Source of the DNA: Sebaldella termitidis ATCC 33386
GTDB lineage: Bacteria > Fusobacteriota > Fusobacteriia > Fusobacteriales > Leptotrichiaceae
NCBI RefSeq assembly: GCF_000024405.1
Contig: NC_013517.1
Location: 4,247,989-4,311,988, forward strand
DNA: 64,000 nucleotides
Direction: 5' to 3'
The first letter of the stretch is position 1; each line of letters starts with the position of its first letter. The translations under genes and the position numbers were made by a program. A model generated the notes under the pieces. It was not told the origin of the DNA. It was given only the letters and a program-made list of their open reading frames with translations, and searched no databases. Positions 1 to 64,000 of the stretch are shown here, in pieces.

Positions 1-1958
1 ATAGTTCTGAACAGTCTGCTAAAATAATAGTTATATGTATCATTTGATACATCAGTACTGTTTTTCCCCTTAAAATTATGATAAATAAGCGAATATTCCT
101 TCACTCTTTCCCTGCTTACCTTTTTTAAAGCCAGCTCATCTGCATTCATAAATCTGTAAAAGTCTACTGCAAGATCAAAGCCTTTCCATTTTTCAAAATT
201 TTTGATATTCAGTCCGTTTTTCTTGGCAGTGCTTTGTGCCTTCTTTTCTGCATCTTTCCATAATTTCAGAACACTTTTATCAAGATCTGCCGTATTTCCG
301 GATTTTATTTTGTTCATATCTTCCATGGAAATAACTCCGCCGAGCTCTGAATAGACCAGTATGTCTTTACCGTTCACAGTATCCAGTATTTTTCTCAAAT
401 CCTCAGGCCACTGCTGCGGAAGAAATCTCTTTCTTGTAAGCTCTACCAGATGCCAGTCAGCGAATTCCCCGTAATTTTTAGAATCAAGTACTCTTATATC
501 CCAGTTTTTTTCCGGTTTATTTTCAGAAAGATATTTATGCTCTTCCCTGTAATGCTCAAATAACTCGTCAAATCCCGGTACATCTTTTATTTCTACAGTT
601 TCTACTTCAAGAATATTCTGTCCTTTCATGGTAAGAACCTTATATCCCGGCACATAGGCTGCAAGTGACGGAACCTGTATATTTACCAGAAAATCACCGT
701 TTTCATATTTTCTTACGCCTGTATCATTGAAATGAAGATGTCCCGCTACATTGAATCTTACTCCTGTCTGTGCCATTTTCTCTGCTGTTTCTTCTGTAGG
801 CAGTCTTCTCAGATCCAGCTTATTTTTCCCGAAAATTTCTTCCAGATCTTTTGCATTTCTGTCATAAAAATCTATCATAGGAAAATGACTGAATGTAATT
901 AGTGTTTTTCCTTCTTTTTCAGCATTTTTTACTACTTCTGCGATCCATTCCACAGTTGCTGCTTTATGCGTAATCATTTTATTGTATCCTGCATTTCCCG
1001 AGCCTTCAAAATTTGCCGGATTTGACGGATTCTTTGTATCTGCATCCTTTACAGGAAGATATACATTTGCATCTATTGCAAGAAGCCATATTCCTTTAAC
1101 AGGCTCTACCACATAAGTAGGATCTTCTACCATAAAACAGTTTGTGTACGATCCTTTCTTATATTTTCCGCCTGTACCTTCAAGACATTCCTCATATTTT
1201 CTCTTAGCCATCGGAGATTCCGACAATGCTTTATCATATGTATAATCCTTATATTCATAAGTACTGTAAGGAGTTGCCCAGTATATGTAGTCCTTTTGCG
1301 GCATAAAACCATATTTGCCCATTTCTCCCGCTATTTTTTCGTAGCCCAGTTCAAGGATTTCCTGTGTACATACTGTGGGATTGCCGCTTCCTGTGTCTAT
1401 CAAAGCCTTATCTCCGCTGTAATTAACACATTCCTTGGCTCCCTTGCTGAAAATTCTCTGCTCCATTCCGCCTTTTCCCAGAAAATCACTTTTTCCGTTT
1501 GGATTGTCTACCGGCTTCACGGGATCATGGTTTCCCATAACCGCAAAAAACTGCATATCATATTTTTCAGTATATGAGTCCAGTATCTTTTTCAGTCCTC
1601 TTATATGAACTATCTGCCCGTCATCGCTGAAATCTCCTGCAAGTCCCACATACTTTATTCTCTGTTCCGCTACCTTATCCAAAGCAGCTGTCAAAGCATA
1701 ATAATTTTCGTTAAAAAGTCTTGTGGAAGTTAATTCCGCTTCCATTGTTCTTATTTTGGCATTTTTACCAGTTTTGCTGTTTTTCAGTCCTTCAAATGAT
1801 CCATCTTCAAAATCAGCATATACATCATGAAAATGAGCGTCTGATATAAATGCTATCTTGAATTCCTCCGTCATTTTTTCATCTCCAAATACATTAATAT
1901 GAATTATTAAAAGAAGTATGATGAAAAGTGCCAATTTTATTTTTCTTTTCACAACCAT
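1..1958 (-). CDS. Secreted calcineurin-like metallophosphoesterase (C-terminus outside window)
   Basis: Continuous reading frame of at least 652 codons that leaves the window at base 1. The start ATG (1956-1958) follows an AGGTGG ribosome site and opens a signal peptide (basic MVVKRKIK, then a leucine/isoleucine stretch ending near VFG), so the enzyme should be exported. Metallophosphoesterase motifs are in order: SDAHFHD, GDFSDDG, GNHD, then SHFP and GHLHFND, which supply the two-metal-site Asp/His/Asn ligands. The catalytic domain fills roughly residues 35-400. The remainder is a helical region I do not recognise. The gene lies 57 bp after iolE on the same strand with no terminator seen between them, so it is probably the distal gene of the inositol operon. 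A role in freeing inositol from a phosphorylated precursor is inference from context only. The fold is near certain; the substrate is unknown. Confidence 0.88.
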   Translation of the reverse strand, partial: MVVKRKIKLALFIILLLIIHINVFGDEKMTEEFKIAFISDAHFHDVYADFEDGSFEGLKNSKTGKNAKIRTMEAELTSTRLFNENYYALTAALDKVAEQRIKYVGLAGDFSDDGQIVHIRGLKKILDSYTEKYDMQFFAVMGNHDPVKPVDNPNGKSDFLGKGGMEQRIFSKGAKECVNYSGDKALIDTGSGNPTVCTQEILELGYEKIAGEMGKYGFMPQKDYIYWATPYSTYEYKDYTYDKALSESPMAKRKYEECLEGTGGKYKKGSYTNCFMVEDPTYVVEPVKGIWLLAIDANVYLPVKDADTKNPSNPANFEGSGNAGYNKMITHKAATVEWIAEVVKNAEKEGKTLITFSHFPMIDFYDRNAKDLEEIFGKNKLDLRRLPTEETAEKMAQTGVRFNVAGHLHFNDTGVRKYENGDFLVNIQVPSLAAYVPGYKVLTMKGQNILEVETVEIKDVPGFDELFEHYREEHKYLSENKPEKNWDIRVLDSKNYGEFADWHLVELTRKRFLPQQWPEDLRKILDTVNGKDILVYSELGGVISMEDMNKIKSGNTADLDKSVLKLWKDAEKKAQSTAKKNGLNIKNFEKWKGFDLAVDFYRFMNADELALKKVSRERVKEYSLIYHNFKGKNSTDVSNDTYNYYFSRLFRT

Positions 1959-2015
1959 AAATATTTTCCACCTGTCCCGTTATTTTCTTATCAATTATAC
2001 TTCCTTATTTTACAC

Positions 2016-2909
2016 TTATATCCCGGCTTTTTCCTTTATATACTTTCTGGCTTTTATTGCATATTCCAAAGGATTTGCCTTGGCTGGATCCTGCTCGGCT
2101 TCCACTACGAACCATCCTTCATAGTTATTTTCATCAAGTATTTTGAAAATTGGTTCAAAATCAATACATCCGTCTCCCGGAACTGTAAATGCTCCTTCTC
2201 TTACAGCTTTCAGAAAGCTCCATTTTTCATTTTTTACTTTTTCCACTACTTCAGGTCTTGTATCTTTTAAATGAACATGCTTTATTCTGTTTATATATTT
2301 TTTTAACACGGAAATTGTATCTTCTCCGGAAAATTTCAGATGTCCTGAATCATATAACAGATATACCAGATTTTCATCAGTCATGCTCATAAGCTTATCT
2401 ACCTCTTCTTCTGTCTGCACTCCTGTTCCCATATGGTGATGGTATACTATTTTCATATCTTTTTCCTTAGCGATTTCTCCCAGCTTATTCAGTCCGTCAG
2501 CAAGATTTTTCCATTCTTCATCTGTAAATACAGGCTTCTTATCAAAAACCGGAGTATCTATCTGACCCTGAACACTGTGCCCCTGTTCAGAAACTACTAT
2601 TACCTTTGCTCCCATTGCATGAAGAAAATCTCTGTGCTTAATAAACTCCGTTTTAGTTTCTTCGAATGGTTTAGTTGTAAGAAATGCGCTAAACCATGCA
2701 CTGGCTACATTAAGTCCTCTTAATTCCAATGCTTTTTTTAATACTGCTGTATCTTTAGGATACTTATTCCCCACTTCTGTCCCTGTAAATCCAGCTAATG
2801 CCATTTCGCTTACACATTGTTCAAATGTATTTTCACTTCCCAGATCAGGCATATCATCATTTGTCCACGCTATAGGTGCAATAGCTAATTTTACTTTCTC
2901 ACTTAACAT
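2016..2909 (-). CDS. iolE: Inosose dehydratase (IolE)
   Basis: A 297-residue xylose-isomerase-like TIM-barrel protein. It is predicted to dehydrate 2-keto-myo-inositol (scyllo-inosose) to 3D-(3,5/4)-trihydroxycyclohexane-1,2-dione, the second step of inositol catabolism, in the cytoplasm. The N-terminal [15 protein letters not shown], the GTEVGNKYP segment, the [10 protein letters not shown] strand and the DSGHLKFSG and HVHLKDTRP segments, with metal-binding Glu/Asp/His, are typical of IolE. Length matches the family. The start has an AGGAGG site. It sits between iolG and the exported phosphoesterase gene, separated from iolG by a 128 bp spacer that contains a long hairpin. The alternative, a generic sugar-phosphate isomerase, is unlikely given the complete iol neighbourhood. 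Confidence 0.95.
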
Positions 2910-2931
2910 ATTTTCCTCCTGAATTTTTAAG

Positions 2932-2988
2932 ATTATTCCCGGGTACTGTTATTTTTAAGAGGTATTAAGTCAGTACACCGGGATTATT
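2932..2988 (-). other. Large intercistronic hairpin between iolG and iolE
   Basis: Two GC-containing arms (about 2933-2948 and 2971-2987, sharing CCCGG and GTACTG) can pair over about 15 bp with a loop of about 22 nt. It lies in the only sizeable spacer between iolG and iolE. On the minus strand no U-run follows it, so it is not a standard terminator. It may be an mRNA processing or stability element or a partial attenuator. Confidence 0.55.
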
Positions 2989-3037
2989 GATTTTTATATT
3001 AATTTTGACATATAAAACTTATTCACAGCTCAGATGC

Positions 3038-4051
3038 TTAAAAGCTTATTTCAGATATTTTTACCGGTCTGTTTTCTTCTATTGATTTTTTTGCTGCAAG
3101 ACCGATAAGTACAGGCTTTAATCCGTCTATTGCTCCTACAGGAACATCTTTATCTTCTGTAATTGCTTCTATGAATTCTCTCATTTCCTGTGCATATGCC
3201 TGCATATATCTTTCAAGGAAGAAAAACAGAGGTTTTTCCTTAGTTACACCGTCAGCATTTGATAATTCTGCTGTAGATGTAGTATCATTATAAGCTGCTA
3301 CCTGACCCTTTGATCCGAAAACCTCAGCTCTCTGGTCATAACCATAAGCAGCCTGTCTCGAGTTATCAATTACTGCAAGTGCTCCGTTTTCCATTTTCAT
3401 TGTTATGATTGCAGTATCTATATCTCCTTCTTCGCCTATTCTTTTATCCACAAGAACCGCTCCCTGTGCGTATACTTCTTCCACTTCACTGTCAAGAAGG
3501 TATCTTACCATATCGAAATCATGTATTGTCATATCAAGGAACATTCCTCCCGATACTTTTATATATTCCACTGCCGGCGGCATAGGATCTCTTGAAGTTA
3601 TTTTCAAAATATGAGGCTGCCCTATTTTTCCTGCTGCCACTGCTTCTTTTACAGCTCTGAAGTTATGGTCGAATCTTCTGTTAAAACCTACCTGATACTT
3701 CACCTTTGAATTTTCCAGTGCTTTTATTACATTTTTTATTCTATCTACATCATGATCTATAGGTTTTTCACAAAACACATGCTTTCCTGCATTTATAGCT
3801 TCTATAGATATAGGAGAGTGTGTATCTGTGGAAGAACAGATTAATACCGCATCAATCTCTTTATCTTCCAATATCTTTTTATAATCATTATATACTTCTG
3901 CGATTCCCATATTTGCTGCCCATTCTTTTACCTGATCATTCAGGTACACATCAGCTATTGACTTTACTTCTGCTTCTTTTACATACTTTGTAATACTCTC
4001 TGCATGAACCTGACCGATTCTTCCAGCACCTATAATACCTATTTTTAACAT
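3038..4051 (-). CDS. iolG: Inositol 2-dehydrogenase (IolG)
   Basis: A 337-residue Gfo/Idh/MocA oxidoreductase that oxidises myo-inositol to scyllo-inosose with NAD, the entry step of the pathway. The N-terminal Rossmann fold begins with GIIGAGRIGQVHAES. The catalytic lysine lies in the conserved EKPI motif near residue 96, and the IHDFDMVRYLL segment holds the catalytic Asp/His pair. Length is typical for IolG. It lies 19 bp after iolD. Related dehydrogenases act on scyllo-inositol or other sugars, but the surrounding iolEDABCJ set makes myo-inositol the best substrate call. Confidence 0.95.
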   Translation of the reverse strand: MLKIGIIGAGRIGQVHAESITKYVKEAEVKSIADVYLNDQVKEWAANMGIAEVYNDYKKILEDKEIDAVLICSSTDTHSPISIEAINAGKHVFCEKPIDHDVDRIKNVIKALENSKVKYQVGFNRRFDHNFRAVKEAVAAGKIGQPHILKITSRDPMPPAVEYIKVSGGMFLDMTIHDFDMVRYLLDSEVEEVYAQGAVLVDKRIGEEGDIDTAIITMKMENGALAVIDNSRQAAYGYDQRAEVFGSKGQVAAYNDTTSTAELSNADGVTKEKPLFFFLERYMQAYAQEMREFIEAITEDKDVPVGAIDGLKPVLIGLAAKKSIEENRPVKISEISF

Positions 4052-4070
4052 AAGATCTCTCCTTTATTTT

Positions 4071-5987
4071 TTAATATTTTCTCGCCTTTTTCAGCCCGTC
4101 TTCTTTTTCTTCAAAAGCTGTTTTTATGGAATCTTTTTCAGATACACCGGCTACTCCTACATGCCACCATGACTCATATCCGTTTGTCATCGTCTTCGGA
4201 AGTACCTTTATATCTATAAGAGTAGAAATCTCCTGTTTTTTTGCATCTTCCAAAGCTGCTCTCAGTTCATCCAGAGTTTTTACAGAGTAAGTTTTTACTC
4301 CGTATCCCGAAGCTGCTTTTGCATAATCTACAGGAATAAGCTTTTTGCTTCCTCTGTTTCTGAATTCAGTCTCAAAGCTTCCCATTCCATTTCCCATCTG
4401 CAGGTTATTAATGCATCCAAAACCGCAGTTATCAAATAAAAGAACATTTATCTTTTTATTTTCCTGAATAGAAGTTACCAGCTCCGAATGAAGCATTAAA
4501 TAACTTCCGTCTCCTACCATTGCATAAACCTCCTTAGAGGGCTCAGCCATTTTTACACCAAGGGCTCCGTTTATTTCATACCCCATACATGAATACCCGT
4601 ATTCCATATGATAGCTGTACTTTTCATTTGTTTCCCACATTCTCTGCAGATCACCCGGAAGACTTCCCGATGATCCTACTACTACATAATCTTTTTTTAG
4701 AAAATCATTTATTACACCCAGTACTTCTGTCTGTGTAAGAGCTCCTCCGTACAGATCATAAATTTCATTAAGAGCTTCTTCTATCTGATCAGGCACCTCT
4801 GCCTTGAATCCTGTTTTAGTGAATTTTATTCCGTGAAGTCTTGAAAGCTCGCTTGCCCAGTCTGCTTTTGCTCTTTCAGGTTCACTGCCGTAAGCACTTT
4901 TATAGCCTTCTTCCCGCAGCTGTTTATTTAATTCCTCAAGACACACCTTTGCATCTCCCACTATCTTTACCGCATCCATCTTTTCAGCATGAAAATCCGA
5001 AGCATTAATAGTAAGAAATTCTACATTTTCATTTTGGAATAAAGCCTTTGACCCTGAAGTAAAGTCCGTAAATCTTGTTCCTATCCCTATTACCAGATCA
5101 GCCTCTGCTGCAAGCATATTTGCTGCAAGATTTCCTGTTACTCCTATTCCGCCCATATTCAGTTCAAAATCATTTTCTATACTGCTTTTTCCTGCCTGAG
5201 TTTCGCCTATTGGTATATTAAATTCCGCAGCAAACTTTTTCATTTCTTCTCCGGCTTCAGAGTATCTTACTCCGCCGCCGCATATTATAATCGGTTTTTT
5301 CTTTCTTTTTATTAATTCCACTGCATTCTTAAATTCTGTAGGTGTTCCTATTCTTCTGTCTATCACATGCACTCTTTTGGCAAGAAAGCTTTCAGGAAAT
5401 TCGTAAACTTCCCCCTGTACATCCTGAGGCATGGCTACACACACAGCTCCTGTATTTCCTATATCAGTCAGAACCCTCATTGCATTTATCATCGCTGACA
5501 TAAGCTGTTCAGGTCTTGTCACTCTGTCCCAGTATTTTGTTACTGCTTTAAAAGCATCATTTGTAGTCACAGACAGATTATTTGTATGTTCTACCTGCTG
5601 TAATACAGGATCAGGCTGTCTTGTAGCAAATGTATCTCCCGGAAGCAGAAGCACCGGAATATTATTTGCGGTTGCCGTTCCTGCAGCGGTAAGCATATTA
5701 GCAGCTCCCGGTCCTACAGATGTAGTGCAGGCATATATTTTTTTTCTGTTTTTCTGTTTTGCAAAGGCTGTGGCAGCAAGTGCCATCCCCTGTTCATTTC
5801 TTCCCTGATGTACCTTCAGGTCACCGGGATTTTCTTCCAGAGCCTGTCCTATTCCCAGTACATTTCCATGACCGAATATGGTAAAGACTCCCTCTATGAA
5901 TTTTTCCTCGTGTCCGTCAAAACTCACATACTGATTATCCAAAAATCTTACTAATGCCTGTGCGGTAGTTAATTTTATATATTTCAT
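4071..5987 (-). CDS. iolD: 3D-(3,5/4)-trihydroxycyclohexane-1,2-dione hydrolase (IolD)
   Basis: A 638-residue thiamine-diphosphate enzyme of the acetolactate-synthase superfamily that opens the cyclohexane-dione ring to 5-deoxy-glucuronate. Visible landmarks are the N-terminal PYR-domain segment [14 protein letters not shown] with its activating Glu, [19 protein letters not shown], a central domain near residues 205-350, and the C-terminal ThDP/Mg motif that begins GDGSYLM and ends near LLFDNCGFG. Length is that of the family. It lies 83 bp before iolG's partner block, with short spacing on both sides consistent with one transcript. Confidence 0.96.
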
Positions 5988-6079
5988 TTCTCCTCCAATG
6001 CTAAGAATTTTAACGATTATCGAAAGTTTTCCTTAATGATATCAAAGGTATCAAAAGAAATTTTTTAAACTCTGATTTC

Positions 6080-7585
6080 CTATTTTACTACTGAACCGTC
6101 CCATGTGTCTACCTTAGCTTTATTATCTTCTTCTGTAAACCATGTACTTGTTACTACTTTGGCATCAGTAAAGAATTTTACCCCGTCTTTTCCAAGTGTA
6201 TGAAGGTCTCCAAAGAAAGAACGCTTGTGTCCGTTAAACGGAAACAATCCTACCGGCACCGGCACTCCTACGTTTATTCCTACCATTCCTCCGTCAGTAC
6301 GTCTTGCAAATTCACGGCTGTAATATCCGCTGCTAGTGTAAATAACAGAGCCGTTTGCAAATTCATTTGCATTCATTATTGTTATTCCTTCTTCGAAGTC
6401 TTTTACTCTTTTTATACATAACACCGGACCGAATATCTCTTTTTGTCCTACTTCCATCTCTTCTGTTACATAATCAAAAATTGTAGGCCCCATATAGAAT
6501 CCGTTTTCATATCCGGGTACGCTTACTCCTCTTCCGTCAAGAACAAGCTTTGCTCCTTCGTCTATACCTTTTTGTATCCATCCTTCCACATATTTTCTGT
6601 GATCTGCTGTAACTACAGGTCCGAGATCAGTTGTTTTATCATATGCAGGTCCTATTTTCAGTTCTTTTGCCACTTCTGTTAATTTTGCCACAAACTTATC
6701 AGCTATGCTTTCCTGAACACATATTGTAGGAAGAGCCATACATCTTTCCCCTGCACATCCGAATGCCGAGTTTATAATTCCTCTTACAGATCTTTCAAGT
6801 ACACAGTCTTCCAGTACCAATGCATGGTTTTTTGCCTCGCATAATGCCTGTACTCTTTTTCCGTGTGCAGCTCCTGTAGAATATACATGAAGTCCCACAG
6901 ATGTCGATCCTACGAATGAGATTCCTTTTACATCAGGGTGCGATAACAGAATTTCTGCTTCGTTTCTTGAACTTGTCACTATATTTAATACTCCTTTTGG
7001 CAGTCCTGCTTCCACAAAAAGCTCTGCAAGCTTGTAGCTTGTCATAGGAGTAGTACTTGATGCTTTCAGCACCATTGTATTTCCTGTAGCGATACATAAC
7101 GGAACCATCCATCCCATTGGTATCATCCCCGGGAAATTAAACGGAGCTATTCCTGCAAATACCCCCAGCGGTTCTCTGTAAAGTACAGTATCATAACCTG
7201 TAGAAGTATTCATCAGAGATTCTCCCATCATTAATAACGGAGCACTGCATGCAAGCTCTACGGGCTCTTTTACCTTTAATAAATCTCCCTGTCCTTCCGC
7301 CCAGTTTTTACCATGTTCTTTACACAGTATTTCTGTAAGCTCGTCCATTCTTTGATCCAGCAGATCTCTAAATTTATATAAAATCTGAACTCTTTTCATT
7401 ACAGGAATTGCCGCCCATGATTCAAATGCGTCCTTGGCTGCCTGTACGGCTTCCTCTACTTCTTCCTTTGTACAGCACGGAGTTTGTGCTATTACTTCAC
7501 CAGTACTCGGATTGTATATATCATAATACTTATCAGTTTTTGATTCTCTCCACTCACCGTTTATAAAAAATTTCAATTTTTGCAT
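6080..7585 (-). CDS. iolA: (Methyl)malonate-semialdehyde dehydrogenase, CoA-acylating (IolA/MmsA)
   Basis: A 501-residue aldehyde dehydrogenase that converts malonate semialdehyde to acetyl-CoA and CO2, the last step of inositol breakdown. It has PFNFPGMIPMGW near residue 150, FVGSTSVG for the cofactor, and the catalytic cysteine in GCAGERCMA near residue 283. The usual general-base Glu is replaced in the EAKNHALV segment, the signature of the CoA-dependent MmsA class rather than ordinary ALDHs. It lies in the iol operon between iolB and iolD. The start has a good AGGAGG site. Confidence 0.95.
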   Translation of the reverse strand: MQKLKFFINGEWRESKTDKYYDIYNPSTGEVIAQTPCCTKEEVEEAVQAAKDAFESWAAIPVMKRVQILYKFRDLLDQRMDELTEILCKEHGKNWAEGQGDLLKVKEPVELACSAPLLMMGESLMNTSTGYDTVLYREPLGVFAGIAPFNFPGMIPMGWMVPLCIATGNTMVLKASSTTPMTSYKLAELFVEAGLPKGVLNIVTSSRNEAEILLSHPDVKGISFVGSTSVGLHVYSTGAAHGKRVQALCEAKNHALVLEDCVLERSVRGIINSAFGCAGERCMALPTICVQESIADKFVAKLTEVAKELKIGPAYDKTTDLGPVVTADHRKYVEGWIQKGIDEGAKLVLDGRGVSVPGYENGFYMGPTIFDYVTEEMEVGQKEIFGPVLCIKRVKDFEEGITIMNANEFANGSVIYTSSGYYSREFARRTDGGMVGINVGVPVPVGLFPFNGHKRSFFGDLHTLGKDGVKFFTDAKVVTSTWFTEEDNKAKVDTWDGSVVK

Positions 7586-7676
7586 TTTTTTCCTCCTATA
7601 ATTTTTTTATTTATGATAATCTGTCTGAATATGAACCCTTTCCTCTTTAGAAATAATCAAATCGGAAACAGGCATA

Positions 7677-8465
7677 TTATTTTTCAGGCCAGATTTTTAC
7701 ATCCTTTTCCAAAAGCCATTTGTGATCTTCCTCATCTATTCTTTCAGTCCACGGATTTCCGTCGAAATGTCTTATCATCCAGCAATAAAACATTGCATAA
7801 CCGGGAGCTGTTGTCTGCGGATGTACCTGACCGCCGTCTATTGTAAGAAAACTGTTATTTTTTATCTTATAAGCTTCCTCTCCTACAAGACACAGTCCGA
7901 ATCCCTGAGGCTTATTAAATTTATAAAAATAAACTTCAGGCTGCGGATGATGATGCGGCGGATAGCTTGACCATTTTCCCGGATAATTTATTACTTCTCC
8001 TAAAACCATGTTGGAATACGGTGCATTATTATAATCAAACACAGTTCTTACCACTCTTCTTGCAGTACCGTCCCATACTCCGTCACCAAAAATTTCACTT
8101 TTTGTGTCCTCTTTACTGTACAATTTCGAATCAAAAGTCCCGTTATTCTCAGTTTTCTGCACAAGAACCTCACTGTCTTCCAGGACCTTTATGTCCACCG
8201 CTATGTCCTTCGGCACATGAAGACACACAGGATTCTCGTCAAACATACACCCTCTCTCCAGAACAGAATTTCTCCCTTCCCATGAAAGCTCTATCTTTCC
8301 TGTAAGAAGAAGAACTGCTGTTTCCTGAGTTTCACTTGATAATTTTTTTTCCTCACCTTTTGACATATTGAAAACGCTTATATCCATAAGCATATCATCA
8401 TGTTTTTCCCCGACTTTCGTAAGTACATTTTCCCCTTTTTTTAATTCATTCAAATAATTTATCAT
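7677..8465 (-). CDS. iolB: 5-deoxy-glucuronate isomerase (IolB)
   Basis: A 262-residue double-cupin protein that isomerises 5-deoxy-D-glucuronate to 2-deoxy-5-keto-D-gluconate. The metal-binding cupin residues are visible in SSYPPHHHPQPEVYFYKF, with later GGQVHPQTTAPGY and a C-terminal MIRHFDGNPW, all conserved in IolB. Length fits the family. The start has an AGGAGG site. It is flanked by iolC upstream and iolA downstream on the same strand. Confidence 0.95.
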   Translation of the reverse strand: MINYLNELKKGENVLTKVGEKHDDMLMDISVFNMSKGEEKKLSSETQETAVLLLTGKIELSWEGRNSVLERGCMFDENPVCLHVPKDIAVDIKVLEDSEVLVQKTENNGTFDSKLYSKEDTKSEIFGDGVWDGTARRVVRTVFDYNNAPYSNMVLGEVINYPGKWSSYPPHHHPQPEVYFYKFNKPQGFGLCLVGEEAYKIKNNSFLTIDGGQVHPQTTAPGYAMFYCWMIRHFDGNPWTERIDEEDHKWLLEKDVKIWPEK

Positions 8466-8541
8466 TTTTTCCTCCTAAAATTGCAGTATCACTATATCAA
8501 ACAAAGAAGCTTCTTTATTTACAGCATGATGCAGCGCGTTC

Positions 8542-9558
8542 CTAACCTCTTGCCACCATTTCCCCGTACTCTTCCTTCGCTTTTCTGATAAATTCTTTTA
8601 TGCTGTCAGCTGTAGGCATATCTTCCGAACAGCTGTGGCTTGCGACCAGCATTGCTGCCGATGCACTTCCGAACTCAAGGGCATCCATTATATCCCATCC
8701 TTCAAGAAGTCCATACATAAATGCTGATGCATAAGCGTCTCCTCCGCCGAATGATTTCAGCAGTTTTACAGGAAACGGCTTTATTTTATAATTTTTCCCG
8801 TCGGCAGTATACGCCACTGATCCTTCCTTACCATGCTTTATAACAACTATTTTATTGCCGCAGCCCAGCCATCTTTTGGCAGTTTCCTCATCGCTGCTGT
8901 TTGGTGCTATAAGTTTTTCGGTAAGATTGAATTCTTCTCTTGAGCCTATTACCATATCGCTGTTTTTAGCTACCATAGAATAATAAATTGCTATTTCATC
9001 GTCATTTTTCCATGTATAGCTTCTGTAGTCTATATCAAAAACCACAATTGTCTCATGCTTTTTGGCAAATTCCACTGCCTTAAGCACAGCTTCCCTTGAC
9101 GGGCTTTTTGCCAGGGCAGTTCCTGAAACCACTATCATTTTTGCATTCTTTATGTACTCCTCGCTTATCTCTTCTGATTCCAGAACCAGATCAGCTATTT
9201 CATTTCTGTACATAAGTATGCTGCTTTCTGTAGGGCTGAGAATTTCAGTAAAAGTCAGTCCCAAAGACTCACCATTCTTTGCCCTGAACACATTTGATAC
9301 ATCTATGCCTTCATTTTTGAAATAATCAGTCACAAAGTCACCAAATCTGTCCTCAGATACTTTTCCGATAAAACCTACCTTTTTGCCGAGTCTTGCGAGT
9401 CCCACAGCTATGTTAGCCGGTGATCCTCCAAGGTATTTCTTAAATGTCTGGCTCTGCGCCAATGTCATATTTATATCCACAGGATTAAAATCTATTGCTA
9501 TTCTCCCTATGGGAATAACATCAATTTTTCTGTCCTCGTGAAAATTTAAATATTTCAT
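8542..9558 (-). CDS. iolC: 5-dehydro-2-deoxygluconokinase (IolC)
   Basis: A 338-residue PfkB/ribokinase-family kinase that phosphorylates 2-deoxy-5-keto-gluconate before aldol cleavage. The sugar-binding signature is KKYLGGSPANIAVGLARLG near residues 40-58. The ATP/anion-hole signature is SFGGGDAYASAFMYGL near residue 270, with the catalytic Asp; the second residue is Gly where many PfkB kinases have Ala. The C-terminal SHSCSEDMPT is characteristic of IolC. It is separated from iolJ by a 238 bp spacer containing a duplicated sequence. Confidence 0.94.
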   Translation of the reverse strand: MKYLNFHEDRKIDVIPIGRIAIDFNPVDINMTLAQSQTFKKYLGGSPANIAVGLARLGKKVGFIGKVSEDRFGDFVTDYFKNEGIDVSNVFRAKNGESLGLTFTEILSPTESSILMYRNEIADLVLESEEISEEYIKNAKMIVVSGTALAKSPSREAVLKAVEFAKKHETIVVFDIDYRSYTWKNDDEIAIYYSMVAKNSDMVIGSREEFNLTEKLIAPNSSDEETAKRWLGCGNKIVVIKHGKEGSVAYTADGKNYKIKPFPVKLLKSFGGGDAYASAFMYGLLEGWDIMDALEFGSASAAMLVASHSCSEDMPTADSIKEFIRKAKEEYGEMVARG

Positions 9559-9569
9559 ACTTATTCCTC

Positions 9570-9780
9570 CTAGTATTTTGTCTAAAATTATATTAAAAAA
9601 GCTTATATCCCAACAATGACAAAATACTTGTACCTGTTCCTACTATACCCATATTTTAAGAATGTACCTACATAAGGTGCTAGTATTTTGTCTAATATTA
9701 TTTTAAAAAACTTATATCTTACCAATGTCTAAATACTTGTATCTGTTCCTATGGCACCCATAAAGTACCAGTATTTTGCC
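9570..9780. repeat. Imperfect tandem duplication in the iolJ-iolC spacer with inverted AGTATTTTGTC motifs
   Basis: An ~84 bp unit (9570-9653) recurs at 9680-9762, and a short third copy of its first part is at about 9766-9780. Each full unit begins with TAGTATTTTGTCTAA and later contains the same motif reversed (GACAAAATACTTG in the first, an altered form in the second). Each unit is thus an inverted pair about 40 bp apart. A similar TATTTTGTCAA lies over the predicted iolJ promoter at 10761-10771. Repeated regulator-binding sites or internal transcript structure are both possible. Confidence 0.7.
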
Positions 9781-9796
9781 CAACTTCACTTTATAC

Positions 9797-10648
9797 TCAA
9801 GCCTTATTTTTACTGTTGAATATCTCTATATGCATTTTTACATTCTCATAAGCACCTTCTATTTCCGCAGCATGAAGCTTGAAATAATCTATTTTCCCGT
9901 TATTATTTTCCGAATACATTTTTCTTACCATAGCTTCTACTGAATTAAATGTAGATGTGGCCACATTTATTTTATGTATCCCGAGTTCTATGCACTTTCT
10001 GAAATCTTTTTCGCTTATTCCGGAACCGCCGTGCAAAACAAGAGGAATATCCACTTCCTTGTTTATTTTATCCAAAATTTCAAAATTCAGTTCAGGATCA
10101 CCTTTATACTCTCCGTGTGCATTTCCTATCGCCACTGCCAGCGCATCAATGTTCGTGTCAGTATAAAATTTCAGTGCTTCCCTTACATCAGTGTAAATCA
10201 TTCCATGATCTTCTTTTCCATCTTCACTTCCGCCGACTTTCCCTATTTCAGCTTCCACAGTTACATTATATTTTTTTGCTTTTTCCATTACTGCCTTTGT
10301 TAACTCTATATTTTTTTCAAGAGGATGTGCCGACCCGTCAATCATAACAGAAGTAAAGCCCAGCTCCAGTGCCTCTTCTATTTTTCCCATACTTATCCCG
10401 TGATCCAGATGCACGGCTATCGGTACCTTCGAACTTTTGGCGGCTGCTATCATCATAGGCCCGATAAGATTCAGCGGCGAATAGTTTAGTCTTACTTCTG
10501 CTATCTGGAGTATAATCGGTGAGTTCAGCTCTTCAGCTGCTTTTACTGCCCCCATTATCATTTCCATATTAGCTATGCTAAAAGCTCCCACTCCGTATTT
10601 TTCCTGCTGTGCCTTGACAAGCAGACTTTTCATGTCTAATAATGGCAT
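9797..10648 (-). CDS. iolJ: 2-deoxy-5-keto-gluconate-6-phosphate aldolase (IolJ), class II aldolase family
   Basis: A 283-residue class II fructose-bisphosphate-aldolase-family protein, predicted to cleave 2-deoxy-5-keto-gluconate-6-phosphate to dihydroxyacetone phosphate and malonate semialdehyde. Zinc and substrate motifs are HLDHG near residue 85, MIDGSAHP, VEAEIGKVGG, LVLHGGSGI and NVATSTF. I placed the start at 10648 (second ATG) because its spacing from the AAGGAAG site is better and it aligns with the family start; 10654 is also possible. It is the first gene of the iol operon, downstream of a good promoter and divergent from the DeoR-type regulator. A plain FBP or tagatose-bisphosphate aldolase is the alternative, but context favours IolJ. 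Confidence 0.88.
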   Translation of the reverse strand: MPLLDMKSLLVKAQQEKYGVGAFSIANMEMIMGAVKAAEELNSPIILQIAEVRLNYSPLNLIGPMMIAAAKSSKVPIAVHLDHGISMGKIEEALELGFTSVMIDGSAHPLEKNIELTKAVMEKAKKYNVTVEAEIGKVGGSEDGKEDHGMIYTDVREALKFYTDTNIDALAVAIGNAHGEYKGDPELNFEILDKINKEVDIPLVLHGGSGISEKDFRKCIELGIHKINVATSTFNSVEAMVRKMYSENNNGKIDYFKLHAAEIEGAYENVKMHIEIFNSKNKA

Positions 10649-10742
10649 TTCCATACTTCCTTTCCCAAAGCTTTCCTTCGCAGTATATATGATTATATTT
10701 TTGTCACTTCTTGGTCATTTTATTTTTCATCATAATTACTTA

Positions 10743-10771
10743 TTTTTACCCTATTTTTTTTATTTTGTCAA
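10743..10771 (-). promoter_or_regulatory. Predicted iol operon promoter
   Basis: On the minus strand a perfect TTGACA (-35, 10766-10771) is followed after exactly 17 bp by TAAAAA (-10, 10743-10748). This is about 95 bp upstream of iolJ. The -35 region overlaps a TATTTTGTCAA sequence resembling the repeated motif in the iolJ-iolC spacer, so repressor binding here is plausible. Confidence 0.6.
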
Positions 10772-10874
10772 TTTTATTTTTTATTTTTTTAAAAAACTTT
10801 ATCAAACTTAACCAAAATATTACCATAAAAAATAATATTATACCAAAAATATATTCTTTTTTTTATAATATATA

Positions 10875-10903
10875 TTTACTTTTTACAAGTTTCATACTAT
10901 AAT
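10875..10903 (+). promoter_or_regulatory. Predicted promoter of the DeoR-type regulator
   Basis: TTTACT (10875-10880), a 17 bp spacer, then a perfect TATAAT (10898-10903) on the plus strand, about 125 bp ahead of the regulator start. The 378 bp intergenic region also holds the divergent iol promoter and is otherwise AT-rich without a coding frame. Confidence 0.6.
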
Positions 10904-11026
10904 GATAGTAAAGATATTAAAAAAACTATGTTCCTTTTAGTCTCAGAACTTAACCATTTTTTTATTGCAAACTCCGAAAAGATTCCATTTTTTTATATCT
11001 TTGACAATTTTTGAAAGGATGGCGTT

Positions 11027-11794
11027 ATGAAAACACACAGAATTAAGAATGTAGAAGAATACATACTAAAAAACGAATCTGTTTCACTGGATAAATTATG
11101 TGATGTATTTAAAGTTTCCAAAAACACTATTCGAAGAGATATTAAGGAGCTTTTAGAAAAAGGGAAAATAAAGAAAATATACGGCGGAGTTACGATAAAC
11201 CAGAAGAAACTGGTTCCCTTCGAGGAGAGAAACATAAAGAACCATGCAGAAAAAAAAGCTGCTGCAGAAATAGCGGCCGCATATATAAATGACGGAGATA
11301 TTATTTTTATTGATTCCGGAACTACCACTATGTGGCTCATTGATTTCCTTAAGAATAAAAGCATCACTATACTTACGAATAATCTGAGTGCAATAGTTTC
11401 GGCGCTTCCATATCCGAATTTGAATATTATTTCACTTGGCGGAACATTGAAAAGAAAAACAAATTCATTTGTAGGAAATTCTACTTCTCTGGTATTGAAA
11501 GATTACAATATCAGCAAAGCTTTTATGGCAGCTACAGGAATTTCCATTGCCAGAGGAGCTACGAATTCATCTGTTGAAGAATATGAACTGAAAAAACTAA
11601 TAGTAGAAAAGAGTGATGAGATTTTTCTAATCGTAGATTCATCAAAATTTGACAGTATTTCACTCATGACTTACTCACCGCTTGAAAATCTGGATTATAT
11701 CATCACAGATAAAACCCCGCCGAAAAAATACACTGATTTCTTCAGAAAAAACAAAATAAATCTGCTGACAGCAGAAAATCAAAATAAAAAATAA
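11027..11794 (+). CDS. DeoR-family transcriptional regulator, probable inositol operon repressor
   Basis: A 255-residue DeoR/GlpR protein. The N-terminal winged helix is SVSLDKLCDVFKVSKNTIRR (about residues 19-38) followed by KGKIKKIYGG. The C-terminal sensor domain has the family's IDSGTTTMWL effector-phosphate loop and LTNNLSAIV. It is divergent from the iol operon and preceded by AAAGGA. In Bacillus the iol repressor IolR is also DeoR-type and responds to a phosphorylated pathway intermediate, so an equivalent role is likely here. The effector is not shown by sequence. A hairpin terminator follows the stop codon. Confidence 0.88.
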   Translation: MKTHRIKNVEEYILKNESVSLDKLCDVFKVSKNTIRRDIKELLEKGKIKKIYGGVTINQKKLVPFEERNIKNHAEKKAAAEIAAAYINDGDIIFIDSGTTTMWLIDFLKNKSITILTNNLSAIVSALPYPNLNIISLGGTLKRKTNSFVGNSTSLVLKDYNISKAFMAATGISIARGATNSSVEEYELKKLIVEKSDEIFLIVDSSKFDSISLMTYSPLENLDYIITDKTPPKKYTDFFRKNKINLLTAENQNKK

Positions 11795-11806
11795 CCAGTT
11801 ACTAAC

Positions 11807-11833
11807 GGGCTGTTTTACACAGCTCTTTTTTTA
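11807..11833 (+). terminator. Rho-independent terminator after the DeoR-type regulator
   Basis: GGGCTG (11807-11812) and CAGCTC (11820-11825) form a 6 bp stem with one G-U pair, followed by a run of T residues. It starts 12 bp past the stop codon. Confidence 0.65.
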
Positions 11834-12088
11834 TTTCAATAATTAATGCGGGAAAATAGAATATAAAATAGTATTTAAAAGGCTAAAAATAATGTATACT
11901 AAAATTAATCCGGAAAAATATAAAATGGCTTCTAATGTTCACACGATGTGATTTTCCGAATTGTGTTTATGAAATAATTGTTAACGACATGGATACTTAT
12001 AAATAAAAAGTTTGCTAAAATGGCTGCTTTTGATAAAAATAATCAGGATTTTCCTGATACGAATTTAAGTGAAAAAGGAGAATATGAT

Positions 12089-12562
12089 ATGAGTAATATT
12101 CTGACTGTAACAAGTCCGGCTTTTGAAAATGAGGCTGTAATTCCAATACAATATACCGGGCGCGGAGAAGATATTTCACCGGAGCTGTATCTGTCTGCGA
12201 TAGATGGGAGAGCAAAATCTTTAGCTGTCATCATGGATGATATGAATCATCCCATTCCGGCTTATAATCATTGGATTATCTGGAATATTCCCGTGATGGA
12301 GATAATTCCTGAAAATATTGCTTACGGAGCGGATGTTGCCGAATTAGGCGGTGCTGTCCAGGGACGCGGATATGGAAAAAACCGTTATCGCGGACCAAAA
12401 CCTCCTTTCAACTGGCTGCATCTTTATCAATTTAATGTTTATGTGCTGGATTGTTTATTAGATTTATCATTCAAAGCCAGAAAAGGTAATTTAATTGCTG
12501 CTATGCAGGGGCATATATTACAAAAGGGAGCTCTGACCGGTTACTTTCAGAGCCACAGATAA
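12089..12562 (+). CDS. YbhB/YbcL-type phosphatidylethanolamine-binding-like (PEBP) protein
   Basis: A 157-residue PEBP/Raf-kinase-inhibitor-like protein of unknown physiological role. It shows the family's SPAFENEAVIPIQYTGRGED opening, the MDDMNHP version of the DPDAP ligand loop with WIIWNIP, and the GKNRYRGPKPP signature. The frame stays open upstream to 11978. I chose 12089 because AAAAGGAG lies 8 bp before it and the conserved domain begins immediately after; the upstream ATGs have no ribosome site. There is no signal peptide, so it is cytoplasmic. It stands alone, and the 293 bp before it contain no recognisable gene. Confidence 0.85.
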   Translation: MSNILTVTSPAFENEAVIPIQYTGRGEDISPELYLSAIDGRAKSLAVIMDDMNHPIPAYNHWIIWNIPVMEIIPENIAYGADVAELGGAVQGRGYGKNRYRGPKPPFNWLHLYQFNVYVLDCLLDLSFKARKGNLIAAMQGHILQKGALTGYFQSHR

Positions 12563-12767
12563 ACTTTATAGTTAGCTCTGCGGATTTATTCCGTTATTAT
12601 GCAGGGTGTAAACGATAAATAAGTAAATATAAAATAATCTCACTAAATGGGAAGGAAAATATTTGAAATTGTTATATTTTTACATGTAGGTTCTAAAAAT
12701 AAAGGAATAAATTTTGAATTGATCTGTTAACTTTATATTTTTTTCTAAAATTATTTTAAATCATATA

Positions 12768-12875
12768 AATTTTTTGAAAAAGACTGTCTGCCTCCTTTAC
12801 ATTGGAATTTTAGCGGTTTAAAATGACTCTAAAAAAATAAGAGGACAACATCAAAGTAATGATGTTATCCTCTCT
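12768..12875 (-). repeat. Dispersed repeat copy R1 with terminator-like hairpin
   Basis: Resembles R2 (15059-15206) and R3 (16939-17093): shared GAAAAAGACT..CTGCCT, a TTTAAAA/TTAAAA segment, then a hairpin. Here the hairpin is GAGGACAACATCA (12841-12853) against TGATGTTATCCTC (12860-12872), 13 bp with one wobble. On the minus strand it is followed by TTATTTTTTTAG, so it can act as a terminator for the broken gene ending at 12884. The rest of 12563-12767 is AT-rich with no gene seen. Confidence 0.75.
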
Positions 12876-12883
12876 ATTGAACT

Positions 12884-13181
12884 TTAATTTCCTGTAAATC
12901 TCACTATTGAAGGAAACGGCAGAGATTCAAATTTAAATATTATACTATCTCTATCAAACAATTCCAGACTATGTTTAGTTTTAGAAACTAAAAACATTAA
13001 ATTCAATGAATATGTGTTTAATATATTGTGGAATATATTCTTCATCTTTCTTACTAATAAGTATTCTTTCTTCATAGTTGCTTTTTAAAAGTTTATTTCT
13101 CCAATATGATGTTTGACTGATATCAAGAGCTACATCTTCAATATTTTCTGAATAAATTTTATACAAAGATTTTTCAATCAT
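12884..13181 (-). pseudogene. Frameshifted small gene, possible orphan immunity remnant
   Basis: The AAAAGGAG site precedes ATG at 13181 (MIEKSLYKIYSENIED). This frame stops near 12981 and the neighbouring frame continues as LVSKTKHSLELFDRDS to a stop at 12884. Removing one T in the T5 run near 12990 would join them into a 98-residue protein. I do not recognise the family. It has no signal peptide and is charged, and it ends against repeat R1, just as the CDI immunity gene and the ADP-ribosylglycohydrolase gene end against R3 and R2. The immunity role is therefore inference from position. Confidence 0.5.
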
Positions 13182-13296
13182 TTTATCAAATCTCCTTTTA
13201 TTTCTAGCCAATATAATTATTAATAAAATTTTAAAAATTTATTTTTTCTAAGTTAGCATAGACTATTTAATAATGTAATTATTATTTTAAATTTTT

Positions 13297-13545
13297 TCAC
13301 AAAAAATCTATTAATATACTTCCTACACCTTTATCCTTATCCGCTTTTAATAAAAGATTATCTTTCTTTTCTATAATATTAATTTCTAAACTATTTAGCG
13401 ATTCTTCTCCAATCTGTCTATTGAATATAGTATTGTAATTGCTATCTGCATCTTTAAATACTGATTCTAAATTTTTAAAAATTCATCAGTACAAGGCAAC
13501 TCCGTTTTCCCCAAAAAAGTCAATAAAGTTAAAGTTTTCTCAATA
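13297..13545 (-). pseudogene. Degenerate coding remnant (C-terminal fragment)
   Basis: Translating the minus strand gives IEKTLTLLTFLGKTELPCTD, then, after a one-base shift in a T5A5 run near 13480, NLESVFKDADSNYNTIFNRQ and on to KADKDKGVGSILIDFL with a TGA at 13297-13299. The composition and the continuity across the single shift look like former coding sequence. A further shift separates it from FISEVGILF just upstream. I cannot assign a family. It lies between sdpI and the broken gene at 12884-13181, and may be a decayed toxin tip or immunity gene. Confidence 0.45.
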
Positions 13546-13597
13546 AAAAAGTATACCTACTTCTGATATAAAAACAGACTGCTTATCAAAGTTTTAT

Positions 13598-14230
13598 TTA
13601 ATTTTTATGACCTGTAACATATATAATATATGAATAAACTGTAGGAATGACTACTAGAAAAAGAACAACAATCCAAATTGCCCACATAGTAATAAGTTGT
13701 AAAAAACTCAAAATTATTATCACAAATCCACTTGTTACCCATAAAAATCCTGCCATACGATGAGTTTTATTCCAGTTATCAGCATCATTAAGTGTCCACG
13801 GAACCCTTATTCCTACAACCTTATTTTGTCTGTTTTTCGGCAGATAGTTTCCGAATAAAAGAATTAATATACCTGCCAATACTGGTGCTATAAGCTGAAC
13901 AGGCTTATTTTGTCCGAGAGCAATAAACAAAGATACTGGTATACATATTACTGACAATATTGGTATAATCCACATATTAATTGTCTTCATCATTGCTGGT
14001 AAATCTGCTTTTTTGGGTACAAAATATACAAATAAATTTATCCCTGCAAAAATAAAAGGTAAAACAAAGCAAACAACAGCTTTTGGCAAATAATTGTCAG
14101 CCTGACCTGCTATATTAAAATGAACAGGAATTTCACCCGGCAATTCCGGATATAATACAGTTGATAAAACTATCGGCAGTAAGCAAACACTTGTTGTTAA
14201 TATTAATAACATATCAATTTTCTTTTTCAT
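13598..14230 (-). CDS. SdpI/DUF1648-family membrane protein, probable toxin immunity protein
   Basis: A 210-residue membrane protein with about six hydrophobic helices. The N-terminal DUF1648 segment LPGEIPVHFNIAGQADNYLP, followed later by VVGIRVPWTLNDADNWNKTH, is the hallmark of SdpI, the Bacillus membrane protein that protects against the SdpC toxin and relays its presence to SdpR. I chose 14230 because GGAGGT precedes that ATG; the longer frame has no such site. It overlaps the end of the ArsR-type gene by 17 bp, so the two are translated together. No SdpC-like toxin gene is visible, so it looks like an orphan immunity/sensor pair. Confidence 0.85.
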   Translation of the reverse strand: MKKKIDMLLILTTSVCLLPIVLSTVLYPELPGEIPVHFNIAGQADNYLPKAVVCFVLPFIFAGINLFVYFVPKKADLPAMMKTINMWIIPILSVICIPVSLFIALGQNKPVQLIAPVLAGILILLFGNYLPKNRQNKVVGIRVPWTLNDADNWNKTHRMAGFLWVTSGFVIIILSFLQLITMWAIWIVVLFLVVIPTVYSYIIYVTGHKN

Positions 14231-14495
14231 TATTATTACCTCCAAATTGTGAGATCCAAAGCATGATTTCTTCAAATACACTGGCATTTAACTGATAAAA
14301 TATAAAATTTTTTTTCTTTTCTTCAAAAATTAAACCCGCTTTTTTTAACTGCGACAAATGATATGAAATTGTTGCATTTGTCATATCAAAGTGTTCACAA
14401 ATCTCTCCTGCAGACATTTTTCGTTTTTTGAGCAGTATCAGTATATCTCGTCTTACAGGATCAGCTAATGCCTTAAACATCTCATGAAATCCCAT
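14214..14495 (-). CDS. ArsR/SdpR-family repressor
   Basis: A 93-residue winged-helix repressor. It opens MGFHEMFKALADPVRRDILI, then KMSAGEICEHFDMTNATISY gives the helix-turn-helix, with an FYQLNASVFEEI tail. No metal-binding cysteine motif is seen, which fits SdpR-type rather than metal-sensing ArsR. The start is fixed by AAGGGG and by the promoter at 14542-14570, which excludes the upstream ATG at 14570. It overlaps sdpI. Palindromic CTATTTAGA/TCTAAATAG boxes at its own promoter suggest autoregulation. Confidence 0.88.
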   Translation of the reverse strand: MGFHEMFKALADPVRRDILILLKKRKMSAGEICEHFDMTNATISYHLSQLKKAGLIFEEKKKNFIFYQLNASVFEEIMLWISQFGGNNNEKEN

Positions 14496-14517
14496 AATTT
14501 CCCCTTTCTTGCCAATT

Positions 14518-14597
14518 CTATTTAGATGTTTTTCTAAATAGATTGTAGCATCTATAAGATGAAAAATCAAGAACTATTTCGATAATTTTCTAAATAG
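14518..14597 (-). promoter_or_regulatory. sdpR promoter with palindromic operator boxes
   Basis: On the minus strand TTGATT (14565-14570), a 17 bp spacer and TACAAT (14542-14547) form a good promoter. CTATTTAGA (14518-14526) and TCTAAATAG (14533-14541) make a 9 bp perfect inverted repeat directly over the expected transcription start. A third TCTAAATAG lies upstream at 14589-14597. The spacing suits autorepression by the ArsR/SdpR protein. Confidence 0.7.
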
Positions 14598-14615
14598 AGA
14601 TAGTTCACTCATTGG

Positions 14616-15041
14616 TGGACTGGTCACCAAATTTAGGACCACTTTTTTTACTTAACTAGCTCTATTTATTTTTAATTTATTTTTTTAATTGTTCTCCATA
14701 TTCTACTGGACTCAAATAACCCAATTTCTCCTGTATTCTCTATCTTTTGCTTCCAATAATTTCTTTAATTTCACAATTTCTAAATAACTTGTTTCATCTT
14801 TATACTTCTCTTTTATTTCTTTCTTCTCTCGTTTTAACCATTCTCTTATTGTATTTGAACTTACTCCTGGGATAGATACTTCTTCGTCTTCCCTTGAATA
14901 TACAGTTCTACTATCATTTTCTTAAATTCTTCTGTATATCTCTTCCCTAAGTTTTTTTCCATTCCTATCATTCCCAATTTTTAGTTTATCACAACTTCAC
15001 TTTTCTTCACACTCATTGTCCTAAAATTTGGGTCCGATCCA
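14616..15041 (-). mobile_element. Internally deleted IS3-family element, copy A
   Basis: About 426 bp bounded by TG...CA ends in imperfect 24 bp inverted repeats (14616-14639 and 15018-15041, sharing CCAAATTT and AGGAC). Inside, a decayed orfA start (MEKNLGKRYTEEFKKMIV) is broken by about 7 bp of deletions relative to copy B. It is joined directly to the end of orfB (EKLGYLSPVEYEEQLKK, the usual IS3-family C-terminus). The catalytic core is missing, so it cannot move itself. No convincing target duplication is seen. Confidence 0.85.
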
Positions 15042-15058
15042 CTTGAGTCCTATTCTCG

Positions 15059-15206
15059 AACTCCTTCTGAGGTCGTCCTGAGCCCATAGAACGTTTTTTA
15101 TGGAAAAGACTACCTGCCTTCCTTGTCTCTGAATTTTGATGGGCTTAAAACGGCTCTGAGGAAAAAGAAAAAGGATAACATCGAAATGACATTATCCTCA
15201 TCTTCT
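15059..15206 (-). repeat. Dispersed repeat copy R2 with hairpin
   Basis: Shares with R3 ACTCCTTCTGAGGTCGTCCT-like sequence, GAGCCC, TTTTTTATGGAAAAGACTAC, TTGTCTCTGAA, CTTAAAA and a terminal hairpin GGATAACATC/GACATTATCC (about 15173-15199). It lies 11 bp past the stop of the ADP-ribosylglycohydrolase gene and may serve as its terminator. Confidence 0.8.
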
Positions 15207-15216
15207 ATTAATACCT

Positions 15217-16377
15217 CTATTTTTTATTAAAACTCAACAATAATTCATATATATCTCTTTTCCGAGCTAAACATTGTATCCAGTTATTATTTATTGAATC
15301 AAATCCGTAATAAATTCCTGCTAATCCTCCTGCAAGTGCTCCTATTGTATCTGTATCATCTCCTAAATTTATTGCTGTAAATATAGATTCTTCATAATTA
15401 TGTGATAATAAAAAACTCCATATAGCAGCTTCTAACGTATCTACCACATATCCAGAAGATGAAATTTCATTTTTAGATAATAAATATATTTCACCATTCA
15501 GCAATCTGCGAAAATATAATAGTTCATCCTGATATTTGTCAAAACAATATTTTTCCACAAATTTTATAGATTCTTCATATGATTCCATTTTACTTTTTGA
15601 TTTAATAAGGTTTATTGCCATTTCCGTGTAGATTATACATGCTAGATTTGATCTCTTATGTGCATGAGTTAATGATGATACTTCTTCAATAATTCTGACT
15701 TTTTCAAAACTTCCTGTATCTTTCAAATAATATGCTAATGGTAGTATTCTCATTAAAGAACCATTTCCGTTTGAATTCTCACTGTTGCCACCACAAAATT
15801 CCAAAGGTTCTCCCATGGATATCTGCTGAATTGCTAAAACTGTTGTATTACCAATATCAAATACTTTGCCATGAGGGGTCCAAAGGGCATTAAAATAAAA
15901 TTCTAAAAATTTATCTGCAATATCTCTTAAATCATATCCATTTTTTAGACTATCAATCAAACATAAAGTTAAAGATGTATCATCAGACCAAGTTCCAAAA
16001 TATTGATGATGTGTGCCATAGGCTCTCATCTCATGTACTTCATCTTTTTCTCTTTCTTCCCTCGATTCAAATTCTACAGGGACACCTAATGCATCACCAA
16101 CGCAAAAACCAAAGATTCCTGATAATAAGTCTCCCAGTTCTTTATTATTTTTCTTTATTAATAATGGGTCTTTTGATTTAAATTTAGGACATTCTTTTTT
16201 GCATCTCCGAACATCATTTGGCTTTATCTCCTTATAAGCTAAGCACTTTACAGCATCATTTTTAATCACATTGGCGCAAATTTCACATTGTGGTGAAGAC
16301 ACTAAAAATGTTGCCCCCGATTTTCTATCTATTTCCCAACGTTCTTTCATAGATAGTTGTCTATTTTTATTCTTCAT
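15217..16377 (-). CDS. ADP-ribosylglycohydrolase (DraG/ARH family) with N-terminal cysteine cluster
   Basis: A 386-residue protein. From about residue 80 it is an ADP-ribosylglycohydrolase, which removes ADP-ribose from modified targets with a two-metal centre: GDALGVPVEF, GTWSDDTSL, GNGSLMRILPLA, THAH and NLGDDTDTIGALAGGLAG carry the metal-binding Asp/Thr residues. Residues about 29-66 are an extra segment with five cysteines (CEIC, CLA, CKKEC), possibly metal-binding, not part of the standard domain. Start 16377 follows AGAGGA. It is bracketed by two dead IS copies and repeats R2/R3, just beyond the CDI locus. ARH domains are known as immunity proteins against ADP-ribosyltransferase toxins, so an orphan immunity role is likely but inferred. 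Confidence 0.88.
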   Translation of the reverse strand: MKNKNRQLSMKERWEIDRKSGATFLVSSPQCEICANVIKNDAVKCLAYKEIKPNDVRRCKKECPKFKSKDPLLIKKNNKELGDLLSGIFGFCVGDALGVPVEFESREEREKDEVHEMRAYGTHHQYFGTWSDDTSLTLCLIDSLKNGYDLRDIADKFLEFYFNALWTPHGKVFDIGNTTVLAIQQISMGEPLEFCGGNSENSNGNGSLMRILPLAYYLKDTGSFEKVRIIEEVSSLTHAHKRSNLACIIYTEMAINLIKSKSKMESYEESIKFVEKYCFDKYQDELLYFRRLLNGEIYLLSKNEISSSGYVVDTLEAAIWSFLLSHNYEESIFTAINLGDDTDTIGALAGGLAGIYYGFDSINNNWIQCLARKRDIYELLLSFNKK

Positions 16378-16446
16378 TTTATTCCTCTTTGTTTAATTTA
16401 AATATGGTTTCTTATTCATAACTTGAACATTTCTTCCTTTATTTTT

Positions 16447-16877
16447 TGTCCTAGTCCCCAAATTTAGGACTACTTTTTTACTTAACTAACTCTATTTATT
16501 TTAATTTCTTTTTTTAATTGTTCTTCGTATTCTACTGGACTCAAATAACCCAATTTCTCCTATATTCTCTATCTTTTTCTTCCAATAATTTCTTTAATTT
16601 CACAATTTCTAAATAACTTGTTTTATCTTTATTCTTCTCTTTTATTTCTTTCTTCTCTCGTTTTAACCATTCTCTTATTGTATTTGAGCTTACTCTATAC
16701 TCCTGAGATAGATACTTTTTCGTCTTCCCTTGAGTATACAGTTCTACTATCATTTTCTTAAATTCTTCTGTATACCTTTTCCCTAAGTTTTTTTCCATTC
16801 CTATCACTCCCAATTTTTAGTTTATCGTAACTTCACTTTTCTTTACACTCGTTGTCCTAAAATTTAGGTCCAATCCA
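16447..16877 (-). mobile_element. Internally deleted IS3-family element, copy B
   Basis: About 431 bp with TG...CA ends and imperfect 24 bp inverted repeats (16447-16470 and 16854-16877, again sharing AAATTTAGGAC/GTCCTAAAATTT). It has the same architecture as copy A: orfA joined to the last ~25 codons of orfB (EKLGYLSPVEYEEQLKK) with the middle missing at the same place. Both copies therefore descend from one deletion derivative that spread or was duplicated. T-rich flanks prevent judging a target duplication. Confidence 0.87.
16541..16798 (-). pseudogene. IS3-family transposase OrfA remnant
   Basis: An 85-residue frame within IS copy B. MEKNLGKRYTEEFKKMIVEL and the helix-turn-helix QEYRVSSNTIREWLKREKKE match the IS3/IS150-type OrfA, followed by a leucine-zipper-like LKKLLEEKDREY. 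It ends prematurely (RRNWVI) where it reads out of frame into the retained orfB tail. It lacks any DDE domain. The DNA-binding half could still bind element ends, but no active transposase is encoded here. Confidence 0.82.
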
Positions 16878-16938
16878 TTTTTATGCCGACTTACCCTAGA
16901 CATATCCCATCAAATTTATTTTCTGGATTCCATAACTA

Positions 16939-17093
16939 GACTCCTTCTAAGTTCGTCCTGAGCCCGTAGAGCATTTTTTATGGAAAAGACTACATTTGTT
17001 TCCCTGTCTCTGAAATTCGAAGAGCTTAAAATGGACTTGAAATAAAAGGAAAGGATAACATCAAATTAATGAGGCTATCCATCCTAACTTTAA
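16939..17093 (-). repeat. Dispersed repeat copy R3 with hairpin
   Basis: The best-preserved copy of the R repeat, adjoining the stop of the CDI immunity gene (17096). It shares with R2 the CTCCTTCTAAGTTCGTCCTG-like start, GAGCCCGTAGA, TTTTTTATGGAAAAGACTAC, CTGTCTCTGAA and GAGCTTAAAA. It ends with GGATAACATCA/TGAGGCTATCC (about 17051-17080), able to form a stem and probably terminate the cdiA-cdiI transcript. Confidence 0.8.
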
Positions 17094-17095
17094 GC

Positions 17096-17575
17096 TTACC
17101 AATACCAAACTAAATACTCCCTCATATTTCCTAATATATCATAATAGTTAAACTTAGAATCTTTTTCTGGTATGTTATGTCTTTCTCTAAATATTTTACA
17201 TGCATCTTCTATTTCTTCCTTATCTTCTGGATGTTGTTCAATTAATGCCTCACATCCTAATCTTAAATATCTATATGCCACTTCATAACTCATTGTAAAG
17301 CTATACACTTTTTCTTTTCCATCATATACTTTTTCACTCTCTGGAGAAAAAAACGCTAACTGAACACCATCTTCAAAATATCCAGCAAGATCCTTGGTAT
17401 AAACTTCATTTTTAGGAAAAAAAATACTTTCATATTCTGAACCGCCCCAGCCTATGTCTTCATATAGTGTTTTTACCAAATACTCTTTCCTATCACTTAC
17501 TGTTCGTAATATCATTAAAAATGTAGACTCTAATCCATTTGATCTATACTCCATGAGTCGTTTTAATGTCATCAT
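17096..17575 (-). CDS. cdiI: Candidate CDI immunity protein
   Basis: A 159-residue acidic cytoplasmic protein with no signal peptide, starting 15 bp after the stop of the giant exoprotein gene. That is the standard position of a contact-dependent-inhibition immunity gene, which binds and neutralises the toxin tip of the neighbouring CdiA. Visible segments include YEDIGWGGSEYESIFFPKNE, AYRYLRLGCEALIEQHPEDK and a tryptophan-rich end REYLVWYW. I do not recognise a named immunity family with certainty; it is loosely like proteins annotated as ribonuclease-toxin immunity. Role is inferred from position. Its 3' end abuts repeat R3. Confidence 0.7.
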   Translation of the reverse strand: MMTLKRLMEYRSNGLESTFLMILRTVSDRKEYLVKTLYEDIGWGGSEYESIFFPKNEVYTKDLAGYFEDGVQLAFFSPESEKVYDGKEKVYSFTMSYEVAYRYLRLGCEALIEQHPEDKEEIEDACKIFRERHNIPEKDSKFNYYDILGNMREYLVWYW

Positions 17576-17590
17576 ATCATAACCAACTTT

Positions 17591-20500
17591 CTATTTTTGA
17601 GGAATTCCCAAAGTAGGATAAAAATTAAAAGGATCTCCTAATTTTTCAGGAGTCCAAAATTCAAATATAACTCCATTATCAGAAATTCCATAACCTTTAT
17701 TATCTTTTATATAATATATATTATTAACTGCTTCATTTGCCCAAATATTTAATTTGCCACTTGACATCAATTCATCACTAACTACTGTTTTAGGTGTATA
17801 TGCTGATTTAAAATTTAACTGATCCTGTGGTATTATTTTTCCTTTTGCATCTATTGTTGAAGCAGTAGAATATTTTACCTCCATTATTTCCGAAGTCACT
17901 GGATGTGGGATCACACTATCTATTCTCAATACTTTATTTTTTGAAGCATAATTATTTAAGTCAGTAAAAACACTTTCTACATGACTTCCACTAATTTCAC
18001 CTCTAGCATTAAATTTAAATTCAGTAAAATGATCATTATTTAAACCTGCTTCATTTATCTTATTACTTAATAATTTAAATTCAAATTTTTCATATTCTGA
18101 TTTTGAATTTATTAATTTCGTCTCAAAACTAACATCCGGCTCTTGACGTACATATTTATCATAAACCTTACTATCTTCATAATATTTTGCACCATCTTTT
18201 GATTCAGTGAACTTAATTTCTACTTTTTCTGTTTCTTTAGTTTTAGAGCTCCCGGTTGTTCCTATAATCTTACTTATTATTGGCTGTGTTATTGCCTTTC
18301 CACCAGCATCAAAGAATATTCCTATATGTTCTGCACCTATTTCAGCAGCATATTTTTCCGCAGATACTACTAAAGTTTTCCCATTATACGATACTGCTGA
18401 ATTTGCTAAGTAATTACCTGTTGTGTATTTTCCCGCTAATGATTGTCTATTATCAACATTTTGCATCTTTTCGTGTACCAAGGAATAATAATATTCATAC
18501 TGAGCTTCATACATTGCTTTTTCTTCCTTAGTTGTCGCTGTTTTAGATTTTTCTAATGCTGCATTACCTAATGTCACATTTTTTTCATGTTCTAATTTTT
18601 CCTGTGCTGTTCCCCAATGTACAAATTCATCAAATGAATTGAATTTTATTGTTTCTCCTTCTTCTGTTTTAAAGACAATTTCTACATTATCTGGAACCCC
18701 ATAGTATGAATTAAATTCTTTAAATTGATCTAAGCTTTTTATTTTATCAAAAGTTTCAGGTGTTATGTATTCAGGGTCATTAGATATTTTATTTGAATTT
18801 TTATTATTATTTTTAGCTTCAATTTCTTTGATGGTTATTATTATTTCTTTTCCCTTGTTTACTTCTTCTTTTACTGTTTTTCCTACAACACTACCTATTT
18901 TTTCTCCTGGTTTATCTAAAATTTTCTTATCTAAGTTGTAAACTGCTCTGGCAGGAGTTCCTAATCCTATATAATCTACACCTTTAACTGCTGTATTTTT
19001 TGCTTTTCGACAAAATCCCATTATTCCTAATCCATTACATGTTCCTTTTACTATTCCATGAACAAGATAATCCAAATCCTCATCACTATATTCACCATAA
19101 AGGCTATTTCCATAGTTTAAAACCAAGCTTCCATCTAAAATATCCCCATAAAAAGAATTTCCTTCACCATCAAGTGGCTTTCTTCCTATTAATGTAAACA
19201 TCTCTTCTAATTCATGTAATTTTCCATTCTTGCCTATTTCACTTTCTTTTTTATCATAAACATATGGATTACTCGGATTGTAATGATTTAATTCTGAAGC
19301 CAATGCATTGTATACCTGTTCCATGTCTGATACATCTACATCTTTTACATTTATATAGATTTCTATTTTTCCGTCTTTTTTTACAAAAGCTCCCATTTCA
19401 TCATCTTTTGCTTGATCTGTAAAATTAATAACAATTTTAGTATCATTATCAATTCCATTGACTCCTCGCAATGCATTAGCCATTTCATTAACTAATTTCA
19501 AAGATTCTTTTGCTCTTTCATCTTCTGGTAAGTTTTTTAGTTCTTGATATTTTTTATTCATTTCCTGGTATTTAATTAAATTAGCATCTGTATGTCTAAG
19601 GGTACCTACTAAATTATCTAAGAAATTACTTCCTTCTACATTAGATGTAATTGCTATTGCTTTGATTATATCAGCTGGTAATTGTACTAATCCATTCAAA
19701 TCTTTAATTACCTGATTTCTCGTCACCTCATTTAGCAAATCTGTATGAAGTACAGTGTCTATCTGCTCTACGACCTCATCTTTTGTCACTATCTGAGCTT
19801 TATTAATATCTGTATTTATTCCCAGTTCCTCAAGATTCAGCTTCTTCCCTGCTTCTGTTATTTCTGTATTAACAAATGTTGCATTACTGTCCTGCTGCTT
19901 GTCATGGCTTCCATACTGGATTCCTGTTTGCCCTATAGGTGTTTTATTCCCCTGTTCTTTACTTCCCAGTCCTATACCACTTACACTTATTCCGTAATTA
20001 CTTCCTTCATTATGGTCTTTTAGATTCTCTACTACTACTTTGTTAGCTTCTATACTTAGTTTATTTTCTTCACTCAGACTTCCTATTAAGGCTCCAATAT
20101 TAGTTAAAGTCTCTCCTACCCTAACATTTCCACCATTCTCTGCTATTATTGTAGTCTGATTATTTACCCATTTACTATCCTGATGGTTTTCTCCATAATT
20201 CCCGCCTATTGACGGTCTTGCTGATCCTGTCTCAAATTGAGTTCCTTCCAGCTTCCCTGATACATTTAAGCCTGCTCCCCAGTTCTTTCCATCTGACTTG
20301 TATTCATCCTGTAAGGATATTATACTCAAATCTCTTCCAATATCAAAGTTTATTTTATCTGCTGTTACATTCACTCCTGCAAATAATGCATCCTCTTTAG
20401 TCGTTAACTGGAAAGTTCCAGCTACATTTATTACAGAATTATCAAAGTACTTAGAACTTGTATTGCTGTTTCCTCCTGATATATTTAATCCACCTATTAC

Positions 20501-23500
20501 ATTCTGATTTACTATATCATATCCTACACTTCCACCTGTTGAACTTGATTTTGTATCATTCTTATATGTATTCTCTCCTGCTCTTATAATAAAATTATTG
20601 GCATCTACTACAAAGTTCTCTCCTACATTTATCTTCTGATTTACAAGTGTTACATCTCCGTCTGACTGTAGTATAAAATTCTTTCCTACATTTATATTTC
20701 CTGCCACTGAATTTGTCCCGCTTGTATTTGATTCATAACTGCTCTGACTGTAACTAGCTGATACTGATGCACTTACCAGTCCTTTAGCTGCGTTTCTTAA
20801 GTTATCGGGTGATAGATCTCCATGTTCAAATATATTTTTTGTTGAAATATATCCTATTCCCTCATACCATGATCTTAAATTACTGCTTAATCCTCCAAGA
20901 TCTCTTAAATCCTGAAAACCGTTTCCTAATGTATTTATTGTTTGAGAAGTTCCTCCAAATCCATAATCTTTTACATTATCTGTCACATTACTCACTGTAT
21001 TAGCAAACTGTGCTGGAGTAAATCCTACATTTACACTTACACCTACACTCGTACTTTTCTGCTTTACCGTTTCATTGTATACTTCCTGTGCATCAAGAAG
21101 TTCTACCCCGTTTACTCCCCTTATTACAAGGTTTTCTCCAACATTAGCCTGCATTGCTTCTGTTCTTACTCTGTTTCCTGCATCTATTACTGTATTTCCC
21201 TCTGATATTATTGTTGATACTGCTACTGTTGTTCCGTTTCTCTGCTGTTCGAGACTATTTTGACTATAGCTCACTCCTGCTGTAAAGCTTCCTCCACCGC
21301 TTGCAAAGCTCGTGCTAAACCCGCTTTTCTGGTCTTTTCTTGAATAACTGTTATCCAAAGTATCTGCCAGTATATTCACATTATTCCCGGCTGTCATTGA
21401 TATATTTCCGCCAGTATTCTCCAGCCCCTCTTTTACTGCTATTATATTGGAAGCTCTCACATTTATGTCATTATTTGCATCCAGTATTACATTATTTCCT
21501 ATTATTGTACTTGCTGCTGCGTATTCCTGATAGCTTTTTTCCTCCATGCTGCTGTTTGAAAATGTATTACCGCTCTTATTCTTTGTTTCTTTATATTCAC
21601 TTTCTTTCTCATTCAGTATATTTATATTCTCTCCAGTAAGCTGTACAAGACCGTCTGAACCTATTACACTTCCCTTTACAGATATATCTTTTCCTGCTTC
21701 CAGTATTACAGCTTCTGTTCCTGATATCTCAGATCCTATTTTTCTTGTTGACTGATAAACCTGATAGTTATCACTATCAGCTCCATATTCATCATCACCC
21801 TGAAGTGTCATACTTCCTATTGTTATATTTTCTTTTGCATTTATTACTGTCGTTTTCCCTGACACCATTCCGGCTTCTGAGATATAATTTTTTCCCTCTA
21901 TATATGTTGTACCATCTGATTCTATACTTCCCACACTTAATATCTCGTCATGTCTTGTTCTGTTCAAATCTCCGTTATCATAATTTACAGTTCTTATACT
22001 TGAGCTGTTTATTATATCTCCATTTTCTGCTGATAACGTCACAGAATCTATTCCTTTTATTCTTCCGCCTATATTCTCTATATTTCCTGCTGTAGCTATT
22101 ACTGTTACTTCATTTCCCTTTATTTCTGCAAGCTCATTTGTGCTTGTTACATTATAGACTCTTCCTGCATTTACATAGGTTACTCCGCCGTTTCCTATTA
22201 CCTGTCCGTTATTTCTTAATTCATCTGCATTTATTGCAGTTAGTTCAAGTCCCCCTACTTTGTTTCTTCCGTCTGTATCTATTGTAGCAAGTGTAGCCTG
22301 ACTTAAATATACTTTTGGTACAAGAACTTTTTCCCCGTTTACTACTTCATATTCATACCAGATTACATCACTTTTCAAAGCTTTTACCTGATCAGGTGTT
22401 AATGCTACTCCTACTGATAACTGTAAATCTTTTTGTAATTCTACTGAATTATCAAGCATTGCCTTCATAAGCTCACTGTCACTAAGACCATTGATAAATC
22501 TTGTCCCAAGCTTATCCGATATAGTTCTTGTTACCAGAAGATATTCATAATATGCATCTCCCAGTCTTCTTGCCCTGTTCCAGTCACCGTTTTCATCATA
22601 TCCTATTCTTGATAAGTAATAGTCACTTCCATAAAACTCTCCAAGATTTATATACTTACTTCTTGTTTCTATCAGATATTTTGATGTTGAATCTCCCTGA
22701 GTTATGTTATTACCATCTGGAGCTTTCGTCATTGTAAATAAACTGCTTACTGCGCCCAAAGGATCTATTGGCAGCACTCCCGATATTATTATATCCGTTA
22801 CAGGTGTTATGTTCTTTACTATATTTACCATTCCTGTCCCGTTACTGCTTCCTGTATTAATAGTTTTTCCGGCTACAGAGCTTCCTGATGTTATACTTCC
22901 GTTTATTAATTGATCTGTTGTCGGAAGCTCTGATGTCAATATCAAACTTCCTGTATTTATTAAAAGGTTTCTTGCTTCTATTACACTTGCCTGTCCTGTT
23001 ACATATGCAATATCTCCGTTTACCATATCTCTGTAGTATTTTATCGGATAACTTGTACTTCCTGTCGAGCTTTTTTTCTTCGACCATGTAAAATATTCTC
23101 TTCCATCTTTTAACTGTATTTGATTGCCAAGAGTTATTTCATTTTTTATTATAATTGCTGTTAATTCTGCTGTATTTCCTGCTGATATTTTTCCGTCTTT
23201 ATTATTAAGCTCATTTGCATTTATTGATATATTATTTCCTGCTGATATATTGGCATATGTTGTTACTGCATTACTTCTCAGCTTTCCTTTCAAAGGTATT
23301 CCTTGATACTGCGTTGTATTCGAATATGCACTTCCCGAATCATTATTGTTTATATCAGAAAATATTGTACTTTGGTAATAGTGAATCAACAATGAATTAT
23401 ATCTAGAATCTGCTGTTAAACCGGGTATTTTATCTCTTCTGTTACCTTTAGTTCCCGCAGAGTCATCTCTGTATAGGTTCCAAGTTGCCAAAACTTCTGC

Positions 23501-26485
23501 CTGTGTAAGTATCTGCCCGTCCCATGTTTCATAATATATCTCATAATCATTAAGCCCTTCTACTCTTCCTATATTATCTATCTTTGTTACATTTAATGAT
23601 ATATCTCCCGAGCTCTGGATCATTCCTGTCTGATTCAGAAGATAGTTTCCTCTTAAATTTATCACTCCTGTTGATAACAGCTCTCCGCTTAAGTTTTCAA
23701 ATGTATTAAACTGGGCATCTAAAAGATTTCCTCCATAGATTGCTTTTCCTGCGTTATTCGTTATCTTGTCTGCTGCTGTTAATCCTAACTGATCTGAAAA
23801 AGCTATCAGATCATTATTCACAATATTATATCCGGATATTCTCCCGTTTTCTCCTTCTATTATATTGTTATTTATTACATTCCCTGTTCCCTCCACTACT
23901 ATTGTATCTGAAGAAAGCCAGGTATTATTAGTAATATCTCTTCCTTTTATCTCTATATATCCTGTTCCTGTTGTTGCTCCTGCATTTAATATGTCATAAC
24001 CATGAACCTGAAGCCAGTTTTCTCCGTGAAGTGTTCCTGTTAAAGTTAGGTTTCCTATTGTTGTTAAGGATACATTTCCGCCTCTTATCAGATTTATGTT
24101 ACTGTATCCTGACATATTATACAGCTCTATTTCTGATGATTCCACTGTACCGCTGTTTGTAAAGTTTGATCCTGATAAGTTTACTTTACTGTTGGAACCT
24201 ATATATCCTGTATTATTTATTGTAGTATTATTAGCTTTTATCAGTTCATCCGCTGCAAGAGTCCCAGTATTAGTCAAGCCTGCTGTTATTATCTCTATAT
24301 TTGTCCCGCTTATATATCCGTTATTTGTTATATTATTACCGTTAAGCCTTGCATTATCTATTACAGTTATTTTATTGGTATTCAATATCCCCGTGTTATT
24401 TATATCAAGCAGTGTTGTCAGTATCTCTCCCGAGTTATTAAATGATACTCCTGATGTATATATCTTATCTACTGCTTTTAAGCTTCCTGTATTTAATAAA
24501 TTATTTGTACTTAATAACCCGCCTATATTCATTACACTATAGTTCTCAAGATTTCCCGATATTACAAAATTATCATTGGTATTTATTTCTCCAAGGTTTT
24601 TTGTTCCGTTATTCTGTATTCCTTCTCCTGTACTTATCTTGGCTCCTGATCTGTTTTCCAGTGTTGTAGTTGTTAATTTTTTATTTGATGTTATTTCTCC
24701 GCTGTTATCAAGACTGTTTAATGATATGTTTCCCTCTGATATCATTGTTCCTGTGTTTATTGTATCTTTAGCTGATAAGTCCCCTGATGTTTGAACATTA
24801 TTTGTATTTGTCAAATTTTTATCTATTGATATTTTATCTTTACCATAAAGAGTTCCGCTGTTATTTACATTTCCCTTTATTTTCACTTCTTTATCTGATA
24901 AAAGTCTTCCCTGATTTGTTGCATCTTTTCCTATAGTTACATTTCCTTCTGCCTGAATATCCTTTTTATTTACAAGATTTCCTGCTACATCCAGATTTTC
25001 TTTAGCATATACTGTTTCTTCTGTTTCTAGATTCCCTGATATTTCTATATTTTTATCAGAGATTATTCTTCCAGTATTTTTTGTATTCCCTGCTGTTATG
25101 TTTCCTTCACTCTGGATATCTCCGCTGTTATCAAGGTTGCCTTTTATCTCTGCCTTATTTTTCCCGTATACAGTTCCTGATGAAGTCAGTTTTCCGTTAA
25201 TTTCAAGCTCTTTTTCCGATAGTATCTTTCCTGTATTTGTTGTATTACCACCTGTTTTTATACTTCCATTACTCTGTATATTTCCTGTATTATCTAATTC
25301 TTTTCCTATTGTTATATTATTTTTGGCATAAAGCAAGTCTTTGTTATCAGCCTTATTGTTTACTGATATGTTTCTCTCGGCTACTATTTGTCCTGATTTA
25401 TTTACCAGCCCTTTTCCAATATTAATATCATTTCCTGAATAGATATTTACTTCATTTTCAAGATCACCTGTTATTAATATATTCCCAGCCTGTGTCCCGT
25501 TTCCTTTCAAAGTTACCTTATCTGCATCTATTGTAAGGTTTCCTTCTGTATATGTAGAAGTATTCTGGGTAAATTCTTTAGCTTTTACTTCCATGGCTTC
25601 TTTAGCCTGTGTTTTATTAGTTACTATTGTTCCGTCAGCATTGATTTTTAATACACGTTCAGAAATGACATCGCCTGCAACTCCAATATTTCCATTTACT
25701 CCTACTATCTTTATCTGATTTCCATAGATTGAACCGAATGCTGATGAAGATATCAAAAGCTCATTATTACTTACCCCCTGTTTTGTATAATCTCTAGTAT
25801 GAGGATTATAGTCAAAGTCTCCTGCTATCAGGTCTATATCTGCATCCTTTGCATATATCTGACCGTCTATATACATCTGTCTTGATAACAGTGCTAAATA
25901 TCTTACTCCTTCTGCATTTATTCCTTCACGACCAATTTCTATCTTTCCTCCTCTTATATTGAAAGGAAGAAGATCTCCGTTTTCGTCTAAATCTACTCTT
26001 GATGTTGTAAATATTGCTTTATCAAAATTTATGAAGCCTGTATTATTTAAATAAAAACCATTCTGTGACGAAAAAATTATATCAGTTTTGTTTTCCGACA
26101 TCACTTCAAGCCAGTTTTCTATTTCTACTCTGTTATTACCGCCTACCCTGTTTAATATTAATCTTGCTGCCTGCTCCTTTGTAAGGTTAGGATTAGCTGC
26201 CATCATTCCTGCAAGATAACTTCTTCCCACTCCTTGACCAAAGTTATTAAATACTGTAGGGTCTTTTGTCCTGAACTCACTAAAATCATTAACACTAATG
26301 CCCTTATTATTAGGAGTATTAATATTAATGATGTTAGCACCGTTTTGTGCTCTGTCTACACTTGTTTTCTGTGGTACATTTTTATCTACCTTTATATCTG
26401 CAAACAACATACTGTTCAACATTCCAAGCAGTAGCCCTACTGCTACATTTCTTTTTACAATGTTATACCTTTTTCCTCTCTTCAT
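17591..26485 (-). CDS. cdiA: CdiA-like filamentous haemagglutinin / contact-dependent toxin exoprotein (TpsA)
   Basis: A 2964-residue two-partner-secretion exoprotein. An extended signal region (MKRGKRYNIVKRNVAVGLLL) is followed by the TPS domain (about residues 45-300) with NIN-type (GANIININTPNNKGISVNDF) and NPNL motifs. Next come many ~20-residue filament repeats of the L.N.G.I...G pattern (about 340-800) and further haemagglutinin repeats. From about residue 2240 the composition becomes charged and helical, and the last ~150 residues look like a delivered toxin: GEISGSHVESVF (His near 2835), PHP, VKYSTAS and YTPKTVVSDELM, a pattern I associate with EndoU-like or related RNase tips. The VENN boundary motif of enterobacterial CdiA is absent. 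It is flanked by its TpsB transporter and a candidate immunity gene. Function as a CDI toxin is inferred from architecture; nuclease type is tentative. Confidence 0.88.
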   Translation of the reverse strand: MKRGKRYNIVKRNVAVGLLLGMLNSMLFADIKVDKNVPQKTSVDRAQNGANIININTPNNKGISVNDFSEFRTKDPTVFNNFGQGVGRSYLAGMMAANPNLTKEQAARLILNRVGGNNRVEIENWLEVMSENKTDIIFSSQNGFYLNNTGFINFDKAIFTTSRVDLDENGDLLPFNIRGGKIEIGREGINAEGVRYLALLSRQMYIDGQIYAKDADIDLIAGDFDYNPHTRDYTKQGVSNNELLISSSAFGSIYGNQIKIVGVNGNIGVAGDVISERVLKINADGTIVTNKTQAKEAMEVKAKEFTQNTSTYTEGNLTIDADKVTLKGNGTQAGNILITGDLENEVNIYSGNDINIGKGLVNKSGQIVAERNISVNNKADNKDLLYAKNNITIGKELDNTGNIQSNGSIKTGGNTTNTGKILSEKELEINGKLTSSGTVYGKNKAEIKGNLDNSGDIQSEGNITAGNTKNTGRIISDKNIEISGNLETEETVYAKENLDVAGNLVNKKDIQAEGNVTIGKDATNQGRLLSDKEVKIKGNVNNSGTLYGKDKISIDKNLTNTNNVQTSGDLSAKDTINTGTMISEGNISLNSLDNSGEITSNKKLTTTTLENRSGAKISTGEGIQNNGTKNLGEINTNDNFVISGNLENYSVMNIGGLLSTNNLLNTGSLKAVDKIYTSGVSFNNSGEILTTLLDINNTGILNTNKITVIDNARLNGNNITNNGYISGTNIEIITAGLTNTGTLAADELIKANNTTINNTGYIGSNSKVNLSGSNFTNSGTVESSEIELYNMSGYSNINLIRGGNVSLTTIGNLTLTGTLHGENWLQVHGYDILNAGATTGTGYIEIKGRDITNNTWLSSDTIVVEGTGNVINNNIIEGENGRISGYNIVNNDLIAFSDQLGLTAADKITNNAGKAIYGGNLLDAQFNTFENLSGELLSTGVINLRGNYLLNQTGMIQSSGDISLNVTKIDNIGRVEGLNDYEIYYETWDGQILTQAEVLATWNLYRDDSAGTKGNRRDKIPGLTADSRYNSLLIHYYQSTIFSDINNNDSGSAYSNTTQYQGIPLKGKLRSNAVTTYANISAGNNISINANELNNKDGKISAGNTAELTAIIIKNEITLGNQIQLKDGREYFTWSKKKSSTGSTSYPIKYYRDMVNGDIAYVTGQASVIEARNLLINTGSLILTSELPTTDQLINGSITSGSSVAGKTINTGSSNGTGMVNIVKNITPVTDIIISGVLPIDPLGAVSSLFTMTKAPDGNNITQGDSTSKYLIETRSKYINLGEFYGSDYYLSRIGYDENGDWNRARRLGDAYYEYLLVTRTISDKLGTRFINGLSDSELMKAMLDNSVELQKDLQLSVGVALTPDQVKALKSDVIWYEYEVVNGEKVLVPKVYLSQATLATIDTDGRNKVGGLELTAINADELRNNGQVIGNGGVTYVNAGRVYNVTSTNELAEIKGNEVTVIATAGNIENIGGRIKGIDSVTLSAENGDIINSSSIRTVNYDNGDLNRTRHDEILSVGSIESDGTTYIEGKNYISEAGMVSGKTTVINAKENITIGSMTLQGDDEYGADSDNYQVYQSTRKIGSEISGTEAVILEAGKDISVKGSVIGSDGLVQLTGENINILNEKESEYKETKNKSGNTFSNSSMEEKSYQEYAAASTIIGNNVILDANNDINVRASNIIAVKEGLENTGGNISMTAGNNVNILADTLDNSYSRKDQKSGFSTSFASGGGSFTAGVSYSQNSLEQQRNGTTVAVSTIISEGNTVIDAGNRVRTEAMQANVGENLVIRGVNGVELLDAQEVYNETVKQKSTSVGVSVNVGFTPAQFANTVSNVTDNVKDYGFGGTSQTINTLGNGFQDLRDLGGLSSNLRSWYEGIGYISTKNIFEHGDLSPDNLRNAAKGLVSASVSASYSQSSYESNTSGTNSVAGNINVGKNFILQSDGDVTLVNQKINVGENFVVDANNFIIRAGENTYKNDTKSSSTGGSVGYDIVNQNVIGGLNISGGNSNTSSKYFDNSVINVAGTFQLTTKEDALFAGVNVTADKINFDIGRDLSIISLQDEYKSDGKNWGAGLNVSGKLEGTQFETGSARPSIGGNYGENHQDSKWVNNQTTIIAENGGNVRVGETLTNIGALIGSLSEENKLSIEANKVVVENLKDHNEGSNYGISVSGIGLGSKEQGNKTPIGQTGIQYGSHDKQQDSNATFVNTEITEAGKKLNLEELGINTDINKAQIVTKDEVVEQIDTVLHTDLLNEVTRNQVIKDLNGLVQLPADIIKAIAITSNVEGSNFLDNLVGTLRHTDANLIKYQEMNKKYQELKNLPEDERAKESLKLVNEMANALRGVNGIDNDTKIVINFTDQAKDDEMGAFVKKDGKIEIYINVKDVDVSDMEQVYNALASELNHYNPSNPYVYDKKESEIGKNGKLHELEEMFTLIGRKPLDGEGNSFYGDILDGSLVLNYGNSLYGEYSDEDLDYLVHGIVKGTCNGLGIMGFCRKAKNTAVKGVDYIGLGTPARAVYNLDKKILDKPGEKIGSVVGKTVKEEVNKGKEIIITIKEIEAKNNNKNSNKISNDPEYITPETFDKIKSLDQFKEFNSYYGVPDNVEIVFKTEEGETIKFNSFDEFVHWGTAQEKLEHEKNVTLGNAALEKSKTATTKEEKAMYEAQYEYYYSLVHEKMQNVDNRQSLAGKYTTGNYLANSAVSYNGKTLVVSAEKYAAEIGAEHIGIFFDAGGKAITQPIISKIIGTTGSSKTKETEKVEIKFTESKDGAKYYEDSKVYDKYVRQEPDVSFETKLINSKSEYEKFEFKLLSNKINEAGLNNDHFTEFKFNARGEISGSHVESVFTDLNNYASKNKVLRIDSVIPHPVTSEIMEVKYSTASTIDAKGKIIPQDQLNFKSAYTPKTVVSDELMSSGKLNIWANEAVNNIYYIKDNKGYGISDNGVIFEFWTPEKLGDPFNFYPTLGIPQK

Positions 26486-26503
26486 AAGCTCCTCACCTTT
26501 TTA

Positions 26504-28279
26504 TTAAAATTTTATTCCAAATGTCACATATACCTCATCCTCTGGCTTACTTACATAACCTGATGCCTTATCAGGTTTCGTATATGCTATATCAAAATTA
26601 AATATTTCTCCGTAATACTTTACTCCTACTGCAAATCCTCTCATATATCCATATCTGTACACATCATGTACCTCATTATTCCAGCTCTCTCCAAAATCAT
26701 AGCCTATATATGGCGATATACTCCCTATCTTGGATATATTTAAGTTATATGACAGCTCATTTTTTACATAATATCCTTTATCTCCTGATATGGAATCTCC
26801 TTTATATCCTCTTATTGTATATTCATCTCCCATACTTATCTTTTCACTTCCATAAAGCACATCCTGTGTATACTGACCCACTCCTACCAGTCTATAGGTA
26901 AATCTTTGCTTTCCTATTGTCATCGGTTTATACCAGTTTATATTAACTCCATACTTGTCAAATCTTCCCTTTGAATCATATATCTCCTTCTCATGATCAT
27001 CCGCTGATCTGAACCATGGAAGTCCTCTGTCATATGAAACATCAAATCCCAGTATTCCTCCAAAGAAACCTCTGCTGTAATTTATTCCAAGACTTCCTAT
27101 TGTCAGTCTCCTGTCCACAAGCTGGACATCTTCAAAGTAATTCTGGTTTGTCTTTAGCTTTAGTCCTCCGTTTATACTTATCTTACTCATTTTATTCCTA
27201 TATACCACTTTGTCTGCATTCAGATTAAACTGGGTTGATCTCCCGCTTGTATCATACAGTCCGTTATATCCTTCACTGCTGCTTATATAGTACGAATGAC
27301 TGTAGCCTGTACTGAATGTCCAGTATCTGAACGGAAATGAATAATTCAATGACCAGTCCTCATTGAACTTTTCCGGTTCCGCTTCTGTATCTGCAGGAAG
27401 AAGATCATCCTTATCCTTGATTATCGTTCCCGGCGGTATTGATGACGAGCCTGTATAATCATTTCTCAGAGGTCTTTTATTCCTCCCTCTCTGATATGAG
27501 GCATAAAAACTGTCATTTATTCCCAAAAGATTATCCTTCGTAATATCTATCTTTGCTCTGTCTCTTCCTGTTGATTCATCTCCATAGTTATTATATGAGA
27601 TATTTGCATTAAATGTCCTGGTCTGCTGGTTTTCTATTTGTAGTATAGAGCCTCCTGCTTCCTGTCCAGGTGCTATTTTTATCTCTACATTATTACTTGA
27701 TACCCTGTTAAACTGATCTGTAGCTTGTTCTGTATCCTGTAATCTTAATATTCTCTTCTTATTCTTTGGAACTGACATAAATACCTTCATCCTGTCAGAG
27801 AAGGTATTTTCATTAAGACTTGCTCCTTCCACTGTTCCGGGTATTGTTATCAGTCTTATTGTTCCCTCACTTAGGTTTTGTGTTTCGTCAAGCCTTACCC
27901 TTGTTGTTATATATCCCTTTTCTATATATTTATTATTAAGATCTGTCATAAGCTTATTTATATCCTTGGAGCTCAGCTTTCTGTTAATATATTTTCTTGT
28001 TACGACTTTTATTTCTACTTTACTTAGAAGATTATATTCGTCCTGTACTTCTATCTTTCTGATAAAGAACCTTACACTTGTATCAATCTCATCAGTACCG
28101 TCTATTATCTGAGGCTCTTTCCCGAAGTTCTCTCTTTCCAGTTCCTTTTGCCTTCTCTCCAGCTCCTGCTGTCTTCTTTCATTTTCTATTGCAGCATTGT
28201 TTCTTTCTATTATATCTCCCACTCCTGCTGAAAATACAATATTCCCCAATAAAAAAACTGCTATTATTTTCCTCTTCAT
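26504..28279 (-). CDS. cdiB: TpsB/CdiB-type outer-membrane transporter (ShlB/FhaC family)
   Basis: A 591-residue exporter for the adjacent TpsA. It has a signal peptide (MKRKIIAVFLLGNIVFSAGV), then a charged helical linker (RRQQELERRQKELERE, like the plug helix region). A POTRA region follows (about 65-215, including YINRKLSSKDINKLMTDLNN), then a C-terminal 16-strand-type beta-barrel with the conserved loop-6 motif in YTIRGYKGDS, ending in ...VYVTFGIKF with terminal Phe. I chose 28279 because AAAGGAG precedes that ATG; the upstream ATG at 28306 has none. It is 18 bp upstream of cdiA, so co-transcribed, and about 140 bp downstream of a strong promoter. Confidence 0.93.
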   Translation of the reverse strand: MKRKIIAVFLLGNIVFSAGVGDIIERNNAAIENERRQQELERRQKELERENFGKEPQIIDGTDEIDTSVRFFIRKIEVQDEYNLLSKVEIKVVTRKYINRKLSSKDINKLMTDLNNKYIEKGYITTRVRLDETQNLSEGTIRLITIPGTVEGASLNENTFSDRMKVFMSVPKNKKRILRLQDTEQATDQFNRVSSNNVEIKIAPGQEAGGSILQIENQQTRTFNANISYNNYGDESTGRDRAKIDITKDNLLGINDSFYASYQRGRNKRPLRNDYTGSSSIPPGTIIKDKDDLLPADTEAEPEKFNEDWSLNYSFPFRYWTFSTGYSHSYYISSSEGYNGLYDTSGRSTQFNLNADKVVYRNKMSKISINGGLKLKTNQNYFEDVQLVDRRLTIGSLGINYSRGFFGGILGFDVSYDRGLPWFRSADDHEKEIYDSKGRFDKYGVNINWYKPMTIGKQRFTYRLVGVGQYTQDVLYGSEKISMGDEYTIRGYKGDSISGDKGYYVKNELSYNLNISKIGSISPYIGYDFGESWNNEVHDVYRYGYMRGFAVGVKYYGEIFNFDIAYTKPDKASGYVSKPEDEVYVTFGIKF

Positions 28280-28424
28280 TTTTTTCTCCTTTAAAAAAAA
28301 TAACAAATAAACGAGATACTTAGTAATTGTTATTAGTGTTACCCTAATATGTTACTATTAATATTTCTTCTATTTGCTATTTTAAAATTAATTTATATTC
28401 TTTGATTTTCCTTAGTTAATTGTT

Positions 28425-28454
28425 ATTATACAACAATATATTTATTATTGTCAA
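28425..28454 (-). promoter_or_regulatory. Predicted promoter of the cdiB-cdiA-cdiI operon
   Basis: Perfect TTGACA (28449-28454) and perfect TATAAT (28425-28430) on the minus strand with an 18 bp spacer. It implies an AT-rich leader of about 140 nt ahead of cdiB. No other gene is visible in 28280-28650. Confidence 0.75.
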
Positions 28455-28499
28455 TTATTTTTTACTATTTTGACAATAAGTACCTAATCTTTTTGTAAT

Positions 28500-28530
28500 A
28501 AAAAAGGACAGTATTCTTTTAAATACTGTC
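28500..28530 (-). terminator. Rho-independent terminator after the 5'-nucleotidase gene
   Basis: Perfect 9 bp stem GACAGTATT/AATACTGTC (28507-28515, 28522-28530) with a 6 nt loop. On the minus strand it is followed by CCTTTTTTA. It lies about 120 bp past the 5'-nucleotidase stop and just upstream of the cdiB promoter, insulating the two units. Confidence 0.8.
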
Positions 28531-28650
28531 TGAATCCATTAATTAATCATTATCTGATATCTTAAAAATTAAACTGATAACCATATAATCATGACTAATC
28601 CTTTATTATTATATGTTTTATTTTTCCAAAACCTGTTTTTTACTAATCCC

Positions 28651-30243
28651 CTATTTAGCAACTACTCTTCCTTCCAGCTTTGGTGATACGACCTTTTTAT
28701 ATTTCAAATAATCCATAATGGCATTGTACATCATATATCCGTTAACATCATTTCTTTCTGTTCCTGACAAAAACTGTGAAAATCCGTCTCCTCCATTAGC
28801 CAGAAAATCATTCGTAGCTACTCTGTATTTTTTATTCGGATCAATTTTTTTACCGTTTAACTCCAGCTTTGTTATTCTGCTCCCTGCTTCTTTTGCCGGG
28901 TCATATTCCATTACAAGCCCGTGTGATACCTGCAGAACTCCGTTAGTCAGTCCCGCTGCATGCTCAAACATGCTGATAATATCTTTTCCGCTGAGATTTA
29001 GAACAGTCAGTGCATTTGGGAAAGGAAATGCTCCTATTATATCTTTTTGAGTAATATTTCCTTTTTCTATATCAGTTCTTATTCCCCCGCTGTTCGTAAC
29101 TGCAAAATCCGGCTTTTCACCTTTAGATTCCGCACTGTAAACTATAGCATCAGCTATCAGATTCCCCAGAAGCGATTCCGTACCATATGATCTAGTCAGT
29201 GTTACTTCTGTTTTCCCCACTACTTCTTTTGTTTTTTCATCAATTATTTTGTTCCATTTATCAATTACCTTCTGTGTTTCGGGATCTGCTGTTATATCCT
29301 TATCATAAATAATATTAAGCTTATTAGTATAAGATAATACTTTTTTTGTTTTTGAATCAAGTACCAATGCAAGCTCTCCTACCTCTGTTCCCTGAGCATC
29401 AGTAGAAACTATAAGGGTATTTCCTACTACAAGAGCTTCCGGTGTTCCCTGATGAGCGTGTCCTGTGATAAGTATATCTATCCCCTGTACATTCCCGGCC
29501 AGTTCTATATCCTTTTTCAAAGCTCTTGCTACATCCTCTGCCCCTTTTGAAGACTGTCTTGCAGGAGTTCCTTCATGAGCCAGAACTACTACTAAATCTA
29601 CTTTATCCTTTATTTCGGCAATGTATTTTCTCAGATATTCTTCTTCATCTCTGGCTTCAAGCCCTTTTATGGCATTAGCTGTTATAGTATCATAAAACGC
29701 AAATTTCCCGTGAATCCCTATTACTCCCAGCTTTATCCCGTTTTTCTCTATTATTGTATATGGCTTATCCCAAAACGGCTGTCCGTTTTCTTCTATATAT
29801 ATATTAGATAAAACTACTGGTGTTTTATATTTTTTTAATTTCTCAAGACCATTTTTCCACCCATGGTCGAATTCATGGTTTCCTACAGAAACAGCATCAT
29901 ACCCCATGGTATCCACTATATCAACTATAGCTTCTCCCTCTGTAAGTGTACTAATTGCCGGTCCTGTAAAATAATCCCCTGCGTCAAAAAAGAATACCGT
30001 ATCCTTTTTCTTTCTTACATCCTTTACAAAAGCTGTAATATTGGCAAAGCCACCTACCTTTTCTTTCTCATCTATTGCACGAAATAAAAAAGGATCTACA
30101 TGGGCGTGTAAATCATTTGTGTAAAGTATTGTCATTTCTATGTTCTTTTTTGCATTGGTATTTTTTTTATTCTGCGCTCCATAAACTGTAAAAAATAGAG
30201 ACAAAATAAAAAAAACAGTCAAAAACCTAAATAATTTTCTCAT
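28651..30243 (-). CDS. Secreted 5'-nucleotidase / 2',3'-cyclic phosphodiesterase (UshA family)
   Basis: A 530-residue exported enzyme that removes phosphate from nucleotides and probably feeds purine/pyrimidine salvage. Signal peptide MRKLFRFLTVFFILSLFFTV ends near VYGA. The metallophosphoesterase domain follows: ILYTNDLHAHVDPF, FFDAGDYFTG, VGNHEFDHGWKNG, LAHEGTPARQ and TGHAHQGTP. The C-terminal substrate domain has TNSGGIRTDIEKGNI, GAFPFPNALTVLNLSG and NDFLANGGDGF. All metal ligands are present and length is normal. It is monocistronic with its own terminator. UDP-sugar hydrolase and cyclic-nucleotide activities cannot be told apart by sequence. Confidence 0.94.
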   Translation of the reverse strand: MRKLFRFLTVFFILSLFFTVYGAQNKKNTNAKKNIEMTILYTNDLHAHVDPFLFRAIDEKEKVGGFANITAFVKDVRKKKDTVFFFDAGDYFTGPAISTLTEGEAIVDIVDTMGYDAVSVGNHEFDHGWKNGLEKLKKYKTPVVLSNIYIEENGQPFWDKPYTIIEKNGIKLGVIGIHGKFAFYDTITANAIKGLEARDEEEYLRKYIAEIKDKVDLVVVLAHEGTPARQSSKGAEDVARALKKDIELAGNVQGIDILITGHAHQGTPEALVVGNTLIVSTDAQGTEVGELALVLDSKTKKVLSYTNKLNIIYDKDITADPETQKVIDKWNKIIDEKTKEVVGKTEVTLTRSYGTESLLGNLIADAIVYSAESKGEKPDFAVTNSGGIRTDIEKGNITQKDIIGAFPFPNALTVLNLSGKDIISMFEHAAGLTNGVLQVSHGLVMEYDPAKEAGSRITKLELNGKKIDPNKKYRVATNDFLANGGDGFSQFLSGTERNDVNGYMMYNAIMDYLKYKKVVSPKLEGRVVAK

Positions 30244-30536
30244 AAATACATCACATCCTTAATTTTAAAATATAAAAATCAATTACACACTGCATAGCGG
30301 TAATTAATCTTCCGTTATTTTAATATAACGCATTTATTTTGTTTTTAATAGGACACATGTCCTAGTATGTTATCTGATCATTTTGATTAAACAGGGTCGG
30401 ATATTTTGGCATTTGATTAGGAATGACAAGAGACACAGCAGTAATGAAACACTGGGGCCGCTAAATTATACAGCACATTATGAACAGACTTTCCTGAAAA
30501 ATTTATGCTTTTATTTCTGTATTATTATAAAACTTT
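30244..30536. other. Intergenic region upstream of the 5'-nucleotidase with two palindromes
   Basis: No coding frame is seen. Two inverted repeats stand out: CGTTAT-TTTAAT-ATAACG (30313-30330) and TAGGAC-ACAT-GTCCTA (30349-30364), 19 bp apart and 70-120 bp upstream of the nucleotidase start. They could be operator sites. I found no confident -35/-10 pair. Confidence 0.4.
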
Positions 30537-30606
30537 AAAAAAAACAGGAATTATTATAAACATAACAACATTTTCAGACAGTCATGTTATAAATTTCTTC
30601 CTGTTA
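30537..30606 (-). terminator. Terminator of the autotransporter/FadA-like gene cluster
   Basis: Nested inverted repeats: AACAGGAA/TTCCTGTT outside and an ATAACA-type arm pair inside. On the minus strand the last arm runs straight into TTTTTTT, giving a long stem-loop with a U-tract beginning just after the stop codon at 30611. Confidence 0.7.
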
Positions 30607-30610
30607 ACTA

Positions 30611-30868
30611 TTATTTCTTCCTAATATTTCGTATTCTTTGCTTTTTCAGTTCTTTTAATTCTTCTTCTTCTCTTTCGACACTTCTTACCACTCTTTTATA
30701 AAAATCAACCTTTTCCTGCATATGTGCAAGTTCTGCTTCTGCTTTTTCGAGCTTTGTTAATGATGCTGGACTTATATCCTCCGGCTCAAATACAAAATCC
30801 GGTTCATTTTGTGCATAAAGCCCCGCTGACAAAAGCATTAAAACTGCTGTTATTATTATTTTCCTCAT
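30611..30868 (-). CDS. Small secreted coiled-coil protein, FadA-like
   Basis: An 85-residue protein with a signal peptide (MRKIIITAVLMLLSAGLYAQ) and a charged alpha-helical body: LTKLEKAEAELAHMQEKVDF, then RVVRSVEREEEELKELKKQR. Size and form resemble FadA adhesin-family proteins of fusobacteria, which assemble into surface filaments, though sequence identity is too low to be sure. The start is set by AGGAGG before 30868. It is the last of three small secreted genes downstream of the giant autotransporter. Confidence 0.7.
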   Translation of the reverse strand: MRKIIITAVLMLLSAGLYAQNEPDFVFEPEDISPASLTKLEKAEAELAHMQEKVDFYKRVVRSVEREEEELKELKKQRIRNIRKK

Positions 30869-30920
30869 ACTTTCCTCCTGCATTAAAAGAGATTATCAGT
30901 ATTTGATGATCTTACCCTGG

Positions 30921-31166
30921 CTAATCCAGTCTTAAATCTTTCACTGTTCCACTATATTTTTCTTCAAGCTCATCAAGCTTAACCTCATTTACTTTATAAT
31001 CCTCTATATTTTTATTTATCTCATTTACACGTTTTTCTATTCTGTCTATTTCTTCCTGCATTTTTTGACTTTCTGTTTTTTTGCCTCTTTTTATTTTCGG
31101 TGCAGCTATTGACAGCTGTGTACCAAATAATACTAATAACAAAAACACTGATGCTCTTTTTTTCAT
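30921..31166 (-). CDS. Small secreted coiled-coil protein
   Basis: An 81-residue protein with a signal peptide (MKKRASVFLLLVLFGTQLSI, cleavage near SIAA), a basic stretch (KIKRGKKTESQ) and a heptad-like helix MQEEIDRIEKRVNEINKNIE. No family is certain; its position between two FadA-like genes and its similar build suggest a divergent relative. AAGGAG precedes the start. A 245 bp spacer separates it from the next gene upstream, so it may have its own promoter. Confidence 0.65.
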   Translation of the reverse strand: MKKRASVFLLLVLFGTQLSIAAPKIKRGKKTESQKMQEEIDRIEKRVNEINKNIEDYKVNEVKLDELEEKYSGTVKDLRLD

Positions 31167-31411
31167 ATTTTCTCCTTCCAGTCTCCATAAATGGAGATTT
31201 TTCCCAAAATTCCCATACTGTTAGCTATAAAACAGAGAGGTATCAGTAAACTTCTTATTTTAGTCCTAACACTATTAAGGCTAAAATAACAGTCTGGTCT
31301 TCAACCCCTGACCTCCAAAATGATCCTGAACTGATGGACATTAGTTTCCCGATATGTCTTTATTCTCTGTGCCATACTTAATTTTTGGCTGCAATAAATT
31401 TTTTTTCGTTC

Positions 31412-31777
31412 TTATTCAGTCATCAGATTAAGTCCGCTGTTTATAACAGCCAGTTCCTTTTCTCTTTTCTCTATCTCTTTTTCAAGCTCTGTCTGCACAG
31501 TGTCATATTTTTTCAATATCTCCTTATACTCATCCCTGTACCATCTTACTTCTGAATCCATTCTGAGTTTTTCTGTCATTTCTGTTCTGCTGTTATAGTT
31601 TTTATATAAATCAGCTAATTCTTTTTCAAGTTTTGCTTTTCTTTTCATCACTCTTTCTGTTCGCACTGATTCTGCCTTGTTAATTTTTTCCACTTCATCT
31701 GTTATTGTTGACATTCTTGTATAAGCATAACCTGTTATCCCTATACTTAACAGTAGTAGTGCAGATAATTTTCTCAT
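31412..31777 (-). CDS. FadA-family adhesin-like protein
   Basis: A 121-residue protein with signal peptide MRKLSALLLLSIGITGYAYT and an almost entirely helical mature part. RMDSEVRWYRDEYKEILKKY near residues 70-95 matches the conserved FadA-type segment (aromatic-Y/K-x-x-Y...KY), and the rest is heptad-rich (KAKLEKELADLYKNYNSRTE). FadA proteins form antiparallel helical hairpins that polymerise into surface adhesin fibres. It lies 69 bp past the autotransporter stop, behind a hairpin, with AGGAGG before its start. Confidence 0.82.
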   Translation of the reverse strand: MRKLSALLLLSIGITGYAYTRMSTITDEVEKINKAESVRTERVMKRKAKLEKELADLYKNYNSRTEMTEKLRMDSEVRWYRDEYKEILKKYDTVQTELEKEIEKREKELAVINSGLNLMTE

Positions 31778-31799
31778 TTCTCCTCCTGATATTTCTTTT

Positions 31800-31838
31800 A
31801 TATAAGAGAAATGGGGTAAAACCTCACTTCTCTTATAT
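31800..31838. terminator. Strong hairpin between the autotransporter and the FadA-like gene
   Basis: Perfect 11 bp stem ATATAAGAGAA (31800-31810) / TTCTCTTATAT (31828-31838), extended by TGGGGT/ACCTCA pairing within the loop. The U-run is on the plus-strand side (TTTTTTATTTTA). On the minus strand the tail is TAAAAG, so for the autotransporter transcript it would act as a weak terminator or processing barrier that lowers downstream expression. Confidence 0.6.
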
Positions 31839-31846
31839 TTTTTATT

Positions 31847-34800
31847 TTAGAATTTCCATGAAAAGTCTAACTGATATTTTGTACCCTTTACACTTCCTTC
31901 TTCTCTCTCTACTCTTACTCCTGTTTTAAACCCTCCTGATGTTTCATAGCCTACTCCGACATTTGCCTTAAATATATTATCTATTTTTTCAGGTTCTTCC
32001 AGTCTGTAGTACCCTGCATCTGTATTGGCTATTTTTACCTCATTTCCGTCTCCATAGATATCCTGTGTCTCATATTCATAAGCTGCTCCTGCCGTAAGCA
32101 TAAACTTACTTCCTTTTACTGTTGTATATGACCATTCCCCCTCTACTCCTGCTCCTGGTCTTAATGAGAAGTAATCCTCTGATTTTACATCAAGATACAT
32201 TCCGTCTCCGTCTTCCTTGAAGCCTTGGAATTTCCCGTATCCTGTATTCAGACTTCCAAATATATCCATCTTAAAATTCTTTGATATTATTGGAAGTTCA
32301 TAGTTCAGTCTGTTTTTCCATTCTGCTGTTCCAGAGAAGTAATCTCCATTATTCTTATATGTTCCATTGCTTAAGTAAATCTTTCTTTCCATATCATGGT
32401 AGTTTACCCCAAGCTCTCCTCTTGTCATATATTTGAATCTGCTGCCCTGCTTCAGATACTGTTCATATCCTATTCCTGCTTTCAGACTTGTTATGTCTTC
32501 TTTTGATCCCTGATCAAAGTCAAACTTACTTTGCAGTATTCCAAGTGAATAATTAAAGTTTGTACCATATTTCAATGTTTCTTTTTCCTTCAGATACATG
32601 ATTCCCAGTGACTGATAATCATATTCCTCCACTCCCGGATTCTTATCTGTAATATTTCCTCCCGAATAAATCGCTGATACCTTAGTAATATCCTTAGTTG
32701 TATTTTCTTCGCTTTTCAGCTGCTTGTATGCTGTATCAAGAACTCCGCTTACATCCATCATTCTCTGCTGGATATTCGCATATACATTACCTCTCAGCTG
32801 CATATCAAATGTTTCAGCCAGTTCATCCTTATCAGATACTGATTTCAATGCATCAAACATATCCATTTCTGTATCTCCCGGTCCTTTTGAATGAAGCTCG
32901 TCCAGTCCTTTTCCGAATTCTACCGCCTCTGTATTTTTAAGCATCTGTGCATACGGTATTCTTGTAAGTGTCAGTACATAGCTGTTCAGATCCTTGTCAA
33001 AATATTTCTCCGCTATAAATGATACTGACTGTGATGTTACTCTTATTGTCTCTGTTTCCGGATTGCTCAGTCCTCCGAGAAGCTGTACATGATGCATATC
33101 ATAGTTATTACCTAATGTTGCATCAGGGCTTAGTATAATATGACCGGTTCCTGAAAGCCCGCCTACATTTATCGTTCCTGCTTTTCCAGGCGTTGTTTCC
33201 AGAAGAATATTTCCGGTAAAGTCCAGTGAACCTGTTATTTCTATTTTTCCTGTATTATTTATTGTAATCCCGTTTACAGTAGCAGTTGGTCCGTCTATGA
33301 CTATATCTCCTATATTAGCTAGTGTTCCTCCACCGTCAAATACTGTTGTTCCTCCAGAGCTTATTGTTATTCCCGCAGTATTTACAAAAGAACTTCCCAT
33401 TCCTATGAATACTCCGATCTTTCCGTCTCCGTTTACATTTATCTGACCAGTATTTGTTAATGTAGCTCCTCTTTCAATATAGATTCCCTGAGACCCTGCT
33501 CCATTTACATTTACTATCCCGTCATTTATGATATTAGCATCATTTGTTCCTATTATTCCTTTTGCTCCTGTTCCGTCTACATTTATTATTCCTGTAGCTG
33601 CATTGTATACTGTTGCTCCATTTGTACCGAGCATTCCGTATGCTTTCAGTCCTGTTACATCTATAGTCCCGTAGTTTTCTGCCGTTCCTGACGGTCCGTA
33701 AGTTGTTGTTCCGTCAGGGTGTTTTACTTCTACACCGCTGGCAAACATCCCTACCCCGGCCTCTTTTCCTACTATGATCTGTGCTCCTGCCGAGTTTACT
33801 ATCTTTCCTGATTCTGTTGCCATTCCCACAGAAAATTCCTTAGCTGCTACATCTGACTTACCTACAGTTATAATATTGTTATTTGTCATAACTCCAGACT
33901 GTCCATACATACCCACACTCTTATCAGTTAGTGTCAATGCGGCATTTGTTTCCCCGTTACCGTTTTTACTGTAGATATATGTACTTCCTTCGCCTGTTGA
34001 TGTGAGTATACTGTTGTTTATTATATTCCCGTTCTCTGATGCAAGAGCTACTGAATTTGCTCCTACTGTTACTGTTCCGGAATTATGATTTACTGCTGCT
34101 GTTCCCGCACCGAATAATCCTGATGATTTTTCATTTCCTGCTGTTACATTTCCGTAGTTATCTATCTGGCCGTTTTCAGCATATATTCCGTTTGATGTAT
34201 CTCCCAGTAATATATCTCCCCTGTTTTCCACAAGAGAATTTTTTGCAAATATTCCTGTTCCGTTAGTTTGTCCGTTATTTGTTATCATTGCCCCTGTACG
34301 GTTTTCTATTCCGGAAGATATATTTTCACCATAGATCCCTGCTGCACCTTTTCCGAATTCCAGAGTCCCCTCATTTAATAATGCTGATGAATTTAATCCG
34401 AATAAAGCTACTCCTGCTTTTCCAGTTGCCGTATTGCTTTCTCCTACTTTTATTGTCTTTCCTGCATTATTTTTTATCGTATCTATTCCTTCTCCATACA
34501 TTCCTACACTTGCTTTTCCTGACAAATCTATATTTCCGGCATTCTCAATAGTAGAAAGTGCTGAATTTTTAGAGGCTATTCCTTTGGCTCCGTCTGATAC
34601 TGACAGTATATTTCCGTCAAGCTGTATATTTCCTCCGTTATCTCCATATATTCCTGTCGCATTTTCAGATAGATTTATTGTTCTTGAGGCAGGTGAAATA
34701 ATGTTTGTAGCATCTGCAAGATATATTCCGACTCCTGCTTTTCCTACATTTATATTATGAAGTGTATTATTCAGCTGTCCGCCATTTTGAAGCATTACTG

Positions 34801-37800
34801 CTACTGACTTCTCCCCTACTGTTATATCATTTCCGCCAAAATCTATCACACTTGCTGCTCCGTCTATCAAGGCTCCGTATCTTTCATCCCCGAGATTTAT
34901 TGCTCCGCTCTGGTAGTTTATCTTTCCTCCGTTTTCCACTGCAAGAAGTGTTGAATGCTTGCCTATATTACTTGTTCCTGTTATTGTCAGTTCTCCGCCT
35001 GCCTGATTTGCATAATATGCTACTGATTTTTCATTGATGTTTACTTCTCCTGATGATACTCCTTTGGCATTTCTTACATAAATACCTATTGCACCGTCTC
35101 CTGTAAGACTGATCTTACCTTTGTTGTCTATATATGCACCATCCAGTCCTGTCATAGCTACCGCACTTAGTGTTGATGAATTTATTACTCCGCCTGTGTC
35201 ATTCAGTATTGTCGAAGGTACCAGTAACGAACTCACTCCTGTTGCCTGTAATCCTGTTTTTCCTGTTGCTATAGTTGTCTGGTTTACAAGACTTCCTCCT
35301 GAAGCTACTATTACATTCGCATAATTTATATTTGAACTTCCTGAAGTAAACGTCATACTTCCGCCTTCAAGATAAGCAAATATTCCGTCCTCTGTATTAG
35401 TTACCGTTCCTCCTGATATATTCAGTGTTCCTCCGGCTTCTACATAGAATCCTATGTTATTTGTTCCGCCTACCTTTACTTCTCCCAGACTTCCAAGAGT
35501 AAATGTACTTCCGTTTTTAGTATATACTCCGATTCCCTGATCAATCAGTGTGCTTGTTCCAAGAAGGTCAATTTTTCCGTTATACGTTACATTCGTTCCT
35601 GTTTCCTGATATACTCCTATTCCGCCTGCTCCTGTCATGTCTATATTTGCTGCAAGAGTTCCTGTTCCAAATGACGGTGCTGCAAGAATTCCTATTGTTC
35701 TGTATTTTGTACCATTATCATATATTCCGCCTTTAAGATCCATTGTTCCTGTATAGCTTACTGCATTATTCAGATACATTCCTATTCCGCCGTCTATATC
35801 AAAATCATATGCAGAAGTTCCGGAAATATCTCCGCCTTTTACATAAACTCCGATTTTATCATGCTCACCGTTTACTCCTGTTATCTTTCCTGCTGCAATT
35901 ACGCTTGATCCTGTTTCTGTTACTATTCCTACTGAATCTGATCCTGTCAATGATAATTCTTTTTTATTTTCCAGTGTTGATGCAATACCAGGTCCTTTTA
36001 TGAAAATTCCTATTCCGTTCTGTGATACTTCCTGATCTGCATTATTTACAAGAGCTATATCCTGTGCATAAATATTTATCAGATTATTATTTCCTGCATG
36101 CTGTTTTACTGTTACCTGATTGTTTTGTGTCCCTCCGTCATAGAATATTCCCACTCCTTTGTTTGTTCCGTGTGAATATACTGTTTCCAGAGTTCCTGCT
36201 CCTATTGTTGTATTTCTGTCAGCATATACTCCTGTTCCTTTTTCTCCTATTGTAATTAATCCTGTATATCCGCTGTCTATTGTTATATTTCCGTTTTTGG
36301 AATATATCGCAGTTCCCTCTTTACCTACAGTTATATTTCCGGCTTTCAGTGTTAAAGAAGATTTATCTGTATTACTGATACTGTTACCTAGTATTACTGC
36401 ATTTGAATAATCACCTGTTAATGAGATATTTGTTCCGTCTAGTGTCGCTTCTGCTTTATCATAAGCCATAACACCTGCAAGGCTTGCTGTTGTTCCTGTT
36501 ATTGTTCCGCCTGATTTCAGATTTGTCTTTGTTCCCGTATCCTTTGTATATATCCCTATTCCTGAGTTTACATTCAGGCTGCCTTCATGGGTAATCAGTG
36601 TATTTGATGAACTTAGACTGCTGTCCTTCTCACCATATATTCCAAGGTATTCCGACGTTATATTTCCTTTATTCTCTACTATTCCGTTTTTAGTATATAT
36701 CCCCACACTTCCGGGATTTGCCCCAGATAAAGCTGCTGTTGAAGTCAGGTTTCCTGTATTGTCATTGATGAATTTTCCCTGATTCGTTACATATGCACCT
36801 ATAGAACCGCTTTGTGATGCTGTTCCTCCTGAGTTTGATGATATTGTTCCTGTATTTGTAAGTTCTGCTTTATCATCCAGTATTATTCCTACTGAATCTT
36901 TATTATTAGCAGCTATTATTCCTGCGTTTGATGATACTGAAGCTGTTATTCCGTCTGCTTTCATGTACAATCCGAATGCTCCGTCAGCATTTACAGTCAC
37001 ATTTCCTGTATTAACCAGATTCGTTTCCTTGAAGTATCCTCCTATACCTTTTGCATTGGCATTTATTATGATATTTCCTGTATTATTCATATCTGCCACT
37101 TTTGCAGCGTATATTCCGATTGTTTCCTGATTTAATGTAACTCCGTCATTTGCCAGTGTTATATTTACACCATTATTAAGTGTTCCTGTATTGGCCGCAT
37201 AGAATAATCCTATCGGTCTTATCGGATTTCCCGAACTGTCTGAGGCTGTTCCTGTACTTACTACTTTTATATTTCCTGACAGTGCCTGTGCTCCGTCTTT
37301 AAAGTAAGCTCCTATTGCCGGTTTAGAATTAGCTGCTGACTTTAATGTGAAGTCTCCGTTAAATACTCCTCCTGCTTTTCCAAGAGTAGAATTTCCTTCA
37401 AGATACACTCCTATTCCGTTTTCACTTATCTTTGTTACTGAGGATGTGGAAGCTACATTTATATTTTCACCTTTTACGTATACTCCTAATGGTACATTAG
37501 CCGCTGTCAGCGGATCAGAAGCTGTTACATTTATCTTTCCCGAAGATAAGTTGATCGTTCCCTGATTTCCTGATACTCCGCTGTCTGTTTTCCCGTATAT
37601 CCCTATATTTTTTAATCCGTTTACTTCTATTGTACCTGTATTCTCAAGTGTAAAGCTGTCTGCTACTCCGCTTTTATCTTTTGCAAATGCATATATTCCT
37701 ATATTTTGGGCAGCTGCCCCGTTTTCTACAGAAATTTTTCCGCTGTTTTTCAGATTGGAATTATTTAAATACACTCCTATATTATCTTTTCCTACTGTTA

Positions 37801-40800
37801 GTAATCCTGCTGCTCCTATTTCATTGGCTCGTTTTGTATTTTCCAGGTATATTCCTGTTTTTCTTCTCATGTCTCCTGACGGAAGAACAGTATTAGAATC
37901 TCCCAGCAATATCTGACCAAGAATATTTATTCTTGCTCCGTCCTTGGCAAATACTCCTATTCCCTCTTCACCGGTAATATTCATATTCGCAGTTCCGTGA
38001 TTTAATGTAAGTACTCTTTCATATGTAGTATTGTTGTTTCCATTCAGATAAAGTCCTACACTATTTTCACCGGTTACTTTTATCAGATCGTCCTTTGTAG
38101 TAATATTAGCATCCTCTGCATAGATTCCTGCTCCGTTTTTCTTTACTTCTATCTGACCGTTGTTTGTTATATCCACAGTTTTACCATATATTCCATAGTC
38201 ATTTTCTGTCAGCGTTATTTTCCCTGTATTTATCAGTTTTGTCAGATTAGCTGCTGTTGTCTGTGCTCCTTTAGCATAGATTCCAAGAATAGCATTTTCT
38301 GATGCTGTTATTCCTGATACATTTCCCACAGTAATATTCAAATCATTAGTAAGAGTTTTTCCTACTGCTCCTTCATAATACAACCCTGTTCCGAATTTTC
38401 TTGTTGTTGCAGATGACGGGTCAGCATGATTGTAAAGTACTGTCAATTCTGATGCCGGTCCGGTATTCAAAGTAGACATATCATCTTTCAGATTTAAAGC
38501 TACTCCGTTTTCTCCTACTTTTATCGAATAGTTACCGTCCAGAATTACTTTTGAATTTTCCACAAGTACTCCGAAGCTTTCTTTTCCTACTGTTATATCT
38601 GCTCCTGAAGCTGGTGCAGTTGTTTTAAGAGTTAATTCTCCCCCTTGTGTTGTCCCTTTTATGTATACTCCCACACTTTTATCACCAAGAACTATTTCAC
38701 CGTTATTCAATACGGTTACTCTGTTTCTGGCTGCTCCTGTATTATTATCTGCATAGATTCCTATAGCATTCGATGAAGGTGTTGTTCCTCCGTCATATAT
38801 TTTGATTGTTCCTTTATTCTCAATTTCTATTACTTTTTGTGTTGTCGGCGTACTTCCCAGATCTGTCCCGAATGTATCTGCTGTAGGTACTCCCAAAGAA
38901 TTTATTTTTCTTGATAATCCTACTATTCCTACTCCGCCTTCTGTTGCACTTGTTTTTCCTGATATCTGGATTAGTCCTTCGTTTACCAGCTTACTTCCGT
39001 TTACTCCGTATACTCCTACACCTTTGTTTACTATGATTTCTCCTGTTGCCTTATTATTTATCTGTCCGTAGCTTACATAGGCTCCTGTATTTGCTCCTGC
39101 TCCTCCGGAAATACTTATTTTTCCATTTACTGTATACCCTGCTTCTGTATTATTTACAGCTTTAGAATTCGACCCGATAGCAAGTCCGTTTCCTGCTGCT
39201 GAACTTATTGTCTTGGAAGCTCCTATATTTACCATTACTCTTTCCATTATCAAGTCGTTAAATCCATCTCCTGCTGTAGATCCTGACGATATGCTGTCTC
39301 TGTTTACATTCGTTGTTACATTTAGAACTGCTCCGTCAAGTGATGTTTTATACCAGTAACTTCCTGTGTTTATTGCTGCTACTTTAGGGAAGTTTCTAAG
39401 ACCTGTTACAGGATTATTCAAGAAGTCATCTGTTCCGTCCCATGTCAGAGTTCCAGGATTTACGAATACTCCGAGGTTTACTCCGTGATTTTTAAGATTT
39501 ACCGTTACCTGACTCATTCCTGTATATCTTCCGCTTTCTCCTGCAAGCTTTGCTCCTGAGGAATAATCAATTTTTGAACCGTAGAATACTACACCGTCAT
39601 AGACATTCATTGTTGTAGCACCTTTGAAATTTATATTTGAGCCTGCTGTTTCATCTGCATAAAATACCAGCTTTCCTTCATGAGAATCTGTATATGTATC
39701 TTTATGCTCTATTGTTCCACCACCGAAATTTACCTTTCCTTTTTCCAGTGCTATGAGGGCTCCGTTCTGTCCCGTGTTAATTATACTTCCGCCGCCCTGA
39801 ATATCTACAAGAGCTCCTGTACCTTTAGCAAAAGCTCCTACTCCGTTTACGTTAATCTTCCCAGAAATTTTTATTTCAGCACCATTCACTCCGTTTTTAA
39901 CCACTGCTGCCGCTGCTGTATTATCATTAACCATATCTGTACCGGGTGCTATATTTCCAAGAGCATCTCTTTTAGGTCCCTGCTTTGTTGCTGTTATATC
40001 TCCTGTTACTGTTATTTCCGTCTTTGGAAGAACTGAGCTGTGTGATATTACATTTCCTGCTGCATCTGTAATTGTCGGTCCGTAATATGCATCCTCGGAA
40101 CTCCATTTTATCCCTCCGGCATTTGTATTTCCAGTACCTGTATGATCTGAGTTTCCGTCATATATCGTATTTCCTTCTTTGTCCTTTATCACTTCTGTAC
40201 TGCTTAATGTTGCCGCCTTATGATTTTCTGCGTATGCCATTGCACCTGTAGAACCATATCCGTTCAAAGTCAGTGATTTTGTAGTTATATATCCTCCGTC
40301 TTTAGCATAAAAAGGAACTGATTTTATTGAATTTACAGTTGCATTATTTGTGATATTAATTGTACTTCTGAATTCGGGCACATAATACTTTCCGCCCTGC
40401 TGTGATAATATCCCGTATGCTATTCCTCTCCATACATAAGAGGAGTTTTGAAGTCCTCTTTGTCTCGGGTTAAACCAGACTCCCTCAGCATAAGCAAGTG
40501 TAGACCCTATTGCCGTAGAGCTTTCATCAGTCCCTGACACCATCGGTGCATTATCAGTTACATTTGAACTCCAGTCTACCACACTTCCGTTTCTTGATAC
40601 CACTGCAATATTATCTTTTGAATATTTCCCGAATGTTACCTTAAAATCATTCAGGTTTACTGATTTTATTCTGGCTTCTGATCTGACATTTCCTGCACCG
40701 TCAAATATATATGCCTGACCTGCAGTTGTTGCCACAGTAAAAGCACCCACACCATCTCCTGTGTAAGTAGTCCCGAGTAAAGGAGTTTGTTGACTGTTGA

Positions 40801-43099
40801 AATTTCTATATTCCGTGTATCTTTCAGTAGCAGGATAAAGCATTTTTACGTTCAATTCCGAACGCTGTCCGCTGTCTACTATCATTCCCACAGAACTTTC
40901 AGCTCTTTTGGTATCTCCGCCGCTCAGATTTCCGTCACTGTTTTGTTCCTGTACTGCTCCTGATGACAGTTTATTTCCAAAACCGAAATTAAGTTTTAGT
41001 GTTCCGTTAAATATACCATTGGAAGCAGGAAGTAAATTATTTCTTCCAAAATATATTCCTACATTCTGGTCTCCGCCGAATTCTATGCTCGACTCTATAT
41101 TATTTACCGGATTATATGCAGGAGCGGCGTCATTCTTATTTCCCAAAACTGCTGCATTTATTCTGATGGCAGCGTTTTTTGCTCCATACATATTCACTGT
41201 TCCTGTATTTTTATAGTCAATTGCCCCAAGGTACGGAAGATATACATATTGTTTGAACCATTTTCTTCCCATTTCAGCCGGATTTGACATTGCAGCATCA
41301 TTTCCGGGATCATTATGTGAATTATCCACTTTTAAAATTACAGTTTCCGATTTTGATATATCAATATTATTGTCCATTACAAAACTAAACTGCCCTGACT
41401 GATTTATATCAGCATGACTGTTTGCTCCCGTACTGCTGTTTAATGAAAAGAATGTATTTTTACTTCCGTATACATTAACATTTGTTCCTGTAAAATCAAT
41501 TTTGGCTGCACTCTGTCCAAGAAGTCCCGCAGTTATCGCAGCACTTCCGTACATATTCAGGTTTGAATGCTTCATAGAAATAGTACCTGTTGTATATGTA
41601 GTGTTCATTAAAGTCGCTCCTGCGCCAAAATGAGCTTCTATCCCGTCAAACACAGGATTATGATATCCATATGTCGTAAATATAGTCGTATGTGCCTGCT
41701 CCACAGCCCTGTTATTATCTATAGTAAATGTCTTCCCATTTGCAGCCAGCTCATTGGCATCAGGACTGTAACCGGGCATATAATCTGCTGCTGTGATAGG
41801 ATCTGTATATCCTGTATAATTTCCTCCGCTTTTATTAAGAAGCTTTCCTGCTACTCCGTTCCATCCCGAAAGTACTTTATTCCCGGCCGTTGATCTTACT
41901 GTACCGTCTTTATCTGTTAATGTTACTGTCTGTCCTGTAGTGGCTATGCTTCCATTTATTGCTACGAATTTTCCGCCTTTTGCTCCTACCTCATTAAACA
42001 GCGGTGATGTTCTTTCGCTGTGTACCTGAGTTGTCGCTGCTCCTACTGCTCCTGTCCCGTAGTTTCTTCTTGGAGTACTGTCAAAATTATTGTGCAGAGA
42101 CATAGATATTTTATCTACAGATAAATAGTTTCTGTAGTAACTTCCTCTTCCCAGCCAGTTTTGCCCCGGTGCACTGTAAGGATCCCACTGAGGTGCATAC
42201 ACTGCAGGTGCCTGAGGTACATCAGGATTTGCTCCCTGTATGCTCGGCGGTGTTACTGGTGCCACATTAAGACTCGGAGGCGTAAGATTCAGAACCGGAG
42301 GCTGTACATCTGTAAATATAGGCGTTTTTACGTCATTTACATTTACATTTACATCCACCAATATTGTTCCTATATCTATATTCCCCGGTGAATTAAGTGC
42401 TACTGCCGGTACGCTGCTCACTGTTCCCGGTGCCGTTACATTTACTGTTATTGGATTTACTGTCACTGGTGCCAGTGTTACATTTGGTGCCGGCGGCACA
42501 AATGGTGCATTTATCGACGGCAGTTCCACCTGAGGTGTCAGCGGTGTTTCTACCTGCGGAACCTTTATTGTCGGTATTATTGTAAATGTTGCCGTATTAT
42601 CATAGATATCTGTATTTGTTGTCCATGCGTGTCCGTCTTCCCCGCTTGTATTTGTTTCTGTTATCCAGCCGGTCGTCCCCTGACGCACACTTGATAATCC
42701 CAAAAAGCTTCTTAAAAGAGCTCTTTCCATATCTTGTGAAGTATTTTCCCTGCTTCCGTATTTCCAGTCCTTAGACTGGCTGTCCATATCCTTATATCCG
42801 AAAAGTGTCGAAAAAATGTAGCTTTCCCATGGTGACTTAATCACCTGATCTCCTTCATTTTCCAGACGTTCGAGTTCTAATCTGCTGTATTTCAGCTTCT
42901 TTTTATTTTCCTGTCGCAATTTTTGTATCTTTTTTTCAAGATTTTTTGCTGTAACTGTGAGATCAAGATTCTCACTTGCATTGATAAAACTTCCTGTCAT
43001 CAAAAAAGTTAAAGCAAGCCCTTTTGAAAACTTGAAATTCTTATTATGCTTCAAACCGGATTTCAATTCCTTCTCCACACGTTCCAAAATATTCTTCAT
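31847..43099 (-). CDS. Giant type V autotransporter (3750 residues)
   Basis: One uninterrupted 11.25 kb frame. The N-terminus (MKNILERVEKELKSGLKHNK, then GLALTFLMTGSFINAS) is the extended signal region seen in fusobacterial autotransporters. A coiled coil (NLEKKIQKLRQENKKKLKYS) and a conserved WESYIFSTLFGYKD segment follow, then a Pro/Val-rich stalk (about residues 175-300, PTIKVPQVETPLTPQVELPS). The passenger from about 330 to 3400 is glycine/asparagine-rich beta-helix sequence with dozens of IGIYAxNG / GVGVYxxG / NxGxI turns. The last ~270 residues form the outer-membrane barrel (GINYHDMERKIYLSNGTYKN region), ending YQLDFSWKF with a terminal Phe. AAGGAAGGG precedes the start. Likely a surface adhesin; receptor unknown. 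Confidence 0.93.
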   Translation of the reverse strand: MKNILERVEKELKSGLKHNKNFKFSKGLALTFLMTGSFINASENLDLTVTAKNLEKKIQKLRQENKKKLKYSRLELERLENEGDQVIKSPWESYIFSTLFGYKDMDSQSKDWKYGSRENTSQDMERALLRSFLGLSSVRQGTTGWITETNTSGEDGHAWTTNTDIYDNTATFTIIPTIKVPQVETPLTPQVELPSINAPFVPPAPNVTLAPVTVNPITVNVTAPGTVSSVPAVALNSPGNIDIGTILVDVNVNVNDVKTPIFTDVQPPVLNLTPPSLNVAPVTPPSIQGANPDVPQAPAVYAPQWDPYSAPGQNWLGRGSYYRNYLSVDKISMSLHNNFDSTPRRNYGTGAVGAATTQVHSERTSPLFNEVGAKGGKFVAINGSIATTGQTVTLTDKDGTVRSTAGNKVLSGWNGVAGKLLNKSGGNYTGYTDPITAADYMPGYSPDANELAANGKTFTIDNNRAVEQAHTTIFTTYGYHNPVFDGIEAHFGAGATLMNTTYTTGTISMKHSNLNMYGSAAITAGLLGQSAAKIDFTGTNVNVYGSKNTFFSLNSSTGANSHADINQSGQFSFVMDNNIDISKSETVILKVDNSHNDPGNDAAMSNPAEMGRKWFKQYVYLPYLGAIDYKNTGTVNMYGAKNAAIRINAAVLGNKNDAAPAYNPVNNIESSIEFGGDQNVGIYFGRNNLLPASNGIFNGTLKLNFGFGNKLSSGAVQEQNSDGNLSGGDTKRAESSVGMIVDSGQRSELNVKMLYPATERYTEYRNFNSQQTPLLGTTYTGDGVGAFTVATTAGQAYIFDGAGNVRSEARIKSVNLNDFKVTFGKYSKDNIAVVSRNGSVVDWSSNVTDNAPMVSGTDESSTAIGSTLAYAEGVWFNPRQRGLQNSSYVWRGIAYGILSQQGGKYYVPEFRSTINITNNATVNSIKSVPFYAKDGGYITTKSLTLNGYGSTGAMAYAENHKAATLSSTEVIKDKEGNTIYDGNSDHTGTGNTNAGGIKWSSEDAYYGPTITDAAGNVISHSSVLPKTEITVTGDITATKQGPKRDALGNIAPGTDMVNDNTAAAAVVKNGVNGAEIKISGKINVNGVGAFAKGTGALVDIQGGGSIINTGQNGALIALEKGKVNFGGGTIEHKDTYTDSHEGKLVFYADETAGSNINFKGATTMNVYDGVVFYGSKIDYSSGAKLAGESGRYTGMSQVTVNLKNHGVNLGVFVNPGTLTWDGTDDFLNNPVTGLRNFPKVAAINTGSYWYKTSLDGAVLNVTTNVNRDSISSGSTAGDGFNDLIMERVMVNIGASKTISSAAGNGLAIGSNSKAVNNTEAGYTVNGKISISGGAGANTGAYVSYGQINNKATGEIIVNKGVGVYGVNGSKLVNEGLIQISGKTSATEGGVGIVGLSRKINSLGVPTADTFGTDLGSTPTTQKVIEIENKGTIKIYDGGTTPSSNAIGIYADNNTGAARNRVTVLNNGEIVLGDKSVGVYIKGTTQGGELTLKTTAPASGADITVGKESFGVLVENSKVILDGNYSIKVGENGVALNLKDDMSTLNTGPASELTVLYNHADPSSATTRKFGTGLYYEGAVGKTLTNDLNITVGNVSGITASENAILGIYAKGAQTTAANLTKLINTGKITLTENDYGIYGKTVDITNNGQIEVKKNGAGIYAEDANITTKDDLIKVTGENSVGLYLNGNNNTTYERVLTLNHGTANMNITGEEGIGVFAKDGARINILGQILLGDSNTVLPSGDMRRKTGIYLENTKRANEIGAAGLLTVGKDNIGVYLNNSNLKNSGKISVENGAAAQNIGIYAFAKDKSGVADSFTLENTGTIEVNGLKNIGIYGKTDSGVSGNQGTINLSSGKINVTASDPLTAANVPLGVYVKGENINVASTSSVTKISENGIGVYLEGNSTLGKAGGVFNGDFTLKSAANSKPAIGAYFKDGAQALSGNIKVVSTGTASDSSGNPIRPIGLFYAANTGTLNNGVNITLANDGVTLNQETIGIYAAKVADMNNTGNIIINANAKGIGGYFKETNLVNTGNVTVNADGAFGLYMKADGITASVSSNAGIIAANNKDSVGIILDDKAELTNTGTISSNSGGTASQSGSIGAYVTNQGKFINDNTGNLTSTAALSGANPGSVGIYTKNGIVENKGNITSEYLGIYGEKDSSLSSSNTLITHEGSLNVNSGIGIYTKDTGTKTNLKSGGTITGTTASLAGVMAYDKAEATLDGTNISLTGDYSNAVILGNSISNTDKSSLTLKAGNITVGKEGTAIYSKNGNITIDSGYTGLITIGEKGTGVYADRNTTIGAGTLETVYSHGTNKGVGIFYDGGTQNNQVTVKQHAGNNNLINIYAQDIALVNNADQEVSQNGIGIFIKGPGIASTLENKKELSLTGSDSVGIVTETGSSVIAAGKITGVNGEHDKIGVYVKGGDISGTSAYDFDIDGGIGMYLNNAVSYTGTMDLKGGIYDNGTKYRTIGILAAPSFGTGTLAANIDMTGAGGIGVYQETGTNVTYNGKIDLLGTSTLIDQGIGVYTKNGSTFTLGSLGEVKVGGTNNIGFYVEAGGTLNISGGTVTNTEDGIFAYLEGGSMTFTSGSSNINYANVIVASGGSLVNQTTIATGKTGLQATGVSSLLVPSTILNDTGGVINSSTLSAVAMTGLDGAYIDNKGKISLTGDGAIGIYVRNAKGVSSGEVNINEKSVAYYANQAGGELTITGTSNIGKHSTLLAVENGGKINYQSGAINLGDERYGALIDGAASVIDFGGNDITVGEKSVAVMLQNGGQLNNTLHNINVGKAGVGIYLADATNIISPASRTINLSENATGIYGDNGGNIQLDGNILSVSDGAKGIASKNSALSTIENAGNIDLSGKASVGMYGEGIDTIKNNAGKTIKVGESNTATGKAGVALFGLNSSALLNEGTLEFGKGAAGIYGENISSGIENRTGAMITNNGQTNGTGIFAKNSLVENRGDILLGDTSNGIYAENGQIDNYGNVTAGNEKSSGLFGAGTAAVNHNSGTVTVGANSVALASENGNIINNSILTSTGEGSTYIYSKNGNGETNAALTLTDKSVGMYGQSGVMTNNNIITVGKSDVAAKEFSVGMATESGKIVNSAGAQIIVGKEAGVGMFASGVEVKHPDGTTTYGPSGTAENYGTIDVTGLKAYGMLGTNGATVYNAATGIINVDGTGAKGIIGTNDANIINDGIVNVNGAGSQGIYIERGATLTNTGQINVNGDGKIGVFIGMGSSFVNTAGITISSGGTTVFDGGGTLANIGDIVIDGPTATVNGITINNTGKIEITGSLDFTGNILLETTPGKAGTINVGGLSGTGHIILSPDATLGNNYDMHHVQLLGGLSNPETETIRVTSQSVSFIAEKYFDKDLNSYVLTLTRIPYAQMLKNTEAVEFGKGLDELHSKGPGDTEMDMFDALKSVSDKDELAETFDMQLRGNVYANIQQRMMDVSGVLDTAYKQLKSEENTTKDITKVSAIYSGGNITDKNPGVEEYDYQSLGIMYLKEKETLKYGTNFNYSLGILQSKFDFDQGSKEDITSLKAGIGYEQYLKQGSRFKYMTRGELGVNYHDMERKIYLSNGTYKNNGDYFSGTAEWKNRLNYELPIISKNFKMDIFGSLNTGYGKFQGFKEDGDGMYLDVKSEDYFSLRPGAGVEGEWSYTTVKGSKFMLTAGAAYEYETQDIYGDGNEVKIANTDAGYYRLEEPEKIDNIFKANVGVGYETSGGFKTGVRVEREEGSVKGTKYQLDFSWKF

Positions 43100-43762
43100 G
43101 TCATCCCTTCCTTACATTTTTTTACTATTTCTTTTTATTTTAAATTAACTCTTTAATCGAATGATCGATCTATTAACGGTTAAAAAATTCGGCAAAAATT
43201 ACTTCACCCTTGTGTTTTATTGCATAAAAAAGCATATTTATATCTGATTTCCAAATTATTTTTTATTTTCAGAAAATCACCTCTCTAACACTATATTTCA
43301 TTTATTGAAAAGGTTATCAGACTTTTGAGATTTCTACTAATTTATATTTTTTGTATTTTACTTTTATAAAAAATCAGAAAAACATAAATATTGCTGTTTA
43401 TTATCTTAAAATTTTATTTTTTAATGATTGCTTTTTTACCTCATAACACTCCACTTTCTATTTTTTTGAATAGTAATAAATTCTACCATATTTTATACAA
43501 AAAAGAAACTCTGCAAAGTTCATTATGAAAATTCAATTGTACTCATTACATAACAATTGTGGCTCTCGATTGATATTAAAAATATAATAATTTTTTTTAA
43601 TTTTTAAAATAACGAAATAATACAAATTTTTTTAATATTTCTTCCTATTTTCCAAATGTTTATTTTTTTACACAAAATATTTTCTATATTATATGTCAAA
43701 ACTTTTTACGATAATAAAACTATTCCAATAAACCTTATATCTTCTTTTCCCTGTAAAAACAG

Positions 43763-43781
43763 ATTTCGCTCAGAGCGAAAT
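43763..43781. promoter_or_regulatory. Perfect 19 bp palindrome, candidate operator
   Basis: ATTTCGCTC (43763-43771), a central A, then GAGCGAAAT (43773-43781). It lies about 660 bp upstream of the autotransporter and 160 bp beyond the end of the ABC permease gene. No adjacent regulator gene; I cannot name the protein that would bind it. Confidence 0.4.
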
Positions 43782-43841
43782 GTTCCCCTGATAACTTCTG
43801 CTTCTGTTTCTCTATATTTTTCTTATATTTTTTATTCACTA

Positions 43842-43875
43842 AAAACAAAACAGTCCCTACAATAAAGTAGGAACT
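43842..43875 (-). terminator. Terminator of the 43.9-51.9 kb ABC importer cluster
   Basis: AGTCCCTAC (43852-43860) pairs with GTAGGAACT (43867-43875), 9 bp with one G-U pair on the minus strand. There it is followed by GTTTTGTTTTTAG. It lies about 70 bp past the last permease stop. Confidence 0.7.
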
Positions 43876-43942
43876 GCTTCTAAAGTTTCCTGCAAGTTTA
43901 TCTATTATTATTCTTCATAACCGTCAATATTTTTCATTAAAA

Positions 43943-44770
43943 TTATTCTTTCATTCCGGAAGTCATCATTCCGTTTATTATATGTTTTTGAAATATCAAA
44001 AATATAATCAGCACAGGTATCATTGATACTACTGAAATTGCAAGAAGACTGCTCCAGTCTATATTATTTTCACCGGCAAAATTTGATATTGCCAGCTGTA
44101 ATGTATATTTTTTCGGAGTACTTATTACCAGTAACGGCCAGATAAAATCATTCCATCTCCACATAAATGAAAAAATTGTGAGTATTGCTATTACCGGTCT
44201 GGCAAGCGGCAGTATTATCCTGAAAAATATCGACCACTCGGAAGCTCCGTCTATTCTCGCTGATTCTATAAGTGAGTCAGGCATTGATAAAAAATACTGT
44301 CTCATCAAAAATATTCCTGTAGGCGTAGCTGCCGGAGGTATAATTATTCCCCAAAGACTGTCATAAAGCCCCATTTTATTTATTACAGTAAAGGTTGGAT
44401 TCATTATGAGCGTAGTTGGTATCATTGTCGTACACAAAAATGCTACAAATATTATGTCTCTTCCCTTAAATTTATACTTTGCAAATGAATATCCCGCCAT
44501 TGTATTTATTATTACAGTTATTATCGTAGAAGTAACAGTAACAAAAACTGTATTCATAAAATATATACCAAAATTTCCTGCTTTAAAAGCCTTCGCATAA
44601 TTTTCAAATGTAAAGTTTTTTGGAAATATTGTAGGAGGATATGAAAACAGCTCTGAAGGTCCTTTAAAAGAGCTTGATGCTATCCAGAAAACAGGAAACA
44701 GCATCAGTATAAACATCATAAAAACTACAGTAATGCAGACTATTTTCATATTTTTGTCCGTTTTTCCCAT
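43943..44770 (-). CDS. Carbohydrate ABC transporter permease (MalG type)
   Basis: A 275-residue inner-membrane permease with six hydrophobic segments. The EAA loop that docks the ATPase is SARIDGASEWSIFF near residue 180, and the MalG-class segment GYSFAKYKFKGRD is also present. It is the last gene of the cluster and overlaps the preceding permease gene by one base (TAATG). It imports an oligosaccharide, probably uronate-containing, judging from the GH105 gene in the operon. No ATPase gene lies in the cluster. Confidence 0.93.
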   Translation of the reverse strand: MGKTDKNMKIVCITVVFMMFILMLFPVFWIASSSFKGPSELFSYPPTIFPKNFTFENYAKAFKAGNFGIYFMNTVFVTVTSTIITVIINTMAGYSFAKYKFKGRDIIFVAFLCTTMIPTTLIMNPTFTVINKMGLYDSLWGIIIPPAATPTGIFLMRQYFLSMPDSLIESARIDGASEWSIFFRIILPLARPVIAILTIFSFMWRWNDFIWPLLVISTPKKYTLQLAISNFAGENNIDWSSLLAISVVSMIPVLIIFLIFQKHIINGMMTSGMKE

Positions 44771-45645
44771 TATTCTACTGCACCTCCTTTAGCTGCCTTA
44801 AACTGAATGCTTGTAAATATAAATAATATTATAAACATAAATATTGATGCAGCACTTGCATAACCTACATTCAGTTTTTCAAATCCCTGCTGATATATAT
44901 ACTGTATCATAAGGGTAGTACTTGTCCCCGGCCCTCCGCCTGTAAGAGATAATATCAAAGGATATTCCTTAAAAGCATCTATTGCTCCGAGCATAAGTAC
45001 CAGAAATATTGTAGGCTTTAAAAGCGGAAGTGTAATATTAAAAAATATCTTTATTCTGCCAGCACCGTCTATCTTTGCTGCTTCATAATATACCTCCGGA
45101 ATACTTTCAAGACCACCCATAAAAATCACCATAAAAAATCCTGCCCGCGACCATATTGTGGCCATTACTATTGCTATTTTAGACGGAAGACTGCTTGTCA
45201 GCCATGCTACCGGCTGCATATGAAGCCTTTCAAGAAAGTAATTTAATACTCCGAAATTATTTCCCAATATCCATTTCCACATTAACCCTACTATTATTCC
45301 TGATATCATTACCGGCCAGTAGTAACCCGCCCTAAAAAGTCCTTTAAACGGCAGAAATTTTTGTATAAGCAGTACAGCCATCATAAGTGAAACCACAAAA
45401 AGCAGCGGTACAGTACAAATCACATAAAAAAATGTATTTTTTATTACTGTCCAGAATAACGGATCTTTTAATAATTTTATAAAGTTGTCAAATCCCACAA
45501 AATTCATGGTTACTAAACCGTCATAATCAGTAAATGCATACTGAAATGCAATTATTACAGGAATTATAAAAAATAACAAATAAATAATAAAATTCGGCAA
45601 TAAAAATAAATAAGGTGTTATACGCATTCCAAAAGATTTTTTCAT
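44770..45645 (-). CDS. Carbohydrate ABC transporter permease (MalF/UgpA type)
   Basis: A 291-residue inner-membrane permease with six hydrophobic segments beginning ITPYLFLLPNFIIYLLFFII. The EAA loop is YEAAKIDGAGRIKIFF near residue 205, followed by the GGPGTSTTL segment typical of MalF/UgpA partners. It forms the heterodimeric channel with the overlapping MalG-type permease. AGGAGG precedes the start. It follows the 806-residue enzyme gene by 49 bp. Confidence 0.93.
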   Translation of the reverse strand: MKKSFGMRITPYLFLLPNFIIYLLFFIIPVIIAFQYAFTDYDGLVTMNFVGFDNFIKLLKDPLFWTVIKNTFFYVICTVPLLFVVSLMMAVLLIQKFLPFKGLFRAGYYWPVMISGIIVGLMWKWILGNNFGVLNYFLERLHMQPVAWLTSSLPSKIAIVMATIWSRAGFFMVIFMGGLESIPEVYYEAAKIDGAGRIKIFFNITLPLLKPTIFLVLMLGAIDAFKEYPLILSLTGGGPGTSTTLMIQYIYQQGFEKLNVGYASAASIFMFIILFIFTSIQFKAAKGGAVE

Positions 45646-45694
45646 TTACGTTCCTCCTGAATATTCCTGATATCATAATAATGCTGTGTTCAGC

Positions 45695-48115
45695 TCAGAC
45701 TCTTAAAAATACCTTTTCCTCTTTCTCCACTCTAAAACCATTTTCCCAGTCCATGCTCATTTTTCCATGTTCAAAATCAATTATTTCCATATACAGCTCT
45801 CCGGCAGTAATTTTCATATTACAAAATCTGTCTGTAAATTCCTGAAAACTTCCGGCTTCTTCCTTTGTCATTACCTTTACAAACCATATATTAGCCAGCC
45901 CTTCTGATACTATTTCATTATTTTTCAATGGCCCGCTGTCAGTTATTTTATACGGATTTTTTATATAAATACCTGTATAAACAGTGTCTTTTCTAAGAAA
46001 AATCATATTTCCCCGGAAAATATATTCGTCGAAATCTTCAAACGGACAATAGGCATGTGTAAAATCTACCATTTGATCCTCTGATATTCTAAACATAAGA
46101 AAAACATTATTTTCGTATTGTTCCACCATTGGTACTGTCCCGTTTCCGGCCCAGTAACTCGGTCTTCCTGCTCCATTCAGTTCTTTTTCTCCCGGATGAT
46201 TTATCCAAAACTGTATATCATGATCCTTTGTTATATTCAGCTGAAAAATATGTTCCTGATGCCCGTTTTTTCCTTTTCTGTAATCCAAAGCCGAAGAAAT
46301 AGAATAATCCTTTGTTTTACACATATAAAGATTTACCTTTTCTTTACCCTGTACATTACTTATAATAAGCCTCCTGTTTTGTTCCCATTTTTCATATTCC
46401 AAAAGTTTTTCAGGAGGCTCATAAGATGAAATGCAAAAAAATACTGTGGACATTATACTCTGGTTTAAGTAGCCTTCCCCCCATGCAATCCAGTTTAATG
46501 CTGTAGATTCTGTAGTTCTTCTGCCTTTCAGCTCTTTCTCATATATCCTTCCATGGCTTGAAGTCATGACTCCTTTAAAGCTGTTAAATGCCATTATTTC
46601 AAAGGAATGATCCAGAACACGGCCTGCTTTTTCTTTTATCTCCTTATCCTCTGTTAATTCATAAAGAGCAAAGCACCCGATTAAATCAATTGGTATATAG
46701 ACCGCTGAGTTCCATTCGCCATATCCATACAGAAAAAAATTCGAAAACCATTCGTTTAATAATTTTTTAGCTTTTTCTATGTGCTGAAAACCGGTTAATC
46801 CGCTGTTAGGAAATATATCCTGTTTAAACTGCTCTCCGGCAAGAAGCTCTGATACGTGAAATGACAATGCATGATTTTCGCTAAACCACCACATCACATC
46901 ATTTCCCGGTTCATCAAGCCAGTATCTGTAATTCAGTATACTCTCTTTTATTATCTTCAGATCATCTTCTTTAAAATGATTCCTGTATTTTTTATAAATC
47001 CATATTAAAGCCGGCATTCTAAAGTCACTGCAGTCGAACCTCCGGTTTATAGCATCTGTTTCTAAATCCAAAATCTCCTTTATTCTGCTGTATTCTCCGT
47101 TATCTTCTATAATAGCAATAACTTTCTGAAGATTTCCGTCGCCGTATTCCGACATGAATTTCAGTGCTTCTTTTTTTCGTTCTTTTATATTTTCTATATT
47201 TTCCGGAAAATTTTCCATAATATAAATCTCTGTTCCCAATATTCTTTCAATTATAATATCCTTGCTTAATCTTATCTGTAAAATCACGGAAATATACCCT
47301 ATATTCAGTTCTTTTGGGATACTGAGCACCAACTTTGTTTCCCCTGATTTCAATGTTGCTTTTCCTGCAGGTATCTTAGTATCCAGATGTGTATTATTAA
47401 CATAGAATACTGTATCAATCTCCAGATTTTCATTATGAGATGCAGTAAATAATACCTTTATTTCTCTGTCTCTGTAGCTGTTTTTATCCAGATAACAGCT
47501 TTTCAGTATCTTTTCTGCCACAGCTGCCTTGCTGATATCACCTGTTACAGAAATAAACGTATTTAATTCCCCTTCATCTTTATATTTCATCTGGAAATAA
47601 ACATTCGCATCTCTTTCAGCAAGATCGTTACACCAAACTGTAATTTCATTAATACCTTCTTTAAATTCCAGACTTATCTCGGTACTTTTTCCGAGATTTC
47701 TTTCATATGGTGAAAAATCAGCCTGTTCTTCACCATTTACCCATATTTTTGCCCTTCCGCAGGTTTTTATTTCAAAATTTTTCCTTTTATTTTTACCGGT
47801 AATTATAAACATTTGTGCGAAAAAATTAAGTTCATAACATTCTTTCCAGAAACCGGAGTAATCTATTCTTGCTTTTTCAAATGGAAAATAAACTTTATTA
47901 ATATCTTTCATTTCAATATCTTCATAATTTTTATCAGGTATATTTTCAAGATATCTTTTTCTTACAGGATAAATTATCTGAACATAACCTGCCCCTTCAT
48001 TAAGGGCTGTATCAAAAGCCTCAGGCTCTGTGATAAATCTTTTTTCCTCCAGCTTTGACACAGTCCATCTGTCAATAAAATCATTTTTTTTATAACTAAA
48101 ATCCCATTTTCCCAC
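45695..48115 (-). CDS. Uncharacterised 806-residue cytoplasmic enzyme, probable alpha/alpha-toroid carbohydrate-active protein
   Basis: Starts at a GTG (MGKWDFSYKK) after AAAGGAG and has no signal peptide, so it should act in the cytoplasm. The N-terminal ~300 residues look like beta-sandwich (KIWVNGEEQADFSPYERNLG resembles sugar-binding sandwich domains). Residues about 370-600 are helical with conserved-looking clusters: MWWFSENHALSFHVSELLAG, YGYGEWNSAVYIPIDLIGCF and SSHGRIYEKELKG, holding His, Glu, Asn, Tyr and Arg suited to catalysis. The C-terminal part is beta-rich. Similar hypothetical proteins exist, but I know of no assigned activity. Its place between a binding protein and permeases, with GH105 upstream, suggests a lyase or hydrolase acting on imported oligosaccharides. 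Confidence 0.72.
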   Translation of the reverse strand: MGKWDFSYKKNDFIDRWTVSKLEEKRFITEPEAFDTALNEGAGYVQIIYPVRKRYLENIPDKNYEDIEMKDINKVYFPFEKARIDYSGFWKECYELNFFAQMFIITGKNKRKNFEIKTCGRAKIWVNGEEQADFSPYERNLGKSTEISLEFKEGINEITVWCNDLAERDANVYFQMKYKDEGELNTFISVTGDISKAAVAEKILKSCYLDKNSYRDREIKVLFTASHNENLEIDTVFYVNNTHLDTKIPAGKATLKSGETKLVLSIPKELNIGYISVILQIRLSKDIIIERILGTEIYIMENFPENIENIKERKKEALKFMSEYGDGNLQKVIAIIEDNGEYSRIKEILDLETDAINRRFDCSDFRMPALIWIYKKYRNHFKEDDLKIIKESILNYRYWLDEPGNDVMWWFSENHALSFHVSELLAGEQFKQDIFPNSGLTGFQHIEKAKKLLNEWFSNFFLYGYGEWNSAVYIPIDLIGCFALYELTEDKEIKEKAGRVLDHSFEIMAFNSFKGVMTSSHGRIYEKELKGRRTTESTALNWIAWGEGYLNQSIMSTVFFCISSYEPPEKLLEYEKWEQNRRLIISNVQGKEKVNLYMCKTKDYSISSALDYRKGKNGHQEHIFQLNITKDHDIQFWINHPGEKELNGAGRPSYWAGNGTVPMVEQYENNVFLMFRISEDQMVDFTHAYCPFEDFDEYIFRGNMIFLRKDTVYTGIYIKNPYKITDSGPLKNNEIVSEGLANIWFVKVMTKEEAGSFQEFTDRFCNMKITAGELYMEIIDFEHGKMSMDWENGFRVEKEEKVFLRV

Positions 48116-48205
48116 GCGGCTTTCTCCTTTTCTGTCTATCCGGAATCATAAATAATCAGGAATAAGTATAAGTCAAGCAAAATTCTAAAATTTATATTAT
48201 CAATT

Positions 48206-49423
48206 TTATTTTTTCAGCTCAGACCATTTTTCCTTTAGTTCAGTCATTGCCTGTACTGGTGTTCTTTCTCCCTGAATAGCATATACGATATAATCTCTCA
48301 TCATATTTCCTGCTGCTTTATATTTTTTTATCATTTTTTTGTCATTAGGACTTAATTCAGGTGTATTCACAATTTCATTATCAAGAATATCAAAAAATTC
48401 CTGACCGTAGTCATAAGACGGGTGTACGCTTAATTTCCCGGATATATAGGCTCCGTCTTCACAATACTGCTTATAATTCTCGTCCTGATAAAACCACTTA
48501 ATGAATTTTTTTGCCTCTTCAAGATCAGGTGACTTAGTAAATGCTACAAGAAAATTTCCGCCTGCTATTGAAGATCTGTTTTTTTCTTTCGGCATATATG
48601 CTATTCCCCACTCAAAATCTTTTATATCATTTTTATATTCATTTATTTTCCAGCTTCCCGAGTAATATGCAGGAATAGTTCCTGTTTTGAAAAGATTGCT
48701 TGCATCTTCCCCGCCAAGCCATACATCATCAGGCATTACCTTATCTTTATGAAGCTTTATAAAATAATCAAGAGTTCTTATACTGTCAGGCTGATCTACC
48801 ACTATATCCCCGTTCTCATCAAATATTCTTCCTCCAAACTGATAAAGCATTGTCTGATATCTGTTCTGAGAAAAGTCCATTACCATTCCGTATTTTAAAC
48901 TGTTCTTTTCTTTCACGGTATTTAATGCCTGCACAAATTCATCCCATGTCCAGATATTATCCTGTGAATCAGGTACCTTTACTCCTGCCTTATCAAATAA
49001 TGTTTTATTATAAATAAGCCCGTTTACTGTTAAATTCAAAGGTACTCCCAAAAATTTCCCGTCCATAAGATTTTCTTCCATTTTATCTGTAAAATCAGCA
49101 GGATTCACTGTATCTGAGAGATCTGCCAAAACTGTTTCAAATTCATCTATATTTGATGTTCTCATAAGAGCCGGCGCCTTTCCTCCTGCTACCATTGTCT
49201 TTACTTTTGCTCTTACACTGTCATAAGGAAGTTCTATAAGATTTATTTTTATTTCGTCCTGTGAATTATTATATCTTTCCACTGCCTTTGCCATGGCTCC
49301 CCCTTCAAGGGAATCATCAGATATTATAAAATCTATTGTTTTTACCTTGGAGTCTCCCCCTCCGCATGACACTAAAATGAATATTGAAAATACCATAAGT
49401 ATGAGTACTTTTAAATTTTTCAT
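48206..49423 (-). CDS. Sugar ABC transporter substrate-binding lipoprotein
   Basis: A 405-residue family 1 solute-binding protein. The lipoprotein signal MKNLKVLILMVFSIFILVSC has a lipobox LVSC, so it is membrane-anchored outside the cytoplasm. Typical segments are DNIWTWDEFVQAL, FKTGTIPAYYSGSWKINEY and SPDLEEAKKFIKWFYQDENY. It is distinct from the 50.6-51.9 kb binding protein, so this cluster has two receptors, perhaps for different oligomers. AGGAG precedes the start; a 129 bp spacer with two hairpins separates it from GH105. Confidence 0.92.
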   Translation of the reverse strand: MKNLKVLILMVFSIFILVSCGGGDSKVKTIDFIISDDSLEGGAMAKAVERYNNSQDEIKINLIELPYDSVRAKVKTMVAGGKAPALMRTSNIDEFETVLADLSDTVNPADFTDKMEENLMDGKFLGVPLNLTVNGLIYNKTLFDKAGVKVPDSQDNIWTWDEFVQALNTVKEKNSLKYGMVMDFSQNRYQTMLYQFGGRIFDENGDIVVDQPDSIRTLDYFIKLHKDKVMPDDVWLGGEDASNLFKTGTIPAYYSGSWKINEYKNDIKDFEWGIAYMPKEKNRSSIAGGNFLVAFTKSPDLEEAKKFIKWFYQDENYKQYCEDGAYISGKLSVHPSYDYGQEFFDILDNEIVNTPELSPNDKKMIKKYKAAGNMMRDYIVYAIQGERTPVQAMTELKEKWSELKK

Positions 49424-49450
49424 ATTATTTCACTCCTCAATATAATATAA

Positions 49451-49519
49451 GCACCTTTTGAGTGCGGGCTTTTACTGGAAATTCGGCTGAAACTCTAAGG
49501 ATCTGTCCGGTAAAAGCTC
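49451..49519 (-). other. Paired hairpins in the GH105-binding-protein spacer
   Basis: GGGCTTTTACTGGA (49466-49479) and TCCGGTAAAAGCTC (49506-49519) can pair over 14 bp with two wobbles. Next to it is a short GCAC/GTGC hairpin (49451-49465). No U-run follows on the minus strand, so it is more likely a processing, stability or attenuation element than a full terminator. Confidence 0.5.
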
Positions 49520-49552
49520 TTATGCCTTTTTTAAACATTTGAATATAAATAA

Positions 49553-50593
49553 TTAGTTATAAAATTTTTCCGTATCTTCCAAAGCTAAAACTGCCAGAAT
49601 CATCAGACCCTGTCCGTAAGGAGTTTGACAGAATCCGATATTCTTATAATGTTCGCTGTCATATCCCATTGCCGTTCCGGCGGAAACCTGCTTCAAAGAA
49701 CCATCCTCCCCAAGGTAGTTGCTTACTATATAACGTACTGCCATATATGAATTCAGATAATGACTTTTATCAATCGCCCCGTACTTCACTCCTGTAAGTA
49801 TCCCATAGGCAAACCCTGCTGTAGCAGAAGTTTCAAAGTAAGAATCCTCGTCATTTATAATTGTACGCCACATACCTGATATGTCCTGATACTTTATCAA
49901 CGCTCCGACCTGTCTTTTATACGCTTCTTCCAGCAGCCTCCTATCAGTCATACTTATTTCTTCCACTATTGTTAATATTTCCGGTATTGCTATAGTTATC
50001 CAGCAATTACCTCTTCCCCAGAAAATACCTCCGAAATGTCTCTCTGTAAGTGACCAGCCATGATACCACAGTCCGCTTTCACAGTCAGAAAGATATTTTA
50101 TATGGATTATAGTCTGATATACAGCCTCATCCTGCATTTTTTGATTGTTCAAAACCATTCCCGCTCTTGCGAGGAATAGTATTGTCATAAACAAAGTATC
50201 TGCCCACAGTTGGTCATTATTTATAGTATGCGTAGTCAGATGCTGCATTCCGCCTTCCACTGTTCTGGGCATTTTGTTCATAAGCCATTCGGCATTTTCC
50301 TTTATCACTTCCAGATAATCAGTATTCTTTTCTGCCTCGTATAAATAAGTCAGTGCCAGTAAAGGAGACATTGTATTTATATTTTTATCAAAGCCCTTTC
50401 CAAGCATTTTCTCGTACCATCCGTTTAAAAATTCCAGACATCTTTTATCACCTGTTGCTTCATATAGTTTATATATTGAAAATAAGCCTACCCCCTGCTC
50501 CCATTCCCATCTATATACAGGTGTTATCCCCTCATCCTCTTCCAAAGCTGTAAGTCTCTCATAGAGCTTGTTCAAGACCTCTGTTTTATCCAT
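49553..50593 (-). CDS. GH105 (YteR-like) unsaturated uronyl hydrolase
   Basis: A 346-residue alpha/alpha-barrel glycoside hydrolase of the GH88/GH105 group, without signal peptide (cytoplasmic). It removes the 4,5-unsaturated uronic acid from the end of oligosaccharides made by polysaccharide lyases. Landmarks: RWEWEQGVGLFSIYKLYEAT near residue 27, NNDQLWADTLFMTILFLARA with the catalytic Asp near residue 128, and WGRGNCWITIAIPEIL with conserved Trp/Arg/Asn. Length fits YteR/YesR-type enzymes. Whether the substrate is rhamnogalacturonan- or glucuronan/glycosaminoglycan-derived is not decided by sequence. It is flanked by two binding-protein genes. Confidence 0.9.
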   Translation of the reverse strand: MDKTEVLNKLYERLTALEEDEGITPVYRWEWEQGVGLFSIYKLYEATGDKRCLEFLNGWYEKMLGKGFDKNINTMSPLLALTYLYEAEKNTDYLEVIKENAEWLMNKMPRTVEGGMQHLTTHTINNDQLWADTLFMTILFLARAGMVLNNQKMQDEAVYQTIIHIKYLSDCESGLWYHGWSLTERHFGGIFWGRGNCWITIAIPEILTIVEEISMTDRRLLEEAYKRQVGALIKYQDISGMWRTIINDEDSYFETSATAGFAYGILTGVKYGAIDKSHYLNSYMAVRYIVSNYLGEDGSLKQVSAGTAMGYDSEHYKNIGFCQTPYGQGLMILAVLALEDTEKFYN

Positions 50594-50622
50594 ATTTCTA
50601 TCCTCCTAAGTTGTGTCAGTTA

Positions 50623-51927
50623 TTATTTGCTTATCTGGGCAATGACTTTTTCAAGCTCTGCATACATTTGTTCCCCTGCCTGTTCAGGAGTTAATTCATT
50701 GTAATCTACTTTTTGTGTATACATCATTCCTATTTTTCTTATTCTTTCATCTTCTATAAAAGGACTTGATTTTGGTGCTGCAAAAGCAAGAGCTTTTTCC
50801 AGACCTTCCGGTACTATCCCTTTTAATAATCCTTCCTGATCCAGAGTTTCTATTGCTTTTTTATTCGATGGTATTCCTCTGCTGAGTCCCAGAATTTTTA
50901 CAGCCTCAGGATCAGATAGTAAAAAGTTCAGGAATTTTGCAGCCTCTTTAGGATGCTTTGTGTTTTTATTTATTGCAAGAGCCATGTTTACCTTTACAAA
51001 TGCTGATTTATTAGGTCCTATTCCTGTTAACATATCACCAATTATAAGTTCGTTTCCTTCGCTTAATGTGTCCTGATACTTGCTTATCGCTGAATTCCAT
51101 TCATAAACTCCTCCGACCTTTCCGCTTATCCACAATGGATTCTGTTCTCCCGGCACATTTCCCGCACCTGCGTTATCTTTACTTGATAGTACTACACCTT
51201 CATCCACGAGCTTTTTATAAAACTGTATTGCTTCTGTTAATTCCTCTTTTGTAATTCCCATTTTATTATCACTGTCTATCAGGGATTTTCCGAATTTCTG
51301 CTCTACATAATATTTCAAAAAGAACAATACTCCGCTGTCAGTTGTTGAAATATCCAGAGCATATGTATCATTGCCGAATTTTTCTTTTAAGATTTTTGTA
51401 GAAGAAATCAATTCATCTGCTGTTGCAGGTACCGACAGCCCGGCTTTTTCATATAGTGCTTTATTGTAATAAAATACCCTTCCGTTCATTCCTACAGGAA
51501 TAGCAGGTACTTTTCCGTTAATTGTAGTGTAGCTCAAAACATTTTCATCATAATTTGAAAGATCAAAGTCTTCTTTCAAATCATTGAAATTATAAAAACC
51601 ATCACCGTTTTTTGAAAAAATATAAAGCCAGTTCCAGTCTATCTGCATAATATCAGGTGCAGTATTTCCCGTAACCTGTGTTGATACTTTCTCAAAATGC
51701 CCGTCCCATCCCGAATACTCAGCTTTTATCTTTATTCCGGGATTTTTTTCCTCGAATAATTTTATTGCATCAAGTGTTGCTTTATGTCTCGAATCTCCGC
51801 CCCACCATGAAAATCTCAGTACAACTTCTTTTTCTCCGCCGCCGTCTCCTGCTGTATCTTTCTTTTCACCACAGCTGATTATCAGTCCTAACATTAATAC
51901 CATGAATAAAAATAATTTCTTTTTCAT
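50623..51927 (-). CDS. Sugar ABC transporter substrate-binding lipoprotein, first gene of the ROK-controlled operon
   Basis: A 434-residue family 1 binding protein with lipoprotein signal MKKKLFLFMVLMLGLIISC (lipobox IISC). Segments RFSWWGGDSRHKATLDAIKL, FEEKNPGIKIKAEYSGWDGH and NTKHPKEAAKFLNFLLSDPE recur almost unchanged in the binding proteins at 62070-63371 and 63511-64000, showing recent duplication. Its promoter carries a XylR-like palindrome just past the -10 box, and the ROK regulator gene is divergent, so sugar-dependent derepression is expected. Confidence 0.93.
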   Translation of the reverse strand: MKKKLFLFMVLMLGLIISCGEKKDTAGDGGGEKEVVLRFSWWGGDSRHKATLDAIKLFEEKNPGIKIKAEYSGWDGHFEKVSTQVTGNTAPDIMQIDWNWLYIFSKNGDGFYNFNDLKEDFDLSNYDENVLSYTTINGKVPAIPVGMNGRVFYYNKALYEKAGLSVPATADELISSTKILKEKFGNDTYALDISTTDSGVLFFLKYYVEQKFGKSLIDSDNKMGITKEELTEAIQFYKKLVDEGVVLSSKDNAGAGNVPGEQNPLWISGKVGGVYEWNSAISKYQDTLSEGNELIIGDMLTGIGPNKSAFVKVNMALAINKNTKHPKEAAKFLNFLLSDPEAVKILGLSRGIPSNKKAIETLDQEGLLKGIVPEGLEKALAFAAPKSSPFIEDERIRKIGMMYTQKVDYNELTPEQAGEQMYAELEKVIAQISK

Positions 51928-51999
51928 AGACCACTCTCCTAATATTATTTTATAAGTTTATTTTTTGTTTTGCAGTATTATTATGTTCTATTTCAGTTT

Positions 52000-52018
52000 G
52001 TTAGTTTGGTAAACTAAC
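52000..52018. promoter_or_regulatory. XylR/ROK-type operator
   Basis: Perfect 8 bp inverted repeat GTTAGTTT-GGT-AAACTAAC. The half-site TTAGTTT matches the known XylR operator half-site of Bacillus-type ROK repressors. It lies in the divergent region, directly over the expected transcription start of the binding-protein operon, as repression would require. Confidence 0.8.
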
Positions 52019-52024
52019 ATTACA

Positions 52025-52052
52025 ATTATATCGTTATTTTTGATTTTGTCAA
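52025..52052 (-). promoter_or_regulatory. Predicted promoter of the ROK-controlled ABC operon
   Basis: Perfect TTGACA (52047-52052) and perfect TATAAT (52025-52030) on the minus strand, 16 bp apart. The expected start site falls within the operator palindrome at 52000-52018. Confidence 0.75.
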
Positions 52053-52125
52053 TATCTGATATAAAAAAATCCGCAATTGATTTTTTTTTCTTATAATGTT
52101 ATTATTAAATAGATTCGGAGGTACT

Positions 52126-53298
52126 ATGGAAATTGCAGATTCTAAATTTATAAAAAATATAAACCGGGCTATTATACTGGAAGAAATAATAAAAAATGAA
52201 CCGGTTTCCAGATCAGATCTGGCTAAGATTACCGGTCTAAATAAAGTTACCATTTCATCACAGATATCTGATCTTCTTGATGAAAAATTACTTATAGAAA
52301 AAAAATCGGAAAATTCTCCCGGAACTTCAGGCGGTAAAAAGCCTATTTTATTATTTCTGAATAAAAAATGCGCGTATTCTCTGGGACTTGAACTGAAAAA
52401 AGACTCCATCTCTTCTGTTCTCACTAATTTAAACGGAGAAATAACACAGAAAGAAGCTTTTTCTGTGAAAAAAACTTCCCCTGAATTTATTGCAGATAAA
52501 ATAGAAGAAATTTTTAAATATTATACTAAAAGTATAAAAAATTCCAAATTTGGAATTATCGGTCTTTCTGTGGGAGTCCACGGAAAAATAGATAAAAATA
52601 ATATTATTATTGAATGCAACAATTTAAAATGGAAAAATATTAATTTAAAAAAAATGCTGCAAAAAAAGTTTCCCGATCTGAATATTAATATAAAAAATAA
52701 TAATTATTTTTCAGTGCTTGCTGAAAAATCTTTTTATGATATTCCTAATGATCCGTTTATTTTTCTGAATATGTCTGCAGGAATAGGCATGGGAATAGTT
52801 ATTGATAATAATATTCTTCTGGGTGTAAACGGTCTCAGCGGTGAAGCCGGTCATGTTTCAATAGAACTGAACGGAAGAAAATGCTATTGCGGCAGAAGAG
52901 GCTGCTGGGAAACATATGCATGTGAAAATGCATTTTTTAAAGATTTAAAAGAATTGAAAAAAAAGAATATTTCTTATGATAAATTTTCAAAAATGCTTGA
53001 TAATAATGAAATAGATGAAGAAATTACTGCGCTTCTTGCCGATTATGAGAATTATATTTATTCCGGACTTCTCAGTATCATTAATATTTTTGACCCGAAG
53101 CTGATTTTGATATATAACAGGATTCTTAATATTTATCCTGCTCTTGTAAAAAATCTTAAAAAGAAGATTTATAAATATAATAAAATAGAAGCTTCTATTG
53201 AATTATCTGAATTAAAGGAAGATTCATGCTGTCTTGGAGCATGTATTTCAAATATACTCGGTTTTTTGAACATTAATTTTTTAAAGCTGAAAAAATAA
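52126..53298 (+). CDS. ROK-family transcriptional repressor (NagC/XylR type)
   Basis: A 390-residue regulator. The N-terminal helix-turn-helix is EPVSRSDLAKITGLNKVTIS, followed by an SPGTSGGKKP wing. The C-terminal ROK sugar-kinase-like domain has the glycine-rich NMSAGIGMGIVIDNNILLG and GLSGEAGHVSIELNGRKCYC, then CGRRGCWETYA: the zinc-binding CxCGRRGCxE motif with its preceding His. The start at 52126 follows GGAGGT; the upstream frame to 52096 lacks a ribosome site. It is divergent from the ABC/GH105 operon with an operator between them, so it most likely represses that operon until a sugar binds. A small secreted-protein gene follows closely. Confidence 0.92.
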   Translation: MEIADSKFIKNINRAIILEEIIKNEPVSRSDLAKITGLNKVTISSQISDLLDEKLLIEKKSENSPGTSGGKKPILLFLNKKCAYSLGLELKKDSISSVLTNLNGEITQKEAFSVKKTSPEFIADKIEEIFKYYTKSIKNSKFGIIGLSVGVHGKIDKNNIIIECNNLKWKNINLKKMLQKKFPDLNINIKNNNYFSVLAEKSFYDIPNDPFIFLNMSAGIGMGIVIDNNILLGVNGLSGEAGHVSIELNGRKCYCGRRGCWETYACENAFFKDLKELKKKNISYDKFSKMLDNNEIDEEITALLADYENYIYSGLLSIINIFDPKLILIYNRILNIYPALVKNLKKKIYKYNKIEASIELSELKEDSCCLGACISNILGFLNINFLKLKK

Positions 53299-53331
53299 AC
53301 TTTGTTAATTATATAAATTGTGGAGGTTATT

Positions 53332-53676
53332 GTGATAAAAAAATTATTTACTTTATTTGTATTTTTAAGTTTTTGCGGGAGCACAGGATTTGGTGCTGAT
53401 CAATGCTATAAAAATAAATATTCTTACAAAGATTCTTTGGTTCAGCAATATGTCGATGATTACAGAGCTTTGCTGCCTCTTTACACTGAAGCTATAAATG
53501 AAAAAAACACTGAAAAAATATATAATTTTACCGATTCTGCCCAAAAACTCGGTGAAAGAGGACTGATTATCAGCGAGATACTTGTAGATTCTGACGAAGC
53601 TCGGAAATTTAGCGAAGAAATGTCAGAAATTGCAGAATGCTTTTTTAATACCGCTATTGATATTTCTAATAGATAA
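53332..53676 (+). CDS. Small secreted protein of unknown function
   Basis: A 114-residue protein starting at GTG 53332 with GGAGGT 4 bp before it. It has a signal peptide (MIKKLFTLFVFLSFCGSTGF, cleavage near FGA) and a helical, acidic mature region with SAQKLGERGLIISEILVDSD and two cysteines. It begins 33 bp after the ROK gene and is probably co-transcribed. I recognise no family. It ends before a hairpin with a T-run. Confidence 0.65.
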   Translation: MIKKLFTLFVFLSFCGSTGFGADQCYKNKYSYKDSLVQQYVDDYRALLPLYTEAINEKNTEKIYNFTDSAQKLGERGLIISEILVDSDEARKFSEEMSEIAECFFNTAIDISNR

Positions 53677-53682
53677 AAATTA

Positions 53683-53720
53683 TGGCAGTGTGAAGACTTC
53701 TTCTGCCTTTTCAATTTTTC
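53683..53720 (+). terminator. Terminator after the small secreted-protein gene
   Basis: GGCAG...CTGCC arms with GAAG/CTTC pairing inside (about 53687-53708), followed by TTTTCAATTTTTC on the plus strand. Confidence 0.55.
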
Positions 53721-53745
53721 TTTAAATTTAATAACAGGCATAAAT

Positions 53746-53774
53746 AAAAAGGCGAAAATAAACCTCGCCTTTTT
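53746..53774. terminator. Bidirectional terminator between convergent genes
   Basis: AAAAAGGCGA (53746-53755) and TCGCCTTTTT (53765-53774) form a perfect 10 bp stem with A- and T-runs on both sides. It sits between the plus-strand small gene and the minus-strand DKNYY gene and can serve both. Confidence 0.85.
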
Positions 53775-53831
53775 TCTCTTAATAATTTTATATTTTCTTA
53801 AAATCTTACTTTAAAAATTATATTTATTTTT

Positions 53832-55605
53832 TTATTTCAAAATTTTCTCTCCATTTTCTCCATACCAATTTTTATTATCCCTAGAAAAATTATAACTTAA
53901 CACTCTAAAAGTTTTCACATCTGCCTGCATTATTTTTCCTTTTAAATAAACATTTTTACTATCTTTAGCGTATTCTTTTTCTAACTCCTGAAAACTATCA
54001 TAATCAGCTCCGTCTATTTTTTCTCCGTCATAGTATATCTCTTTTTTTCCTTTCGCATAATCATATGATAATACCAAAAATTCTCCTTCATTAAATGATT
54101 CCAGCCACTTCCCATCATAAAATACATTTATACCATCTGTTACATATGATCCGCCTAAATATTGTATATTTTCTATATTTATATTTTTATCCATTTTTTC
54201 TCCATTATAATAAGCAATTTTTCCATCAGATAAATATCCGTGATCCACTTTAAAAGAATTCGGAATAATTCCGGGTATCTTCTCACCATTATAATAAACA
54301 TGATTTTTATCTTGTGAAATGAGATACCCTTCAAAGCTTATTTTGAAAGTCTTTGGATCAGCTCCTATAATTTTCTTCCCGTATAAATACACATTTTTAG
54401 TACTTTTTATATAACTAAAGGAACGTTCAGGATTTATATATTGAAAATCATTTATATTTATTCCATCTAATTTTATAGCTTCATAATATATATCATTTCC
54501 TCTTATGTAATAGCCTTTATCCCATTTATCAAAAAAAATAATCTCATTCTCTTTTACATTTTTCAATATTGTATTCTTCAAATAAATATTATTTTTATCT
54601 GAGTATACATTATAAGATATGCATTTAAATGTTTCCGGATCTGCTCCTTCCACTAATTTTCCCCTATAATAAACATAATTCTTGTCTCTTATATGATCAG
54701 ACCATCCATAGTTCAAAGTACACTCTTCTTTAAGTGATTCTTGAATTGTTTCAGCACTCCCAGCATCACTGTTAATTATTTTTTCTCCTGTATAATAAAT
54801 ACTATCTCTATCTTTACTGTATCCTCCTCCTAGATTTTCCCATTCTTGCTGATTTATACCTTTTAATTCTTTGTTGTCATAATAGGTTTTTTTTCCGTCT
54901 GTGATAATACCGGCTTCTGTTTTTATATGGTTTATATCTAGATCTAAAGGATAATCAATATAATAAACCCCGTTTTTATCCTTTCCATATGAATAATCAA
55001 TCACTTCAAACGTTTTAGGATCTAATGTTTCCAATTTTTTATCTTCATAATATACATTTTTTTTATCCTTTGAATAATAAAAATTCAAGATCTTAAAAGT
55101 TTTTATATCTACATCCATTGTCTGTACTCCATATACACCATAATAAGCTCTGTTTTTATCTTTATAAAAACTAGCTCCTTCTATTTCCTGAAATGTCTCA
55201 GGGTCTGCTCCCTCTATTATTTTTTCGTTATAATATACATTTTTCTTATCTTTCCTAATAATTGAATTCACATGTTGAAAGCTTTCTGGATCCACTCCTT
55301 CTAATTCTCTGCCTAAATAATACACTCTGTTTTTATCTTTAGCATATTCTCCATGTAAATTTTCCGGAAGTATAAGTACAAAACTTTCTATATCTGCATT
55401 TTTTATTATTTTTTTCTCATAATAAATATGATTTTTATCTTTTGAATATGAATTTCCTATTGTTTTAAAGCTTTCTTTATCTATGTCCGGAATTTCTGTT
55501 TCATTAAAATAAACTCTACTTTTATCCCATGAATAATTTCCGTCTATTACTTCAAAAGTTTTTATATCTGCATTATTTATCTTATTCCATCCTATGTAAA
55601 CATTT
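53832..55605 (-). pseudogene. DKNYY-repeat protein, C-terminal part, separated by a frameshift
   Basis: Open, stop-free frame of about 590 codons that continues the repeat protein encoded at 55592-56902. It has no start or ribosome site of its own; the first apparent start (GTG at 55325) lies inside a repeat, RVYYLGRELEGVDPE. It is built of roughly fifteen units of ~35-40 residues, each containing a KDKKNVYY-type segment, a short K/E-rich turn and ADPxTFxxL. It ends DNKNWYGENGEKILK. Adding one A to the A7 tract near 55605 restores the repeat DKKNVYIG and joins the two parts into a 1023-residue protein. Confidence 0.8.
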
Positions 55606-56902
55606 TTTTATCTTTATAATATCTTCCAGTTATTACTTCAAAACTTACCGGATCTGCCCCTTCTAACATTCTCCCGGCTATGTATACTCTGTTTTTATCC
55701 TTCAAAATTTCATTATAACTATCTTCTACTGCTTCTAAAGTTTCTATATCAGCTTTGTATAAAAAGATTTTCCTGCTAAATTTATCATTATAATAAATCA
55801 AGTTTTTATACATATAATAATCAAAACCCATTTCTGTAATTCCCTTATCACTTAAATCTTCTAGTCTTTTTTTCTCTCTCTTTTCATATTCATCAATTAA
55901 AATTGCCATATTATATTCAGATTCTTTTTCTTGGATAACAAATTTATCAGTATCTATATTTCTGTCTTTTAGATCTTCAGGTTTAAAATTTAGTACTTTT
56001 GATGTGAGATAATAGACATAATTTTTGTCTTTACTTACATATTTATTCAATAATACAAAACTTTGAGGATCTGCATCTTCTATTCTTTTATTTGAATAAT
56101 AGACATAATTTTTATCTATCCCGTATTTATATTCCAAATGTTTGAAAGTTTTGGAGTCTGCATTCTCCACTATATCATCTCTGTAAAATACAAAATTTTT
56201 ATCCTTTCCATACCAATCTCCTATACTTTTGAAGCTTTTAGCATCAGCTTTATCCATAGGATATGATATCGAGTATACTTTATTTTTATCTTTTGAGTAT
56301 ATATTTCCTAATATTTCAAAAGTTTCGGAATCTGCACCGTATAAAATCTCTCCATACTTATACACATTATTTTTATCTTTTGCTGTTTCATTATCTAAAA
56401 TTACAAAAGTACTCGGGTCGGAATTCATCAACTTCGTGTCTATAAAATATACATCTGTACCGTCTGTTATATATCTGGTATCCCCCTCATAAATCTTCAA
56501 TTTTTCTGATGCAAACCCCGGTATCTTTCTGCCCAGCACATAAACATTATTTTTATCCTTAGCAATAAAATAATTTTCTATAACAAAACTATTCTTATCC
56601 ACAAGTATTTTTTTATTTTTATAATAATAATTATTTTTATCTTTTGCATATGAATATTCTAACTCAGCGAAAGTTTTTACATCAATTTCTTTAACTAATA
56701 CAGGGGTATCCCAGTATTCTTTATAGTAAATTTTTCCATCAATCATTTCATAATATTTTTTATCTTCATTTTCATTTTGTTTGATTACAGCCTCTTCAAC
56801 TACTATTTTATTATTTTCTTTTTCATTTTTAGAGTTTATTATTTCTTCACTTATTCCTATGTTAGTTAATATAAATAACCAAATTAGAACTCTTTTCTTC
56901 AT
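55592..56902 (-). CDS. DKNYY-repeat secreted protein, N-terminal part (frameshifted)
   Basis: Starts at 56902 (MKKRVLIWLFILTNIGISEE, a signal peptide) after a GGAG site; the ATG at 56914 has a poor site. It encodes the first ~10 units of the tandem repeat family (AKDKNNVYVLGRKI, SKDKNYVYYLTSKV). The frame leaves register in DKK at an A7 tract near 55605 and stops five codons later (...YKDKKMFT). The repeats are rich in Tyr, Lys and Asp and probably form stacked beta-units outside the cytoplasm; biochemical role unknown. Because the flanking sequence stays well conserved as repeats, the break is recent, switchable or an assembly error. Confidence 0.8.
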   Translation of the reverse strand: MKKRVLIWLFILTNIGISEEIINSKNEKENNKIVVEEAVIKQNENEDKKYYEMIDGKIYYKEYWDTPVLVKEIDVKTFAELEYSYAKDKNNYYYKNKKILVDKNSFVIENYFIAKDKNNVYVLGRKIPGFASEKLKIYEGDTRYITDGTDVYFIDTKLMNSDPSTFVILDNETAKDKNNVYKYGEILYGADSETFEILGNIYSKDKNKVYSISYPMDKADAKSFKSIGDWYGKDKNFVFYRDDIVENADSKTFKHLEYKYGIDKNYVYYSNKRIEDADPQSFVLLNKYVSKDKNYVYYLTSKVLNFKPEDLKDRNIDTDKFVIQEKESEYNMAILIDEYEKREKKRLEDLSDKGITEMGFDYYMYKNLIYYNDKFSRKIFLYKADIETLEAVEDSYNEILKDKNRVYIAGRMLEGADPVSFEVITGRYYKDKKMFT

Positions 56903-57062
56903 AATTTTCTCCATCTTTTTCGAAATTTTGTATTTTTTAGCTCCACTCTTCCTTATAATATTCTTCTGATTATAAAAAATATATTACAAAAGATTAATTT
57001 ATTTTCATAAATATCGTATCATAAGTATTTAAAAAAAACCATATAATTTATATTCCTTACTA

Positions 57063-57096
57063 TTAAAAAATGACAGATAATAAATCCGTCATTTTC
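57063..57096 (-). terminator. Terminator after the 57.2-64 kb cluster
   Basis: AAAATGAC (57067-57074) and GTCATTTT (57088-57095) form an 8 bp stem. On the minus strand the second arm runs into TTTTTTA. An overlapping ACAGATA/TATCTGT pair offers an alternative stem. Confidence 0.7.
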
Positions 57097-57156
57097 TATC
57101 TGTAAAATCCAAATCTTTTTCCAGATTTCTCACAGTGCGAAATCTAGAATGATAAA

Positions 57157-57993
57157 TTAGACTTTTTCATATATACCTCTCATATAGTTTATACTTTTAT
57201 CCATTTCGTTTACTTCTATATTTTCCAGTATTATTTCTATGAATGGTTTCTTTTTTTTCAATAATTTAAATAATAATTCAAAATTCAGAATACCTTTTCC
57301 CGGTGGAACAATTACTCTTTCACCGTTTTCTACTATAAAATCTTTTACATGCACTGCTGCTATCCTGTCTCCAAGTATATCGAGAGACCTTGTTATTATT
57401 TCATCCTGATTCATTATCTCATCTGCTCGTATAAAGCCTATAGGATCATAAAGCACCTGAACATTATTCGATCCTATTTCATCCAAAAGCCTTTTCATTC
57501 GTTCCGGAGTATGAATAGTAAGAGTTACTGAATTTTCCACTCCTATTATTATACCGAATTTTTCTGCCTCATCTGCCAGCTCTCTTATAGTTCTCTTCAC
57601 TGTCTGAAAAGCTTTCTCACTATGATTATCTTCATGATAAGAAAAATCCCTGTTATAAGAGCCTGTTTCACTTCCTACTATCTTAGCTCCAAATGTAGAA
57701 GCATATCTTATATACTCTTTAAATTTATCTATACAATGTCTTCTAAACTCCTCATCAGGATCCACCATATTAAAATAACAGCTTAAAACTGCCACATGAA
57801 TATTCTTCTCAGAAAGTGCATTTCGTATATAATTTCCAAATCCCGGACTCAAATTTCCAAGATCAGAATTAATTGTTTCAAAGCTTTTCGGCAAAGCCAG
57901 CTGTACATTTTTAAAACCTTTTGCTGATATTTTTTCAGCCAGCTCCTCTGCACTAACTGCTGTAAAATCATGTGCTCTGATTCCTAAATTCAT
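57157..57993 (-). CDS. Sugar phosphate isomerase/epimerase (TIM-barrel family)
   Basis: A 278-residue xylose-isomerase-like TIM-barrel protein without signal peptide. Segments GAKIVGSETGSYNRDF, IGVENSVTLTIHTPERMKRL, NVQVLYDPIGFIRADEI and AAVHVKDFIVENGERVIVPP carry the Glu, Asp, His metal ligands expected of the family. It lies 103 bp downstream of the mannonate-oxidoreductase-type SDR at the end of the uronate cluster. A role in interconverting a uronate or keto-sugar intermediate is plausible; the exact reaction cannot be read from sequence. AGGAGAG precedes the start. Confidence 0.82.
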   Translation of the reverse strand: MNLGIRAHDFTAVSAEELAEKISAKGFKNVQLALPKSFETINSDLGNLSPGFGNYIRNALSEKNIHVAVLSCYFNMVDPDEEFRRHCIDKFKEYIRYASTFGAKIVGSETGSYNRDFSYHEDNHSEKAFQTVKRTIRELADEAEKFGIIIGVENSVTLTIHTPERMKRLLDEIGSNNVQVLYDPIGFIRADEIMNQDEIITRSLDILGDRIAAVHVKDFIVENGERVIVPPGKGILNFELLFKLLKKKKPFIEIILENIEVNEMDKSINYMRGIYEKV

Positions 57994-58096
57994 TATCTCT
58001 CCTGACTATGCAAAAACTTTAATTCATATTATATCATCATAAAAAGTCCCTGCATCCCATATTATCAATTTATAATAAATACTTTTCCCAAATATG

Positions 58097-58948
58097 TTAA
58101 ACTCCTGAATATGCTAAAAATCCTCCGTCTATCGGTATTATTACTCCTGTAACAAAGCCCGAAGCCTTTGGTTCTATCAGCCAAAGTAATGTTCCTGTTA
58201 ATTCTTCCGGTTCCCCGAATCTTCCCATTGGTGTCTGTGAAATTATTTTTTCTGCTCTTTCTGAATATGATCCGTCAGTATTTCTGAGCAGTGCTTTATT
58301 CTGATTAGTTTCAAAAAATCCCGGAGCCATAGCATTTACTCTTATCCCTGATTTTGAAAAATGTACTGCCAGCCACTGTGTAAAATTAGATATAGCAGCT
58401 TTTGCACCTGAGTATGCCGGTATTTTTGTAAGCGGTGTGAATGCATTCATAGATGATACATTTATTATGCTGCTCTCTTTATTTCCAGTCATATCCTTTG
58501 CGAAAACCTGAGTAGTCAGCAATGTCCCTATAAAATTCAGGTCAAATACGAATTTTATACCCTCCGGATCCAGATCGAAGAAAGTCATTATATCCTCTTT
58601 ATCCAGATCACCGTCTTCAAAGTATTCCTTGCTTGTATTTCCCTTAGGGTGGTTTCCGCCTGCTCCGTTTATCAGAATATCACATTTTCCCATTTTTTCA
58701 TTTACTGTCTTTTTTGCTTCTTTCAGGCTGTTTATATCCAGGACATTAGCCTGTACGCCTAAAGCCCTTCCGCCGCTTTTATTTATTTCATCTGCAACAG
58801 CATCTGCCGCTTCTTTTTTCAAATCCAAAACTGCTACTTTAGCACCGCATGCAGCCAGAGCTTTCGCAAATACCGCACACAGTATTCCGCCTCCTCCTGT
58901 AACCACTGCTACTTTATTTTCCAGATTTATTTTAAAAGGAACCTGCAT
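58097..58948 (-). CDS. SDR-family D-mannonate oxidoreductase (UxuB-type)
   Basis: A 283-residue short-chain dehydrogenase. The cofactor motif is VVTGGGGILCAVFAKALA, then INGAGGNHPKGNTS, and the catalytic Ser/Tyr/Lys lie in NVSSMNAFTPLTK and AYSGAKAAI. The insert with FFDLDPEGIKFVFDLNFIGT is typical of the SDR subgroup annotated as D-mannonate oxidoreductase (fructuronate to mannonate). The start at 58948 has AAAGGAG; 58993 has none. It follows uxuA in the cluster, matching the substrate/product pair. The 267 bp between the two genes hold no gene that I can see. Confidence 0.85.
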   Translation of the reverse strand: MQVPFKINLENKVAVVTGGGGILCAVFAKALAACGAKVAVLDLKKEAADAVADEINKSGGRALGVQANVLDINSLKEAKKTVNEKMGKCDILINGAGGNHPKGNTSKEYFEDGDLDKEDIMTFFDLDPEGIKFVFDLNFIGTLLTTQVFAKDMTGNKESSIINVSSMNAFTPLTKIPAYSGAKAAISNFTQWLAVHFSKSGIRVNAMAPGFFETNQNKALLRNTDGSYSERAEKIISQTPMGRFGEPEELTGTLLWLIEPKASGFVTGVIIPIDGGFLAYSGV

Positions 58949-59215
58949 TTTGATCTCCTTTCCTATATTTGTATTTAAAATTTTATGTTTCAAAATATTT
59001 TACTGCCGAAGCCGCCGTATTTGCTTGACTGGTTAATTATAAAAATCTTCCTGTCGGGATAGGCACTCCGGCAAATCAAGTTTAATATACTTCAATTAAT
59101 TTTAGTACCCTGTATCATTTAAATTCTGAGAAACAAAAATAAAACTGATGTTCAGGCACCCTTATACTATCTGATTTTATAATAAGAATACCTCTCTCTT
59201 TATATTCCTCCTATC

Positions 59216-60253
59216 CTAGCATCCTTTTTCCAGAGTTTCCCATATTCCCAGAATGTACACTGCTCCAAGAGCTCTGTCATATAATCCGTAACCCGGTCTT
59301 CCTGTTTCTCCCCAGATCATTCTTCCGTGATCCGGTCTGGCATAACCGGTAAAGCCTGTTTCTTTGTATGCTTTTAATATCTCCACAAAATCCAGCGAAC
59401 CATATTTTGACATATGGGCGCTTTCCTGAAAACTTCTGTCATCTATTATTTTTATATTTCTTAAATGTGCAAAATGAATCTTTTTACCAAATCTTCTTAT
59501 CATTCCCGGCATATCATTGTCTCTTGCCACTCCAAGTGAGCCTGTACATAGTGTAAGTCCGTTATATTCACTGTCATAAAGCTTAAGAAATCTGTCTATA
59601 TTCTCCTCATTTGTTATAATTCTGGGAAGTCCGAAGATAGGCCACGGCGGATCATCAGGATGTATTGCCATCTTTACTTTTACTTCCTCAGCTACCGGAA
59701 TTATTTGTTCAAGAAAATATTTCAGATTATTCCATAAATCTTCTTCAGATATCTCCTTATATTTATCCAGTATCGCATTCAGTTCTTCTTTTTGGTAACT
59801 TGCATCCCATCCGGGAAGAGAAAGTTCACCCTTTCTCGGATCCATCTTTTCTATTTCATCTCTGTAATAAACAAGGGCAGTAGAACCATCAGGAAGTTTA
59901 TAATCCAGATTTGATCTTGTCCAGTCAAAAACCGGCATAAAATTATAGCAGATGACCTCTACTCCTGCTTTAGCAAGATTTCTTATATTTTCTTTATAAT
60001 TTTCTATATATTTCTCTCTTGAAGGAAGTCCCATCTTAATATCTTCATGTACGGGAACACTTTCTATTACCTTCATTTCCAGATTTTTTACATTTACCTC
60101 TTCTTTTAGTTCTGTTATTTTATCAAGAGGCCACACCTCACCTACAGGAATATCATAAATCGCAGTTACCACTCCTGTCATCCCCGGTATCTGACTTATA
60201 TATTCCAAAGAAACAGGATCAGTCTTTCCGTACCATCTAAACGTCATCTTCAT
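59216..60253 (-). CDS. uxuA: Mannonate dehydratase (UxuA)
   Basis: A 345-residue TIM-barrel enzyme that dehydrates D-mannonate to 2-keto-3-deoxygluconate. Conserved pieces: [70 protein letters not shown] and [13 protein letters not shown], which carry the Cys and His metal ligands. I chose 60253 because AGGAGG precedes it; the longer frame to 60385 overlaps the permease gene. It is 20 bp after the MalG-type permease gene and shows the importer feeds the hexuronate pathway. Confidence 0.95.
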
Positions 60254-60273
60254 ATTATTATTTCCTCCTGTTA

Positions 60274-61137
60274 TTATTTCAATCCGCTTGTCGATACACC
60301 TTCCACGAAATATTTTTGTGCCGAGAAGAATATTACTATAGAAGGTACCAGAGCTATTACAGCCATTGCCATTACCTGATTCCACTGTACTACCGCACTG
60401 TTGTCCATTGACATTTTTAATGCTATGGACACAGGATATTTTTCTACACTTGATATATAGATTAAAGGCCCCATAAAATCATTCATTGACCATATAAACT
60501 GAAATAAAGCCACAGAAATTAAAGCTGGTTTTAGTATAGGAACCAATATATAAATCAATGTTTGAAAACTGTTGCATCCATCTATTTTCGCAGCCTCTTC
60601 CAATTCTATAGGAAGTCCTCTCAAAAATTGTACCAGCATAAATACAAAGAATGTATCAGTAGCAAGTAATGAAGGAATTATTAACGGAAGATATGTATCC
60701 AGCCATCCTATCTGTCTGTACATTATATACTGAGGTATATTAAGAACTATAGTCGGCAGTAATAATGTCCCGATCAGTATTGAAAACAGAAATTTTTTCC
60801 CGGGTATTTTAAATCTTGCGAACCCATATGCTGCCAGTGTACACGAAATAAGTGTAAGTATCACCTTAGGTACTACTATGGCAAATGTATTCATGAAGTA
60901 TTTCGTAAAAGTATACTCTGTTGATGTCTTCCATCCGTTTATATACCCTGTAACATCGAATTTTTTAGGTATAATTCCCACCGAAGAAAATATTTCGTTA
61001 TTTTCTTTGAATGATGCCCCTATAAGCCATAACAGGGGATATATCATAAGCAGTCCTACCACGATCAGTATAATATACTTAATTGCTGCATCTGCTGTTT
61101 TTTTCGTTTTACTTTTGCTTCTTCCTACGCTCTCCAT
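60274..61137 (-). CDS. Carbohydrate ABC transporter permease (MalG type)
   Basis: A 287-residue inner-membrane permease with six hydrophobic segments and EAA loop [15 protein letters not shown] near residue 195. [20 protein letters not shown] is the usual MalG-class segment. It overlaps the MalF-type gene by one base (TAATG) and precedes uxuA, so import and catabolism are co-expressed. Clearly diverged from the 43.9 kb permease, so the two importers are separate systems. Confidence 0.93.
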
Positions 61138-62015
61138 TAATTATTACCTCCATCCTCATAGTATACCCAGTATTTTTGTGATTTAAAGACTATTGCAGTA
61201 CAAACCATTATGATTATAAAGAAAAACCATGCCAGTGCACTTGCATACCCCATATTAAAGTATCTGAATGAGTTGTCATAAATCAGTAATGAGTACAGGT
61301 ATGTCGAATTTAAAGGTCCTCCCTTTGTTATTATGTAAGGTGCGTTAAATTCCTGAAATGCATTCAGCATCTGCATTATGAAGTTAAAGAATATTACCGG
61401 TGTCAGCAAAGGGAATGTAATACTGAAAAACATTCTTACCTTTGATGCTCCGTCTATTCTTGCAGCTTCATAAAGCGTATTCGGTATATTTTTTAACGCT
61501 GCAAGAAATATTACCATTGATGAACCAAACTGCCACACACTCAAAAGTCCTATAGTAAATAAAGCATACTTCTGATCTCCCATCCAGCTTGCCGTAGGCA
61601 GATGAAGCATCTTAAGCATAATATTTACCAATCCGTTATCTGCAAACAAGAATCGCCATAATACAGATATCGCTACACTTCCCCCCAGTATTGACGGAAG
61701 ATAATATGCTGTTCTGAAAATCCCCACTCCTTTTATCTTAAAATTAAGTATACTTGCTATAAACAATGCAAAAGCCAGTTTCAGAGGAACTGTTACTATT
61801 ACGTATTTTATAGTATTCAAAAGGGATTTTATAAATAATTCGTCCTTAAACATCTCCACATAATTTTCTATTCCAATAAACTGCGGGCTTGATATTAGAT
61901 CATATCTTGTAAAGCTTAAAAACAGCGATAACCCGAAAGGAAATATTTTTAACAGTAATATTCCCAATATCCACGGTAGTATGTATAATAATCCCACATT
62001 AATTTTATTTTTCAT
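61137..62015 (-). CDS. Carbohydrate ABC transporter permease (MalF/UgpA type)
   Basis: A 292-residue inner-membrane permease. The first membrane segment is INVGLLYILPWILGILLLKI; the EAA loop is YEAARIDGASKVRMFF near residue 195; KGGPLNSTYLYSLLIY marks the MalF/UgpA type. It follows the binding-protein gene by 54 bp and pairs with the overlapping MalG-type permease. Confidence 0.93.
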   Translation of the reverse strand: MKNKINVGLLYILPWILGILLLKIFPFGLSLFLSFTRYDLISSPQFIGIENYVEMFKDELFIKSLLNTIKYVIVTVPLKLAFALFIASILNFKIKGVGIFRTAYYLPSILGGSVAISVLWRFLFADNGLVNIMLKMLHLPTASWMGDQKYALFTIGLLSVWQFGSSMVIFLAALKNIPNTLYEAARIDGASKVRMFFSITFPLLTPVIFFNFIMQMLNAFQEFNAPYIITKGGPLNSTYLYSLLIYDNSFRYFNMGYASALAWFFFIIIMVCTAIVFKSQKYWVYYEDGGNN

Positions 62016-62069
62016 ATCCGCCTCTTTTCATAATTATTCAATGTAATGCTATATTTACAATTAACAGCA

Positions 62070-63371
62070 CTACCTTGTCATTTGTTCCAATAATTTTGTC
62101 AATTCTGTATACATCTGTTCTCCTGCCTGTTCAGGTGTTATTTCGTTGTAATCCAGTTTTTGTGTAATTACCAGACCAAGCTGTCTTGTTCTTTCATCTT
62201 CTATATAAGGGCTTTTTTTAGGTCCGGCAAAATTAAGGGCTTTTGTAAGTCCCTCTGCAACAGGTCCTGTAGTAAGACCTTCTTTTTCCAATTCAGCATA
62301 AGCACTCTTATTCAAAGGAATTCCCCTTACAGTCCCTAATATTTTGGCTGCCTCAGGATCAGACAGAAGGAAATTCAAAAATTTTGCTGCTTCTTTGGGA
62401 TGCTTTGTATTTTTATTTATCGCCAAAGTCATATTTACTTTCAAATAAGCAGATTTATGATCTCCTATTCCTATCAGGAAATCTCCTGCTACCATTGTAT
62501 CTCCTTTTTTAAGCATATCACCGTATGCCCCGATCATAGTATTCCAGTTTAGAACACCGCCTAACTCACCATTTATCCATAAAGGATTCTGATCGTCAGG
62601 ATAGTTTCCTGCTCCTGCCCTGTCTTTTGCCGATATTACTGCACCGCTGTCTGCAAGCATTTTATAAAACCTAAATGCATCTGCAAGTTCTTCTTTTGTA
62701 ACTCCTACTTTATTATCAGTATTTATCAGCGTTTTTCCATATTTTTGCTCCACATAATATTCCACAAAGAACATAGCACCGCTGTCAGAAGTCACTATAT
62801 CCAGTGATTTAGTATCCGGACCTATTTTTTGCTTTAATATTTTATCGGCAGCAAGCAGTTCGTCAAATGTTTTAGGTATTTCTATTCCTGCCCTTTCATA
62901 CAGAGACTTATTAAAGAAAAATGCTCTTCCATTCATTCCCACAGGTATTGCATTAAGTTTTCCGTTTATTGTAGTATAGCTCAGATCTTCTTTTGTATAG
63001 TTAGCAAGGTTAAATTCATCTTTTAACAGATTAATATCATAAAAGCCGTCCCCGTTTTTTGAAAAATTAAACAGCCATATATAATCTACCTGCATTATAT
63101 CAGGTGCTGTATTTCCTGTTAGCTGTGTCGAAAGCTTCTGGAAATAGCCATCTGTACCGCCGTATTCTGCTTTTATTTTTATTCCCGGATTTTTCTCTTC
63201 AAAAAGCTTTATAGCATCAAGAGTTGCTTTATGACGTGATTCACTTCCCCACCATAAGAATCTCAGTACTATTTCCTTGCTGCCATCTTTACCGGAAGTA
63301 TTATTTTTCTCTCCGCAGCTTACGGTTAAAATCAAAATAAGCATTATTAACCAAAATATTTTATTTTTCAT
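62070..63371 (-). CDS. Sugar ABC transporter substrate-binding lipoprotein
   Basis: A 433-residue family 1 binding protein with lipoprotein signal MKNKIFWLIMLILILTVSC (lipobox TVSC). Segments RFLWWGSESRHKATLDAIKL and FEEKNPGIKIKAEYGGTDGY align residue for residue with the 50.6 kb binding protein, and its C-terminal half is nearly the same as the partial one at 63511. AAGGAG precedes the 63371 start; the ATG at 63407 lacks a site. It is the immediate receptor for the permeases downstream. Confidence 0.93.
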   Translation of the reverse strand: MKNKIFWLIMLILILTVSCGEKNNTSGKDGSKEIVLRFLWWGSESRHKATLDAIKLFEEKNPGIKIKAEYGGTDGYFQKLSTQLTGNTAPDIMQVDYIWLFNFSKNGDGFYDINLLKDEFNLANYTKEDLSYTTINGKLNAIPVGMNGRAFFFNKSLYERAGIEIPKTFDELLAADKILKQKIGPDTKSLDIVTSDSGAMFFVEYYVEQKYGKTLINTDNKVGVTKEELADAFRFYKMLADSGAVISAKDRAGAGNYPDDQNPLWINGELGGVLNWNTMIGAYGDMLKKGDTMVAGDFLIGIGDHKSAYLKVNMTLAINKNTKHPKEAAKFLNFLLSDPEAAKILGTVRGIPLNKSAYAELEKEGLTTGPVAEGLTKALNFAGPKKSPYIEDERTRQLGLVITQKLDYNEITPEQAGEQMYTELTKLLEQMTR

Positions 63372-63510
63372 ATTTTTTCTCCTTATTATATTTATTTCGT
63401 TCTCCAAATAAGCAATGAATTCCTGTCTGCATGACCGTATTTTTCATCTGCCTTATACGAAAATAATTTTCATAAGAATATTTAATAACCTATATCGATT
63501 CTTTTTCCGT

Positions 63511-64000
63511 CTATCTTGTCATTTGTTTTAATAATTTTTCCAATTCAGTATATAATCTTTCTCCTGCCTGTTCCGGTGTTAATTCGTTATAATCCACTTT
63601 TTGCGTAATTTCCAGTCCCAGCTTTCTTGTTCTTTCGTCTTCTATATAGGGACTTGTTTTTGGTCCGGCGAAAGCCAGTGCTTTTGTAAGTCCTTCCGCA
63701 AGAGGCCCTTTTGTCTGTCCTTCCTTTTCCAGTTCGGCAAAAGCACTTTTATTCAAAGGAATTCCTCTTACAGTTCCCAGTATTTTTGCTGCTTCAGGAT
63801 CTGACAGCATAAAATTCAGAAATTTTGCAGCTTCTTTCGGATATTTTGTATTTTTATTTATTGCAAAAGCCATATTTACTTTTATGAATGTAGATTTATG
63901 TTCTCCGATTCCTGTCAGAAAATCTCCCGAGACTAATGTATCGCCCTCTTTAAGCATATTCTCATATTGCCCCACCATTGTATTCCATGTTAAAACAGCT
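63511..64000 (-). CDS. Sugar ABC transporter substrate-binding protein, C-terminal part (start outside window)
   Basis: The frame is open to the right edge (AVLTWNTMVGQYENMLKEGD) and ends at 63511. KYPKEAAKFLNFMLSDPEAA, KILGTVRGIPLNKSAFAELE and SPYIEDERTRKLGLEITQ are nearly the same as in the gene at 62070-63371, so this is a tandem duplicate one gene upstream. Whether it is full-length or a fragment cannot be seen here. Confidence 0.9.
   Translation of the reverse strand, partial: AVLTWNTMVGQYENMLKEGDTLVSGDFLTGIGEHKSTFIKVNMAFAINKNTKYPKEAAKFLNFMLSDPEAAKILGTVRGIPLNKSAFAELEKEGQTKGPLAEGLTKALAFAGPKTSPYIEDERTRKLGLEITQKVDYNELTPEQAGERLYTELEKLLKQMTR

Follow-up and report, generated by a model that had tools for sequence, protein, structure and literature searches.

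The gene studied here belongs to an importer operon in the genome of Sebaldella termitidis (4,486,650 bases in three contigs) and lies in a window of 64,000 nucleotides, the term being used below for the whole stretch of DNA that was analysed. The operon (Table 1) runs from a first solute-binding protein gene (SBP1) through a GH88/GH105 hydrolase, a second binding protein (SBP2) and the gene of an 806-residue protein to two CUT1 permeases, with a hairpin at its end. The reading frame of the 806-residue protein starts with a GTG codon, and the AGGAG just 5' of it is its ribosome-binding site. This site, the operon boundaries and the hundreds of full-length relatives described below establish that it is a real gene. 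Residue 1 is the Met encoded by the GTG codon; alignment A2 and the full model begin at residue 2, alignment A3 and the core model at residue 301.

Table 1. Genes, regulatory elements and protein regions of the importer operon, with positions in the window
Feature	Position	Strand	Basis
Candidate uronide lyase, 806 aa	45695..48115	-	ORF call, AGGAG upstream, 538 relatives, model pLDDT 91.2 / pTM 0.91
N-terminal jelly-roll, sugar-binding-like domain, like GH2 N-domains (model residues 8-181)	47570..48091	-	Structure alignment
(alpha/alpha) toroid + C-terminal beta-sandwich core, 506 residues, modelled alone	45698..47215	-	Core model + fold search
Asn414-His415 (SENH), candidate carboxylate neutraliser/base, N-terminus of toroid helix	46871..46876	-	51/51; analogy with PMC12088678, Table 4
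Tyr473, candidate catalytic acid/base, first residue of next same-phase toroid helix	46697..46699	-	51/51
Arg523-Ile-Tyr525 (GRIYE), Arg and Tyr invariant, just before a further toroid helix	46541..46549	-	51/51
His640 (NHPGE), beta-domain His, candidate counterpart of the toroid-lyase beta-domain His	46196..46198	-	48/51
SBP1, lipoprotein-like, first gene of the operon	50623..51927	-	SBP_bac match
GH88/GH105 family hydrolase	49553..50593	-	PF07470, E 1.3e-84
SBP2, lipoprotein-like	48206..49423	-	SBP_bac match
CUT1 ABC permease	44770..45645	-	BPD_transp_1 match
CUT1 ABC permease, second	43943..44770	-	BPD_transp_1 match
ROK/NagC-type regulator, divergent	52096..53298	+	Pfam/NCBIfam match
Consensus promoter TTGACA-16-TATAAT, 12/12, upstream of operon	52025..52052	-
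Perfect 8-3-8 palindrome GTTAGTTT-ACC-AAACTAAC	52000..52018		Immediately follows the -10 box
Hairpin with T-run, terminator-like, beyond the last permease gene	43847..43880	-

The association with GH105 and a two-receptor ABC system, claimed in a first-pass annotation of the same DNA, was confirmed by one PF07470, two SBP_bac and two BPD_transp_1 matches. The nearest NCBIfam model for the GH88/GH105 protein is 'BglB' (368 bits, under its cut-off of 420), and the whole genome holds three PF07470 genes. The operon contains no ATPase gene, therefore a shared ATPase encoded elsewhere would have to serve the importer. The palindrome has no second exact copy in the genome and adjoins the gene of the divergent ROK regulator; it is likely the operator of the operon. 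The single true KduI of S. termitidis is encoded outside the operon, at C1:721323. Another gene, of the PF04962 family (window 7677-8465), was considered as KduI and dropped as pathway evidence, since its nearest model is IolB (94 bits, cut-off 205); it lies inside an inositol operon.

Lipoprotein-like leaders are present in SBP1 and SBP2 and absent from the 806-residue and GH88/105 proteins. The maximal 12-residue hydropathy within the first 45 residues exceeded 2.0 in none of 51 family members, while it ranged from 2.16 to 3.33 in five substrate-binding protein controls. The family is thus predicted to be cytoplasmic, without a signal-peptide-like leader, which agrees with the first-pass annotation.

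Distribution and sequence relationships

By a scan of GTDB contigs with peptide patterns built around Arg397-Pro403 and Gly404-Trp410, 538 relatives were confirmed, and the best 80 were taken further. Alignments A2 and A3 (n=51) comprise 50 of these 80 loci and the window copy; the other 30 were near-duplicates or had truncated or shifted frames, including L087 and L055, the extracted frame of the latter starting at a non-start codon. Additionally, a tblastn search of plasmids gave 200 records, 195 of them with at least 80% query coverage. The plasmid matches listed are about 27-31% identical along most of their sequence and come mostly from Rhizobium, with further relatives in Pseudosulfitobacter, Photobacterium and Catenovulum and a partial match in Haladaptatus. 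Altogether the relatives range over the Rhizobiaceae, Bacillota, Spirochaetota, marine Gammaproteobacteria and one haloarchaeal plasmid (partial).

No other copy was detected among 60 relatives, nor by a profile search of 98 Fusobacteriota genomes. Since the gene is confined to one genome in this sample, its acquisition by transfer is probable. The window copy clusters with those of Eisenbergiella and of a Spirochaetaceae MAG in a tree built from 51 cores, at a support of 100/97. Searches of PHROGs and of phages gave no match, and the scan of viral contigs was empty too.

None of the 51 members matched a catalytic Pfam family at E 0.01, and the same holds for Hepar_II_III_C (PF07940, PL15 / heparinase II-III). 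PA14 was detected by Pfam in 10 of the 51, and the NCBIfam scan of these proteins yielded just two single weak matches. The comparison of A2 by hhalign with seven small sets of PF07940 proteins (15 of 22 loci used; seven long proteins, L112 and L115-L120, left out) revealed no similarity, which is weak evidence of absence because the template profiles were shallow. The 806-residue protein had no phmmer match among the PDB sequences, and profiles A1, A2 and A3 found no lyase at E<=10 among all PDB sequences, PL17, PL12, PL35, PL39 and PL8 included. The sole match of A1 was a nucleoprotein (E 1.2); the designed beta-propellers and one other chain matched by A2 and A3 (E 0.26-2.3) were judged to be noise, as was a Pfam match of the 806-residue protein to APH_6_hur (E 0.12, 12.2 bits against a cut-off of 27). 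No published paper on the family was found in the literature searched, where most subscription journals were missing.

The first-pass annotation named a confident assignment to an established CAZy family as the result that would contradict a new family; none was obtained in the Pfam, NCBIfam and PDB sequence searches. Judged by these comparisons, the family is new at the sequence level in Pfam, NCBIfam and the PDB, and its structural and mechanistic type is already known, as the predicted fold suggests.

Predicted fold and candidate active site

The full-chain AlphaFold2 model, based on 51 sequences (pLDDT 91.2, pTM 0.91), consists of a GH2/PA14-like sugar-binding N-terminus, an (alpha/alpha) toroid and a C-terminal beta-sandwich, so that the sandwich-like N-terminus and the helical core proposed from the sequence were both predicted at high confidence. 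The 506-residue core modelled alone reached a pLDDT of 92.5. Foldseek comparison of this core with the PDB gave 12 matches at E<=0.001 and all 12 are uronate polysaccharide lyases, from families PL12, PL15, PL17, PL35 (GAGase II, VII) and PL39, and a chondroitinase, with a PL35 GAGase at the top (E 9.8e-7). In VIA-align the core was superimposed on PL17 Alg17c (Z 11.8, rmsd 6.1, 424 aligned), PL35 GAGase VII (Z 11.4, rmsd 6.2, 404 aligned) and human dermatan sulfate epimerase, DSE1 (Z 10.8, rmsd 5.4, 423 aligned), and the whole chain from residue ~306 on GAGase VII (Z 11.2), DSE1 (10.7) and Alg17c (10.3). For the core, Z values of up to 11.8 extend over 418-424 residues at an rmsd of 5.7-6.1 A. 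A Z of 11-12 with an rmsd of about 5-6 A denotes a distant relationship, and the tool itself cautions that mostly helical models can often give values under ~13. Rows 1-43 of the VIA-align list for the core are all polysaccharide lyases except row 13, which is the human epimerase, and toroid and beta-sandwich were aligned jointly to the lyases (core residues 2-499 of 506). Neither PL27 nor PL42 is present in the fold lists, and their absence says nothing against those families.

When the whole chain was submitted to Foldseek, GH2 proteins were ranked first, with TM-scores of 0.10-0.16 and rmsd above 18 A. The match is limited to residues 8-181, where VIA-align also found GH2 sugar-binding domains (Z about 9); the catalytic TIM barrel of GH2 is absent from the model, whose core is a toroid. 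The GH2 identity was dropped because of these poor scores, the confined match and the lyases retrieved by the core alone. According to the model, the core has the toroid and C-terminal beta-sandwich that define the polysaccharide lyase superfamily, and the resemblance is one of common architecture at long distance, not of membership in PL12, PL15, PL17, PL35 or PL39.

PL15 Atu3025 (3A0O/3AFL; an exo-oligoalginate lyase, exotype by its PDB title) is second in the Foldseek list of the core (E 1.2e-6) and shares toroid and beta-sandwich with it, as does the PL15 exo-heparinase, but with the shallow profiles no profile similarity to PL15 was found, the new family does not stand in an alginate context and its beta-domain His motif is different. 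Alg17c, an oligoalginate lyase, gave the best VIA-align Z, and its Asn201-His202...Tyr258 arrangement resembles Asn414-His415...Tyr473; however, the PDB profile searches showed no sequence similarity, the rmsd is about 6 A and Alg17c lacks the GH2-like N-terminal domain. The PL35 GAGases (8KHV, 8KHW) have an Asn/Tyr/His triplet of a similar spacing class, but PL35 enzymes act on glycosaminoglycans and possess a Mn site (His/Asp) and, in GAGase II, a signal peptide; the PL35 metal ligand motif was not recognised in the 806-residue family.

All three sequence clusters quoted in the first-pass annotation were located in the translation: SENH at 412-415, NSAVY at 469-473 and GRIYE at 522-526. They mark the N-termini of three consecutive toroid hairpins (model helices 412-428, 472-486 and 525-529), and since they stand at or just before helix starts of the same phase, they should line one rim of the predicted toroid. 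Residues N414, H415, Y473, R523, Y525, E643, R651 and H687 are conserved in 51 of 51 aligned members. In toroid lyases the catalytic set consists of Asn or His, Tyr and a beta-domain His, as tabulated in PMC12088678: Asn192-Tyr246-His401 in GAGase II, Asn201-Tyr258-His413 in PL17, Asn240-Tyr294-His424 in PL12, Asn336-Tyr390-His555 in PL15 exoHep and Asn186-Tyr239-His405 in PL39. Based on the alignment and the predicted model, N414, H415 and Y473 are at helix N-termini, and Asn414 and Tyr473 are spaced by 59 residues. Table 4 of that source gives an Asn-Tyr spacing of 53-57 for seven PL12/15/17/35/39 rows, of 59 for PL8 chondroitin AC lyase and of 63 for PL23. In PL17 Smlt2602, mutants of the Asn and of the Tyr are inactive, according to PMC4765187. 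Besides His640, which is replaced by Asn in L020, L028 and L081, the candidates for the beta-domain His are H619 (39/51), H622 (46/51) and H687 (51/51).

The first-pass annotation had proposed a lyase or a hydrolase, and the comparison with toroid lyases favours the lyase, the only strong matches of the core being toroid uronate lyases. A toroid-type glycoside hydrolase (or phosphorylase-like enzyme), which would trim neutral or uronic sugars and prepare the GH88/105 substrate without making a double bond, appears unlikely. Toroid cores exist in hydrolases too, the first non-lyase Foldseek match of the core being GH146 (E 7e-3), with GH9 lower, and hydrolysis could be served by many invariant acids of the core in the 51-member alignment (D361, D364, D401, E402, D406, E413, E467, E643), though the conservation of those within Arg397-Pro403 and Gly404-Trp410 is by design, as the scan patterns were drawn from these stretches. 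Against a hydrolase, toroid and beta-sandwich align as one unit to lyases and an epimerase, and an invariant Asn/His and Tyr of lyase type stand where they would be expected.

Gene neighbourhoods of the relatives

Neighbours were counted in the best 80 of the 538 loci with small HMMs made from confirmed neighbours. A survey of the genomic context of homologues had been proposed in the first-pass annotation, and it detected GH88 in 58 of these 80 loci (within 5 kb in 56), which are not independent, many being from Rhizobium, and some of whose contigs are short. Permeases were present in 71 and 70, a binding protein in 70, UgpC in 40 and GH28 in 36, KduI in only 7 and KduD in 8 of the same 80. 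Counted by hand in this set, GH88 accompanies 39 of 42 alphaproteobacterial loci and 19 of the 38 others. From the three GH88 genes in the 4.49 Mb of S. termitidis about 0.015 would be expected per 22 kb, and the probability that the co-occurrence arose by chance is low.

Where GH88 is missing from the locus (22 cases), the host genome has an over-cut-off GH88 elsewhere in 15 and none in seven; one weak GH88 match was found in the genome of L014. A strong KduI is present in four of the seven genomes without a clear GH88 and absent from three. These seven among the 80 best loci mean that the coupling is not universal, and they also count in favour of the hydrolase. In nine spirochaete loci the gene and the transporter genes next to it are on opposite strands, with no GH88 nearby.

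On plasmids of Phyllobacterium, Shinella, Pannonibacter and Gemmobacter the order is LacI, GH88, KduI, the family gene, SBP, permeases and UgpC, and in three of these four loci KduD comes next. KduI stands directly beside the family gene in five plasmid loci, the fifth being that of Pseudosulfitobacter. These recurrent partners bear on the possibility of a C5-epimerase acting on the uronates of oligosaccharides with the fold and chemistry of dermatan sulfate epimerase 1. The best structural matches include human DSE1 (Z 10.8, in the distant range given above), yet an epimerase makes no unsaturated uronates, which are what GH88/105 and KduI handle, and we regard this activity as very improbable.

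No known lyase was seen when representatives of the commonest clusters of neighbour proteins were scanned. The uptake of unsaturated oligosaccharides already cut is common, and the operon holds no secreted lyase; imported oligosaccharides might have been pre-cut by lyases of other organisms, with GH88/105 acting alone and the 806-residue protein unrelated to the cleavage (de-esterification, binding or a dead fold). Such a division of labour is improbable, since active-site-like residues are invariant in 51 of 51 members from three major phyla and the gene directly adjoins GH88 and/or KduI in many genomes.

The R. etli locus consists of the family gene, GH88, GH28, UgpC, permeases and ROK. Both there and in A. 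tumefaciens B6 the GH28 and GH88 proteins exceed the NCBIfam cut-offs for PglB and BglB, and one operon unites the 806-residue family, BglB-type GH88, PglB GH28 and UgpC. The large protein of this PglB/BglB locus is annotated as hypothetical in R. etli, and no study of it was found in the literature searched. PglB (Atu4560) acts in polygalacturonate degradation, according to a review (PMC6683767), and in a transcriptome study atu4559 is one of the transport genes listed as up-regulated on tea when compared with tobacco (PMC9138961). For the Rhizobiaceae, the GH28 PglB suggests oligosaccharides that contain galacturonides (pectic ones); other lineages may differ.

Proposed role in uronide degradation

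The interpretation of the first-pass annotation is supported, with the lyase side preferred: the predicted cytoplasmic location, the lack of a known family by sequence and the importer/GH88 context were each borne out. GH88/105 enzymes remove 4,5-unsaturated uronyl residues by hydrolysis, and the ketouronate thereby set free is processed by KduI/KduD. Given this chemistry and no known lyase among the scanned neighbours, the simplest account assigns the lyase step of the pathway to the toroid protein. Based on its fold, conserved residues and neighbours, we consider it reasonably probable that the 806-residue protein founds a new sequence family of toroid polysaccharide lyases working inside the cell on imported uronic-acid oligosaccharides; its catalysis, the roles of single residues, an exo- or oligo-specificity and the substrate (pectic or other uronides) are what we infer.

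In the mechanism that we propose, import of the oligosaccharide would be the task of the two lipoprotein receptors together with the CUT1 permeases, and the N-terminal jelly roll may help to bind it. Within the cleft formed by toroid and beta-sandwich, the uronate carboxylate would be neutralised by Asn414/His415, and Tyr473, possibly with His415 or Tyr525, would remove the C5 proton and protonate the leaving O4. Such beta-elimination would cut the 4-linkage and create a 4,5-unsaturated uronyl residue at the new chain end, which the co-encoded GH88/105 could take off, giving 5-keto-4-deoxyuronate for KduI/KduD.

The lyase might furthermore be of the exo type, and here we speculate: it would free the sugar that is 4-linked to a terminal uronate and alternate with GH88/105. 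For example, rhamnose 4-linked to uronate could be freed from fragments of rhamnogalacturonan or glucuronorhamnan, whereupon GH88/105 would remove the unsaturated uronate. PL27 and PL42 are L-rhamnose-alpha-1,4-D-glucuronate lyases, and an exo-lyase of this kind exposes the unsaturated uronide for GH88/105; the parallel with the 806-residue family is in concept only. That the protein represents a new cytoplasmic exo-lyase family, by which rhizobia, agrobacteria and gut bacteria dismantle the acidic oligosaccharides that they take up in a two-step cycle with GH88/105 and without a secreted lyase, is a tentative possibility that we hold with less than even confidence.

If the lyase assignment is true, it would give a function to a 'hypothetical protein' of hundreds of rhizobia, agrobacteria, bacilli, clostridia and spirochaetes, and the toroid lyases would gain one more family. 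It would also explain the source of the unsaturated substrate for the adjacent GH88/105 enzymes, some of which are labelled beta-galactosidase BglB by NCBIfam. As the agrobacterial and rhizobial locus holds PglB, which is reported to take part in polygalacturonate degradation, the hypothesis bears on the use of cell-wall uronides by plant-associated bacteria.

Putative operator of the divergent ROK regulator

The perfect palindrome GTTAGTTT-ACC-AAACTAAC, situated directly after a promoter matching the consensus at 12/12 positions, occurs as a single exact copy genome-wide and probably serves as an operator for the divergent ROK regulator.

Neighbourhood of the family genes

The GH88/105 proteins adjoining family genes were matched by the NCBIfam model NF051900, which is titled 'beta-galactosidase BglB'; this label may be misleading for their main activity. 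Two further neighbours, each encoded near GH88, gave no Pfam match at E 1e-4 (553 and 588 aa). KduI, an enzyme of the ketouronate pathway, adjoins several of the NF051900-matched proteins. In L013 and L038 two family genes stand side by side as a tandem pair, and each pair is followed by a binding-protein gene and one for a PHP-domain protein.

In nine spirochaete loci (L030, L032, L033, L035-L037, L041, L043, L054) the family gene and the adjoining transporter genes lie on opposite strands, and in most of these loci it is nested between the binding-protein and permease genes; GH88 was found near the family gene in none of the nine.

Coordinates of the features discussed, in the window or in the loci carrying family genes (L-numbers)
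Feature	Location	Position
Palindrome	window	52000-52018
GH88/105 protein	L002	14496-15587
GH88/105 protein	L063	12495-13586
GH88/105 protein	L007	10041-11138
Neighbour, 553 aa	L017	3866-5527
Neighbour, 588 aa	L074	12121-13887
Tandem pair	L013	7543-12292
Third family-gene copy	L013	16895-19390
Tandem pair	L038	7504-12160
Inositol catabolism operon (IolE, IolG, IolD, MMSDH, IolB-like, IolC, aldolase)	window	2016-10654
Giant ORF, 2964 aa	window	17591-26485
Giant ORF, 3750 aa, repeat-rich	window	31847-43099
Mannonate dehydratase (UxuA)	window	59216-60385

Other gene clusters in the window

Besides the inositol catabolism operon the window encodes two giant ORFs, the longer of which looks autotransporter-like by eye. 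Since UxuA is encoded in the gene cluster next to the operon of the 806-aa gene, the window may contain a second uronate-related locus in addition to that operon.
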